From positions 1 through 44,600 of the forward strand of contig JAISSJ010000167.1 in NCBI GenBank assembly GCA_031273195.1: a stretch of DNA of 44,600 nucleotides, in the 5' to 3' direction. The translations under genes and the position numbers were made by a program. Shown in pieces: positions 1 to 44,600 of this stretch; the first letter of the stretch is position 1, and each line of letters opens with the position of its first letter. The notes under the pieces were generated by a model. The model ran no database searches, was not told the DNA's origin, and was given only the letters and a program-made list of their open reading frames with translations. This DNA is from Candidatus Fibrimonas sp. GTDB lineage: Bacteria > Fibrobacterota > Fibrobacteria > Fibrobacterales > Fibrobacteraceae.

Positions 1-1
1 A

Positions 2-100
2 TTGGCAAACCACGCCGACCCTCGGATAACGGCTCGCTACTACCGCCAGATTGACGACACGAAGAAGAAGGAGGCGTTGGCGAGAATACCGGCGTTCTAG
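2..100 (+). CDS. Tyrosine recombinase (integrase), C-terminal 32 residues only
   Basis: The reading frame is open from the window edge to a TAG at 98-100. The translation contains LANHADPRITARYYRQID, which matches the end of the catalytic domain of phage integrases: the His of the H-x-D-P-R-x-T block followed by the nucleophile Tyr in ARYY. The basic tail ends in ALARIPAF. The enzyme family cuts and rejoins DNA at att sites through a 3'-phosphotyrosine link. The 5' part of the gene lies to the left of the window, so length, start and N-terminal domain are unknown. Its presence supports calling the next 13 kb mobile. Confidence 0.8.
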   Translation: MANHADPRITARYYRQIDDTKKKEALARIPAF

Positions 101-181
101 GATTGAAACTAGACAAAAAACAGACTTTTTGAAAAGCCCAAACAAGTGAGAAAACACAAAACCGCGTTTTTATAATTTTTC

Positions 182-187
182 TATATT
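182..187 (+). promoter_or_regulatory. Promoter -10 (TATATT) for the 223 gene
   Basis: TATATT preceded by TTTTTC lies 35 bases upstream of the ATG at 223. The same T-tract plus TATATT arrangement recurs in front of many genes in this window. No convincing -35 box is seen. Confidence 0.4.
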
Positions 188-222
188 CGTTTTGACGTTC
201 AAAAAACCATAGGAGTCTTCCA

Positions 223-384
223 ATGCCCGCAAAAAAGAAAAAAGAAACTCTCGAAAGTTTCATGTCGCACAAGGTCAAAAACTACGCGGAGTACAGCGAG
301 TTCATGAGGCCGCACAATTCCGATGTCAACGTAAACGCTCTCAAATTCACCGGCGCGCGTTTGCGTCACAACAAGGTGGTTTGA
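223..384 (+). CDS. Small hypothetical protein, 53 aa
   Basis: An ATG at 223 preceded by AGGAG at 211-215 opens a 53-codon frame ending in TGA at 382-384. The product starts MPAKKKKETLESFMSHKVKN and has no membrane segment; it is basic, with Lys-rich ends. The next gene starts with GTG two bases after its stop, so the two are probably cotranscribed. I do not recognise the family. A promoter-like TATATT lies at 182-187. Confidence rests on the clear ribosome binding site and the tight spacing. Confidence 0.6.
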   Translation: MPAKKKKETLESFMSHKVKNYAEYSEFMRPHNSDVNVNALKFTGARLRHNKVV

Positions 385-385
385 C

Positions 386-1048
386 GTGAGTAGTCAAACT
401 CTGGACAATGCAACATTCAAAACCTTTGTCGATTCGCTGAAACCGCTCATAGATGACATGATGAAGAAATACGGCTCCAAGCTAGCGTACTCGGATAGCG
501 AAGAAGCTAGATATTGGAACGGTGTCAAGACAGACGTTGATGAAGGCGAAAAATGGTTGCTTGGCATAATGAACAGCGAATGCAAAAACTTGGACAGACA
601 CAAGTATTCGGCTTTGCTGTTCGTTGTGCTTATAAAAAGGCCTTTGTTCAAGGATGACATCTCAAACGAATCCGTAGGTCGTTGTTCTTCAGGAATTTAT
701 TTCGCATGGAAAGCGGCTCTCAATCTGCTGGCTATTTTTATCAAAGGCGGCGATTTGTATGATGCGCGTTACTTGGATTACATAAAGAAAAACGGCGTTT
801 CCATGCCGTCGGAAGCATACGTTTACGAAACCTTGCGCTCGCTCCAGACAGTTTTTCGCCCTTTTAAAAAAGAAAGAAAACCGGCGCAAAAGACGACGTT
901 TCCCTCCATGATGAACGATTGCCTTCCGTGCAGTAACGAGGTTTGGGGATTCGCTTTGCTTTTCGCAAACACTTTTTCGCTCATAGAAAGCAATTCCATA
1001 GCCAGACTTGAACGCAAACTACTTCACGACAAACTGAAAGAAAAGTAA
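386..1048 (+). CDS. Hypothetical protein, 220 aa
   Basis: The frame starts with GTG at 386, one base after the stop of the 53-aa gene, and ends in TAA at 1046-1048. The product (MSSQTLDNATFKTFVDSLKP and onwards) is a soluble, mixed alpha-helical protein with no signal peptide or clear catalytic motif. It may be translationally coupled to the preceding gene, as no strong ribosome binding site precedes it. It converges on the minus-strand five-gene chain ending at 1059, leaving only 10 bases between the two stops. No function can be assigned. Confidence 0.7.
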   Translation: MSSQTLDNATFKTFVDSLKPLIDDMMKKYGSKLAYSDSEEARYWNGVKTDVDEGEKWLLGIMNSECKNLDRHKYSALLFVVLIKRPLFKDDISNESVGRCSSGIYFAWKAALNLLAIFIKGGDLYDARYLDYIKKNGVSMPSEAYVYETLRSLQTVFRPFKKERKPAQKTTFPSMMNDCLPCSNEVWGFALLFANTFSLIESNSIARLERKLLHDKLKEK

Positions 1049-1058
1049 GCTTTCCGCC

Positions 1059-1238
1059 TCAAGCTCCGTCTATTTTCCGCCATCCTTTCGCGTAAAGCAT
1101 CTTGCTGAGCAAAGTTCTTTCGCAGACGCATCCCGGATGCTTGCGGCAATAGTCTTCGGCGTCTCGCTTCTTATCGAACGACGCCTCGTGAGAATGGCCG
1201 GGTTCTTTCCAAACGGCGAATATTGTTTTGTCCATCAT
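1059..1238 (-). CDS. Small hypothetical protein, 59 aa, last gene of an overlapping chain
   Basis: The frame starts with ATG at 1238 and ends with TGA at 1059-1061. Its start overlaps the stop of the upstream gene by four bases (ATGA), the same arrangement as every other junction in this five-gene chain. The product, MMDKTIFAVWKEPGHSHEAS and onwards, has three Cys, two of them in a CRKHPGCVC stretch, and is basic at the C-terminus (AKGWRKIDGA). It was not recognised. The spacing and overlap argue that it is real despite its size. Confidence 0.6.
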   Translation of the reverse strand: MMDKTIFAVWKEPGHSHEASFDKKRDAEDYCRKHPGCVCERTLLSKMLYAKGWRKIDGA

Positions 1239-1402
1239 GACATGTCCTCGTCAAATTTGACCTTGGTCATGAGGTCGGCCATCATTTTAAGCATCTCGTC
1301 CGGTTCCACAAAGATGCACGTAGTAGTCCCATCATCGTTTTCAAAACGGAGATGCCACGCGCGAATTAAATAGTCAAATCGATAGCTTCGGTATCTGGTC
1401 AT
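1235..1402 (-). CDS. Small hypothetical protein, 55 aa
   Basis: I place the start at the ATG at 1402 (MTRYRSYRFDYLIRAWHLRF), because GGAGG lies a few bases upstream and this ATG overlaps the previous stop by four bases. A longer frame reaches further upstream but would run into the preceding gene. The product has a basic N-terminus and an acidic C-terminus (KVKFDEDMS), with no transmembrane segment. The family is unknown. It is the fourth gene in the chain from the FISUMP gene and overlaps the 59-aa gene by ATGA. Confidence 0.55.
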   Translation of the reverse strand: MTRYRSYRFDYLIRAWHLRFENDDGTTTCIFVEPDEMLKMMADLMTKVKFDEDMS

Positions 1403-1632
1403 GAGTTGCCTCCGTTGTTTGAGCATTCTCTATTCATCCTTTGGATTTCTTGTCGCATGAATATCAAGCAATCCTCATAGGTATTTCGTCGTTGTGTTCC
1501 GGTTGCGTAGTCAGCCACGAAAACGGAGCCACTGCAATATTCCATTTTGTCAATCTCTTTTTCTAAAAGACTGTTTTCGCCGCATCCCGTAGCAAGCAAC
1601 GCAATCGCAGCTGCCATTAAAAGCATTTTCAT
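1399..1632 (-). CDS. Small putative lipoprotein, 77 aa
   Basis: The product starts MKMLLMAAAIALLATGCGEN: a short basic start, a hydrophobic core and an LATGC lipobox with Cys at residue 17, the pattern of a type II lipoprotein signal. The mature part is about 60 residues with two further Cys pairs of interest (EYC and EDC). Start and stop overlap its neighbours by ATGA on both sides. A small lipoprotein on a mobile element could alter the host surface or act in superinfection exclusion, but nothing here proves a role. Confidence 0.6.
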   Translation of the reverse strand: MKMLLMAAAIALLATGCGENSLLEKEIDKMEYCSGSVFVADYATGTQRRNTYEDCLIFMRQEIQRMNRECSNNGGNS

Positions 1633-1958
1633 GACTTGTCCTCCGAAAAAGTTTCAAGATACTTCAGGGCTTCGTTTTCATATTTGCAAACACGAAGCCA
1701 GTAACGCTCATCGCCGGCCCAAGCCACTACGACATAGCCAGTGGCGCGTACCGACGATTCAATCGTCATCCTATCTATTTTGTCAAGGTTAATCACGCCC
1801 GCGACATGACCGTTAGCGGCATAATGGTTCGCCCATTTCTTGTTAGCTCGTGCTATTTTCGCTACGCTCTCGCTAATATTGAATATGTTAAATCCAACTG
1901 TAATAAAAACCGCGAACATAACAACGCCAACCATCGCAAGCATATCAGGATAGCTCAT
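1629..1958 (-). CDS. Small membrane-anchored protein, 109 aa
   Basis: The start chosen is the ATG at 1958, preceded by GGAGGG at the right distance and overlapping the FISUMP stop by ATGA; the frame is open further upstream but runs inside the FISUMP gene. One hydrophobic stretch (about residues 5-28, MLAMVGVVMFAVFITVGFNI) is probably a membrane anchor, followed by a soluble domain with WAGDERYWLRVC near residue 85. No known family is recognised. It is the second gene in the chain. Confidence 0.6.
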   Translation of the reverse strand: MSYPDMLAMVGVVMFAVFITVGFNIFNISESVAKIARANKKWANHYAANGHVAGVINLDKIDRMTIESSVRATGYVVVAWAGDERYWLRVCKYENEALKYLETFSEDKS

Positions 1959-2677
1959 ACTCCCTCCTTGTCCTGGACGCAACGCACAGACCGCAAGTTA
2001 GACTTGAAGTAGTAGTGCCAGTAGGCGGTGCCGCTGCTGTAGAGCATGTCCCGGTAGTAGGCGCTGTAGCTGCCGTACGCGTCCTCATAGGCACTCCACC
2101 AGTAGCCGTAGCTGCCGACATTGAGGAAACTGCCATCCGAATTGCCGTAGCCGCCCGGCAGGGCCGAAAAGCCGTACTTGTCCGTACCATTGCCGGATTT
2201 ATTCCAGCCGCTTGTCGCCTTCAGTTTTTTCCCTGCTGTTTCGCTATCCCGTTTATAATCATAATTTTCAGGCGGCGCAAACCCGTCCGCGCAATCAATG
2301 AGCGTTTGCCACTCTTCATTTGTGGGGAGATGCCATCCCGGAGGACAGGCCTTTTTCGCTGTTTCCCAATTATATAAGCGACCGTATTTTTCGGCGTTCT
2401 TGGGGTCATTGTCGTAGCATTTCGACCCTTCGGCTTCAAAATTAAGATTCTCAGCAAGCCATGTCTGGCCTCCTATCTTGACGGTTTTGTAAACTTTGCC
2501 GTCACGAGGGTCTTTGAAAGTTCCCTTCTTTATTTTGGATGGTTTGGCCGATTTGACAACCGGTTTGACGACTGGCTTGTTGGCATAAGCCGCATATGTT
2601 TTGAGAAGCTCCAATCCCTCGGAAATGGCGGCTATCGCCGATTCCAACTCGTTCTTGTTCGATTTTCTTTTAGCCAT
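1955..2677 (-). CDS. FISUMP-domain protein with a diversified-looking C-terminus
   Basis: I place the start at the ATG at 2677 (MAKRKSNKNELESA), because AAGGAG precedes it; an upstream extension is possible. The protein has 240 residues: a charged helical N-terminus (about 1-50), a linker with KPVVKPVVKSAKPSK, then a FISUMP domain (TIGR02145-like) from GTFKDPRDGKVYKTVKIGGQ to RSVRCVQD, with PPGWHLPTNEEW and GFSALPGGYGN as landmarks. FISUMP proteins are typical of Fibrobacter and Bacteroidota, usually at the surface; this copy has no signal peptide. The last 60 residues are crowded with Tyr, Ser and Gly (see 1997-2116). It heads a chain of five overlapping genes. Confidence 0.8.
   Translation of the reverse strand: MAKRKSNKNELESAIAAISEGLELLKTYAAYANKPVVKPVVKSAKPSKIKKGTFKDPRDGKVYKTVKIGGQTWLAENLNFEAEGSKCYDNDPKNAEKYGRLYNWETAKKACPPGWHLPTNEEWQTLIDCADGFAPPENYDYKRDSETAGKKLKATSGWNKSGNGTDKYGFSALPGGYGNSDGSFLNVGSYGYWWSAYEDAYGSYSAYYRDMLYSSGTAYWHYYFKSNLRSVRCVQDKEGV
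1997..2116 (-). other. Variable-region-like tract at the 3' end of the FISUMP gene
   Basis: In these 40 codons, 29 end in C (TAC, AGC, GGC, GCC, ACC, CAC, GAC), 11 encode Tyr and 10 of those are TAC. The rest of the gene uses mixed third bases. NNC codons clustered on exposed residues just before a conserved SVRC end is what adenine mutagenesis of AAC codons by a diversity-generating retroelement produces. No template repeat or reverse transcriptase was found in the window, so this is a candidate only. Confidence 0.4.
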
Positions 2678-2742
2678 TTCAATGCTCCTTCGGTTAAATG
2701 TTTGACCTATTGACAATATAAGGGGAATTCTCGTTTTATCAG

Positions 2743-3174
2743 TCATCGGCGAATAATAAGTTCTCTGTTTTTCAAAAACCTGTTTCTAAAAACCAAAAGG
2801 CGTATGAATTTGCTATACACGCTAATATATGAGTCAATATTGAATTGCATCATAGAAAACACCGCTCCGTGACTAGAAATGTCCGTCATTGAGAAAATCT
2901 CATAGACTTTGCTTTCCACGTCCGGCTTGCCTTCATAGTAAGACAAATTCTCTAGCAAAACCAAAGCCAGCCAAACCAAAAGCTCGCTTTGCTGCCCGGC
3001 ATCCATTTCCTTAATCCACGACTTGCTTCGCTCAAAGCTCTCGTCATCGATAAGCATTTTGCCGACCGAGACGCAATGCTCGTCGCTGACCATCTTCATT
3101 TTAAGCTCCAAAGCCAAGCGTTTCCGCTCGGCATTCGACTCATCGCTAGATGAGATTTTCGTTGTTCGTTTCAT
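2743..3174 (-). CDS. Hypothetical protein, 143 aa
   Basis: The start is placed at the ATG at 3174 (MKRTTKISSSDESNAERKRL), since TATAAT lies exactly seven bases upstream at 3182-3187, so the transcript probably begins at the start codon. An open frame extends upstream to 3300 but would include this promoter. The product has a charged N-terminus, a helical middle with SELLVWLALVLLENLSYYEG and a basic end (RNRFLKNRELIIRR). No motif is recognised. It lies between the FISUMP operon and a membrane protein gene on the same strand. Confidence 0.55.
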   Translation of the reverse strand: MKRTTKISSSDESNAERKRLALELKMKMVSDEHCVSVGKMLIDDESFERSKSWIKEMDAGQQSELLVWLALVLLENLSYYEGKPDVESKVYEIFSMTDISSHGAVFSMMQFNIDSYISVYSKFIRLLVFRNRFLKNRELIIRR

Positions 3175-3181
3175 GTTTGCT

Positions 3182-3187
3182 ATTATA
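3182..3187 (-). promoter_or_regulatory. TATAAT box seven bases from the start codon (leaderless)
   Basis: TATAAT on the minus strand is followed by seven bases and then the ATG at 3174. A transcript started at the usual distance would begin on the start codon. There is no Shine-Dalgarno sequence between them. Confidence 0.5.
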
Positions 3188-3217
3188 ACGGAAATAACCG
3201 AATCATCAGTCAAAAAC

Positions 3218-3625
3218 TTACTTTCCCGTGAATTTCCTGATTTTCGAAGTCGTCTTTTCTTTCGAGTAAGAGTCGTCGATGACGCAAGTGATGTAAACAA
3301 ACAAGGTGAAACTCAAAAGACTCAATAACCTTGGATTGACTTGCGCTATTGCCATTACAGCCAAAACAAAAAGCAATCCTATGACAAAAGCAAGGCATCT
3401 TTCAAAATTGAAGGTTTCCTTGTTTCTTATCGCGAATGCCCAACCAATATACGGAATGGACGCAATTAGCATCAAAAGAATGTTTCTTATGCCATAGACA
3501 TAATCTATAGATACATCTAACGCTATCAAAGCAATAGGCAGCCATAGCAAAAGAAAATCTCGCTTGGCTCCTTCGACGCTGGCTAAGAATCGGATGCTGA
3601 AAACTGAATTCAAAAACTGTGTCAT
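3218..3625 (-). CDS. Integral membrane protein, 135 aa
   Basis: The ATG at 3625 follows AAAGGAG at a normal distance. The product has about four hydrophobic segments (around residues 26-42, 46-64, 78-95 and 99-115), for example LLLWLPIALIALDVSIDYVY, and a basic C-terminus (KEKTTSKIRKFTGK). It looks like a small multi-span inner membrane protein; no family is recognised. A promoter-like TATAAT lies at about 3673-3678. Its stop is 44 bases upstream of the next start on the same strand. Confidence 0.65.
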   Translation of the reverse strand: MTQFLNSVFSIRFLASVEGAKRDFLLLWLPIALIALDVSIDYVYGIRNILLMLIASIPYIGWAFAIRNKETFNFERCLAFVIGLLFVLAVMAIAQVNPRLLSLLSFTLFVYITCVIDDSYSKEKTTSKIRKFTGK

Positions 3626-3817
3626 TTTGGCTCCTTTCGCCCTTTCGGGCTTTGATTGTTCAACATAGCCGCATTATAAAGAAGAGTTTGCAATCCACAG
3701 TCACCGGCGAATTCGCCGAATATTGAGCCTTTCGTCATCTCGGAGCGAATGTTTTGGCACATTTTGGGACATAATGGCTTTATTTCCAAGCCAAACTGCG
3801 GATTTGACAATTCCCAT

Positions 3818-3823
3818 TATATT
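3818..3823 (+). promoter_or_regulatory. Promoter -10 (TATATT) for the DNA ligase operon
   Basis: TATATT lies 32 bases upstream of the ligase ATG, and AGGAG lies at 3843-3847. A TTGACA at 3804-3809 is only eight bases upstream of the hexamer, too close for a normal -35 partner. Confidence 0.4.
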
Positions 3824-3855
3824 ATGAATGTTAAACAATAATAGGAGATTCCGTC

Positions 3856-5136
3856 ATGATAATAGACATTCTTAAAGAAATCGCCAACACGTCCAAGTCT
3901 GGCGAGAAGAAAGCCATTCTCGCCAAGCATAGCGGCAATTCCGTATTAAAAGAAGTGTTTGAATACACTTACAATCCCGAAAAGGTTTACGGGGTCAAGA
4001 ACGCCGAAACCGTGGAAATGAACCGAAATCAATACGATTTTGAACACGGATGGCCGTTTTTCAAATACACTCTGGATGCTATGGCCGAAAAGCAATTAAC
4101 CGGCAATGCCGCACGCGACGCCATAGAACACGACTTGGAGATGACCGACTCGGCTACCCAAAAATGGATGATTCAAATATTGAACAAGGACTTGAAAATA
4201 GGATTGGGATTGTCCGAGGCATTGAAAGTATGGCCGGGATTGGTTCCCGTGTTTGACGTAGTTCTCGCCAAAGCCTACAAAGACCACAAAGAAAAGGTGA
4301 ATTTTGATAGCGGGGAGTGGGTTGTCCTTCAAAAAATAGATGGTTGCCGTATTATTAGCCAAAACAAAGCATCCGGCTCTTCATTTAAAACTCGCGAAGG
4401 CAAATATTTCACCACGATGGGAATTATGGCGGAAAGGTTTGCGAAACTAAGCGGCATAGAATTCACCATAGACGGAGAACTATGCTCAATAGACGAAAAA
4501 GGCAACGAAGATTTCAAGAGCATAATAAAAGTGGCGAGAAGAAAAGATTATACGATTCCGAATCCGACAATCAAGGCGTTTGATTTCCTTAGCAACGAAG
4601 ATTTTGACTACGGCACTTCAAAAAAGAAATACACGGAAAGAATGGAAGATTTGAATGAGTTTATCAAAAAGCATAAAATAGAAGGGGTGTTGCCCATTGA
4701 ATACGAAAGAATCACATCCAAGGAAGTATTTGACAGATGGCTTGCCAAGGCGAGAAAGAACAAATGGGAAGGCCTGATGCTCAGAAAAGACGTTCCCTAC
4801 AAGAACGGTCGCATTAGCGAATTGCTCAAAGTGAAGGATTTCCAAGACGCCGAATACGTGGTGGAAGGAATAGAAACCGGCAAATTGTCATTCAGCGAGA
4901 AAGGGAAAGGCATAGTTGAGCATGAGTGCGTGAGCGCGTTGAAGATAAAGCACAAAGGATATGACGTCAAAGTAGGCAGCGGGCTTGAAAAAGAGCAACG
5001 GATTGAGTGGTTCAAAGACCCTGGCAAGATAATAGGGAAGAAAATCACGGTGTCTTACTTTGAAGAGACAACCAACGACAGCGGGGGAGTCTCGTTGAGA
5101 TTCCCGACTCTGGTAGCCGTGAGGGATTATGAATAG
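3856..5136 (+). CDS. ATP-dependent DNA ligase, phage T4 gp30 type
   Basis: The 426-residue product has the nucleotidyltransferase motifs of ATP-dependent ligases: motif I KIDGCR with the adenylated Lys at 160, motif III FTIDGELCSID (about 203-213), motif IV EGLMLRKD and motif V LLKVKDF. The N-terminal 145 residues (IDILKEIANTSKSGEKKAIL, LTGNAA, VWPGLVPVFD) resemble the helical DNA-binding domain of T4 ligase, and the C-terminal OB domain is present. It seals nicks in duplex DNA by way of AMP-lysine and AMP-DNA. AGGAG lies just upstream of the ATG. Bacterial chromosomes normally rely on an NAD-dependent ligase, so this fits a phage origin. Two bases short of a neighbouring ORF overlap, it heads a run of same-strand genes including an RNA ligase. 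Confidence 0.92.
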   Translation: MIIDILKEIANTSKSGEKKAILAKHSGNSVLKEVFEYTYNPEKVYGVKNAETVEMNRNQYDFEHGWPFFKYTLDAMAEKQLTGNAARDAIEHDLEMTDSATQKWMIQILNKDLKIGLGLSEALKVWPGLVPVFDVVLAKAYKDHKEKVNFDSGEWVVLQKIDGCRIISQNKASGSSFKTREGKYFTTMGIMAERFAKLSGIEFTIDGELCSIDEKGNEDFKSIIKVARRKDYTIPNPTIKAFDFLSNEDFDYGTSKKKYTERMEDLNEFIKKHKIEGVLPIEYERITSKEVFDRWLAKARKNKWEGLMLRKDVPYKNGRISELLKVKDFQDAEYVVEGIETGKLSFSEKGKGIVEHECVSALKIKHKGYDVKVGSGLEKEQRIEWFKDPGKIIGKKITVSYFEETTNDSGGVSLRFPTLVAVRDYE

Positions 5137-5146
5137 GAGGCAAACT

Positions 5147-5524
5147 ATGGACAAGCCAAAGAAAGCACTCGCTAACCGCAAAATGCTCAAAGGAAGCGAA
5201 GCGAAATTCAAAGAGTTTTCCGACGACTTGGCGGAAGTCGCGAGTATTTACGAGACGTATTTGAAACTCATAGAAAAGCATCCGAAAGAAGGAACGGCTT
5301 GCTTTCAAAAAATGTCGGAGTATGAGCAATTGCATTTGACGGACGGGCTTTTGGCTTATTCTTTGCATATGCTTTTGAAAACAAACAAATACAAAAAAGC
5401 TATTCGAGCAATCGTCGTTTCGCTTAGAGAAGAAATCAAGGTTCGTTATACGTTTCACAAAAACGGAATAGGCATAACGCTGGAGCGTGCCGAGAGAAAG
5501 AAGCCAAAAGCGGAGGCCAAATAA
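5147..5524 (+). CDS. Hypothetical protein, 125 aa
   Basis: I use the ATG at 5147 (MDKPKKALANRKMLKGSEAK), because AGGAGG sits seven bases upstream; a longer frame starts at 5129 inside the ligase gene. The product is a charged helical protein with KFKEFSDDLAEVASIYETYL and a Lys-rich end (ERAERKKPKAEAK). No motif is recognised. It follows the ligase stop by ten bases and is surely in the same transcript. Confidence 0.65.
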   Translation: MDKPKKALANRKMLKGSEAKFKEFSDDLAEVASIYETYLKLIEKHPKEGTACFQKMSEYEQLHLTDGLLAYSLHMLLKTNKYKKAIRAIVVSLREEIKVRYTFHKNGIGITLERAERKKPKAEAK

Positions 5525-5556
5525 TGACCAAGACTGAAAAAATGGATTATTTCTCT

Positions 5557-5562
5557 TATATT
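5557..5562 (+). promoter_or_regulatory. Promoter -10 (TATATT) for the 5592 gene
   Basis: TATATT preceded by TTTCTCT lies 29 bases before the GTG at 5592, with GGGAG between them. This gives the RNA ligase pair its own promoter inside the ligase run. Confidence 0.4.
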
Positions 5563-5591
5563 AGAATCAAACCATTAACGGGAGAAGCATC

Positions 5592-6119
5592 GTGGCAAAA
5601 ATCATCATCAAGACGGTCTATAACCAGTCTAGCATAAATTGGTGTCCAAGCGACGGCGAATGCGGTTTTGACGTCGTAGAGCATGAAAACGAATCCAAGG
5701 CGTATGCAATAGCCGACCATATGATGTATTGGCAAGACGGCAAAACCTACGCCGTGTCTGTCATCGACGGCAAGCTTTCCAAATACCGAAGCACGCACGG
5801 CACGGGAGATTGGGTTGATGCGTCAAAAGGGAAACGCAAAGCATTGGCTCAAAAAATACTCAAAGAGCAAAAACAATGGGTTGCTGACAACAAGCGAAAG
5901 GCAACGGAAGCAAAAAAGCGCAAACCATCCAAAAGCAAGCCATTGACCAACAAGCGGATAGTGGAGCAAATAGAAGACATGCAAAAATTCTTGGATAGCA
6001 ATTTCAAGAACTTGAACCGTTCGACTCGCGTGAACAAAGGCTCCATGATTGCCGTTCTAAGCGAGGCGGCGATGATGCTTGAACGTTTCAAAGAGAATTT
6101 CAAAAAGAAAAGGAGGTAG
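5592..6119 (+). CDS. Hypothetical protein, 175 aa
   Basis: The start is a GTG at 5592 preceded by GGGAG. The N-terminal half (MAKIIIKTVYNQSSINWCPS to about residue 75) looks like a small beta-rich domain. The C-terminal half is very basic and helical (NKRKATEAKKRKPSKSKPLT and MMLERFKENFKKKRR), suggesting nucleic acid or ribosome contact. No family is recognised. It ends three bases before the RNA ligase start, so the two are probably translated from one message; a role alongside the RNA ligase is a guess from context only. Confidence 0.65.
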   Translation: MAKIIIKTVYNQSSINWCPSDGECGFDVVEHENESKAYAIADHMMYWQDGKTYAVSVIDGKLSKYRSTHGTGDWVDASKGKRKALAQKILKEQKQWVADNKRKATEAKKRKPSKSKPLTNKRIVEQIEDMQKFLDSNFKNLNRSTRVNKGSMIAVLSEAAMMLERFKENFKKKRR

Positions 6120-6122
6120 GCT

Positions 6123-7391
6123 GTGTCTAGGACAACTTTAGCCTATGTGGTGACATTAGATGGTTTTACCGCCATACCGGGAAAAGACAACATCGTCATA
6201 GCCACGTTCAAGGAGAACGGCTACGAGGTTATCGTTCAGAAAAACGACTTCAAATCGGGCGACTTGGCCGTGTACGTGGAATACGACACGGTGCTTCCGC
6301 AATGGCCGCAATTTGAGTTTCTTAGAAAAAGATGCTACAAAGAGAAATACGGCGGATTCCTCATATCCGCCATGAAGATGGGCGGGGTCGTGTCCTACGG
6401 CATAGCCTTCGCTCTGGAGCAATTGAAAGAAGTCATGGACCCATCGAAAATGAAGCCGGGCATGGACTTGACGGAAACATTGAAGGTGGCAAGCCGGGAC
6501 GTCCTCGACGAGAACTTGCAAACATTGGCGGCGTTGAAGCAAACGAAGCCTCGCTCTTTCGTGAAGAAGCTAGGCTACAAATTGGCTCATAGATTCCCAA
6601 GGATAGCCGCCGTTCTCATGCATAAAAGAAAGGCTTACGAATATCCCATTCCCAAAACCGACGAAACCCGCATAGAGAACTTGCCGGGAGTGTATGAAAA
6701 TTGGAAAGGAGCAACCGTTGACGGAACGCTTAAAATGGATGGAAGCAGCGTTTCCATAAGCATTGCAAACGGCGATTTCTATTTGATGTCGAGAAACAAC
6801 GTGTTGTTCAAAGCCCCTTTGAAGAAATTGATGAAAATAGAAGCCAAAAATCTTCCATTGGACAAATGGCTCAAGAAGATAGACAAATTGAGCTGGTCGG
6901 CTCATTTCTCGGCCATGCCCAACGTGCTTATGGTATGCCATAGAGACAAGTGGATTGAGAACATAAGCAAGATGGCGCAACGGATGTCAGCCAAGAGTTT
7001 GACTTTGCAAGGCGAGCTTTGCGGTCCGGGCATACAAAAGAACCGGATGCATCTGAAAGAACTCAAATGGTCCGTATTCAACTTGACATCAGACGGGCGA
7101 AACTATTATAACTGGAGCTATATAAACGATAGAGCGTTCCAATTTTTGAATATTCATTTCGTGACGGTTCCGAGAATATACCACGGCGAGTTCAAGTGGA
7201 AGGACAAAGCCGAAATAAAGGCTTTCGCGAACGCCTTGAAATACGAGGACGGCTCTTTGGCGGAAGGGGTTGTGTTCAGAAAATGCGACCCGTTCAGCAA
7301 TAACTATTATTGCCAGCCGGAGAAAGGCATGAGCAACATGGCGAGCTTGAAAGTGATTTCGGATGAATACGTTCTCAAACACAAAGACTAG
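6123..7391 (+). CDS. RNA ligase of the DRB0094 (Rnl5) family
   Basis: The 422-residue product starts with GTG at 6123, with GGAGG eight bases upstream. Residues 1-100 form the N-terminal OB-like module seen in the Deinococcus DRB0094 RNA ligase (VIVQKNDFKSGDLAVYVEYD, then FEFLRKR). The nucleotidyltransferase core follows: motif I TLKMDGSSV with the adenylated Lys at 204, motif III LQGELCGPGIQ, motif IV EGVVFRK and motif V SLKVISDEYV. The family seals nicked RNA, including RNA ends on DNA-containing duplexes. On a mobile element it may repair tRNA or mRNA cut by host anticodon nucleases; that is inference. Residues 101-180 form a longer linker than I would expect. Confidence 0.88.
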   Translation: MSRTTLAYVVTLDGFTAIPGKDNIVIATFKENGYEVIVQKNDFKSGDLAVYVEYDTVLPQWPQFEFLRKRCYKEKYGGFLISAMKMGGVVSYGIAFALEQLKEVMDPSKMKPGMDLTETLKVASRDVLDENLQTLAALKQTKPRSFVKKLGYKLAHRFPRIAAVLMHKRKAYEYPIPKTDETRIENLPGVYENWKGATVDGTLKMDGSSVSISIANGDFYLMSRNNVLFKAPLKKLMKIEAKNLPLDKWLKKIDKLSWSAHFSAMPNVLMVCHRDKWIENISKMAQRMSAKSLTLQGELCGPGIQKNRMHLKELKWSVFNLTSDGRNYYNWSYINDRAFQFLNIHFVTVPRIYHGEFKWKDKAEIKAFANALKYEDGSLAEGVVFRKCDPFSNNYYCQPEKGMSNMASLKVISDEYVLKHKD

Positions 7392-7413
7392 CTGTGAAAC
7401 ACGGCTTTATTCT

Positions 7414-7419
7414 TATAAT
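7414..7419 (+). promoter_or_regulatory. TATAAT box six bases from the start codon (leaderless)
   Basis: TATAAT is followed by six bases and then the ATG at 7426, placing the expected transcription start on the start codon. No Shine-Dalgarno sequence precedes this ATG. Confidence 0.5.
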
Positions 7420-7425
7420 AAGATT

Positions 7426-7665
7426 ATGGAGATTGCAATTATCTGTTTGGCCGTGGCCGTTGTGTGCTTGTCGGCTATCGTCATGATGGCAAGAAAGGAT
7501 TGGCACAACGCCATGTTCAAGGCCAGGATGTGGGAAGAACGATGCAAGGACAAAGACGCCACCATCAGCATCATGGACGAAGGAATGAAGAGCTTGGCCG
7601 TGAGAAACGAAGACTTGCTGAAAAAATTGATTGTCAAAACCATTTCGCAGGAGAGCAAAGCATGA
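7426..7665 (+). CDS. Small single-span membrane protein, 79 aa
   Basis: The start is placed at the ATG at 7426 (MEIAIICLAVAVVCLSAIVM), because a TATAAT box lies six bases upstream; an open frame reaches back into the RNA ligase gene. Residues 3-23 form one hydrophobic segment and the rest is charged and probably helical (KARMWEERCKDKDATISIMD), like small phage membrane or spanin-like proteins, though nothing proves that role. Its stop overlaps the next ATG by four bases. Confidence 0.55.
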   Translation: MEIAIICLAVAVVCLSAIVMMARKDWHNAMFKARMWEERCKDKDATISIMDEGMKSLAVRNEDLLKKLIVKTISQESKA

Positions 7666-8234
7666 AAAATAAAGTTGTGGAGAACGTTATGTCTCCCCGC
7701 CTCAAAGCAATTTTCGGATGCGTGAGAGACTACGACATCGCATTGAAGGAATTCAACGAAATTTCCGAGATTCACAAGAAGCGCATGACGCTTGAAACTT
7801 TCAAGTTTCTTTTGAGAAAGGAATTCTACAAGTCCGGCCTCCCCAAAAGCAAGTACGGCATAGACATGCCATCCTTGAGCGCATCCGGCTTGGAAAAGGA
7901 ATTCGTCATTCAGATAAAGGCGTTCCAATACAATGCCGAAGGCAAAAGATTCGGAGAGTTCAGAGCGAAAGCTCATTATTTGGACAAGGGCATCGTCGTT
8001 GTATTCAACGGCGGCTATATCGACACGAATCTCAGCAATTCGGTGGAAATAGACATGGAGCGGATTGCTCAATTTTGCCATAGCGGGAGAGTGGTGCGAT
8101 TGGCGAATGAATTAAAGAAAACTTTGACATATCCGGCGAGATACTACTATTTGTTCAAAAGGCTCCACGACATACAAAAAACGTTGCTCATGCACTTGAC
8201 GGGAAGCATTGTATTGACGGGGAACTTGGCATGA
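7662..8234 (+). CDS. Hypothetical protein, 190 aa
   Basis: I choose the ATG at 7662 (MKNKVVENVMSPRLKAIFGC), because GGAGAG precedes it and it overlaps the upstream stop by ATGA; the open frame extends far upstream in an implausible His-rich sequence. The product mixes helical segments with a beta-rich middle (GIVVVFNGGYIDTNLSNSVE). No motif, signal or membrane segment is seen. It is likely coexpressed with the 79-aa membrane protein. Confidence 0.65.
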   Translation: MKNKVVENVMSPRLKAIFGCVRDYDIALKEFNEISEIHKKRMTLETFKFLLRKEFYKSGLPKSKYGIDMPSLSASGLEKEFVIQIKAFQYNAEGKRFGEFRAKAHYLDKGIVVVFNGGYIDTNLSNSVEIDMERIAQFCHSGRVVRLANELKKTLTYPARYYYLFKRLHDIQKTLLMHLTGSIVLTGNLA

Positions 8235-8256
8235 AAGAACATATTATTAAAGAGCG

Positions 8257-8472
8257 ATGAGAATGGCTCAGTTCAACCCATACAGGCCTCTGCCTAAATC
8301 GTTTTGGGCGTACGATAGCAACACGCCGGGTTGCACTGGATGCTTAATCATCGCTACGTTCTTTTTGTGTTTTGTCGCGCTCGTGCTGTTTTCGTTTGCA
8401 AGCGGCAATGTTTCAAAAAGCAAAGACGAGCCGCAAGCAACGATTCAACCATTGGAAAATAAGCATGAGTGA
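8257..8472 (+). CDS. Small membrane protein, 71 aa
   Basis: The frame starts at ATG 8257, or two codons later at 8263. A TATTAT at 8242-8247 lies just upstream and there is no clear ribosome binding site. The product has one hydrophobic segment (about residues 29-49, CLIIATFFLCFVALVLFSFA) after a Pro-rich start (NPYRPLPKSFWAYDSN) and a polar tail. It overlaps the next gene by eight bases. Its function is unknown. Confidence 0.5.
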   Translation: MRMAQFNPYRPLPKSFWAYDSNTPGCTGCLIIATFFLCFVALVLFSFASGNVSKSKDEPQATIQPLENKHE

Positions 8473-8800
8473 AGATTTTGACATGGCGAGCGACATGGCC
8501 CATAAATTGTTCGCAACATGCGAAAGCGCGGGCCTTAAAGTGTATTCGGACGACATTTGCTGCCAAGCTCTCGCTTGGTGCTACGTGTATGGCGGCGGGA
8601 ACGAGCAAGTGCTATATGGCAAAATCCGCAACGCCATCCTTTGCGGACAATATAGACTTAATTTGCACGGCGGAGAAATTCCAAACGTGGAATTGTTGCC
8701 GATGCTCCAAAAATACATAAAATCCATAGAAGACATCCACAATCCGCCGAAATGGGTGCTTGACTTGGAGAAACGGTTTGAAATCAAGATGTCTCATTGA
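8465..8800 (+). CDS. Hypothetical protein, 111 aa
   Basis: I place the start at the ATG at 8465 (MSEDFDMASDMAHKLFATCE), inside the 3' end of the small membrane protein gene; the frame is open upstream but that sequence is the shadow of the membrane protein. The product is a compact alpha-helical protein with five Cys (ATCES, ICCQALAWC, AILCGQ) and an end of VLDLEKRFEIKMSH. No family is recognised. It converges with a minus-strand gene, overlapping it by seven bases. Confidence 0.6.
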   Translation: MSEDFDMASDMAHKLFATCESAGLKVYSDDICCQALAWCYVYGGGNEQVLYGKIRNAILCGQYRLNLHGGEIPNVELLPMLQKYIKSIEDIHNPPKWVLDLEKRFEIKMSH

Positions 8801-8982
8801 GCCGATTTTGAAACACCGTCTATATCCTTAACTGACATTCTAGGCATCGGGGATGGCTTGCATTTGTCAAAACCGGCCAACGGAGCGAATATCAACCCTG
8901 AATCGGAGAACTCGCTTTCCGGTCCGTGATAGCCGACAATAGCCGTCATCGTGTCATAGTCAGGACGTATCACAATTTTCAT
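8794..8982 (-). CDS. Small hypothetical protein, 62 aa
   Basis: The start is placed at the ATG at 8982 (MKIVIRPDYDTMTAIVGYHG) because AAGGAG precedes it; an in-frame start at 9000 would lie inside the promoter. TATATT at 9001-9006 is the likely -10. The product is small, with a beta-rich N-terminus and a Ser-rich end, and resembles no family I know. It overlaps the plus-strand 111-aa gene by seven bases at its 3' end. Confidence 0.5.
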   Translation of the reverse strand: MKIVIRPDYDTMTAIVGYHGPESEFSDSGLIFAPLAGFDKCKPSPMPRMSVKDIDGVSKSAQ

Positions 8983-9000
8983 AAAAGCTCCTTTTCGCAT

Positions 9001-9006
9001 AATATA
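9001..9006 (-). promoter_or_regulatory. Promoter -10 (TATATT) for the 8982 gene
   Basis: TATATT on the minus strand lies 18 bases before the ATG at 8982, with AAGGAG between them. Confidence 0.4.
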
Positions 9007-9014
9007 AACAAGTC

Positions 9015-9041
9015 GGATGAATTCTTTTCATCCTCGTTTTT
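9015..9041 (+). terminator. Short hairpin followed by a T-run
   Basis: GGATGAA and TTCATCC form a seven-base-pair stem with a five-base loop, followed by TCGTTTTT on the plus strand. It could end plus-strand transcription coming from the 8465 gene 200 bases upstream. The stem is weak. Confidence 0.3.
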
Positions 9042-9115
9042 ATGCGTTTCATGTCGAATTTCGCGCGCTTCGCCGGAAAAAACTGATTTTTAGACGCAAA
9101 TCCCGCAATTCCACT

Positions 9116-9121
9116 TATATT
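9116..9121 (+). promoter_or_regulatory. Promoter -10 (TATATT) for the 9211 gene or RNA
   Basis: TATATT lies 89 bases upstream of the ATG at 9211. It is followed by ATTGTG and CACAAT, six-base inverted arms 13 bases apart, which could be an operator or an RNA stem in the leader. Confidence 0.35.
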
Positions 9122-9210
9122 GTGGTTGGCGCTGACTCACAATTATGAACCGGTGCTAGGCGACAACGCTCCGTCCTGCAAGCGAGCAAAACTCAAACAA
9201 CGGAGGTGCT

Positions 9211-9366
9211 ATGAAGAAATTTGTTTCTCGTGGAACCGCGCTTGAAAATGAAAAGATGAACGAAAAGCTCTTTGCAAAGCTCTTGAAGGCAAACTTGCGA
9301 GCTGCCTTCAAGAGCGAGTACTTAACTTCATCCAGACGGATGAACTTGTACCGAGCATCCATTTAA
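9211..9366 (+). CDS. Small hypothetical protein, 51 aa, with a strong internal hairpin
   Basis: The ATG at 9211 follows CGGAGG at a good distance and the frame closes at TAA 9364-9366. The product is very basic (MKKFVSRGTALENEKMNEKL and LRAAFKSEYLTSSRRMNLYR). Within it, bases 9279-9291 and 9303-9315 form a perfect 13-bp inverted repeat around an 11-base loop. Such a stable hairpin in a short frame leaves open that the locus makes a structured RNA rather than, or as well as, a protein. The ~90-base leader from the TATATT at 9116 holds no other gene. Confidence 0.45.
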   Translation: MKKFVSRGTALENEKMNEKLFAKLLKANLRAAFKSEYLTSSRRMNLYRASI

Positions 9367-9369
9367 GAG

Positions 9370-9450
9370 CACCGCCATTGTGTTATAAGCGCATTGGCGG
9401 CATTTTCCAAGGAGCCCGCCTTTCCGATTTCTCGGTCTGGTGAGCTTCCT
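9370..9450 (-). ncRNA. Candidate structured small RNA
   Basis: On the minus strand a TATATT (9456-9461) is followed by a foldable tract. An outer helix pairs 9439-9449 with 9411-9420, an inner hairpin (9424-9435) has a CCGA stem and a GAAA tetraloop, and a second hairpin pairs 9395-9400 with 9372-9377. No credible reading frame occupies this 212-base gap (9367-9578). The left end is not defined. The call rests on visible pairing only. Confidence 0.3.
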
Positions 9451-9489
9451 TTTGCAATATAAGTCAAATCCAAGAAAACGCAGTTGTTT

Positions 9490-9567
9490 CGGCAATGTTT
9501 TTAAGAATTGCCGTCGAACAAGACCCCGGTCGCTCGTCAAATCTTGGAGGAAAACCCAAGCGACCGG
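9490..9567 (-). other. Two hairpins downstream of the 9579-9857 gene
   Basis: After the 92-aa gene on the minus strand come a stem of CCGGTCG with CGACCGG (9526-9532 and 9561-9567), enclosing a nested CTTGG/CCAAG pair, and then a seven-base-pair stem (9490-9496 with 9507-9513). Neither is followed by a clear T-run, so they may be mRNA 3' structures or part of an RNA element. Confidence 0.3.
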
Positions 9568-9578
9568 AGCTTTCTTAT

Positions 9579-9857
9579 TTAGGCCTCTGGCAAATCGCAT
9601 TCGCACGAATAGGAATGCTTCGCTTGAAGTTTCCGGACCCAAGGCTGTTCGCTGTAGAACAAGCAAAATGTCTCGCCCTCCTTCAAATGGCCTAGATAGT
9701 CATGCGGCCCCCTTCCTTGAAACGCGCCGGAATTGGCCCACCTATTTTCCCAGCATCCCATCTTGGGAGTCCATTTCCTGCATCCGAAGCAAATGCTCGT
9801 CTCGACTCCGCTTTCTTCGGGCGGAGCTATGTCGAAATAGGGTGAATCGGAAATCAT
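9579..9857 (-). CDS. Small Cys-containing hypothetical protein, 92 aa
   Basis: I place the start at the ATG at 9857 (MISDSPYFDIAPPEESGVET), which overlaps the stop of the 434-aa gene by ATGA; the frame is open upstream only as that gene's shadow. The product has CFGC near residue 24, another Cys ten residues on, a Cys at about 68 and a C-terminal CEC, which could bind zinc. It is the last gene of a three-gene operon (11952 to 9579). Function is unknown. Confidence 0.55.
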   Translation of the reverse strand: MISDSPYFDIAPPEESGVETSICFGCRKWTPKMGCWENRWANSGAFQGRGPHDYLGHLKEGETFCLFYSEQPWVRKLQAKHSYSCECDLPEA

Positions 9858-11158
9858 GAAGCCTTCTTGGGAACGATTGGTTTCATGGCGGCTTCGAACT
9901 CGGCTCTCGTTATGAACGATTGTATGTCCGTGGCCGAGGCGGCTAACGCTCTTTCGCACAATAGTTCTTTGCATACGTTTTTCGTTTTGGGAACTATGGA
10001 GGCGTGTTCTTTTCCTAGACTGGCAATCACCGAAACATAGAATTTCGCAACCGTCTCGTAGAAAACCGTGTACGCGTTTTTGTAAGCCAAGGAATCCGAA
10101 TTCAGCCATTCGCCCATTTCTATTATGCGAAGCACGGTTTGATTGGCAGAAGTCATGTCGGTGTCAAGCTGGACGCAATAATATTTCGCAGTGGCTTTGG
10201 CTTGAGGAGTGAGTCCGCCTATCGCCGGAATCCATTTGGAACTCACCAACTCGGCTCTGTCTTTGACTCGTTTTATCGCAACGGCGTAGTTTATCGGTTC
10301 CGCCGATTCATCCATCCATCTGCTAACCACTCCGACGCCGATGTCTATGAAATCATTCAAAGCTTCATGGAGCAACTCATACGCTTGGCTCATGGCTTCT
10401 TCCGACTCCAAAGCGGGAAATTCATCATGCAGCTTGAGAGCAGCGCTCTCGTTTGCTTTTTCATCTTTCGGCTTTTTCAAATCAGCCGAACCCATGCCGA
10501 ACTCGAATTGCTCCGGCGTTATGAAATCGAAAGTTCTATTCAAATCAGTAGCCGACGGAGCTTTTGCTTCGGGGCATATCTGCTTGCCGAAGATAGTCTT
10601 TGTTTTTGGAATCACGTCGGCAAGTTCCGATTTAATCCTAAGAACCAAAATAAAAAAAACTGAAACTTTGCTCATTAAATCTTTGTACAACGTTTTGCAC
10701 CCAGGCGGAACCTCGGTAGTCCACTTGTCGGAATTTATCAAATCGTATATGGAATTGTTTACGACGTCAACTCTTTTGTCCAAGCCCATTGATAGCAATT
10801 TGATTTTGCTCATGACGGCATCTATATTTGGATTGTTTGAACTGAAATTGCTCGGAATCACTCGTTTCGCTCTTTCTATGGAATCGTCAGCGTCATCCAA
10901 ATATTTTTGTATTTCAGCCATCATGACGTCGTAAGACTCGTTTATCAAATCATTGTAAATCTTGCGGCACAATCCTGGAAACGAAGACAAAGCCAAGCCA
11001 AGACGGTCGGCCATTTCTTCCACGCTTTCCATAATTTCAACGAGGGGAAACTCGGTTCTCAACGGTTGGACCGCGCTTTCTTCCGTCGGGTTGCTCTCCT
11101 GCTGGACCGATGCCGTCGGGTCAATCCCGTACATTCTTTGATAATCACCGAACTTCAT
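9854..11158 (-). CDS. Hypothetical protein, 434 aa, built from two repeats
   Basis: The ATG at 11158 follows AGGAG. The product consists of two similar halves of about 190 residues. EFPLVEIMESVEEMADRLGL (about 35) matches DEFPALESEEAMSQAYELLH (about 243). Near the end of each half, VIPKTKTIFGKQICPEAKAP followed by SATDLNRTFDFITPEQFEFGM's first residues matches IVPKTKNVCKELLCERALAA followed by SATDIQSFITRAEFEAAM. Each half is helical, with no membrane segment or enzyme motif. Such internal duplication suggests a structural or binding protein. It sits between the ART-like gene and the 92-aa gene in one operon. Confidence 0.7.
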   Translation of the reverse strand: MKFGDYQRMYGIDPTASVQQESNPTEESAVQPLRTEFPLVEIMESVEEMADRLGLALSSFPGLCRKIYNDLINESYDVMMAEIQKYLDDADDSIERAKRVIPSNFSSNNPNIDAVMSKIKLLSMGLDKRVDVVNNSIYDLINSDKWTTEVPPGCKTLYKDLMSKVSVFFILVLRIKSELADVIPKTKTIFGKQICPEAKAPSATDLNRTFDFITPEQFEFGMGSADLKKPKDEKANESAALKLHDEFPALESEEAMSQAYELLHEALNDFIDIGVGVVSRWMDESAEPINYAVAIKRVKDRAELVSSKWIPAIGGLTPQAKATAKYYCVQLDTDMTSANQTVLRIIEMGEWLNSDSLAYKNAYTVFYETVAKFYVSVIASLGKEHASIVPKTKNVCKELLCERALAASATDIQSFITRAEFEAAMKPIVPKKAS

Positions 11159-11169
11159 GCTGCAATCTC

Positions 11170-11952
11170 CTATTTTTCATCATATCCTATGCGTATCACG
11201 TCTTTCATGATTTCTATCTTCCCATTTACAATCTTCTTTTTGTTGATGTTTTTGCGGAAAGAGACTTTCAGCGGGTTCGCTTGTTTCAGATATTCCGGCA
11301 CTTTGTCTTTGAACATGCCTATTGAGTGAAACTTCTCGTATTCGTAGTTCGAAAATCCATGGAATACCACGCCTTCCGTGTTTTTGTGCAATAGTTCCAA
11401 TATGTCATCTCTTTTTATTCCATGCAAATACACGTTGCTGCTTTCTTTTTCCACGTTGAACCAGTCAGTGGTAGCCATTTTGTCGGCGAAATCCATCTTG
11501 TCTATTTTGTGCTTCAAAAACACGCCGTTCATTCGCTCGTCTCTGCCTATCAGCGTAAACAAATAATGAACGTCTCCCATTCTATGAGAATCGTATATAT
11601 TAGCTCCGAGCTTCAATTTCAAAGGAAACATATATCCCGTATGCTCATTCGTCCCGGAAAACTTGACACCCGTTGCGTCTATCTCGTTTTGCATTTTGGG
11701 GAATTGCTTGTAAAACGACAATTCGCCAACACCAACTCTGCATATATAGCTCAAAGCGTAACCAAAATGAGTCGTGAAGAAAAAGCACGAATACTCGCCT
11801 ATCTTTTTAATGTTCTCGCTCAAATCCAACTTCGGGCTAAAGCTCCCGTGCCAGTATAGCCTGTCCCCGCTAAGTTGCATCTCGTTCAATTCTTCCATGC
11901 GCATAGCCTCAAGCTCTTTATCCGTTTCAAGCAGTTCCGCCAAACTCATCAT
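11170..11952 (-). CDS. Hypothetical protein, 260 aa, possible ADP-ribosyltransferase fold
   Basis: The start is placed at the ATG at 11952 (MMSLAELLETDKELEAMRME), because GAGGTG precedes it. Near residue 34, YWHGSFSPKLDLSENIKKIG followed by CFFFTTHFGYALSYI resembles the first two conserved blocks of H-Y-E type ADP-ribosyltransferases (H-G-S, then F-T-T with a following A-x-x-Y). A late glutamate block is not obvious, though NTEGVVFHGFSNYEYEKF is a candidate. Phages use such enzymes to modify host RNA polymerase and other proteins. The match is by eye and weak. It is the first gene of the operon. Confidence 0.55.
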   Translation of the reverse strand: MMSLAELLETDKELEAMRMEELNEMQLSGDRLYWHGSFSPKLDLSENIKKIGEYSCFFFTTHFGYALSYICRVGVGELSFYKQFPKMQNEIDATGVKFSGTNEHTGYMFPLKLKLGANIYDSHRMGDVHYLFTLIGRDERMNGVFLKHKIDKMDFADKMATTDWFNVEKESSNVYLHGIKRDDILELLHKNTEGVVFHGFSNYEYEKFHSIGMFKDKVPEYLKQANPLKVSFRKNINKKKIVNGKIEIMKDVIRIGYDEK

Positions 11953-12058
11953 ATTGCACCTCACGCCATAATATACGGAAAATATAAGAAAACGCAGCCG
12001 TTTCCGCTAATTTTATTTTAAACTGATTTTTGATTCCATATTATTATGATAATCGAAT

Positions 12059-12391
12059 ATGAATGAAGCCGATGCCAAAAGCCAGCAAAAAGAAGCCATG
12101 ACCTCCGAAGCGATAGAGGCCTTGAACCGGCACACCAAGGCGCTGCGGCTCAATTCAGCCGCCGCCATGAGCGCGTTGCCGCTCGAGTTGGCCGAGGAAT
12201 ACACAGGAGCGAGCAAGGGAAAGTTATGGCTGGCCGTGAGGAACGGCGAACTCAGCCAATCCAAGCGCGGCAAGCTAGTGTATTTCCGGCGGCTGGACTT
12301 GGACGCGTGGATGCTTTGCCAAGAAAAAGAAACAAAGCCCAAAGCCAAGCCCCGCCGCGCGAAATACGGCACGGGCCAGCTGCCAATTTGA
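12059..12391 (+). CDS. Excisionase-like helix-turn-helix protein, 110 aa
   Basis: Residues about 44-84 (LELAEEYTGASKGKLWLAVR then SQSKRGKLVYFRRLDLDAWM) read as the winged helix-turn-helix of the excisionase/MerR-like HTH_17 family: choose-a-site helix, recognition helix, wing, and the R-x-x-L-D-x-W end. These proteins bend DNA at attachment sites and steer the integrase towards excision, or act as small regulators. An N-terminal helical extension and a basic tail (KPKAKPRRAKYG) flank it. A GATAAT lies five bases upstream of the ATG. Its place near the tRNA end fits an excisionase. Confidence 0.65.
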   Translation: MNEADAKSQQKEAMTSEAIEALNRHTKALRLNSAAAMSALPLELAEEYTGASKGKLWLAVRNGELSQSKRGKLVYFRRLDLDAWMLCQEKETKPKAKPRRAKYGTGQLPI

Positions 12392-12447
12392 GCATGAGCG
12401 AAATCTTCCGTTTTGGAGCAATGCGAAGATTATCTTGAAATTCGCAG

Positions 12448-12903
12448 TCAGTGGCATTTATCGCATTCGGGGTCTTTGGCTTCGCGTCTTTCGAGCCATT
12501 CATTGTCAGCTTCTTTGCACGGCAGAATGTCCAAAGATTCGTCCGGCTTTACTTGATTGTTGAACCACTGAATCAGCCTTTGGAAATGGCATTCGAAAAT
12601 TTTATGAACTTCAATATCGAAGATTTCATAGCTCTTGTATCTTGAATAGCGAGATTCTCGTTCCAAAGCTTTGTAAGAATTCATCGGGAACGAAGGCAAA
12701 TCAAGATTCGCGAGTTTGCCGGAGCGGTCTTGATGGCTTCGGCAATGAGTTGAATGAGCTTTATCCAATATCGCTTCCGCCATGTGAACCGCGCAATAGA
12801 ACATGGCAGTCACAGCCCAGTCATTGGAATGCTTGAGGAAAAAGGAGTTCAAGAATTTCAAATTATGGCGGCTATGCTCGCTATGTTTCTGAAACGACGG
12901 CAT
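12448..12903 (-). CDS. HEPN-like protein, 151 aa
   Basis: The N-terminal 60 residues (HSRHNLKFLNSFFLKHSNDW, then AVTAMFYCAVHMAEAILDK and a later HCRSHQDR) resemble a helical, HEPN-like family in which a D-W-A-V-T-x-x-F-Y-x-A-V-H stretch is followed by S-H-x-x-R. HEPN proteins include toxins with RNase activity and their relatives; the classical R-x(4-6)-H motif is not clearly present. The C-terminus is Cys-rich (CKEADNEW and DPECDKCH). The gene overlaps the upstream 214-aa gene by 23 bases, so the two form a pair next to the tRNA-proximal edge. Confidence 0.55.
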   Translation of the reverse strand: MPSFQKHSEHSRHNLKFLNSFFLKHSNDWAVTAMFYCAVHMAEAILDKAHSTHCRSHQDRSGKLANLDLPSFPMNSYKALERESRYSRYKSYEIFDIEVHKIFECHFQRLIQWFNNQVKPDESLDILPCKEADNEWLERREAKDPECDKCH

Positions 12904-13525
12904 CAGAGCATCTCACTGATATAGGATAGTCTTTGGTCAGCGAATCGGCATCCAGCCGAAAATCCGACAATAGCAAATGAGCTTCAATATGAATTTGAAT
13001 AGAGCTTGATTTTAAAAGAGCGAATTCATAGTCGTGGACGAACTCGTCTTCCAAGCCGAAAAAATCAGATTCTATTTCATGGAGCTGATTCAACGCTTCT
13101 TCAGGCGGAGCTTCCGTCTCCGGCCAATCGCCTTTCAGCAAAACCATGACTTTGACTACGTGATTGAATAAATCGAGATTGGCGCGAACTTGGCTCACCG
13201 AAAAGCGGGAACGCCTTTTTACGATTTCAGCAAGATGTCGCTCCGCGATGGACGAGGCTTCAACGCAAGCCTCCAAATAACCTAGAATATCTTCCGAAAT
13301 AGAGTCTAAAAGCTCTTTTTCATTCTCAACCTTTTCAACTCTGTCTTGCAAGGACTTGTACTGGTCGTAAAAATAGTCAAACAAAGGAGTTAACTGCTCG
13401 TATTTTTCAACGGAGCGATGTATCGCGTCGGCTATTTCGATACGCTCGAAATCTTTGCGCTTTTTGCTCAGCTTGTCCAACGCTGATATGATGTCAGCTT
13501 TGAGCATTGAAGATGAAGTTGCCAT
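12881..13525 (-). CDS. Hypothetical partner of the HEPN-like protein, 214 aa
   Basis: The frame starts at the ATG at 13525 (MATSSSMLKADIISALDKLS). A TACATT box lies ten bases upstream and no ribosome binding site is seen. The product is mainly alpha-helical, with a coiled-coil-like stretch at about residues 50-75 (YKSLQDRVEKVENEKELLDS) and an acidic middle. No family is recognised. The 23-base overlap with the HEPN-like gene implies coupled expression, as in two-gene toxin-antitoxin or defence modules, but no known pair is matched. Confidence 0.6.
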   Translation of the reverse strand: MATSSSMLKADIISALDKLSKKRKDFERIEIADAIHRSVEKYEQLTPLFDYFYDQYKSLQDRVEKVENEKELLDSISEDILGYLEACVEASSIAERHLAEIVKRRSRFSVSQVRANLDLFNHVVKVMVLLKGDWPETEAPPEEALNQLHEIESDFFGLEDEFVHDYEFALLKSSSIQIHIEAHLLLSDFRLDADSLTKDYPISVRCSDAVVSET

Positions 13526-13576
13526 TTGAAGACATAATGTAGAAAATCTCGCCGCTGTCCGGTGAGGTTTCGCTAT

Positions 13577-13672
13577 TCATTCGGCTTTGGAGCTTGAGGA
13601 TGAGGCTCCCCGGTCAGGAATTGCTTTTGCCAGTTCGGGTTTGAGCTCGAAGCCGTTTGCTTTTTTCGCCAT
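13577..13672 (-). CDS. Possible very small protein, 31 aa
   Basis: On the minus strand an ATG at 13672 opens a 31-codon frame starting MAKKANGFELKPELAKAIPD and ending in a Ser-rich SSSSSKAE. A weak GGTGA precedes it. It lies between the tRNA-side inverted repeat and the HEPN pair. It may be a real small gene, a truncated end left by integration, or chance. Confidence 0.2.
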   Translation of the reverse strand: MAKKANGFELKPELAKAIPDRGASSSSSKAE

Positions 13673-13696
13673 TTTTTCACCATTGGCAAAACAACG

Positions 13697-13735
13697 TTTT
13701 TCGCAACTTGTTGGCACGCAACAAGTTGCGAAAAA
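13697..13735. repeat. 17-bp perfect inverted repeat beside the tRNA 3' end
   Basis: Arms 13697-13713 and 13719-13735 are exact reverse complements around a five-base loop (GCACG). The outer five pairs are T/A, so either strand could act as a terminator. It lies eight bases beyond the tRNA 3' end. It may terminate tRNA transcription or bind recombination proteins at the element edge. Confidence 0.6.
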
Positions 13736-13742
13736 AGGCAAG

Positions 13743-13815
13743 TACCCCCACCAAGAGTCGAACTTGGGTAACAGGTTTAGGAAACCTGGGCTCTATCCTG
13801 TTGAGCTATAGGGGC
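13743..13815 (-). tRNA. tRNA-Arg (anticodon CCU)
   Basis: On the minus strand the 73-base sequence folds as a standard cloverleaf. The acceptor stem pairs GCCCCTA with TGGGGGT, the D stem GCTC with GAGC and the anticodon stem CAGGT with ACCTG around TTCCTAA, giving anticodon CCT. The T stem pairs CCAAG with CTTGG around TTCGACT. The discriminator is A and CCA is not encoded. It reads AGG codons. The accessory region abuts its 3' end, the usual crossover place for tyrosine recombinases. Confidence 0.93.
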
Positions 13816-13823
13816 GAAGTTTA

Positions 13824-14096
13824 TCATCTAGCGGCGGATTTCGTTTTTGGTGCTGCCTTTGGTTTTGCAACGCTTTTCTTTGCTATTGCTGCTGCGAATT
13901 TTTCCGAAGAACGCTGAACAGCAGGGTTATCCCTCGCTTCCTTCACCATTTTCTTCTGCTTTTCTTCGCTTTCACGTTTCACATGCTCCAACTTTTTGCC
14001 AAGCAAATCACCAAGAGTTACGCCTTGAGAAGCTGGCACAGCGGGCTTTTTTTTGCCTTTATTAGAGCGAGCCTTTTTTTTACTTTTTTCTGCCAT
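13824..14096 (-). CDS. Basic hypothetical protein, 90 aa
   Basis: The ATG at 14096 follows AGAGAGG. The product is rich in Lys and Ala (MAEKSKKKARSNKGKKKPAV and SVAKPKAAPKTKSAAR), with a short central segment GVTLGDLLGKKLEHVKRES. Lys/Ala tails of this kind resemble histone-like or ribosome-associated small proteins, but no family is recognised. It ends eight bases before the tRNA-Arg gene on the same strand, so the two could share a transcript. Confidence 0.6.
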   Translation of the reverse strand: MAEKSKKKARSNKGKKKPAVPASQGVTLGDLLGKKLEHVKRESEEKQKKMVKEARDNPAVQRSSEKFAAAIAKKSVAKPKAAPKTKSAAR

Positions 14097-14147
14097 ATCA
14101 ACCTCTCTTGCTAAATTTTAAAGATTAAATTTAGTAAAAAAAATTTC

Positions 14148-14153
14148 TAAATT
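14148..14153 (+). promoter_or_regulatory. TAAATT box seven bases from the orn start codon
   Basis: TAAATT preceded by TTTC is followed by seven bases and then the ATG of orn at 14161. There is no Shine-Dalgarno sequence, so the transcript is probably leaderless. Confidence 0.45.
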
Positions 14154-14160
14154 CAAGCTA

Positions 14161-14712
14161 ATGAGCAAAACTGCACCGAATTTGGTTTGGATAGACCTGG
14201 AAATGACCGGTTTAGACCCGGAAACCTGCGTTATTCTTGAAATTGCAACCATAATAACAGACCCGCAGCTCAAAATTCTTGCCGAAGGGCCGGCACTTGC
14301 TATAAGGCAAAACGATGAAATTCTAAATATGATGGATAAATGGAATAGAAGCCATCACACTAAGAGCGGTTTAATAGGAAGAGTGAGAAATTCTCCGTAT
14401 AATTTGGCTACGGCAGAAGAGATGACTCTCAATTTTATAAAAGGATACACAGAAAAGAGCAAAAATCCACTTTGCGGAAACTCCATCGGGCAAGACCGTC
14501 GCTTTTTGACTAAACATATGCCGAAAATTGAGGTTTGGCTAAATTACAGAAACATAGACGTAAGTTCCATAAAAGAACTTGCATTCAGGTGGTATCCGAA
14601 ATTGCCAAAATTCAAAAAAAGGGAAAGTCATAGGGCGCAGGATGATATTAGAGAAAGCATAGCCGAGCTTATGTATTACAAGGACCGGATTTTCGTATCG
14701 GAGTTGCAGTAG
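14161..14712 (+). CDS. orn: Oligoribonuclease
   Basis: The 183-residue product carries the DEDDh exonuclease motifs: WIDLEMTGLD (Asp11, Glu13), the middle block GNSIGQDRRFL and the final HRAQDDIRES. Length and order match Orn, which degrades 2- to 5-mer RNAs (and pGpG) to mononucleotides in the cytoplasm at the end of mRNA decay. It starts with no Shine-Dalgarno sequence, just after a TAAATT box. ispD follows after seven bases, then a DUF4954 gene and rpe, forming a plus-strand operon. Confidence 0.95.
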   Translation: MSKTAPNLVWIDLEMTGLDPETCVILEIATIITDPQLKILAEGPALAIRQNDEILNMMDKWNRSHHTKSGLIGRVRNSPYNLATAEEMTLNFIKGYTEKSKNPLCGNSIGQDRRFLTKHMPKIEVWLNYRNIDVSSIKELAFRWYPKLPKFKKRESHRAQDDIRESIAELMYYKDRIFVSELQ

Positions 14713-14719
14713 CGGCTGT

Positions 14720-15370
14720 ATGCGGATTGGAGCAGTGATAACCGCAGGAGGACTGGGTAAGCGGCTTGGCGGTGAAGTTCCCAAGCAATTGGTTAAGCTG
14801 CGCGGCAAGGCCATGTGGCGGCATAGCGCAGAAACCTTTTTGAATAACAGGGAAATAAAAGCTGTTGTTCTAACCGTTCCGGAAGGTTGGCAGGATTATT
14901 TTATTAGAGAAGCCGGGGATTTATCCATTATTGTAGCAGTTGGCGGCAAAGAACGATGGCAATCGGTTAGGAGTGGCATTGAGGCTTTACCTGAGGGCGT
15001 TAGCCACGTGATGGTGCATGATGCCGCTCGCCCCTTTGTAAGCGGCGATATAGTAAATTCGGTTGCAAAAACTCTTGAGGAAAATTGCTGCATGGTTGCA
15101 AAGCCTGTTTTTGACACGGTTAAAATAACGGAAAACGGATTTGTAAAAAATACCGTTGAACGCCAAACGGTGTGGCTCGCCCAAACTCCTCAGGCTGCTC
15201 CTGTTGCTTTACTAAAGGAACTTTACAGAAAAATGGAAAAAATCCCCGATTTTTGCCCAACAGACGAAGCATCTATTCTTGAAAAGTTCGGTATTCCGAT
15301 AAAAATCATAGAAGGAAATATTCAAAATGATAAAATAACAACCCGAGAAGATATGGAGAAATTTTTATGA
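14720..15370 (+). CDS. ispD: 2-C-methyl-D-erythritol 4-phosphate cytidylyltransferase
   Basis: The 216-residue product has the nucleotidyltransferase signature near the N-terminus (AVITAGGLGKRLGGEVPKQL), the HVMVHDAARPFV block at about 94-105 that binds CTP and substrate, and TPQAAPVALLKE followed by the TDEASILEKFG motif. IspD joins MEP to CTP to give CDP-ME in the non-mevalonate isoprenoid pathway. No ispF is adjacent. Its 3' end overlaps the next start by four bases (ATGA), so the two are coupled. Confidence 0.95.
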   Translation: MRIGAVITAGGLGKRLGGEVPKQLVKLRGKAMWRHSAETFLNNREIKAVVLTVPEGWQDYFIREAGDLSIIVAVGGKERWQSVRSGIEALPEGVSHVMVHDAARPFVSGDIVNSVAKTLEENCCMVAKPVFDTVKITENGFVKNTVERQTVWLAQTPQAAPVALLKELYRKMEKIPDFCPTDEASILEKFGIPIKIIEGNIQNDKITTREDMEKFL

Positions 15371-16734
15371 TTAAAAGACCCTTGATGCAAAAAGAAATTG
15401 ACGAGCTTGCAGCCGCAGGAAATATTTGCGACAATTGGAACAATATAAGGGTTCTGCAAAATTTCACAACCAAAAATATCAAAAATTCTAAATTCACCGG
15501 GAAAATAAAATTGCACGGGTTTTCCGGCAAAACGCTTGATTACAAAGGAGTTGAATTTCAAACGGGAATTTTTAATTCATGGATAAACGAAAGCGTTATA
15601 GAAGACGCCTGTATTTATGATGTCAAGCTTTTTTCCAATTCCGTAGCCTGCGACTCCGCTTTGATATTCAATGCGGGTTCAATTACCTGTGATGAAGACA
15701 TGTCTAAAATAAAAATTGGAACGGAAATGGGGCATCGTGTTTTGAAAAGGCAGTTCAGCGAAAAGGAGAGAACCGTTATAGGCAGGGGAGCCAGTGTTTG
15801 CAATATAATTTCACTTGAAAATACGCACTTGGGCGAATTTGCTTGCGTTGAAAACGGAGCTTTGGTGAGAGAAGCCATACTTGAAAGCAATAGCATTGCA
15901 ACGGATAATGCCATTGTAAAATCTTCTTTTATCGGTTCATTTTCGCATATAGGCGAGGCAGAGGTTAGCAATTCCCTGATTGGGCCTCTTGTGCAAATTC
16001 ACCATCACAGTTTGCTTATATCTGCGTTATGGGCAGAGGGCAGAGGCAATGTGGGTTATGGGGCGAATGTGGGAAGCAACCATACGGGCAGAATGCCGGA
16101 CCAGGAGATTGCACCGGGGTTGGGGCAGTTTTTCGGGCTTGGATGCAGCGTAAAATTTCCGGCGAATTTTACCGAAGCGCCCTTTACCATGATTGCGACC
16201 GGAGCTGTTTGCGAACCGCAAAGGTTAAAGTTTCCATTCGGTTTGATAAAAAACGGCGGTGAATCTTCGGGGTTGAATGAGATAATTCCGGGTTGGGTTT
16301 ACAGCAAAAATATTTACGGAGTTTACAGGAGTATTTACAAATGGGATAAAAGGAGCGGCATAAAAGACAGCCTTGATTTGCTCTTTTCAAACTCCGTATT
16401 GAATTCTGTTATTTATGCCTGCGATACTTTAAAAGAATTTTTGCAGGGCAAGCAGGTTTTGCCCTTTTCTGCAAGTGAAGAAGAAATTCCCGGGCTTGGC
16501 AGCAACTACATTAAAACCGGGAATATGGGAAAAATAATAGAAGCCTATGAACTGTACATGGAAGATTGCAATTTTTACAGAAAGAATAAAAAATTGAACC
16601 CGTCCGTAATTTCACGCATTGAGAAAAATTTGGAAAGAGATAGCGAGCGAGGGCAAAAAGTCTTTGATGATTACATGGATTTTCATCCCAAAGATGAAGA
16701 TTTTCTAAATTTTCTCCATGATTATTGCACCTAG
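15367..16734 (+). CDS. DUF4954 family left-handed beta-helix protein
   Basis: The 455-residue product has the repeating hexapeptide pattern of acyltransferase-type beta-helices in the middle (for example VIGRGASVCNIISLENTHLG and IGEAEVSNSLIGPLVQIHHH), flanked by FTTKNIKNSKFTGKIKL at the N-terminus and a helical C-terminus. This matches DUF4954, found in Bacteroidota, Spirochaetota and relatives, and related to sugar nucleotidyl- and acyltransferases. Its substrate is unknown. It overlaps ispD by four bases and rpe by 17 bases. Confidence 0.75.
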   Translation: MIKRPLMQKEIDELAAAGNICDNWNNIRVLQNFTTKNIKNSKFTGKIKLHGFSGKTLDYKGVEFQTGIFNSWINESVIEDACIYDVKLFSNSVACDSALIFNAGSITCDEDMSKIKIGTEMGHRVLKRQFSEKERTVIGRGASVCNIISLENTHLGEFACVENGALVREAILESNSIATDNAIVKSSFIGSFSHIGEAEVSNSLIGPLVQIHHHSLLISALWAEGRGNVGYGANVGSNHTGRMPDQEIAPGLGQFFGLGCSVKFPANFTEAPFTMIATGAVCEPQRLKFPFGLIKNGGESSGLNEIIPGWVYSKNIYGVYRSIYKWDKRSGIKDSLDLLFSNSVLNSVIYACDTLKEFLQGKQVLPFSASEEEIPGLGSNYIKTGNMGKIIEAYELYMEDCNFYRKNKKLNPSVISRIEKNLERDSERGQKVFDDYMDFHPKDEDFLNFLHDYCT

Positions 16735-17359
16735 CGTTTTAAATGCGAACTTTCTCAACTTAGAGGCAGACATAAAAGCTACCGAAAGAGGTGGCGCAGA
16801 CTGGATTCATTTAGACGTGATGGACGGAAATTTTGTTCCGAATATTTCTTTTGGGCCCGGAATTGCTCGGCAAATACGCAAATGCACGAAACTTCCTTTG
16901 GATTGCCATTTGATGATTGAATGCCCGGAACAGCACGTTGCCGCTTTTGCGGATGCCGGTGCCGAGTATATAACCGTTCATGCGGAGGCTGCAAAGCATT
17001 TAGACCGCTTGCTGAATCAAATCAAGGAGCTTGGATGCAAAGCCGGAGTTTCCGTAAATCCTGCCACACCCCTGGATTTAATAACAAATGTTCTGGACCT
17101 TGCAGATATGGTTTTGATTATGAGCGTAAATCCCGGCTTTGGCGGTCAATCGCTTATTCCGTATTGTTTGAGCAAGGTCAGCAGTTTGCGCAAAATGAAA
17201 CCTGACTTGCAAATAGAAATAGACGGCGGAATTAATCAGAAAACCTTGCCTGCAGCCAAAGAAGCCGGCGCAAATGTTTTTGTTATAGGCTCCGCTATTT
17301 TCGGTGCGGAAAACATTGAGGAAGAAACGAGGATTTATCGGGATATAGCCCTTAGCTAG
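16718..17359 (+). CDS. rpe: Ribulose-phosphate 3-epimerase
   Basis: The 213-residue TIM barrel shows the family landmarks: MIIAPSVLNANFLNLEADI, the metal site WIHLDVMDGNFVPNISFGP, LDCHLMIE, the VLIMSVNPGFGGQ loop and IEIDGGIN near the end with GSAIFG. It interconverts ribulose 5-phosphate and xylulose 5-phosphate in the pentose phosphate pathway. The start at 16718 lies within the DUF4954 3' end. Its last eight bases overlap the convergent sigma factor gene. Confidence 0.95.
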   Translation: MIIAPSVLNANFLNLEADIKATERGGADWIHLDVMDGNFVPNISFGPGIARQIRKCTKLPLDCHLMIECPEQHVAAFADAGAEYITVHAEAAKHLDRLLNQIKELGCKAGVSVNPATPLDLITNVLDLADMVLIMSVNPGFGGQSLIPYCLSKVSSLRKMKPDLQIEIDGGINQKTLPAAKEAGANVFVIGSAIFGAENIEEETRIYRDIALS

Positions 17360-18194
17360 GAAAAAAATCTTTTAGGTTTTCGTGCAGTTCTTTGTTTCTT
17401 TGCATTCTGCGGAGGGCTTTATTTTTTATTTGCCTCACTTTTTCGCGGGAGAGCCGCATATCTTCTCCAATGTCGCGCAGAGTGTTGTCTTCTGCGGAAT
17501 CTATGCCGTAAAACATGCGGAGAATATCACTTTCTTTTTTTGGCAGTTTGGCCAGCACTGCGCTTACCATGTTATGTAACTCGGTTTCCCTTACATAGTC
17601 GTCTTGATTATCCGAAGTTCCTTCCAAAACATCTAAAAGCGTTCCTACGCTTTCGGAATTCGGGTCGTCATTGGCAGGGGAATCAAGGGATATTTCCATC
17701 ATTTTTTCCATTATATCTATTATATCTTTTTCGTTATCTTTGAATTCCGGCATACAGAATGTTTTTTCGTAATCACCCAGATTGTTAGACAAAGCTTTTT
17801 TGAAACGGCTCACAAGGGTTAATTTATTGGGCGGGATTCTCATTACGCCAATTCGCTCAAAGATGGCTTTCTGTATAGCTTGCCTAATCCACCAAACGGC
17901 ATAACTTATAAAGCGAACATCTTTTGCGCAGTCAAAACGCAGCGCGGCCTTGAAAAGCCCAAGGTTGCCTTCGTTTATCAAGTCCAGCAAACTGAGGCCG
18001 CGTCCCTGGTATTTGCGGGCAACGCTCACAACAAAACGCAGATTGCCGCATATAAGTTTGCGAAGGGCGGCGTTGTGTATATTTTTTTTATTTTCGTCTC
18101 GCAGAATTTGTATAAGTGCCTGCTCCTCTTGTGTAGAGAGGGTTTGATAGTGATTCAAATCCTTGAAATAAAGAGTTTCCACAGGCGTAGTCAC
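17352..18194 (-). CDS. Sigma-70 family factor, short primary type
   Basis: The 280-residue product lacks region 1.1 but has region 1.2 (LSTQEEQALIQIL), region 2 (NLRFVVSVARKYQGRGLSLL, DLINEGNLGLFKA, FISYAVWWIRQAIQKAI) and region 4 ending in the HTH IGEDMRLSREKVRQIKNKAL. It is close in size to the short primary sigma factors of Bacteroidota, and region 2.4 is of the RpoD type. It could be the housekeeping sigma factor or a group 2 relative. It starts with GTG overlapping the stop of the upstream 144-aa gene. This is of interest because promoters in the window use TATATT or TACATT. Confidence 0.85.
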   Translation of the reverse strand: MTTPVETLYFKDLNHYQTLSTQEEQALIQILRDENKKNIHNAALRKLICGNLRFVVSVARKYQGRGLSLLDLINEGNLGLFKAALRFDCAKDVRFISYAVWWIRQAIQKAIFERIGVMRIPPNKLTLVSRFKKALSNNLGDYEKTFCMPEFKDNEKDIIDIMEKMMEISLDSPANDDPNSESVGTLLDVLEGTSDNQDDYVRETELHNMVSAVLAKLPKKESDILRMFYGIDSAEDNTLRDIGEDMRLSREKVRQIKNKALRRMQRNKELHENLKDFFPS

Positions 18195-18628
18195 TAGCGA
18201 ACCCCACTGAATTTGGCAAGCACGGTACTTGCGCAGTGTTCCAGAACCACGAATATTTCAAAGAGCTTTGCTTCATGCCATTTAATCGCATACTCCGCCT
18301 GCCATTGCTCGGCTATGGTTTTGGGGCTTTGGCTATAGTTTTCTGTTTCGCCTTTGTACCAGATTTCCTTGTTGATTTCCTTTATCATGTCTGCAAGTTC
18401 GGCTGCGGGCTGTATTGATCCTCGCGCAAGAATCTCACCTTTAACGGCATTCAAAATATCTTCGTCTTTTGCTTCGCCGTCTTCGCTTGCTATGTCTATA
18501 ATCTCTTCCAAATGCCTTTCAATGAAATCCAACAAGTAAGTTTCCGTTTGTTTTAGGGCGCCTTCCCGATATTTCCTTTCGGCCTCCTCAAGCGGATAAT
18601 ATATGTGAACAGGATAGAAGTCTATCAT
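18194..18628 (-). CDS. Hypothetical protein upstream of the sigma factor, 144 aa
   Basis: The start is at the ATG at 18628 (MIDFYPVHIYYPLEEAERKY), or the GTG just before it at 18631; a TATATT box lies five to eight bases upstream and there is no ribosome binding site. The product is mainly helical and acidic, with YLLDFIERHLEEIIDIASED and a segment of EQWQAEYAIKWHEAKLFEIF. No family is recognised. It is coupled to the sigma factor gene by a one-base start/stop overlap, which could mean a regulatory partner. Confidence 0.6.
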   Translation of the reverse strand: MIDFYPVHIYYPLEEAERKYREGALKQTETYLLDFIERHLEEIIDIASEDGEAKDEDILNAVKGEILARGSIQPAAELADMIKEINKEIWYKGETENYSQSPKTIAEQWQAEYAIKWHEAKLFEIFVVLEHCASTVLAKFSGVR

Positions 18629-18631
18629 CAC

Positions 18632-18670
18632 GTAAAAATATAGTAAAATTAAAAATGCTACATTCTTCCC
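18632..18670. promoter_or_regulatory. Divergent leaderless promoters between miaA and the sigma-factor operon
   Basis: On the plus strand TACATT (18659-18664) stands exactly six bases before the miaA ATG. On the minus strand TATATT (18637-18642) stands five bases before a GTG and eight before the ATG of the 144-aa gene. Neither gene has a Shine-Dalgarno sequence. Confidence 0.5.
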
Positions 18671-19570
18671 ATGCCTCTTCTCGGTGCAATTCTCGGTGCT
18701 ACGGGTTCCGGTAAAACAGAGCTTGCCGTTTTGCTCGCCCAAAAACTGGGTGCGGAGATTATTTGCATGGATTCCAGACAGGTTTATAAGGGTTTCAGGA
18801 TAGGAACGGCTCAGCCAACGGCAGGGGAGTTAAGTGCCGTGCCCCATCATCTGGTTGATTTTTTGCCTCCGGAGTTGCAATACAATGCGGCGGAGTTTGC
18901 AAAAGATGTTAAAAATTTGCTTTCTCAAAAGCCCGGCGCAAAATTTATTCTTGTTGGCGGAACAGGACTTTACATGCAGGCTCTATGCCAAGGTCTAAAC
19001 CCGCTGCCCCCCTCAAATCCGGAAATAAGGGAAAGGTTAAAGAAACATTACGAAAGCAAAGAGCAAAGGGAACTTTACCTGGATGCCCTGAAAGCAGACC
19101 CAGGCATAGAAGGTAAAATCATGCAAGGCGACACTCAACGGCTGCTTCGTGTTTTAGAACTCAACTCTCAACTCTCAGCTCCCAACTCTCAACCGAACAG
19201 AGTTGGCGGTATAGGCTCTGTTCCTTCTGTTTGGCTTGATTTTCCCAGGGATGAGCTTTACGGAAGAATTGAGCAGCGTGTTATTAAAATGCTCAAAAGG
19301 GGTTGGGTAGAAGAGGTTGCAGAGCTTTCTAAAACCGTGCCTGCAAATGCACCTGCATGGCAAAGCCTTGGTTACCTGGAATTAAAAGCCGCATTGGAAA
19401 AAAACGAAGACCCGTTTTCAGTAGCCAAAGAAGTTGCGTTAAAAACCCGTCGCTACGCAAAGCGTCAAATAACATGGTTCAAGCACAAGGAAAACTCTGT
19501 TTATATAGATGGAAAGCAGGCAAAAAACAAAGAGAATCTGGAAAGAATAATAAATCACAGCTTCCAGTAA
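18671..19570 (+). CDS. miaA: tRNA dimethylallyltransferase
   Basis: The 299-residue product has the Walker A GATGSGKT (residues 9-16), the ICMDSRQVYKGFRIGTAQPT substrate block, PHHLVDFL, VGGTGLYMQAL and the C-terminal TRRYAKRQITWFKH. MiaA adds dimethylallyl to N6 of A37 in tRNAs reading UNN codons. After VLEL the product has NSQLSAPNSQPN, encoded by the heptanucleotide repeat found elsewhere in the window, in a loop before WLDFPRDELYGRI. Its last 16 bases overlap the convergent ABC gene. Translation appears leaderless. Confidence 0.95.
   Translation: MPLLGAILGATGSGKTELAVLLAQKLGAEIICMDSRQVYKGFRIGTAQPTAGELSAVPHHLVDFLPPELQYNAAEFAKDVKNLLSQKPGAKFILVGGTGLYMQALCQGLNPLPPSNPEIRERLKKHYESKEQRELYLDALKADPGIEGKIMQGDTQRLLRVLELNSQLSAPNSQPNRVGGIGSVPSVWLDFPRDELYGRIEQRVIKMLKRGWVEEVAELSKTVPANAPAWQSLGYLELKAALEKNEDPFSVAKEVALKTRRYAKRQITWFKHKENSVYIDGKQAKNKENLERIINHSFQ
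19158..19196. repeat. Heptanucleotide tandem repeat inside miaA
   Basis: Units of the form CTCTCAA recur here, partly degenerate, and encode NSQLSAPNSQP in the miaA frame. Three units make 21 bases, so the frame is kept. Confidence 0.6.
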
Positions 19571-21126
19571 ATAACCCTGTCTCGGTAAGCCACAGGCATA
19601 GGAACGTGAGTTGCCATCATCCACCATTGGTCTGTTTCGGTTGTGGCATTCCAGAAGGCTTTGAAAATAGGCTCTTGCATATCCTGGGAAATAAAAGCGA
19701 AAGGTTCGTCCAAAAATAAAAAGGGCATACCGCTTACAACAGCCCATGCAAGGCTTATTCTTTGCAATTCGCCGTTTGAGTGTCCGTTCTTTTTTAAAAG
19801 GTTTTCCAGATCCAAAGTCTCAAAAAACTTCCGTATGGTTACGCTCCATTCCCTTTCCTTTATTAATTGTTCAAGCCAGGAAATAGGCGGCAAAAACAAT
19901 CTTTGCGAAAGATAAAAAGAACCGGATTTCGCTTTTGGCGGCATATAAATATTACCCTCTTGAGGAATTTCCAAACCCGATAAGATGCGAAGCAGTGTAG
20001 TTTTTCCGCTTCCGTTTCCCCCTTGCAGTATCAGCGGGCGGTTTAACCTGATTGTATTGCTTAAAGATTCAAATATCCAAGGCTCGTATTCTCCATAACT
20101 AAAAGCCATATTTTCAATTCTAATGCATTCCTCTTCTTTTTCCACAAAGAATTCCGTTTTGCGTTTCATGTATTCCAAACGGCTAAGACTCGTATATGCT
20201 CTTCTTAAATCTCTTAAACTGGAAAATAACTGGGAACACTCTTTCAAAGGTTTATAACATATAAAGAGCGCAACGCAGAATAGAACTATTTGAGATGGTT
20301 CCATCTTTCCTTCCTTGATTAAAAATGCGCAAACGGCTAAAACAAGGCACATGACCAATATTGAAACGGTCTCTATGCTTTGGGTTATGGTTACGTCTCT
20401 AACACCGATTTCTGTGGAGGAATTTTTCAAATTGCGAATTTTTTTAAAAAGCAAAGACACGTATCTTGAGAGTTCGGCCTGATTGTTCCAACATTTGCGG
20501 AGTGCTGTCCACTGCCATAAACTTGAATCATAATCACCGGAAAAGAGATTATAATTATCAATATCACTGTTAGCTTTTCTAAAGACGCTTTGAAAGTATA
20601 AAACAATCGGAGCAAAAACAAATAACAGCACCAGTGTTAATTTCCAGGAGATAAAAAATAGAACCGGTACAAAAACCAGCAGTTGCGAAACCGCCTGTAT
20701 GGATTGAGTGACTATCTTGCAGCCTTTGGGCATTGCGGAAATAGAGAGGTTTGTTTCGTGCAAAATGCCGCTCATTTCGGGCCTGTGGAACTGCAAAGGA
20801 TGTAAATTTCTTATTATATGTATCCACCATGCCCGCAAATGGCTTTCCAGTCTATAGTCAAGTCGTTCTTCCGAACGTGCTCTAAGCGTAATGAATAAAT
20901 AACGCACGGCTATTATTATGAGCATTAAAATTGCCCAGTGCAGAATTCCAATGTTCTTTAGCCAATCCAATTTAAAAAGAGTATTTAAAGAATTGTCCAG
21001 CATTGACAAAAACAGGCGAATACCGCCAAGCAAAAGCAAATCAGTGAAGCTCGCCAAAACGGCGAGCGGAACAATTAACACCCAGCTATAGAGCCAGACG
21101 TTTTTTAAAAGTTGTTTGAGGGGCAC
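19555..21126 (-). CDS. ABC transporter, fused membrane and ATPase domains
   Basis: The 523-residue product starts with GTG at 21126. Residues 1-310 hold about five or six membrane segments (for example WLYSWVLIVPLAVLASF and FISWKLTLVLLFVFAPIVLY), and the ATPase domain follows: Walker A GGNGSGKTT, signature SNGELQRIS, Walker B FLFLDEPF and the switch His in ATH. It resembles half-size exporters that work as dimers. The ATPase domain is short (about 180 residues) and the Q-loop region has FYLSQRLFLP. Substrate is unknown. It follows dprA by nine bases. Confidence 0.85.
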   Translation of the reverse strand: MPLKQLLKNVWLYSWVLIVPLAVLASFTDLLLLGGIRLFLSMLDNSLNTLFKLDWLKNIGILHWAILMLIIIAVRYLFITLRARSEERLDYRLESHLRAWWIHIIRNLHPLQFHRPEMSGILHETNLSISAMPKGCKIVTQSIQAVSQLLVFVPVLFFISWKLTLVLLFVFAPIVLYFQSVFRKANSDIDNYNLFSGDYDSSLWQWTALRKCWNNQAELSRYVSLLFKKIRNLKNSSTEIGVRDVTITQSIETVSILVMCLVLAVCAFLIKEGKMEPSQIVLFCVALFICYKPLKECSQLFSSLRDLRRAYTSLSRLEYMKRKTEFFVEKEEECIRIENMAFSYGEYEPWIFESLSNTIRLNRPLILQGGNGSGKTTLLRILSGLEIPQEGNIYMPPKAKSGSFYLSQRLFLPPISWLEQLIKEREWSVTIRKFFETLDLENLLKKNGHSNGELQRISLAWAVVSGMPFLFLDEPFAFISQDMQEPIFKAFWNATTETDQWWMMATHVPMPVAYRDRVIYWKL

Positions 21127-21135
21127 AAGATTAAT

Positions 21136-21996
21136 TTAGAAAATTGCATTTTGCCCGCTCACTTTACATTTCCCCTGCATTTCCAGTTCTGTTAACATGG
21201 CTAAAACTTCATTTACAGGTTTTTGGCTTTGCTCGCATATATCGGTTATTTGCACGATGGTTCCCTTTGCCGCCCAGTTTGGTAGTTGGGAAGTTGAATG
21301 TGTATGGGGCACTGGGGTATGGGGGAACAAAGAATTGAAACCCAGTATTTCCGGCAGTTCATTGACGCTCCAGATTATTTGTGCTTGCTTTTGATAGATC
21401 AGCCGGTTGCAGCCTTCCGAGGTTGGGGTCATGGGTGAACCCGGCACTGCGAATAAGGATTTGTTTTCTCTAAAGCAAAAATTCGCAGTGTGCATGGCAC
21501 CGCCTTTTACTCTGCTTTCAACAATCAAGGCGGCATTTGACATTCCCGATATTATAGTGTTTCTTTTCACAAAATAACCCTGATAAGCCAAGGAACCCGG
21601 AGCGAAAGGCGAGATTACATTGCCGCCGTGCTCCAAGATTTTTTTCGCTAAAATCCTTTGGCTGCCTTGCAAAGGCATATCCAATCCCTGCGCTATAACG
21701 GCTGTGGTTGGCAAATTGTTTTCAATGGCAGCTTCATGGCAAAGCGAGTCTATGCCCTGGGCAAGCCCGCTTACAATGCGAACTCTATGGCCCTTCAAAG
21801 TTTTAACCATTGATTTTACCGTGTTTGCCGCAAGCCCGCTAGGGCTTCTGGTACCTACCATTGCAAGGTAAAATTCATCGCTAAAATTCATCGCACCGGC
21901 AATCCAAAGTTTAGGAACAGCATACCTTGACTTTGCCAGCAAAGGCGGATACCCAGCCTCATTAATATCCAAAACATCAATTCTGCAATTCTTCAT
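21136..21996 (-). CDS. dprA: DNA-processing protein DprA
   Basis: The 286-residue product has the Rossmann-like DprA fold: LAMVGTRSPSGLAANTV, VRIVSGLAQGIDSLCHEAAI, FVKRNTIISGMSNAALIVES and GSPMTPTSEGCNRLI, followed by a C-terminal winged-helix (ITDICEQSQKPVNEVLAMLT). DprA loads RecA onto incoming single-stranded DNA during transformation. The linker before the winged helix (HTPVPHTHSTSQLPN) is low complexity. I chose the ATG at 21996; a TTG two codons upstream is possible. The start lies in a heptanucleotide repeat and overlaps the folB end by 20 bases. Confidence 0.93.
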   Translation of the reverse strand: MKNCRIDVLDINEAGYPPLLAKSRYAVPKLWIAGAMNFSDEFYLAMVGTRSPSGLAANTVKSMVKTLKGHRVRIVSGLAQGIDSLCHEAAIENNLPTTAVIAQGLDMPLQGSQRILAKKILEHGGNVISPFAPGSLAYQGYFVKRNTIISGMSNAALIVESRVKGGAMHTANFCFRENKSLFAVPGSPMTPTSEGCNRLIYQKQAQIIWSVNELPEILGFNSLFPHTPVPHTHSTSQLPNWAAKGTIVQITDICEQSQKPVNEVLAMLTELEMQGKCKVSGQNAIF

Positions 21997-22345
21997 TCTC
22001 AACTCTCAACTCAATCTCCGCCCTTGGCTTCAAAGCATTTAATTTTATGCAATAAACTCTTAAGGCTGTTATTTTTGGTGAAAAGGCCAGTATTTTTTTT
22101 GCGACTCCGGCGGTTAATGTTTCCAATAAGCTGAATTTGCTGCCAGATACATAGGCTTTCAATTCTTCCGTTAAAACTGCGTAGTCTATGGCATTTTTTA
22201 TTGAATCAGTTGTTATTGCCTGCTCGCAATCGTATTCAAAAGAAAAACCCAGCTCTATCTTCTGCGGGGCAGAGAGTTCATCGGGATAAATCCCGATGAT
22301 AGTTTCGCATAAAATTTTATTTACAGAAATCCAAGCCCTTACCAT
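21977..22345 (-). CDS. folB: Dihydroneopterin aldolase
   Basis: The 122-residue product shows the FolB pattern: GIYPDELSAPQKIELGFSFE near residue 18, NAIDYAVLTEEL at about 50 and FSLLETLTAGVAKKIL at about 70, with the catalytic Glu and Tyr regions in place and a Lys near residue 101. It cleaves 7,8-dihydroneopterin in folate synthesis. The last residues (ELRVENEELQN) are encoded by a heptanucleotide repeat that also covers the dprA start. Its start overlaps the upstream PEGA gene by seven bases. Confidence 0.9.
   Translation of the reverse strand: MVRAWISVNKILCETIIGIYPDELSAPQKIELGFSFEYDCEQAITTDSIKNAIDYAVLTEELKAYVSGSKFSLLETLTAGVAKKILAFSPKITALRVYCIKLNALKPRAEIELRVENEELQN
21994..22014. repeat. 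Heptanucleotide repeat at the folB/dprA overlap
   Basis: About two and a half copies of TCTCAAC cover the folB 3' end and the dprA start region. Confidence 0.6.
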
Positions 22346-23964
22346 ACGAACAGAGTTATGCTAATCGCTGCTGCAAGCCCAGCGCTGCTAAACCAGATTA
22401 TACGGCTTTTGTTAAAGGAATCCTTGGTTTTTTCGTTTGTGGATTTGTATTGTTTTAGTTTCCAAATTGCATTTACCGAAAGACCGTGTTGGTTCACGCT
22501 GTTTGGATCCCCGTCCGGAAGGTTAGCAATCCTTTTGGAATCTGCTATGCACTTGCCTATATCGTCATACGATTCTCTTTCGCAAGCTATTTCTATCTCT
22601 CTTTCAACATCCTTTATCTTTTTATTTGCTTCGCTTACAGCATCATTTGCCTTCGTGTATTCCATGTTTTCCAAAAAGCCTACAACACCGGTTCCAACTG
22701 CGGCAGCGGCAAAAACCATGCCTGTCCAAAACAGATATTCATCTGTATTTCCAAAAACGTCTGTTGCGCTGCTCACCGCATCGTAACGAGAGTAATCGTT
22801 TTTACTCTGCCTTCCCATTTCTTCTTCAAATTCCTCTTCGTCTTCATCTTCGTCGTAGTAGGCATCATCATCATCGTAATCTTCTTCCGGTGGCGGCGGC
22901 GGTGGCGGTTTTTTGGCTACAACCGGCTCCGGAACATCTCTAACGGCGGCATCTATTTCAGCAGAGAGTTCCTTAAGCTCATTGAAATAATTTGCGGCTT
23001 CTTTGTTTAAAGCATCTCTTTCCTTAGATTGCGTATTAGTCCAAAGATTTTGGCGAGCGGAGTAATCGTTGGCACTTTCGTTTGAGGCTTTCGGCGGATT
23101 TGCTGGGAGCTTTGACATAACAGCATCTATGGATTTTTTACTGTCCGAGTTATAGTCTTTTAGAGCTTGCTGTACCTCGGTTTTTAGATTTTTCAGGGCA
23201 TTTGCGTCCCTAGAGGCGTTTGCGGTTTGCAATTTAGATCTAAAGGGCGTAACCGGATCAGCCAGAGGTTTCCTTGCGGTTAAAAGAATGCCTTCTTGCG
23301 TGGTTTGTTTTTCAGCCGGCGTTATAGGCTTGATAACCGTATAGTAGCCTTCTTTAGATACAACAACAGATATGGTTTTGGGTGAAGAAGCGGAAAATGT
23401 CACCGGAGTTTCGCCTTTGCTGGCATTGCCAACCATTACAGTTGCGCCGGAAGGCTCCGATGTTATGGAGATTTTGTATTCCCTTAGAACCACAGGCTTT
23501 AGTTCTTCCATTTTGCCATTCAAATTTATATAAACAGGGTCTTCGCCTTCAACAAAAATGTCTTTTCCGTCAAAATACACGGTTTCCAAATCATCATTTC
23601 CAGAGGCAGACCTGGAATAGAAGATCTTCATTTTTAGGAGCGTTGTGTATGGAATGCCCTCCAAACTGATTTTGCCCAAATTTTTAGCGGCATCTTTCGG
23701 ACGTCCCTGGAAAATCTGGTAGGTAGGATCTTCATCGCCAAAGGGGTCTTCAAATTTTTGCCTTACATACAAGCGGCCGCCTTGCAGAGTAACCTGATCA
23801 GGCTTAACAGGCTTTAATCCCCCCGAAAACTCTTCTGCTATATAGTTATCCGGTTCACCTGGGTCAGGTGCATCGTCAAAAGAGTCAATAGTCCATTTAG
23901 CCGCCCATGCAGAAGCGGCAAGCAGCAAAAAAAACGCTACCAAAAATTCAAGTTTAGTCTTCAT
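22339..23964 (-). CDS. Secreted or envelope PEGA-domain protein, 541 aa
   Basis: The start is the ATG at 23964 (GGAGTG upstream). It has a signal peptide (MKTKLEFLVAFFLLLAASAW), a PEGA domain at about residues 165-235 (ISITSEPSGATVMVGNASKG then TPVTFSA), a helical stretch, then seven Pro and a highly acidic tract (EEDYDDDDAYYDEDEDEEEF). Two hydrophobic segments follow, at about 415-435 (LFWTGMVFAAAAVGTGVVGF) and at the very C-terminus (IIWFSSAGLAAAISITLFVW). PEGA domains are common in surface proteins of this type of bacterium; the partner is unknown. It heads the folB-dprA-ABC run. Confidence 0.75.
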   Translation of the reverse strand: MKTKLEFLVAFFLLLAASAWAAKWTIDSFDDAPDPGEPDNYIAEEFSGGLKPVKPDQVTLQGGRLYVRQKFEDPFGDEDPTYQIFQGRPKDAAKNLGKISLEGIPYTTLLKMKIFYSRSASGNDDLETVYFDGKDIFVEGEDPVYINLNGKMEELKPVVLREYKISITSEPSGATVMVGNASKGETPVTFSASSPKTISVVVSKEGYYTVIKPITPAEKQTTQEGILLTARKPLADPVTPFRSKLQTANASRDANALKNLKTEVQQALKDYNSDSKKSIDAVMSKLPANPPKASNESANDYSARQNLWTNTQSKERDALNKEAANYFNELKELSAEIDAAVRDVPEPVVAKKPPPPPPPEEDYDDDDAYYDEDEDEEEFEEEMGRQSKNDYSRYDAVSSATDVFGNTDEYLFWTGMVFAAAAVGTGVVGFLENMEYTKANDAVSEANKKIKDVEREIEIACERESYDDIGKCIADSKRIANLPDGDPNSVNQHGLSVNAIWKLKQYKSTNEKTKDSFNKSRIIWFSSAGLAAAISITLFVW

Positions 23965-23979
23965 ATTCACTCCACTCTA

Positions 23980-23985
23980 AATATA
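23980..23985 (-). promoter_or_regulatory. Promoter -10 (TATATT) for the PEGA-folB-dprA run
   Basis: TATATT on the minus strand lies 15 bases before the ATG at 23964, with GGAGTG between. Confidence 0.4.
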
Positions 23986-24016
23986 CACAAAAAAAAACCA
24001 AATAGTAAAAAAATTA

Positions 24017-24484
24017 TCACCTATAATCCAAAATCTCCAACTTTATCACCTTTTTTGGCGTTTTTACTTCAACTTTATCGCCCCTGGTTTTGCCTATCAA
24101 AGCTTTTCCTATAGGGCTAACCGAGCTTATTTTACCGTTTACAGGGTCTGAACCTTCCGGGGAAACCAGCATATACTCATCTTCTTTGCCGTTTAGCATA
24201 TCTTTCACCCTTACAGTGGCCCCAAACAGGATACGGGTTGCAGATGTGGTGTCATGCTCAATAATAACCGACCTGGCGACTTTATCTTCCAAAAATTGTA
24301 TTCTTGACTCAATTTTGCCCTGCTGGTCCTTAGCAGAGTGGTATTCAAAATTCTCGCTTAAATCACCTTGCGCCCTGGCTTCGGCAATTTCTTGCAAAAT
24401 ACGCGGACGCTCAACTTTCTTCAAGTTTTCAAGCTCTTGTACCAGCAGGTCATAAGTCTCTTTAGTAACCGGAATTGTATCCAT
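24017..24484 (-). CDS. greA: Transcription elongation factor GreA
   Basis: The 155-residue product has the coiled-coil N-terminal domain (VERPRILQEIAEARAQGDLS then ENFEYHSAKDQQGKIESRIQ) with the acidic loop DLSEN at the tip and a C-terminal FKBP-like domain with SPIGKALIGKTRGDKVEV. GreA rescues backtracked RNA polymerase by stimulating transcript cleavage. TATATT at 24494-24499 lies nine bases before the ATG and there is no Shine-Dalgarno sequence, so the leader is at most a few bases. The overall length is normal. Confidence 0.95.
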   Translation of the reverse strand: MDTIPVTKETYDLLVQELENLKKVERPRILQEIAEARAQGDLSENFEYHSAKDQQGKIESRIQFLEDKVARSVIIEHDTTSATRILFGATVRVKDMLNGKEDEYMLVSPEGSDPVNGKISSVSPIGKALIGKTRGDKVEVKTPKKVIKLEILDYR

Positions 24485-24493
24485 ATCCAAATA

Positions 24494-24499
24494 AATATA
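24494..24499 (-). promoter_or_regulatory. Promoter -10 (TATATT) nine bases from the greA start
   Basis: TATATT on the minus strand is followed by nine bases and then the ATG at 24484, so the transcript can have only a 2-3 base leader. Confidence 0.45.
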
Positions 24500-24506
24500 G
24501 TAAAAA

Positions 24507-25736
24507 TTAATTCCTAAGCCACTTCATTGGGTCTTGAGACTGTGTGCCCTTATATACTTGGAAAAATAGCTTGTAGCCGTTGGTGGATTCCGCATTGCCA
24601 ACCAAGCCTATTTCCTGGCAATTTCTCACCGTTTCGCCTTCTTTAACTTTTATTGTGCTTAAATGCCCGTAAAGGCTGTAATAAGAGCCTTTATGGTCTA
24701 TAATCACAGACGGGCCGTGTCCCGGCACATTTGCAATCATGGCAACCGTGCCTGCAGCGGCGGCTTTAATGCTTTCCCCTTTTTGCCCTCTTATTTCTGT
24801 GCCTACATGCATAGTTTTTATGTCTAGAACTCTATTCACATGATAGCCGTATTCGCTTATTATTTCTCCGTTTAAAGGGGTGCATTTGGGGCCAATGGCA
24901 ACAGGTGTCTCTTTGGGTACGGCTACCTTGCCCTTTGGAAGTTTTTTTTCTTTTGTTTTTTGCTCGCTCTCAGTTTTCTTTTTTGCCGTAATTTCAGCTT
25001 GCCGCCTCTTTTCAAGGGCGGCTATGAGCGCAGCTAGAGTTTTTTGATTTCTTTTATATTCTTCAATGGCTTTTTCCTGTTCCGATTTGTTTTCTTTTAT
25101 CTTTGTCAAAGCCTGGTTTTGAAATTGCAATTGGTCCTGGAGCTTTCGCTCTTCTTTTGCCTTGCTTTCGTGCAGCGCAACCATTTCTTTTTGCCTTGCG
25201 CTCAGTTGCTCTTTTTTTTCTTCCTGTTTATTCATGGAGGTCTGGTAGTTTTCAACTATTGTTTTATCGCTTTCCAAGAGCCTCTGAACCCAGTAGAGCT
25301 TTCGCTGCGGGTTTTCGTTTTCTTTCAGGAGATTGAACAGGAGTTCCCATTCTTCCCGTTTGCCGTGTATGTATAAGTTCTTGAGCCTTGAGGCTATGGC
25401 TTTTTTTTGCGTATCTATGTTTTTTTGCAAATCTTCTATTTCTTCCTCAATGTCTTGTATTGTGAGCGTTAGTGATTTTTCTTTTTTTTGCAAGTCGTTC
25501 AGGGATTCCCGTGTTCGTATTAAACCGTCGTCAATTTCGGCAATGTTTTTCAGCACCCCGCTTTCCTTATTCTCCCAGTCTTTTTTCTTGGCTTCTGCCT
25601 TCTCCATTTCTCTTTGGATTTTTTTTAAAGCATCTGCATTGCTTTTAAGCTCTTTATCCACGGAGGTTGCAGGTGCGGCGAATGAATTGAGAAAAGCGAA
25701 AATTACGGCGATTGCTAAAGAGTTGAGAGTTTTCAA
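24507..25736 (-). CDS. EnvC-like LytM-domain protein, degenerate active site
   Basis: The 409-residue product starts with TTG at 25736 after GAGAGGA. It has a signal peptide (MKTLNSLAIAVIFAFLNSFA), a long coiled coil (about 25-265) and a LytM (M23) domain at about 290-405. Metal ligands are partly lost: H-x-x-x-D reads MHVGTEI (Glu for Asp), YGHLS keeps one His, and the last ligand block reads KLFFQVYKG with no His. This pattern is that of EnvC-type activators, which switch on cell-wall amidases at division rather than cleave peptidoglycan. It follows ftsX by one base, the right partner for an FtsEX-EnvC system. FtsE is not adjacent. Confidence 0.85.
   Translation of the reverse strand: MKTLNSLAIAVIFAFLNSFAAPATSVDKELKSNADALKKIQREMEKAEAKKKDWENKESGVLKNIAEIDDGLIRTRESLNDLQKKEKSLTLTIQDIEEEIEDLQKNIDTQKKAIASRLKNLYIHGKREEWELLFNLLKENENPQRKLYWVQRLLESDKTIVENYQTSMNKQEEKKEQLSARQKEMVALHESKAKEERKLQDQLQFQNQALTKIKENKSEQEKAIEEYKRNQKTLAALIAALEKRRQAEITAKKKTESEQKTKEKKLPKGKVAVPKETPVAIGPKCTPLNGEIISEYGYHVNRVLDIKTMHVGTEIRGQKGESIKAAAAGTVAMIANVPGHGPSVIIDHKGSYYSLYGHLSTIKVKEGETVRNCQEIGLVGNAESTNGYKLFFQVYKGTQSQDPMKWLRN
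25719..25732. repeat. Short heptanucleotide repeat at the envC-like start
   Basis: About two units (AGAGTTGAGAGTT) cover the codons for TLNSL just after the TTG start. Confidence 0.4.
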
Positions 25737-25737
25737 A

Positions 25738-26613
25738 CTAAATTCCTCTCGCCAAAAATTTTCTCACGGTAAATAAGCTGACTGCTGCTTCCGATATGGC
25801 AACAAACAGTAGAACAAAAATACTTGCCATCTGGCTTTTTTGGGTAAATTGGGAGAGAAGCGGAAAATATTCAACAATGGGCCTTTCAATAAAATGAAAC
25901 AAAACTGCAGCCAGACCTGCACCTATAAGCCCCTGCAGCAAGCCCTCCAGCACAAAAGGGAATTGTATAAAAAACGGAGTTCCGCCGGAATATTTTATGT
26001 TGTTCACCAGCTCTTTTCTTGAAAGGAGCGTTAACCTTATGGCATTCCACATAATCAGCCACAAGATAACCAGCATAAATGCAGACACCGCCATTGGGAT
26101 TGCGAAAAAATGCCACTTGACGCTTTCCCACTGCTTAATCCATTCAACCGGAGCTTGCGCAACGGAAAATTCGGGCATGGCCAGCAGGCGTTTCGATATT
26201 TTTTGAATGGTTTCAAGGTTTTGCGAATTAGCCCTTATTTGAATGCGAATAGATGCCTGCAGCGGGTTTCCTTCAACGCGATAAAGCATGTCTTCCGGAA
26301 AGCTCTTTTTAAACTCTTCCAAAGCCTGTTCTTCCGAAAAATAATCCAGCGAACTCACGCTTTCAAAATTTTCCACTATTTTTAAAATGGAATCCGCTTC
26401 TGCCGGCTTGGGCGCATTCAAAAAAAATGCCTCAATTCTATACAGGGAGGCAGAGTACATGGAAAGCGAAACGGCAAAGCTCAGGGCATTCATGCTTGTT
26501 ATCAGCAAAAACGAACATAAAAACGTTGTGGCAAGCGAGGGGATTATCACAAGGCGGTGCCTTAAAAGCCCTCTGAAAGCCTCTGCCGTTAGGTATGGAA
26601 GTCGGTGCAGCAT
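25738..26613 (-). CDS. ftsX: Cell division protein FtsX
   Basis: The 291-residue product has the FtsX layout: a basic N-terminus and first membrane segment (IIPSLATTFLCSFLLITSMN), a periplasmic loop of about 130 residues (with LDYFSEEQALEEFKKSFPED), then three membrane segments (WHFFAIPMAVSAFMLVILWL, FVLEGLLQGLIGAGLAAVLF and SIFVLLFVAISEAAVSLFTV). FtsX with FtsE couples ATP hydrolysis to activation of peptidoglycan hydrolases at the septum. The EnvC-like gene follows immediately. The frame starts with ATG at 26613, 11 bases after namZ. Confidence 0.88.
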   Translation of the reverse strand: MLHRLPYLTAEAFRGLLRHRLVIIPSLATTFLCSFLLITSMNALSFAVSLSMYSASLYRIEAFFLNAPKPAEADSILKIVENFESVSSLDYFSEEQALEEFKKSFPEDMLYRVEGNPLQASIRIQIRANSQNLETIQKISKRLLAMPEFSVAQAPVEWIKQWESVKWHFFAIPMAVSAFMLVILWLIMWNAIRLTLLSRKELVNNIKYSGGTPFFIQFPFVLEGLLQGLIGAGLAAVLFHFIERPIVEYFPLLSQFTQKSQMASIFVLLFVAISEAAVSLFTVRKFLARGI

Positions 26614-26624
26614 TTTTGGAGAAT

Positions 26625-27722
26625 TTAGTAATTACTCTCAACTCTCAACTCTCTATAACTTCCGTTTCCGAGCAGTATATCTATAGGGAGCTTTTTGAAT
26701 TCGTATTCGTAGGGCGGGGGTTTCCATGCAAAATCGTTTGGGTAGCGGCGGAATAAATGCTTTAGAATTTGAATCGTGGTTTCAAAGGGCAAAAATTCTT
26801 CTCGCTCCAAAACATGGATTTGCGCTCCGTGGCAAATTTGCCCTGCGTATTTGTGGAATGTAGGCTGAAAATGGCTTTCCCTGAAATAAACTCCGGGCAG
26901 TTTTAGATTATTAAGGAAATCGCACATTTCCGGGGCTTCAATCCAAGGTGCGCCGAAAAGCTCAAAAGGTTTGGTTGTGCCGCGCGCTTCGCTTATATTA
27001 GTGGCTTCCAACAGGCATTGCCCGGGGTAAACTATTGCGGTATCCAAAGTTGGCATATTAGGAGACGGCATAACCCAGGGCAGGCCGGTTTGGTTGAACC
27101 ACATATTTTTTTCGCAGCCCTGCATTTCCAAAACATGAATCTCCGCACTGGGAAAACACTCTTCCTTGAACTGCAAGGCTAGTTCGCCTATGGTTTTTCC
27201 GTGCCGCACCTGAATTGAATGCAAGCCAACAAAGCTTTTGTATTCCAAGTCCAAAACCGGTCCTTCCGTTATGTGGCAGCCTATTGGGTTTGGGCGGTCT
27301 ATCACAACAACCGGAATATTGCATTTTTCGGCGGCTTTTATGCAAAGGTAAAGAGTCCAAATAAAGGTGTAATATCTTGCGCCCACGTCTTGCAGGTCAA
27401 CCAAAAGCGCATCTAAATCTTTTAGCATTTCAGGGGCAGGTTCCCTATGTTCGCCGTATAAGCTGTAAACGGGAATGTCAAGGCGCGGGTCTGTGAAGCC
27501 TTCCCATTCTATCATGTTGTCTTGGGTGTGCCCCAGAATTCCGTGCTGCGGGCCAAAGAGCGCAGCGAGTTTGAACAGCGAGCCGTTGTGCTTTTCAAGC
27601 GTTGCAAGGGTGTGGCGCAAGTCTGCGGTTATTGAGGCGGGGTGGAGAACTGCGCCCAGTCGTTTTCCCTTCAGCTTTTCCGGGAAGTGTTTTTCCAAAT
27701 TTTCAAGGGCTAGTTTTACCAT
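26625..27722 (-). CDS. namZ: Exo-beta-N-acetylmuramidase NamZ-like (DUF1343), shortened C-terminus
   Basis: I place the start at the ATG at 27722 (MVKLALENLEKHFPEKLKGK). Landmarks of DUF1343 are clear: FGPQHGILGHTQDNM, LVDLQDVGARYYTFIWTLYL, VIDRPNPIGC, GLHSIQVRHGKTIGELA and GTTKPFELFGAPWI. The family removes terminal MurNAc from peptidoglycan fragments in recycling. The C-terminus ends in NGSYRELRVESNY, where relatives usually continue for about 25-30 residues; the last codons are made of heptanucleotide repeat, suggesting that the tail was replaced. The protein has no signal peptide. It overlaps tsaD by seven bases. Confidence 0.85.
   Translation of the reverse strand: MVKLALENLEKHFPEKLKGKRLGAVLHPASITADLRHTLATLEKHNGSLFKLAALFGPQHGILGHTQDNMIEWEGFTDPRLDIPVYSLYGEHREPAPEMLKDLDALLVDLQDVGARYYTFIWTLYLCIKAAEKCNIPVVVIDRPNPIGCHITEGPVLDLEYKSFVGLHSIQVRHGKTIGELALQFKEECFPSAEIHVLEMQGCEKNMWFNQTGLPWVMPSPNMPTLDTAIVYPGQCLLEATNISEARGTTKPFELFGAPWIEAPEMCDFLNNLKLPGVYFRESHFQPTFHKYAGQICHGAQIHVLEREEFLPFETTIQILKHLFRRYPNDFAWKPPPYEYEFKKLPIDILLGNGSYRELRVESNY
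26633..26655. repeat. Heptanucleotide repeat at the namZ 3' end
   Basis: Three copies of the unit CTCTCAA cover the last codons of namZ, encoding RELRVES. Confidence 0.65.
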
Positions 27723-28753
27723 AAATCGCTCCACGCTTTGACTTCATCATTTTTCGCCAGCACACCCGCCCTTTTCCTGAAAATAGCGGCAGCCGCTATC
27801 ATCGCCCCATTGTCCGTGCAAAGAGATGGGGGAGGGCAAATGAAATTCAATCCGTTTTTCTCCGCCCGCTCGGCTAAAAGCTCCCTGAGCCGGTAGTTTG
27901 CGCTAACACCGCCGCACAAAGCGATATTTTCAACGCCGTATTTCTGCGCCGCATTAACCGCTTTTAAAGATAAAATATCCGCTATCGCCTCTTGCAAGCT
28001 CGCGCAAATATCCGCAATATGCTCCTTTACAAATTCCTCGCCCTTTGCTTGAACATAGCGAAGCACTGCGGTTTTCAATCCGCTAAAGGAAAAATCAAAG
28101 GAATTCGCTTCGTTCAACGCCCTTGGAAATTCATGGAAATTTTTAGCACCGTTTTTAGCAAGCCTGCTGATTTCCGCTCCGGCAGGGTAGCCAAGCCCAA
28201 GAATTTTCCCGCTCTTGTCAAAAGCTTCGCCAGCCGCATCGTCCCTTGTTTTGCCTATGGAAACATATTCAAAATTCGGTTTCGCCAAAACCAATTCCGT
28301 ATGCCCTCCGGAAACGATTAATGCTTGTAAGGGCGTTGCCTGCAACGCCCCTACAAACAATAACGCCGAACAAATGTGCCCTTCCAAATGGTTTATTCCA
28401 TAGCATTCTATGTTCAAATCTTTTGCCAAGCCCTGTGCGAAATTTGCGCCTACCAGCAGCGAACCCATTAAGCCTGGGCTTCTTGTGAAGGCTACCTGGC
28501 CTATTTCTTCAATGCCGATTTTTGCTTTTGCAAGCGCCTGTTCCAAAACCGGAACGATTTTTTCCAAGTGAGCGCGCGAGGCAAGCTCCGGCACAACGCC
28601 GCCCCACGACTTATGCTCGTCTATCTGGCTATAAAGGCAATTGGATAAAATCTCAATAGAATCTTCACTTTCCCGCAACACAGCGCAAGCCGTATCATCG
28701 CAACTGCTCTCTATTCCAAGCCAAATATTTGCACTACTCAATATCTTCCCCAA
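27716..28753 (-). CDS. tsaD: tRNA N6-adenosine threonylcarbamoyltransferase TsaD
   Basis: The 345-residue product has the Kae1/TsaD landmarks: LGIESSCDDTACAV, GGVVPELASRAHLEKIVPVL, the metal-binding INHLEGH, the SGGHTELVLA block, GEAFDKSGKILGL and the late ALCGGVSANYRLRE with TDNGAMIAAAA. TsaD transfers threonylcarbamoyl to A37 of ANN-decoding tRNAs. Between the GH metal motif and SGGHT lies FVGALQATPLQ, encoded by a 15-bp palindrome (28325-28356). The start could be the TTG at 28753 or a second TTG at 28741; both overlap the ybbR-like gene. Confidence 0.93.
   Translation of the reverse strand: MGKILSSANIWLGIESSCDDTACAVLRESEDSIEILSNCLYSQIDEHKSWGGVVPELASRAHLEKIVPVLEQALAKAKIGIEEIGQVAFTRSPGLMGSLLVGANFAQGLAKDLNIECYGINHLEGHICSALLFVGALQATPLQALIVSGGHTELVLAKPNFEYVSIGKTRDDAAGEAFDKSGKILGLGYPAGAEISRLAKNGAKNFHEFPRALNEANSFDFSFSGLKTAVLRYVQAKGEEFVKEHIADICASLQEAIADILSLKAVNAAQKYGVENIALCGGVSANYRLRELLAERAEKNGLNFICPPPSLCTDNGAMIAAAAIFRKRAGVLAKNDEVKAWSDLW
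28325..28356. repeat. 15-bp palindrome inside tsaD
   Basis: Arms 28325-28339 and 28342-28356 (TTGTAAGGGCGTTGC and its near complement) pair with one G-T-type mismatch across a two-base spacer. They encode part of a variable loop of TsaD. The form resembles palindromic repeats inserted in-frame into genes in other bacteria. Confidence 0.6.
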
Positions 28754-29699
28754 ACTCCCTAATAGATTCCGTTAAACGAAATTTATCGGGAAGAATATGC
28801 CAACTGGTAATGGGGTATGGAATATGCACGGTTGGTCTAAGCTCATCTGTATTTTCAATGGAAAATCTCGAAAATTCAATGTAAAGATTTATATCTTGCG
28901 GGTTTACTCGTGACAACAATTCCTTTCCGCCGGAGATTTCAACTTCGGCTTTCGCAGGTGAAAGCGCATAAAGGTTTCTATCAAAATTGCCTATTAAACG
29001 CACCGGAATGCCTGAAAATATCTTGTGTTCCAAAGGTTCAATTTGTATTTGCACAAACAAGGAAGTATCCGCAATATCCACTATGGAATGCAGCGAAGAT
29101 AAATCCAACTGTATGGGCAGCGAATTGCTCCATTTCAAATTTGTTATGGACATCTCCTTTGTTGGGATGTGTTTTATTTTTGATATTGTACTCATCGCAC
29201 CGGATATAAAAACGGAATCCGGTATTATATCCGGCTCGCCTAAAAGCGTAAAACCGGGCGCAGCCTGAATGTGAAGTCTGGGTTGCACTGGTACTTTCGC
29301 TTCAATTCTGGTATCCAGTTCAATGTTTAGCGAGTTTATTTGCCTCACTCGCAGCATTTTCACCTCCGGCATGCTAGGCGAAATAAAACGAATCTGTTCG
29401 CTTGCTACCTTGGATTGCCCAAGCGGCATGCCTTTTAAATCTATTTCAAGGCTTGCGGAGCGATTTATTTTTAAATGGATCAGGCTTATCGCTTTGCCTT
29501 CCAATTGCACGGACATGGAATGCGGCGGCGGATAAACCAGCGCCATATTATCCTGAAGGTTTACAATTCTTACAGGCAATTCCATTTCTGTTCTAACTTC
29601 TTCTCTTGAAACTACGCCAAACCAAAGCAGACATCCGCATAGCAGGGCTAGAAGTTTAAGGGAGTGCTTTACAAAAAAATCCTTTATTTTCTCAGGCAT
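28734..29699 (-). CDS. YbbR/CdaR-like membrane-anchored protein, 321 aa
   Basis: A short N-terminus precedes a membrane segment (LKLLALLCGCLLWFGVVS, about 14-31), then about 290 extracytoplasmic residues of beta-rich repeats, each with the ending typical of YbbR domains (LPVRIVNLQDNMALVYPPPH; VPVQPRLHIQAAPGFTLLGE; IPVRLIGNFDRNLYALSPAK). In Firmicutes such proteins regulate the diadenylate cyclase CdaA; no cdaA neighbour is present here, so the role is open. Its 3' end overlaps tsaD by 20 bases and its start follows mutA by 11 bases. Confidence 0.8.
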   Translation of the reverse strand: MPEKIKDFFVKHSLKLLALLCGCLLWFGVVSREEVRTEMELPVRIVNLQDNMALVYPPPHSMSVQLEGKAISLIHLKINRSASLEIDLKGMPLGQSKVASEQIRFISPSMPEVKMLRVRQINSLNIELDTRIEAKVPVQPRLHIQAAPGFTLLGEPDIIPDSVFISGAMSTISKIKHIPTKEMSITNLKWSNSLPIQLDLSSLHSIVDIADTSLFVQIQIEPLEHKIFSGIPVRLIGNFDRNLYALSPAKAEVEISGGKELLSRVNPQDINLYIEFSRFSIENTDELRPTVHIPYPITSWHILPDKFRLTESIREFGEDIE

Positions 29700-29710
29700 C
29701 TAGCAACCTT

Positions 29711-31309
29711 CTAAGCCACGCTCAATTTCTTTTGGTAAGAATTCAAAGAATCAATGGCATTTGTAAGAACATGAATGAAATCCTGTGCTCCAGCCGCTTT
29801 TAAATCTTCGGCATCTTTTGGATTTCCCGCAATTATGCGGATAATATTCGGGAATTCCTTTTCAAGAGCCGGGAAAATTTCCTTTGCAAGCCCTAAGTAT
29901 TCTTCGTCTTTGGAGCAGAGAACAACTATTTGAGGCGCATCCTTTTTCACAAGCTCAATGCCTTCTGCGGCACTGGGAATTCCGTTGGTGTCTATAACCG
30001 TGTAACCGGCGCAGCCAAAGAAGTTTTTGACGAATGTCGCTCGTGCAAGGCGCATTGCCAAATCCCCGGCTGTCCACAGGAATACTTTTGGAGTTTTTCC
30101 GCTTTTTTCCGTTTGCAAACGGAGCTTTTCAAACACTTCCGGGCCACGGCGAATGTTCAACGTTGTTGTAATTTTCTCGCTCATTTTTTCTTGCAAATTC
30201 GGATACTGGTTTGTGCCTATGAATACTTCACGGCGTTGCGATATCAGTTTTTCTTTTTGCTTCCAGCTTTCGTCAATGGCTTTTTGAATAGAGCCGTTTT
30301 TAAGAGCAGCTTTCAAACCGCCTTCGCTTTCCAGTTTTTTGAAGGTTTCCAAAGATTTGGCGGCAATCTGCTCGGTCAAGGTTTCTATATAATAAGAACC
30401 GGCAGACGGGTCAACTATTTTATGGAAGTTGCATTCGTTTTTAAGGAGCAGTTGAACGTTGCGGGCTATGCGGCAACTGAATTCATCGGGTTTTTTGAAG
30501 ACAACGTCGTAGGGGATAACGGTAATTGAATCTGCGCCTGCGATGGCTGCGCTCATGGCTTCTGTTGTCACCCTGAGCATATTCACATTCGGGTCAAACA
30601 CGGAGGCATTCCACATGGATGTGCTTGCGTGGATTTTTGCCGTGCCTGTTACTCCGTACTGTTTGAGTATGCTTGCCCATAAAATGCGCAGAGCGCGGAT
30701 TTTTGCGATTTCAAGGAAATATCTTGAGCCAACGCTTATGCTAAATGTTATTTGCGAGGCGGCCTGTTCTGCGGTTTGACCCGCCTCCGTAAGGGCGTCC
30801 ATCTGTTCCAAGCCTGCGGATAAGGCTATGCTTAGTTCCTGAATTATGTTTGCGCCGTCGTTGTGGAAGCTGTGTATTTTAATGTCAGACTTGTTTTCTA
30901 TAAAGTCAAAATAAACTTTGCTTTTGTCTATGCCGGCAGCAAGGGCTTCAATGTCCGCTTGGGTTCCGTGCAAAAAGCACACTGTGTCTGCGCCACGTTC
31001 CAAGGCGTGTTTGGCGGCGGCGTTTGCCGCTGCTACGTTTTCTTCGTAAATGTTTTCCCTGATTTCCCAGTTATTATCCGTTTTCTTTGTGCCACGGGCA
31101 AAGGGGAACTCGCCCGGCAGGTTATCCAAAAGCCAGGATATGCCGTCTAAATCGGCCTTGCGGTAGTAGGGTTTAACGGCAATGCCTTCCAAGGTTTTCC
31201 AAACAAGTTTTTTCTCGTAATCTGCCCCCTTAAGGTCTGCCTGTATAGTGGCTTCCCATTCCTCGGTAGAAACATCGGGGAATTCTGCGAACAATTTTTC
31301 CTGGCTCAT
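29711..31309 (-). CDS. mutA: Methylmalonyl-CoA mutase small subunit
   Basis: The 532-residue product is of the MutA type: a TIM barrel with VKPYYRKADLDGISWLLDNL near residue 46, IHASTSMWNASVFDPNVNML at about 225, and a C-terminal cobalamin-binding-like domain (SAAEGIELVKKDAPQIVVLC) that lacks the D-x-H-x-x-G His ligand, as small subunits do. With MutB it interconverts succinyl-CoA and methylmalonyl-CoA, part of propionate metabolism in succinate producers. MutB is not adjacent in the window. It is shorter than many MutA proteins. A TATATT at 31339-31344 and a GAGGA before the ATG give it its own promoter. Confidence 0.9.
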   Translation of the reverse strand: MSQEKLFAEFPDVSTEEWEATIQADLKGADYEKKLVWKTLEGIAVKPYYRKADLDGISWLLDNLPGEFPFARGTKKTDNNWEIRENIYEENVAAANAAAKHALERGADTVCFLHGTQADIEALAAGIDKSKVYFDFIENKSDIKIHSFHNDGANIIQELSIALSAGLEQMDALTEAGQTAEQAASQITFSISVGSRYFLEIAKIRALRILWASILKQYGVTGTAKIHASTSMWNASVFDPNVNMLRVTTEAMSAAIAGADSITVIPYDVVFKKPDEFSCRIARNVQLLLKNECNFHKIVDPSAGSYYIETLTEQIAAKSLETFKKLESEGGLKAALKNGSIQKAIDESWKQKEKLISQRREVFIGTNQYPNLQEKMSEKITTTLNIRRGPEVFEKLRLQTEKSGKTPKVFLWTAGDLAMRLARATFVKNFFGCAGYTVIDTNGIPSAAEGIELVKKDAPQIVVLCSKDEEYLGLAKEIFPALEKEFPNIIRIIAGNPKDAEDLKAAGAQDFIHVLTNAIDSLNSYQKKLSVA

Positions 31310-31325
31310 TGTGTCCTCTTTAGGT

Positions 31326-32090
31326 TTACGGTAAGGATAATATAGAAAATTTCCTGCACTCCTCGTAAGGCACGTTTCCGCCGAAAATGTCCAGCGCGCT
31401 GCCTATGGTTAGGTCAACTCGGCCTTTTGAGAGCTTGTTGCAGGTTTCAAAATCCTGAGTGCTGTTTGCGCCGCCGGCGTAGGTTACCGCAGTAGGGGAG
31501 TGTTCTCCCAAAAATTTGATTAATTCCAAATCCATGCCCCGTTGCTTGCCCTCTACCCCTGCGGCGTGGATTAGGAATTCAAAACAGTATTCGGAAATCA
31601 TTTCAAGGTTTTCTTTGGTTATATGAAAATCGGTGAGGGTTTGCCAGCGGTTTATCGCTACAACCCAGCCTTCATCTTTATAGCAACTCAAATCCACTAC
31701 CAGCCGCTCTTTCCCAACTTCGCCGGAGATGGCTTTTAGCCTTTCAAGGGAAAACTTGCCGTTTGGGAATATATAGCTTGTAACTATAACGGCTGCAGCT
31801 CCGGCTTCTATATATTTTAATGCGTTTTCCTTGAATATTCCGCCGCCTATTTGCATTCCGCTTGGGTAAGCTTTTAAGGCTCTTGTTGCAGCATCTTCGT
31901 TGCCGGGGCCAAGCATTATTATATGCCCGCCTTTTAAGCCGTCTTTTTTGTAAAGCTGGGCGTACCATTCTGCGGGTTTTTGCGAAACAAAATTTTCTTT
32001 TAGCTCACTCTCGTTTTCAGAGAGCGAGGAACCTACTATTTGCTTGACCTTGCCGTTGTGCAGGTCTATGCAAGGCCGGAATTTGGTCAT
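31326..32090 (-). CDS. hisA: HisA, eukaryotic type
   Basis: The 254-residue product begins TKFRPCIDLHNGKVKQIVGS and continues with GGHIIMLGPGNEDAATRALK, IGGGIFKENALKYIEAGAAA, then SCYKDEGWVVAINRWQTLTD and TYAGGANSTQDFETC. This is the pattern of the fungal/plant form of phosphoribosylformimino-5-aminoimidazole carboxamide ribotide isomerase (TIGR02129-like), not that of usual bacterial HisA. It carries out step four of histidine synthesis. Its ATG overlaps the GH45 stop by one base (TAATG). No other his gene is near. Confidence 0.85.
   Translation of the reverse strand: MTKFRPCIDLHNGKVKQIVGSSLSENESELKENFVSQKPAEWYAQLYKKDGLKGGHIIMLGPGNEDAATRALKAYPSGMQIGGGIFKENALKYIEAGAAAVIVTSYIFPNGKFSLERLKAISGEVGKERLVVDLSCYKDEGWVVAINRWQTLTDFHITKENLEMISEYCFEFLIHAAGVEGKQRGMDLELIKFLGEHSPTAVTYAGGANSTQDFETCNKLSKGRVDLTIGSALDIFGGNVPYEECRKFSILSLP
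31339..31344 (-). promoter_or_regulatory. Promoter -10 (TATATT) for mutA
   Basis: TATATT preceded by TTTTC lies 29 bases before the mutA ATG, within the 3' end of hisA. Confidence 0.4.
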
Positions 32091-34357
32091 TAACGGAGTG
32101 GTATGCGTAAGATTTTTCGCTCGCTTCCGAATGAGACTTTGGCCAGGTAAAGTCCTTTTGGCAAATCATTTAATTGCACGGAGTAAACCCCGCTTGAGAA
32201 GTTCATTTTTTTGACGGAATTTCCGCGCAAATCAAATAATTCCAGTTTGGCATTGCTCATAACTTGCAAGTAAATCCCATTTGTCTGCATATGCGCTCCG
32301 TTGCTATATGCAGTTTGCGAAAGAATAATAGGTACTGGCGTAGCCATTGAACTGCTGCTTGCAGGTCTGCTGCTCGAACTGCTTGCTGGGTTGCTGCTTG
32401 AACTGCTCACCGGAGTGCCAGTAAGCTGGAAGTAGTCAACGTTTACGGCAGATTGAAATCTCAACTCTATCGTATTCTCGCCCTGTCTCAGCGATACGTT
32501 GCTGGAAAGATTAACGGTTGAGTAGGCAGACCAGTCAGTGCCGCTTTTAGAGATCGTTCCGACTTGAGTGTTGTTCACCCACACAGTAAAATTGCTACTC
32601 ACCCCTGTGGCTATGCTGAAACTCGCCGGGAATGTTCCCGCTGCAGTCATATTTACCTTGTAGGTCGTAGAATATCCACTTTCAATATAGCCGATATTCG
32701 TGATATCGCCGTTTGTTATCGTTACCATATTACTACCGACCTTGCTTACATAGTCTTCAGCTTCTATCTTCAGGACACCTACCCCCGACCAGTTGATGGA
32801 ACCAGTACTGGAACTGCTGGCTTTAGAACTGCTGGAACCGCCGCCGGGGCAGCTTACTTCATTGAACCAATACGCCTCGCCTACTTGCGAACCACTCCAA
32901 AGCCAATCGCTAGAACACTGTTGACCGCGTTCAGGGTTGCATATATAGCATTTCCCATTCACAATAATACAAGTCTCAATACCATTAGGCGGAGCAACGT
33001 TCCCCGGTGGTGTTATGCAATTTCCAGTGCCCCCCGGAGGCGGAGGATTGCCGCTACTGCTGCTGCCACCGCCGCCACTGTTCTGCGTGAAGTTAGCCCT
33101 GATTGTAGCGTTGGCACTCAGGGTGACAGTAGTTGTCGCAGAACTTGCATTGCCGAATGTAGCTGTTCCGTTTACCACTACCCAGCCTTGGAATGTGTAG
33201 CCGGTATTAGCCGTAGCACTTATATTGATTGTGGTACCGGTTTGGCTGGTTGGGCTAACGGTTCCGCTACCCGAAGGATATGCGCTGGCAGTAAGCGTCC
33301 AAGTTTGAGTAGGTTTAGTGCTGAAATTAGCCGTGATAGTGGTGTTTTGATACACGGTGACCTTTGTTGTAGCACTTAAATTGTTTTCGAATGTTGGCGA
33401 GCCGCTAGTTGCTGTCCAATTTTGAAATATATAGTCACTGCCTGGCGTGGCTGTTATGTTCACTTGTTGCCCTGTAGTGATGTTAGATTGAGAAGGGGAC
33501 GGGGTTGTGGTGCCGCCACCGGTGGGGTTGCGGTTTACCGTGAGCGTGTAGGTAGCGGGCGGAGCGGAGCTACTGCTGCTAGCGGTACTGTTGCTGCTGC
33601 TACCACCGCCGCCACCGCCTTTGCCATTTTTATACGCATCTACCAAAGCTTGCGGGCAGCTCACTTCCCTTTTGTTGGCGGTGGGATTATTAGCTACCTT
33701 GAACCAGTCAATAAACCAATAGCAACCAGCTTTCAGATCGGCAAGCCCGGCAGAGTTGAAAGCTGCATCGCACATACTCCTGATGCAAGTTGCACTAGCG
33801 CCGCATTGCGCTCTAAATCCACCGTAGGTTTGGCCTAAACTGGGATTGCTAGGACCGCCATTGTCTTTGATTTGAGTGGTGAGGGCATTGAATTGGCCTA
33901 CTCCGCCACCCGGAATCATAAGATCAAATTGATCTCCACCAACGTCGCCGCCTATGTTGCTCACCATTACAATCATTGTTTTCCCTGAAATAGAGCCTCC
34001 GTCTGTGCCGCCCTCGCCATTGCTGGTAAATGTCAATTCAAAACACTTGCCGCAATCGCCATTAGAGTGGGAAGCTGCGAAGCCGTAAGACATATTATCG
34101 TTTACCCTCCAAGGAGCCTGACCCATACAAGTATAAGAAGGTCCTCCTTCGCAGGCATTCCTCGCATCAGCGGAATTTGAGAGTTTAACCCCATTGATAT
34201 TGCAACTTGTTGCGGCTCCGTTTGGACTGCCACCGGCATTACCTGTCCAAGCACAACTCGGCTTGCAGGAATCCCAATAGCGGGTAGTATTGGCAGCATT
34301 TGCCGTAATGCTTGCGAACAATAGCATTAAGGCAAATGTCATCAGTTTTTGAGCCAT
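32090..34357 (-). CDS. GH45 endoglucanase with beta repeats, CBM and C-terminal sorting-like domain
   Basis: The start is the ATG at 34357 (MAQKLMTFALMLLFASITAN, signal peptide), after AGAGGTG. The GH45 domain runs to about residue 245: TTRYWDSCKPSCAW with the nucleophile Asp29, and the general acid region GGDQFDLMIPGGGVGQFN. Then come a Ser linker, two B-repeat-like beta domains (about 270-430, each ending in TITANFS or TIRANFT), a Cys-rich module (about 450-510), a CBM6/35-like domain (IEAEDYVSKVG to NVDYFQLTG, about 525-650), poly-Ser linkers and a C-terminal domain (LELFDLRGNSVKKMNF to KILRIPLR) like type IX secretion sorting tails. It cuts beta-1,4-glucan outside the cell. It is 12 bases after the second GH45 gene. 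Confidence 0.93.
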   Translation of the reverse strand: MAQKLMTFALMLLFASITANAANTTRYWDSCKPSCAWTGNAGGSPNGAATSCNINGVKLSNSADARNACEGGPSYTCMGQAPWRVNDNMSYGFAASHSNGDCGKCFELTFTSNGEGGTDGGSISGKTMIVMVSNIGGDVGGDQFDLMIPGGGVGQFNALTTQIKDNGGPSNPSLGQTYGGFRAQCGASATCIRSMCDAAFNSAGLADLKAGCYWFIDWFKVANNPTANKREVSCPQALVDAYKNGKGGGGGGSSSNSTASSSSSAPPATYTLTVNRNPTGGGTTTPSPSQSNITTGQQVNITATPGSDYIFQNWTATSGSPTFENNLSATTKVTVYQNTTITANFSTKPTQTWTLTASAYPSGSGTVSPTSQTGTTINISATANTGYTFQGWVVVNGTATFGNASSATTTVTLSANATIRANFTQNSGGGGSSSSGNPPPPGGTGNCITPPGNVAPPNGIETCIIVNGKCYICNPERGQQCSSDWLWSGSQVGEAYWFNEVSCPGGGSSSSKASSSSTGSINWSGVGVLKIEAEDYVSKVGSNMVTITNGDITNIGYIESGYSTTYKVNMTAAGTFPASFSIATGVSSNFTVWVNNTQVGTISKSGTDWSAYSTVNLSSNVSLRQGENTIELRFQSAVNVDYFQLTGTPVSSSSSNPASSSSSRPASSSSMATPVPIILSQTAYSNGAHMQTNGIYLQVMSNAKLELFDLRGNSVKKMNFSSGVYSVQLNDLPKGLYLAKVSFGSERKILRIPLR

Positions 34358-34368
34358 AAGCACCTCTT

Positions 34369-36132
34369 TTATCTATACTTGCTGATCAACTCTTGCGGGC
34401 AATTTATCTGCTGATACTTGACACTGGGGTTATCGGCTATCTTGAACCAATTGACATACCAATCGCAACCACGCTTCAAATCTGCGAGTGCCGAACCTTT
34501 GAAGGCTTCGTTGCACATATTTTGGACGCAACTCGCATTGTCGCCGCATGTTGCTCTAAAGCCGCCATAAGTCTGGCCCAAATTGGTGCCGCCGCCGTTT
34601 TGAGATAGTTGAGTGCTAAGGGCATTGAATTGACCTACGCCACCACCCGGAATCATAAGGTCAAATTGTGTTTGCCCTACATCGCCACCTATGTTGCTTA
34701 TCATAACTATCAGGGTTTTCCCGTTAACAGGGCCGCTGGTAAACCGCAATTGATAGCATTTGCCGCAATCGCTATTTGTGTGAGAAGCTGCAAAACCATA
34801 AGATACATTGGCATTTACCTCCCAAGGGGCTTGATCCATGCACGTATAAGCAGGTCCGCTCTCACAAGCATTTCTGGCATTTGCATCTGAAAGTTTGGAG
34901 CCGCTTACACCACAGCTTTTGCAAGTTCCATTGGGGCTGCCGCCGGAATTGCCTGTCCATGCGCAGCTTGGTTTGCAAGCATCCCAATAACGTGTGGTTC
35001 TGCCGGTTTGGCCATTGAAATCCGGGTAATCAATATTACTGTTTCCGCCTTGAGAAGAACTTGAGGGCGTTGGCGGGGTAGTTTGCGGGCTAACTACCAA
35101 TGTACCTGCGCAAGTGGCTTGCAAACCGTTGCAAGTGCCTGAATTTACACTTGCCCTGACGTTATTATAAGTGCCTGCGGTAGGAGTGTTCCAATTAGGT
35201 GCGCCAGTCCAAGTAAGACTGTTGCCGGTAACAGTGCTGTTATTGCATCTAACAACCGGTGCAGTGATTGCAATACCTGCGGTTCCTGTTGTAGGCACGC
35301 TTGCACAGGTAAGCGTAGGCCCGGTTCCCGATACCGAAGAAGAACTCGGCCTGGAAGAAGAACTCGGCTGCGGATTTCCGCCGCTGCAGTTGGGAGTGCT
35401 GCCCGTAGTGGTGACATCTCCAGCCCAGCCCGGAGCATAAATATAATATCCGTTGTCTATTTTCTGCACTCTTGCGTTTGATATTGCTTCGGCGCAAGGA
35501 AGCTGGCCCCAATCGGTTTTGCCGCATCTGCCGCCAACCTGGGAATCGTAATTGCCTTTTAATTCTACACCGTTCACCCGCAATCCGCCACCTTGGCCAT
35601 TCTCATTTCCCAGTTGTCCAATGGAGGTTGCATATATGCAAGTAGGGCCTTCATCATTCCAATTGTTAAGGCTTCTTGTTATTATATCTTCAAATGCTAT
35701 GCCGCCGCATAAACTCGTATGATAGGCGCAATTATTACCGACGGTTGCCGGTACGCTTGAAGAACTGGCCCTGACCGAAGAAGAGCTTACAGGGGCTGTG
35801 CCACCAGAAGAGGGATTCGTATTTGGGCTGCTTGAAGAGGGATTCGGGTTTCCGCCGCCGGAGGAAATTGGATTATCTGAATTGCTGGAAGGTCCTTCCG
35901 AAGGAGAAGAATCAGGAGTTGAAGCACTTGAGACTTCGGGTTCGCCAGGTTCCCACGGTTCTTCGTAATCGTCCGAACTGCTGGAGTTAGTGGAACCATT
36001 CGGCGGGCAAAGCCCTTCAATGTCGTCACATGGGGGTAATATTTCCGTTTCTCCGGAACACCCTAAAAATGCCCCCCCAGTCAAAGCAACTGAAAAAATT
36101 GCTGAAATCAAAACACTACGTGATTTTTTCAT
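34369..36132 (-). CDS. GH45 endoglucanase, lipoprotein with C-terminal catalytic domain
   Basis: The N-terminus MKKSRSVLISAIFSVALTGG continues to a lipobox AFLGC, so the enzyme is probably lipid-anchored. Ser/Pro-rich linkers (about 45-130) lead to a Cys-rich module of about 110 residues (NNCAYHTSLCGGIAFEDIIT to YYIYAPGWAGDV), a beta domain (about 270-345) and a C-terminal GH45 domain beginning TTRYWDACKPSCAW and including GQTQFDLMIPGGGVGQFN. The order is the reverse of its neighbour, whose catalytic domain is N-terminal. The two catalytic domains are close paralogs, so a local duplication is likely. TATATT at 36158-36163 is the likely promoter of the run. Confidence 0.92.
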   Translation of the reverse strand: MKKSRSVLISAIFSVALTGGAFLGCSGETEILPPCDDIEGLCPPNGSTNSSSSDDYEEPWEPGEPEVSSASTPDSSPSEGPSSNSDNPISSGGGNPNPSSSSPNTNPSSGGTAPVSSSSVRASSSSVPATVGNNCAYHTSLCGGIAFEDIITRSLNNWNDEGPTCIYATSIGQLGNENGQGGGLRVNGVELKGNYDSQVGGRCGKTDWGQLPCAEAISNARVQKIDNGYYIYAPGWAGDVTTTGSTPNCSGGNPQPSSSSRPSSSSVSGTGPTLTCASVPTTGTAGIAITAPVVRCNNSTVTGNSLTWTGAPNWNTPTAGTYNNVRASVNSGTCNGLQATCAGTLVVSPQTTPPTPSSSSQGGNSNIDYPDFNGQTGRTTRYWDACKPSCAWTGNSGGSPNGTCKSCGVSGSKLSDANARNACESGPAYTCMDQAPWEVNANVSYGFAASHTNSDCGKCYQLRFTSGPVNGKTLIVMISNIGGDVGQTQFDLMIPGGGVGQFNALSTQLSQNGGGTNLGQTYGGFRATCGDNASCVQNMCNEAFKGSALADLKRGCDWYVNWFKIADNPSVKYQQINCPQELISKYR

Positions 36133-36157
36133 ACAAAACCCCTAATCTAATTGTTTA

Positions 36158-36163
36158 AATATA
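36158..36163 (-). promoter_or_regulatory. Promoter -10 (TATATT) for the GH45 genes
   Basis: TATATT on the minus strand lies 25 bases before the ATG at 36132. The 104-base gap to the hlyD end holds no gene. Confidence 0.4.
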
Positions 36164-36236
36164 ATAAAATTTTTATTGTATAGAACATTTTTATTGCAAA
36201 AAGCCTATATTAAAGCAAAAAAAAGTGATATTTATG

Positions 36237-37204
<968 letters not shown>

Positions 37205-37208
<4 letters not shown>

Positions 37209-38617
37209 TTTAGGAGTTCTCCTAGGGTTTCGGCTTCGCCGGATAGTTCTTGGAGGGATATTATTGCGGAGTAGGCTTCGTAGTAAGAGGCGTATTTTGC
37301 TAGGGCTACCCTTGAAAGGGCAAATTGGGCATCTATTACGTCCAGGCCGGTTGCCATTCCTGCGGCGTAGGCTTTTGTTTGGGCACGTAGAGATTCTTGA
37401 GCCAGGTCTTCGGTTTTTTCCAGGGATTCCAGCTTTTCGTTTGCCGAGTTCCATTCTCGCAGGTATTTTTCAGCCAGCAGTTCCAGGTCTCTTTTAGCTT
37501 GCCCCTGCAGGTAGTTTAATGAGCGGGCTTGTGCTTTTGAGGTTTGGTACTTGCCCAGCGTGGTTCCGCCGCTGAACAAATTCCATTCCGCTTTTATGCC
37601 CACTGCCCAAGCAGGTTGCAAAAGGGTTAAGTCATTGGTGTAGAGTTCGCGCATTCCAAAGGCGGCTATGGCTGGCATCCATTCGCCTCTGTTTGCGGAA
37701 AGCCCGCTTAAAGCCCTGTTCTCCTCGCTTTTGATTTGTTGCAGCAATGGATTCTTTGAAAGGATTTTTTCCGTGAAAACTTGCGGTTCTGCGGGTGCAT
37801 CCAGTTTTTTCCAAGAGAATTCCAGTGTGAAATTCGTGTCTGATTTTATGGAATTTGAGAGGGCCAGCTTTGCCAGCCCTGCGTTTCTTTTTGCGTCTTC
37901 CAGATTGCGTTTTGCCTCTGCAAGCGCAACCTCTGCCCTTAGCCTTTCCGCCAGGGCTATTTGCCCGGCTTCTTCTAATTTTTTGGTGTTTTCAAAGTGC
38001 TGCGAGATTGTCTGTAAATTCTGCTCCTGAACATCTTTAACGGATTCTGCGAGCTTGCAGTTAAAGTATCTCATAGCGGTTTCTTTTGCTACTTCGCCTT
38101 GAACCGTGTTTTTCCTAGCTTCTGCGGTGATTTCCTCGTTGGTTGCCGCTTTGTAGCCGCTCCAAAGCCTGCCTCCGGCAAAAATTGTCCACTGTGCTTG
38201 GGCGGTTGCGTTCCAAAAGCTTTCGTTTTGCATACGCTTTGTGAAACTCGGCAAGCCCGCTTCCAGCATTTGAGAGGGAATTGTTCCAATGCCGGTGGGC
38301 GGGCTGGAATGCAGGTAAATCATTGCGCTTCTAATTTCGTTCATGTCTATTTCTAAATCGTCGTTTATGCGTGTGTAGCCGCCGGAGAGCGAGATTGAGG
38401 GGAGCATTTTTCCCCTCGCTTCCGTTTTTTTCCCCTTAGCCATATTTACCGCCTCGTTTGCGGCGGAGAGCTTTTCGCTTTTGCCAATAGCAAGTTCAAT
38501 GGAATTTTTGAGCGTTAAAGGCTGTGCAGTTTGCGCATACAGGCAAATCGCAGACAGTGCGGCTAGAAAAATAGCACGACACCCCCTAATACCAGTGCTT
38601 TTTACGTTTACAGGCAC
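37205..38617 (-). CDS. TolC-like outer membrane efflux protein
   Basis: The 470-residue product has a signal peptide (RAIFLAALSAICLYAQ), then two similar halves of long helices with beta segments, as in TolC: LTLKNSIELAIGKSEKLSAA near the N-terminus, LPSISLSGGYTRINDDLEID, and later GVKAEWNLFSGG-like GIKAEWNLFSGGTTLGKY and YAAGMATGLDVIDAQFALSR. It forms a trimeric outer-membrane channel. The start codon is a GTG at 38617, exactly six bases after a TACATT box, with no Shine-Dalgarno sequence. The next gene, hlyD, overlaps by four bases. Confidence 0.9.
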
Positions 38618-38648
38618 AAGCCGAATGTAGAAAAATTTTTTCTATATT
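38618..38648. promoter_or_regulatory. Back-to-back promoters between tolC and the 38671 lipoprotein gene
   Basis: On the minus strand TACATT (38624-38629) stands six bases before the GTG of the tolC-like gene. On the plus strand TATATT (38643-38648) faces the lipoprotein gene. Both are preceded by TTTTTC, so the two boxes are nearly mirror images around an A/T tract. Confidence 0.5.
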
Positions 38649-38670
38649 TGAAATAAATGAGTTATGTTTT

Positions 38671-39189
38671 ATGAAGAAATTAGAAGCAGTTTTTCTTGTT
38701 TGTATTTTAGCCGGCGTTACAGGTTGCGGTTGTACTTTCGCTACAGACTGTGGAAATGAAGACGAAAAGCTTCCTGTATATGTAAATAAAAGCGACGTAA
38801 CAGTTAAAGTAGTTGCTATTGTAAATTCCGATGATAGAAGTTATGAAAAATTTATTGCAGAAAACGACACTTTACATTATTATAGGGAAAATTTGGAGGA
38901 ATGGTATATTCCCCATGACTGGGACTGCGGTTTGGTGATTTCAAGCTATTGTGATGATCCAATTAGAATGGAATTGTATTTTTTAGACAACCCGCAAAAA
39001 TGTTTAATTTTTGACGGTCCAATAAAAAATGATGGAATTGATATGCGTTCTTGGAATTCATACAAAAGAGGGAAGGAAATTGAAAATTGGGCGGATTTTT
39101 GGGCAGGCGTAGAATACGTTTACACAGTAACCAAAGAACACAAAGCTATGGCAAAAGAGGAATATTGTAGCGAAACACAGTCTTGGTAA
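38671..39189 (+). CDS. Putative lipoprotein, 172 aa
   Basis: The product begins MKKLEAVFLVCILAGVTGCG, with a VTGC lipobox at Cys19. The mature part has six further Cys, a pair around DWDCGLVISSYCD and one in NPQKCLIF, and ends in YVYTVTKEHKAMAKEEYCSE. It does not resemble the five paralogous lipoproteins beside it on the other strand. No ribosome binding site is visible before the ATG; the TATATT at 38643 lies 22 bases upstream. Function is unknown. Confidence 0.65.
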   Translation: MKKLEAVFLVCILAGVTGCGCTFATDCGNEDEKLPVYVNKSDVTVKVVAIVNSDDRSYEKFIAENDTLHYYRENLEEWYIPHDWDCGLVISSYCDDPIRMELYFLDNPQKCLIFDGPIKNDGIDMRSWNSYKRGKEIENWADFWAGVEYVYTVTKEHKAMAKEEYCSETQSW

Positions 39190-39203
39190 GCTTGTGGAGG
39201 AAG

Positions 39204-39803
39204 CTATAAGTTGGTACATGTCGCAGAGCTTTCTCCAACACTCAAGCCTTCATGTTTTGTGCAACGTAGCCAATCATAGTTTTCAGTCATTCGCTTCGTT
39301 ATCCAACAGGCGATTTCGCTGCGGGAGGAATCTATAAATACTCCGCCGCTTATTGCATCTTGTACATCCAGATAGAATTTATCTTTTCGTTCATAAAAGG
39401 CATGTGAAGTGTTCGTGCTATCATACTCCATAGAACAGGCATTACTATTGTAAAAAGTCAGTATGGTATTTTCCTGCATATCAAAATCGAGACTTTGAAG
39501 CAGAGTGCCATGCAAAAATAGTTGCGTATTTATATGGATAGGAAATTTCGCCTTATGCGTTTTAGAACCGATTAAAATTGGAGCATTACGAGGTTCTCCG
39601 GCAGGGATAATGCATCTCATCACTTTATTGTCTTTTCGGATAACCAGGCTGTCGAAAGTAGAACCACGATGGGCTCCGATTAGAACTGCGTCTTCCATTT
39701 CTGTGCATGGTTCATCGGGAGCGGGACCGCATCCTATATTACAAGATGACAGCATAAGGCACAACATGATGTAAAGCAGGATTCTAATTATTTGAACAGG
39801 CAT
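39204..39803 (-). CDS. Array lipoprotein A, 199 aa
   Basis: The product begins MPVQIIRILLYIMLCLMLSS with a lipobox LSSC, the same signal sequence as three other members of the array. The mature part is the most divergent: it keeps ILIGSKTHKAKFPIHINTQL and FIDSSRSEIACWITKRMTEN, the family landmarks, and the C-terminus has CTKHEGLSVGESSATC. GAGGAG precedes the ATG. The 30 bases upstream still match the 3' end of the adhesin-like fragment found in front of other members, so one such fragment was deleted here. Confidence 0.7.
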   Translation of the reverse strand: MPVQIIRILLYIMLCLMLSSCNIGCGPAPDEPCTEMEDAVLIGAHRGSTFDSLVIRKDNKVMRCIIPAGEPRNAPILIGSKTHKAKFPIHINTQLFLHGTLLQSLDFDMQENTILTFYNSNACSMEYDSTNTSHAFYERKDKFYLDVQDAISGGVFIDSSRSEIACWITKRMTENYDWLRCTKHEGLSVGESSATCTNL

Positions 39804-39833
39804 AAATATCTCCTCGGTTAAGATATGTCTCCT

Positions 39834-40301
39834 TCATTTACATCTATCTATCGGTCCGCCTACAGCCAGTTCAATACAACGTACATCATTTTCGTCATCG
39901 AATTTTTCAACCAACCAACAGTAATTATCCGTCAATGATGAATTTATAAACGGATTGCCTTCACACTCAGTGCCGCGATAAAAACTTAATCGCATGTTTT
40001 TAGGCATTTCAAAAGAGGAATCCTCCCATAATAAGACCCCTTCCGAAAACAGTTGGACATGCATTTCTCTCGGAAATTTAACGGAATGTATTTTAGAACC
40101 GATTATAAGTTTGGATACTATACCTTCACATCCAACGTCGGATCCGTTTATTTTCACGGCTATGCTATCAATGCCGGTTCCCGCTTCAATGACTACAATA
40201 TCCTGATACTTTACACATTCATCGCCACATCCCATACTACAAGATGACAACATCAGGCACAACATGATGCAGAACAGTATTCTAATTATTTGAGCGGGCA
40301 T
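39834..40301 (-). CDS. Array lipoprotein B, 155 aa
   Basis: I choose the ATG at 40301 (MPAQIIRILFCIMLCLMLSS, lipobox LSSC), with GAGGTG upstream; a GTG three codons earlier is possible. The mature part has CGDECVKYQD, LIIGSKIHSVKFPREMHVQL, FINSSLTDNYCWLVEKF and a late RCIELAVGG, matching C, D and E. It overlaps the 3' end of fragment 1 by 20 bases in another frame. It is shorter than its relatives because a ~25-residue insertion before FIN is missing. Function is unknown; it is probably anchored in the outer or inner membrane. Confidence 0.7.
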   Translation of the reverse strand: MPAQIIRILFCIMLCLMLSSCSMGCGDECVKYQDIVVIEAGTGIDSIAVKINGSDVGCEGIVSKLIIGSKIHSVKFPREMHVQLFSEGVLLWEDSSFEMPKNMRLSFYRGTECEGNPFINSSLTDNYCWLVEKFDDENDVRCIELAVGGPIDRCK

Positions 40302-40521
40302 AAATATCACCTCGGTTAAGTGTTGCTATGTTTAATGTTTGCTGGCTTCCCGGGCGAACCCACAGGAAGCGGGTACTTTGATGCAACGTAGTACGCTTGG
40401 CGTAGATTTGCCCGGCATAGTCCTTGTCGGCCTGCCCAACTATTACATGAGCGTTTGTTGCCGTTAGAAAGCCGCCGAATGACGGCAGCAGGCACAGCGT
40501 AGGGTAAAACAGAATTCTCAT
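40282..40521 (-). CDS. Adhesin-like fragment 1, 79 aa, fused to a lipoprotein-type start
   Basis: The frame starts with ATG at 40521, overlapping the stop of C by ATGA. The first 13 residues (MRILFYPTLCLLP) match the start of lipoprotein D; the rest (FGGFLTATNAHVIVGQADKD then YAGQIYAKRTTLHQSTRFLW) matches fragments 2 and 3. So this is a chimera of the D signal and a fragment. The G-x-L-x-A-x-N-A-x-V ... G-x-I-Y-A-K-x-x-x-L-H pattern resembles the end of beta-helical choice-of-anchor surface proteins. Whether it is expressed or is debris is open. Confidence 0.4.
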   Translation of the reverse strand: MRILFYPTLCLLPSFGGFLTATNAHVIVGQADKDYAGQIYAKRTTLHQSTRFLWVRPGSQQTLNIATLNRGDIYARSNN

Positions 40522-41072
40522 AATCCCCTGCAGAGTTCTACTTTGCCACCCTCGTCCCATTCAATGCAACGATCTTCGTCATCGTAGGACTCATCCATTT
40601 TTTCAATCAACCAACAATAATCATCCATAAATGATGAATCTATAAACCTATTGTTTTCTTTTGCCGACTCCACGTTGTCGGTATAAAGAAGGCCTGGATT
40701 CGAGCATCCACTTATATCATAAATTTTTAACACCGTATTTTTATTCATCTCAAGAGAAAACTCTTTCCATAAACCTCCCTGCGAAAATAATTGTATGTGG
40801 GCATTTATGGGGAACTTAACACGATGTGTTTTTGACCCAACTATCGCCCCATATCTGGGGTCGCCACATCCGGTAATAGAGTCATTTGTTTTCATAACAA
40901 CACTATCAATATCAGTGTATGAAGAATAATATCTCATATTTTTAACAACCGCCACATCCTGATACTTTACACACTGGTCGCCACATCCCATATTGCAACA
41001 TCCCATATTGCAAGATGACAGCATAAGGCACAACATGATGTAAAGCAGAATTCTAATTATTTGAACGGGCAT
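40518..41072 (-). CDS. Array lipoprotein C, 184 aa
   Basis: The product begins MPVQIIRILLYIMLCLMLSS (lipobox LSSC) and then has a doubled motif, CNMGCCNMGCG, from a small in-frame duplication. The mature part has the family core: CVKYQD, IVGSKTHRVKFPINAHIQLF, a variable insertion, FIDSSFMDDYCWLIEKMDES and RCIEWDEGG, ending in ELCRGL, the same end as E. Its start overlaps the end of fragment 2 by 20 bases. Function is unknown. Confidence 0.7.
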   Translation of the reverse strand: MPVQIIRILLYIMLCLMLSSCNMGCCNMGCGDQCVKYQDVAVVKNMRYYSSYTDIDSVVMKTNDSITGCGDPRYGAIVGSKTHRVKFPINAHIQLFSQGGLWKEFSLEMNKNTVLKIYDISGCSNPGLLYTDNVESAKENNRFIDSSFMDDYCWLIEKMDESYDDEDRCIEWDEGGKVELCRGL

Positions 41073-41283
41073 AAATGTCTTCTTGGTTAAGTGTAGCTAT
41101 GTGTAATATTTGTCGGCCTTCGGGGGGAATCCACATGAAGCGGGTATTTTGGTGCAGCGTAATACGCCGGGCATATATCTGCCCAGCATGGTCCTTGTCG
41201 GCTTGTCCAACTATTACATGAGCGTTCGGTGCTGTTAGAAAGCCGCCGAATGAAGTGTTCAGGAAAAACAGGGTTTTATTCAT
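41053..41283 (-). CDS. Adhesin-like fragment 2, 76 aa
   Basis: The start is the ATG at 41283 (MNKTLFFLNTSFGGFLTAPN), overlapping the stop of lipoprotein D. The rest (AHVIVGQADKDHAGQIYARR and FMWIPPEGRQILHIATLNQE) aligns with fragments 1 and 3, with mostly conservative changes (I/V, K/R, L/M), which hints that the protein has been kept by selection. The N-terminus is weakly hydrophobic but lacks a clear signal. It ends in IYARSNN, overlapping the start of C. Confidence 0.4.
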   Translation of the reverse strand: MNKTLFFLNTSFGGFLTAPNAHVIVGQADKDHAGQIYARRITLHQNTRFMWIPPEGRQILHIATLNQEDIYARSNN

Positions 41284-41803
41284 ACTTGATATAACGAGGA
41301 TACCCGCCTCCATGCGTCCACTCCCAACAAAGATCTTGTTCGCCATCCACAGATAATTCTGTGCAGCGGATACCAGCTTCCCGATCAATTTTGCTAATCA
41401 ACCAACAATAGTTATCAGTTAATGATGAATCTATAAGTGCATTGTTTTTTTTTGCCTTTTCCACAGCACGAGGGAATGATTCATAACTTGAACATTCTTC
41501 ACCCTTATAGACTTCTAATGTTGCATTTTTAGGTATTTCAAAAGAAAGTTCCTCCCATAAATCTCTTCCTGAAAATAGCTGAACACGTATATTTATAGGA
41601 AATTGAATGTGATGCGTTTCAGAACCTATGACCTTGGATGCGGGATAACCACATCCAATAATATAATCATTCACTTTTATAGCAATACTGTCAGTAGCAC
41701 TACCTGCAACAACCCCCGCAACATCCTGATGCTCTCTACATGTCTGGCACCCCCAAAAGGCTACCGGCAGCAGGCACAGCGTGATGTAGAGCAAAATTCT
41801 CAT
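41276..41803 (-). CDS. Array lipoprotein D, 175 aa
   Basis: I choose the ATG at 41803 (MRILLYITLCLLPVAFWGCQ), which overlaps the stop of E by ATGA; its lipobox is FWGC, so the signal differs from that of A, B, C and E. The mature part has CREHQDVAGVVAGSATDSIA, VIGSETHHIQFPINIRVQLF, the insertion EKAKKNNALIDSSLTDNYCW and a late RCTELSVDGEQDLC. Fragment 2 starts at its stop. Function is unknown. Confidence 0.7.
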   Translation of the reverse strand: MRILLYITLCLLPVAFWGCQTCREHQDVAGVVAGSATDSIAIKVNDYIIGCGYPASKVIGSETHHIQFPINIRVQLFSGRDLWEELSFEIPKNATLEVYKGEECSSYESFPRAVEKAKKNNALIDSSLTDNYCWLISKIDREAGIRCTELSVDGEQDLCWEWTHGGGYPRYIKYE

Positions 41804-42345
41804 AATCCCCTGCAGAGTTCTTCTTCGCCGCCCACAGCCCATTCAATGCAACGTTCAAAGTCATAAAAATCTTCATCCATTTTTTCAATCGACCAACAGA
41901 AATCATCTGTTTGAAATGAGTCTATAAATCGATTGTTTTTTTTTGCCGATTCTACACGACCAAGGAAGTAAACAGGAGCACTTGTAAACCCACATTCTAT
42001 TGTTCCTCTGTAAACCCTTAATAGGGTATTTTTGTCCATTTTAAAAGAAAGTTCTTTCCATAAATCTCCTTCTGAAAACAGTTGTACATGCGTATTTATA
42101 GGGAATCGAATATTGTGTGTTTTAGAACCAACCACAGTCGAACCCCACCATGTTTTACATCCCATAATGGAGTCATTTACTATCATTACAACACTATCAA
42201 TCTTACCGTCTCCATCAATGTTCATAATTTCAACACCAGCAATATCTTGATACTTTACACACTGGTCGCCACATCCCATACTACAAGATGACAACATCAG
42301 GCACAACATGATGTAGAGCAGAATTCTAATTATTTGAACGGGCAT
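41800..42345 (-). CDS. Array lipoprotein E, 181 aa
   Basis: I choose the ATG at 42345 (MPVQIIRILLYIMLCLMLSS, lipobox LSSC), with GAGGTG upstream; a GTG three codons earlier is possible. The mature part has CGDQCVKYQDIAGVEIMNID, VVGSKTHNIRFPINTHVQLF, KNNRFIDSFQTDDFCWSIEK and RCIEWAVGGEEELCRGL. It is the first lipoprotein of the array on the minus strand and follows fragment 3 with a 20-base overlap. Function is unknown. Confidence 0.7.
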   Translation of the reverse strand: MPVQIIRILLYIMLCLMLSSCSMGCGDQCVKYQDIAGVEIMNIDGDGKIDSVVMIVNDSIMGCKTWWGSTVVGSKTHNIRFPINTHVQLFSEGDLWKELSFKMDKNTLLRVYRGTIECGFTSAPVYFLGRVESAKKNNRFIDSFQTDDFCWSIEKMDEDFYDFERCIEWAVGGEEELCRGL

Positions 42346-42622
42346 AAATATCACCTCGGTTAAGTGTTGCTATGTTTAATGTTTGCTGGCTTCCCGGGCG
42401 AACCCACAAGAAGCGGGTACTTTGATGCAACGTAATACGCTTGGCGTAGATTTGCCCGGCATAGTCCTTGTCGGCCTGTCCAACTACTACATGGGCGTTT
42501 GGTGCTGTTAGAAAGCCGCCGAATGAAGTGTTCAGGAAAATATCCTGACTGCCTAGCATCCGAATTTGCAAGCGGCTTGCCGCTTCTTGAATACTACTTC
42601 CCTGAAAATTAGTTATTATCAA
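42326..42622 (-). CDS. Adhesin-like fragment 3, 98 aa
   Basis: A TTG at 42622 with GGAGG five bases upstream opens the frame. This copy has the longest N-terminal part (IITNFQGSSIQEAASRLQIR then MLGSQDIFLNTSFGGFLTAP), so it is nearest to the presumed ancestor. The common core AHVVVGQADKDYAGQIYAKR is followed by ITLHQSTRFLWVRPGSQQTL. It looks like the last ~100 residues of a larger beta-helical surface protein whose N-terminal part has been lost. No signal peptide is present, so a functional secreted product is doubtful. Confidence 0.4.
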   Translation of the reverse strand: MIITNFQGSSIQEAASRLQIRMLGSQDIFLNTSFGGFLTAPNAHVVVGQADKDYAGQIYAKRITLHQSTRFLWVRPGSQQTLNIATLNRGDIYARSNN

Positions 42623-42645
42623 AGAACCTCCATTTAATTATATTT

Positions 42646-43770
42646 TCATTTCTTTTTAATTTCATTTGGAGTTATATTTATACAAGCAGAATTTTCAGGG
42701 ATAGAGTAGGAAGGTTCCTCTCCAGCAGGTTCGCAAAAATTATATTTCCAAACACTTCCCGTAGGACAATTTTTTATAGAAAAATTACTTTTGATATCCG
42801 TACTGCCACAGGCATCAAAATTGTAATGATTATAGCTGAAGCATTTTGATTTGTATTTACAGTCATTAGGACATTCTCCATCAATACATGGTTCGCATTT
42901 ACCTTTTTCATCGCACATTTCACTAACACAGTTTTTGTCATCAAAAAGAATTTTTATTTGTTTGCTATGTTCGCCTTTATAATCGTAATTTAAAAATGAT
43001 AACAAAAATTCTTCCAGCTCGGTTATACATTCTTGCTCCATTAAAGAATCATTGGCAACTTCTTCAATTGATAATTCTTTTGTTTGCTTTGATTGTGAAT
43101 ACTCTAAATACTTTAAATACAGTAAAAGAGCCCAGTTTTTTCTTAAGGTGTTTGTAATATTGCCATCCTCTATAAGATAGTTTTTTAGTAAGGTATTTAT
43201 ATTAGCAGTTGATTTATCTTCATTTTTATCCATAGAGATAAAAAATCTATAATAGTTATATCCTATCTTATCCTCTAAACTAGCATTTATAGTGAATATT
43301 TCTCCATGATCTTTTATTTCTTGCATAATATTATCATTACTAGATACAACATTTATATCTTCACGTTTAATAAATTCTTGCATAACAGCCCAATGAAGAT
43401 ATTCTTCTATTTCGTTGCTCCCGTTGAAGATTTCTTCTATTGCGTTGTTTTCGGTGTTAGGAGGTATTATAAAACCTGAGCCAGGATTGGTTCCACGAGC
43501 TTTAAAATTTATTTTGCGTATTATAATATTGGAACCTTTTGGCAATTTTTTATTTGCTTCTTTACAAAACAATGTAATAGCTCTATCTATGTCAACTGGC
43601 GTATTTTCATCTATTCTTTCTAATCCGATTATAGACAATATCGGTCTTGCTTTTTCTGGTTGATATACGACGCAGTAAATTACAAGACCGCCAAGTATTA
43701 TTATAGCTGCCATGTTTTTAGCGAAAAATTTAGCTGACATTGAATAGAATTTTTGAATAAGGGCTTTCAT
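42646..43770 (-). CDS. Single-span membrane protein with Cys-rich C-terminus, 374 aa
   Basis: After MKALIQKFYSMSAKFFAKNM comes one membrane segment (AAIIILGGLVIYCVVY, about 21-36), then a charged, mainly helical domain (about 50-270) and a C-terminal region with about 14 Cys (CVSEMCDEKGKCEPCIDGEC, CKYKSKCFSYNHYNFDACG, NFCEPAGEE). The end resembles the small Cys-rich repeats of extracellular proteins. CGGAGG precedes the ATG, and TATATT at 43817-43822 is a likely promoter that may also drive the lipoprotein array 23 bases downstream. No family is recognised. Confidence 0.7.
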   Translation of the reverse strand: MKALIQKFYSMSAKFFAKNMAAIIILGGLVIYCVVYQPEKARPILSIIGLERIDENTPVDIDRAITLFCKEANKKLPKGSNIIIRKINFKARGTNPGSGFIIPPNTENNAIEEIFNGSNEIEEYLHWAVMQEFIKREDINVVSSNDNIMQEIKDHGEIFTINASLEDKIGYNYYRFFISMDKNEDKSTANINTLLKNYLIEDGNITNTLRKNWALLLYLKYLEYSQSKQTKELSIEEVANDSLMEQECITELEEFLLSFLNYDYKGEHSKQIKILFDDKNCVSEMCDEKGKCEPCIDGECPNDCKYKSKCFSYNHYNFDACGSTDIKSNFSIKNCPTGSVWKYNFCEPAGEEPSYSIPENSACINITPNEIKKK

Positions 43771-43816
43771 TATTCCTCCGAGTTTAATGAGAAAATTACT
43801 GTAATGAACCTCATAA

Positions 43817-43822
43817 AATATA
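43817..43822 (-). promoter_or_regulatory. Promoter -10 (TATATT) for the 43770 gene and array
   Basis: TATATT on the minus strand lies 46 bases before the ATG at 43770. Confidence 0.4.
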
Positions 43823-43841
43823 CATTATTTTTTCGGAAATA

Positions 43842-43900
43842 GGCGATTTTTTGTAAAAAATCTTTAAAATCCCCTAAATTTGCTCAAAATCGCCGTTTTT
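43842..43900. terminator. Long hairpin with flanking T-run
   Basis: GGCGATTTT (43842-43850) pairs with AAAATCGCC (43886-43894), followed on the plus strand by GTTTTT. It lies just after the truncated Panacea-like gene on the minus strand and could end that transcript. The 35-base loop makes it a weak call. Confidence 0.35.
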
Positions 43901-44180
43901 AATATTTTATAACTAGAGTTTGCTTTTGCCGGCTTGTCTTGGTTTTGTTTAGATTTCTATTTGAGCCAAAATTTTTGTATTCGTGGTAGAGCGGAACGCA
44001 AACAGGGCCGTGTTCCCAAGCCTCTATAGGTTCATTGAACAAGGGCGAATCCATCATTGCTAAATAGAAGCCCTGGGCATAATATACCAATTTCTGCAAT
44101 TTCAAATTAGTCATAAGGTCGCCAACTTCAGGTTCCTGACGTTTGAGAAAATAATTTGCGACTTCAAAGCAAGTGTTCAC
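43899..44180 (-). pseudogene. Truncated Panacea (DUF4065) antitoxin-like protein, 93 aa
   Basis: The frame starts with GTG at 44180 after CGGAGG, with TATATT at 44198-44203. Residues 1-70 match the Panacea/SocA-like domain: FEVANYFLKRQEPEVGDLMT, NLKLQKLVYYAQGFYLAMMD and EAWEHGPVCVPLYHEYKNFG. The typical domain continues for about 60 more residues; here the frame ends in a basic tail (NLNKTKTSRQKQTLVIKY). Panacea domains act as antitoxins or adaptor-like proteins next to varied toxins; no toxin gene is adjacent. It is probably a broken remnant, although the start signals are intact. Confidence 0.65.
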
Positions 44181-44241
44181 ATTTTGCCTCCGATTGCAAT
44201 ATAATAATTTTGAGCTTGCAGTTAAGGGTCTTTTAATTTTC

Positions 44242-44247
44242 TACATT
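44242..44247 (+). promoter_or_regulatory. TACATT box six bases from the response regulator start
   Basis: TTTTC precedes TACATT, then six bases, then the ATG at 44254. The expected transcription start falls on the start codon and there is no Shine-Dalgarno sequence. Confidence 0.5.
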
Positions 44248-44253
44248 CCCTAC

Positions 44254-44600
44254 ATGGCTGTAAAAACAAACAACCGCATTTTGATAATGGACGATTCCCT
44301 GGCTCTGCTAAAGGTTATGAGCCAAACACTTATTCAACATGGTTATGAGGTTGAAACTGCGATAAATGGCGCTCTCGGGTTGCAAAAAATGGAGACCTTT
44401 CACCCCGGACTCGCAATAATAGATATAATGATGCCGGAAATGGACGGTTATGAAGCTACCCGAAAGATAAGACACGCCTATCCGGATACAAGCGTAGTGA
44501 TGTTTTCCGCCCAGCCTGCCGCCGTTGTTGAAAAACAGGCTTTTGCCTCCGGCGCGGATTTATTTTTGCAAAAACCCATTAGAGAACCTATTCTGCTGGG
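44254..44600 (+). CDS. Response regulator receiver protein, 5' part
   Basis: The frame is open to the window edge. It reads MAVKTNNRILIMDDSLALLK with the acidic pair DD, then HPGLAIIDIMMPEMDGYEAT with the phospho-acceptor Asp in IIDIMMP, VVMFSAQPAA with the switch Ser, and LFLQKPI with the conserved Lys. This is a complete CheY-like receiver domain of about 115 residues; whether an output domain follows is outside the window. It acts downstream of a histidine kinase not seen here. Translation appears leaderless. Confidence 0.9.
   Translation, partial: MAVKTNNRILIMDDSLALLKVMSQTLIQHGYEVETAINGALGLQKMETFHPGLAIIDIMMPEMDGYEATRKIRHAYPDTSVVMFSAQPAAVVEKQAFASGADLFLQKPIREPILL

Follow-up and report, generated by a model that had tools for sequence, protein, structure and literature searches.

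Diversity-generating retroelements (DGRs) have already been linked to the protein family considered here, since Fib_succ_major is among the target domains predicted for DGRs in human gut metagenomes, where it accounts for nine proteins (PMC4159848; repeated in PMC8934634). Targets distant from the reverse transcriptase (RT) are likewise on record. Thiohalocapsa PB-PSB1 has 15 targets at nine loci, built on a different target domain, with remote chromosomal targets and evidence for diversification in trans (PMC10907252), and among cyanobacteria, whose 90 targets over 52 genomes also use a different domain, dispersed CLec paralogues retain remnant homology between template repeat (TR) and variable repeat (VR) far from the RT (PMC7517822). 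The phage BPP-1, by comparison, carries RT, Avd and TR together with a single cis target that has its VR at the 3' end; a hairpin after this VR is required for efficient homing, and residual low-efficiency switching has been suggested in its absence (PMC3240598). A large metagenomic survey that was restricted to the neighbourhood of RTs states that remote targets would be missed (PMC8144416), and remote DGR repertoires may for this reason be widely undercounted.

The FISUMP gene near the left end of the window (the whole analysed stretch of 44,600 nucleotides from Candidatus Fibrimonas sp., contig C25 of its assembly) can be placed beside these systems. Judged from the sequences compared below, its C-terminus is very probably the VR of a DGR, one of a set of targets that would be addressed in trans. 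It shares the Pfam domain of the human gut DGRs as well as the C-terminal position of the example described there; in contrast to these, the host belongs to the Fibrobacterota, the TR-VR pairs come from Fibrimonadaceae and from Fibrobacter of the rumen, and a genome contains tens of VR-like genes in remote places. Several loci, remote chromosomal targets and evidence for trans diversification are features in common with Thiohalocapsa, whereas here a 60 %-complete genome contains about 30 VR-like copies and 10 places with at most three mismatches to a 120-nt frame. The dispersal of paralogues far from any RT resembles the cyanobacterial case, and RT, Avd, TR, a VR at the 3' end of the target and a hairpin after most VRs of the same genome recall BPP-1, although the window gene itself has neither a hairpin nor a nearby RT. 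Fib_succ_major as a DGR target and remote or multiple targets are therefore already known, and it is the scale that is unusual. In the literature, no published case with the target number seen here and no account of DGRs in Fibrobacter itself were found, both absences being weak evidence as most subscription journals lay outside the searches.

The original prediction of a FISUMP gene on the reverse strand is borne out by a profile search, in which residues 66-235 of the protein match PF09603 (Fib_succ_major) with E = 5.2e-32 and 112 bits, above the curated cut-off of 33.9 bits. The domain is preceded by a predicted N-terminal helix (residues 2-32) and a linker, and no signal peptide was apparent by eye. 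An AlphaFold2 model of the protein reached a mean pLDDT of 90 and a pTM of 0.77; its best PDB matches in a structure search are mostly C-type lectins, yet all at E >= 0.1, and the lectin-like fold of the model is only suggestive. The coordinates of the features discussed here are collected in Table 1.

Table 1. Features of the window that bear on the FISUMP gene and its surroundings.
Feature	Position	Strand	Basis
No inverted repeat >= 4 bp; VR end, stop codon and beyond	1928..1972	-	45-nt scan
FISUMP gene	1955..2677	-	240 aa; PF09603 match, translation, AlphaFold2 model
Fib_succ_major domain on DNA	1973..2482	-	Profile match 1-187/187 (genome search)
VR core, LPGG...SVRC, 183 nt	1979..2161	-	blast to 40 other genome places; TR and leave-one-out comparisons
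NNC/TAC-rich tract, mid-VR	1997..2116	-	Codon counts, p = 2.5e-7
Phage-type ATP-dependent DNA ligase	3856..5136	+	phrog_114, E = 5.6e-81
Phage-type RNA ligase	6123..7391	+	phrog_968, E = 1.3e-42

The codon bias that had first drawn attention to the C-terminus was confirmed for positions 1997-2116, where 29 of the 40 codons have C as third base and Tyr accounts for 11, ten of them TAC. Third bases are mixed in the rest of the gene, as had also been claimed, with 57 C-ending codons among the other 200 (Fisher p = 2.5e-7). Only the description of the tract as the last 40 codons before SVRC has to be corrected: its coordinates hold, while the 40 codons that exactly precede SVRC include 27 ending in C. 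The VR is moreover longer than this tract, given that homology to paralogues and to a foreign TR spans about 1970-2169/2180, with VQD at the ~1970 end.

The assembly to which the window belongs (1.96 Mb, 186 contigs, estimated to be 60.6 % complete) yields about 115 Fib_succ_major matches in a profile search, and DNA-level blast matches to the 3' end of the window gene were obtained at 40 other places. At least 30 FISUMP domains of this genome end in a near-identical nucleotide frame in which codons are variable only at fixed NNC/NNT spots, for example, CTG CCG GGC GGC NNC GGC NNY TCG GNT GGC NGT TTC NNC NNT GTC GGC NNC NNC GGC NNC TGG TGG AGT GCC; across the aligned paralogues, nearly all codons at these spots end in C or T. 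A frame pattern with A replaced by N has 24 matches in the genome at up to three mismatches (reversed control: 0). The window copy is not one of the ten matches to the 120-nt frame because it represents a subtype with six extra nucleotides, which is common to copies on C51, C58, C135 and C149 (partly judged by eye) and probably C95; a search of viral contigs for a TR subtype longer by 6 nt gave no match. About ten FISUMP domains, arranged in an array, nearly fill a 10.4-kb contig (L121, G000:C184), and decayed VR-like ends are seen in several of them.

A putative template, with A at the variable spots, was inferred from the VRs of this genome before any look at relatives and was then run against the RT loci from 60 relatives. 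In G002, a genome of the same genus, it matches an AAC-rich repeat (L077 1067-1260, 194 nt, 88.7 %, E = 7e-70) situated about 240 bp ahead of a DGR-type RT match, and similar repeats occur in G008, G004, G031, G040, G016, and others. Within the genus, AAC-rich templates are present in six genomes (G001, G002, G004, G010, twice in G008, and in more divergent form in G005), and a DGR-type RT was found in 6 of 11, with five assemblies lacking one. Public matches of the G002 RT comprise Fibrobacteria bacterium GUT307, Candidatus Fibrimonas termitidis GUT221, and Candidatus Fibrimonadaceae MAGs as well as, further out, rumen Fibrobacter succinogenes MAGs; the isolate names fit the termite gut, which we take to be the habitat of the Fibrimonas group. 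The best PDB match of the RT is 8ub7 (E = 2.9e-30), presumably the RT of the BPP-1 DGR, and the motifs PIGxLTSQ and RYxDD are common to both. An Avd-like ORF is located upstream of the TR in the relatives only, with a weak match to NF033474 (E = 1.3e-4) that stays below the curated cut-off.

Two of these loci illustrate the arrangement. In G002, the cassette (L188, G002:C155:1-8000) consists of an Avd-like ORF (1107-1895), the TR (1960-2157) and the RT (to 3254); no VR was recognised in the first 8 kb of this contig, of which 292 bases upstream are masked, and the VRs are situated about 32, 64 and 74 kb from the cassette and on other contigs. At the GUT221 locus L238, an Avd-like ORF, the TR and an RT frame come after a FISUMP gene with two domains. 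The first VR of this gene departs from the TR in 31 of 63 adenines and one of 136 other bases, the second in 32 of 63 and 0 of 132, respectively, and two more VRs on other contigs, apparently trans targets, show no mismatch to the TR frame over 120 nt. The RT frame beside this TR (L238 3935-4948) seems truncated, with 207 of 328 residues matched; it was possibly broken recently, or a second RT exists. Similar TR-VR pairs are found at L231, L276, L239, L236 and L253 and in rumen Fibrobacter (L241-L243). In rumen Fibrobacter succinogenes and Fibrobacter MAGs (L240, L241, L242, L244), a FISUMP gene also precedes a DGR RT by about 1 kb, and nearly all TR-VR differences there fall on adenines.

With the G002 TR as a ruler, the mismatch at non-A columns is no higher than 18.5 % in 31 FISUMP copies of the window's own genome. 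In the 30 best-fitting copies (0.18 cut-off), column entropy is 1.29 bits at A columns of this TR and 0.38 bits elsewhere (Mann-Whitney p = 6e-18, an exact value that should not be over-read, as columns are treated as independent). The G002 TR has no A in third codon positions, and the conserved columns of the own-genome copies include most of these positions. The window VR itself mismatches the G002 TR at 32 of 65 adenines and at 16 of 129 non-A positions. A comparison with a hand-built template had given 28 changes at A and none elsewhere, but was partly circular and was replaced by a leave-one-out test, in which columns were classed by 18 other VRs of the genome, the window excluded, as fixed (110) or variable (52). 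The window VR mismatches a single fixed column (1/110) and departs from the commonest base in 23 of the 52 variable ones. Of these variable columns, 44 fall on the first or second base of a codon, and at 42 of the 44 A occurs in at least 15 % of the copies. The original reading of the gene as a DGR target is thus supported by the match of the inferred template to a real AAC-rich repeat beside a DGR-type RT, by variation at the A columns of that repeat and by the canonical TR-VR pairs of FISUMP targets in sister species and rumen Fibrobacter.

According to the mechanism we propose, an RT and an Avd-like protein encoded elsewhere in the chromosome would copy an AAC-rich template RNA, with random bases being placed opposite template adenines, and the resulting cDNA would take the place of the homologous 3' terminus in FISUMP genes. 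In this way, NNC codons would arise from AAC and supply a lectin-like scaffold with residues such as Tyr, Ser, Asp, Gly and Asn, whereas the frame codons would remain unchanged. The window gene would be one of the dispersed targets of one or a few related templates. The frame of the VR, its adenine-specific variation, its youth relative to the gene and the RT-TR-Avd cassettes of sister species are direct results of sequence comparison; a present or recent cassette of the species itself, homing in trans and the binding of variable ligands by the product are steps that we infer.

RT and template, which the original reading had allowed to lie elsewhere in the genome, were found in sister species, as mentioned above, and not in the own assembly, for which the refuting finding originally named, a lack of both, thus holds to the letter. 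There, neither an RVT_1 search nor a close RT protein revealed an RT, and an AAC-rich scan of the FISUMP loci together with blast using the inferred TR returned VRs only. As about 40 % of the genome is missing and 5 of 11 sister assemblies also have no RT, this absence neither supports nor refutes an active DGR; it is the reason for regarding the window gene as a remote target. It is also what an arrested system would look like, in which DGR homing produced the tract and the copy has since ceased to be a substrate owing to phage-like carriage or loss of the hairpin or RT, and to this scenario we assign slightly less than an even chance. It would agree with a gradient of VR-like FISUMPs in the genome, from fresh to decayed, and with the lack of a hairpin within 45 nt of the domain end in the window gene. 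An inverted repeat follows 10 of 12 other well-matching VRs of the genome, single cases being mostly not significant by shuffling, and the comparison is only suggestive. Against an arrested copy speaks that the window VR is nearly undecayed at non-A positions (1/110, see above), which places the last homing recently relative to the age of the gene, and if homing persists at low efficiency without a hairpin, as has been suggested for BPP-1 (PMC3240598), the argument from the hairpin would be softened.

The relative age of the VR can be estimated from synonymous differences. Among VR-like copies, third bases at identical residues differ in 16.7 % of comparisons inside the VR and in 48.8 % upstream, even though amino-acid differences are more frequent inside (45 %) than upstream (38 %). 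The corresponding third-base values are 34.7 % and 47.6 % for intermediate FISUMP copies, and 50.4 % and 52.3 % for copies outside the frame. Fewer synonymous differences inside the VR than upstream indicate that the gene is older than its VR. Gene conversion between paralogous FISUMP genes, combined with positive selection at binding residues and without any retroelement, would also leave 3' blocks far more alike than 5' parts at synonymous sites. Yet it predicts neither that variability sits on the A positions of another species' TR nor that first and second codon positions vary over fixed third bases, and sister species possess RT-TR-VR cassettes with A-only differences; the adenine-specific pattern largely refutes this alternative, which we consider very improbable. 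That the tract merely reflects FISUMP C-termini naturally rich in Tyr, Gly and Ser as well as in GC3 would suit the SVRC end and WWS motif conserved throughout the family, but is refuted by the saturated third positions (0.504) of off-frame copies in the same genome and region and has hardly any probability left.

The surroundings of the FISUMP gene look phage-like over positions 1-13741, with DNA and RNA ligases (Table 1) and many unknown ORFs up to a tRNA-Arg(CCT) at 13742-13815. Neither an attachment repeat of this tRNA for a prophage nor, among the scanned proteins of this part, phage structural genes were seen, and the claim of a mobile element is weakly supported by the nearby ligases. 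Given the phage-like left 13.7 kb and the lack of an evident signal peptide, the window FISUMP may serve a phage or mobile element. FISUMP genes also occur on viral contigs, some of them VR-like, and were not clear enough to call the window gene phage-borne; two IMG/VR contigs (L316, L317) have FISUMP genes with VR-like ends and 20-25 % non-A mismatch to Fibrimonas TRs, and one of the two has a phage terminase-like ORF. On the host-like side of the window contig, positions 32090-34363 encode a protein of glycoside hydrolase family 45 that carries InlB-type repeats together with a Por secretion tail.

In a wider context, the FISUMP domain forms a very large family of paralogues in Fibrobacterota, for which we found no published function. 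The presence of DGR VRs in many copies suggests a testable role for the family as variable binding proteins. It is an evenly balanced proposition that tens of scattered FISUMP genes of Fibrimonadaceae are diversified in trans by one or a few TR-RT cassettes and that, as the long tail of decayed VR-like copies would then imply, much of the family expansion consists of present or former targets. Fibre degraders of the termite gut and rumen would then become strong cases of multi-target, trans-acting hypermutation. FISUMP-like domains near DGR-type RTs were also seen in Patescibacteria (CPR) contigs (L268, L289).
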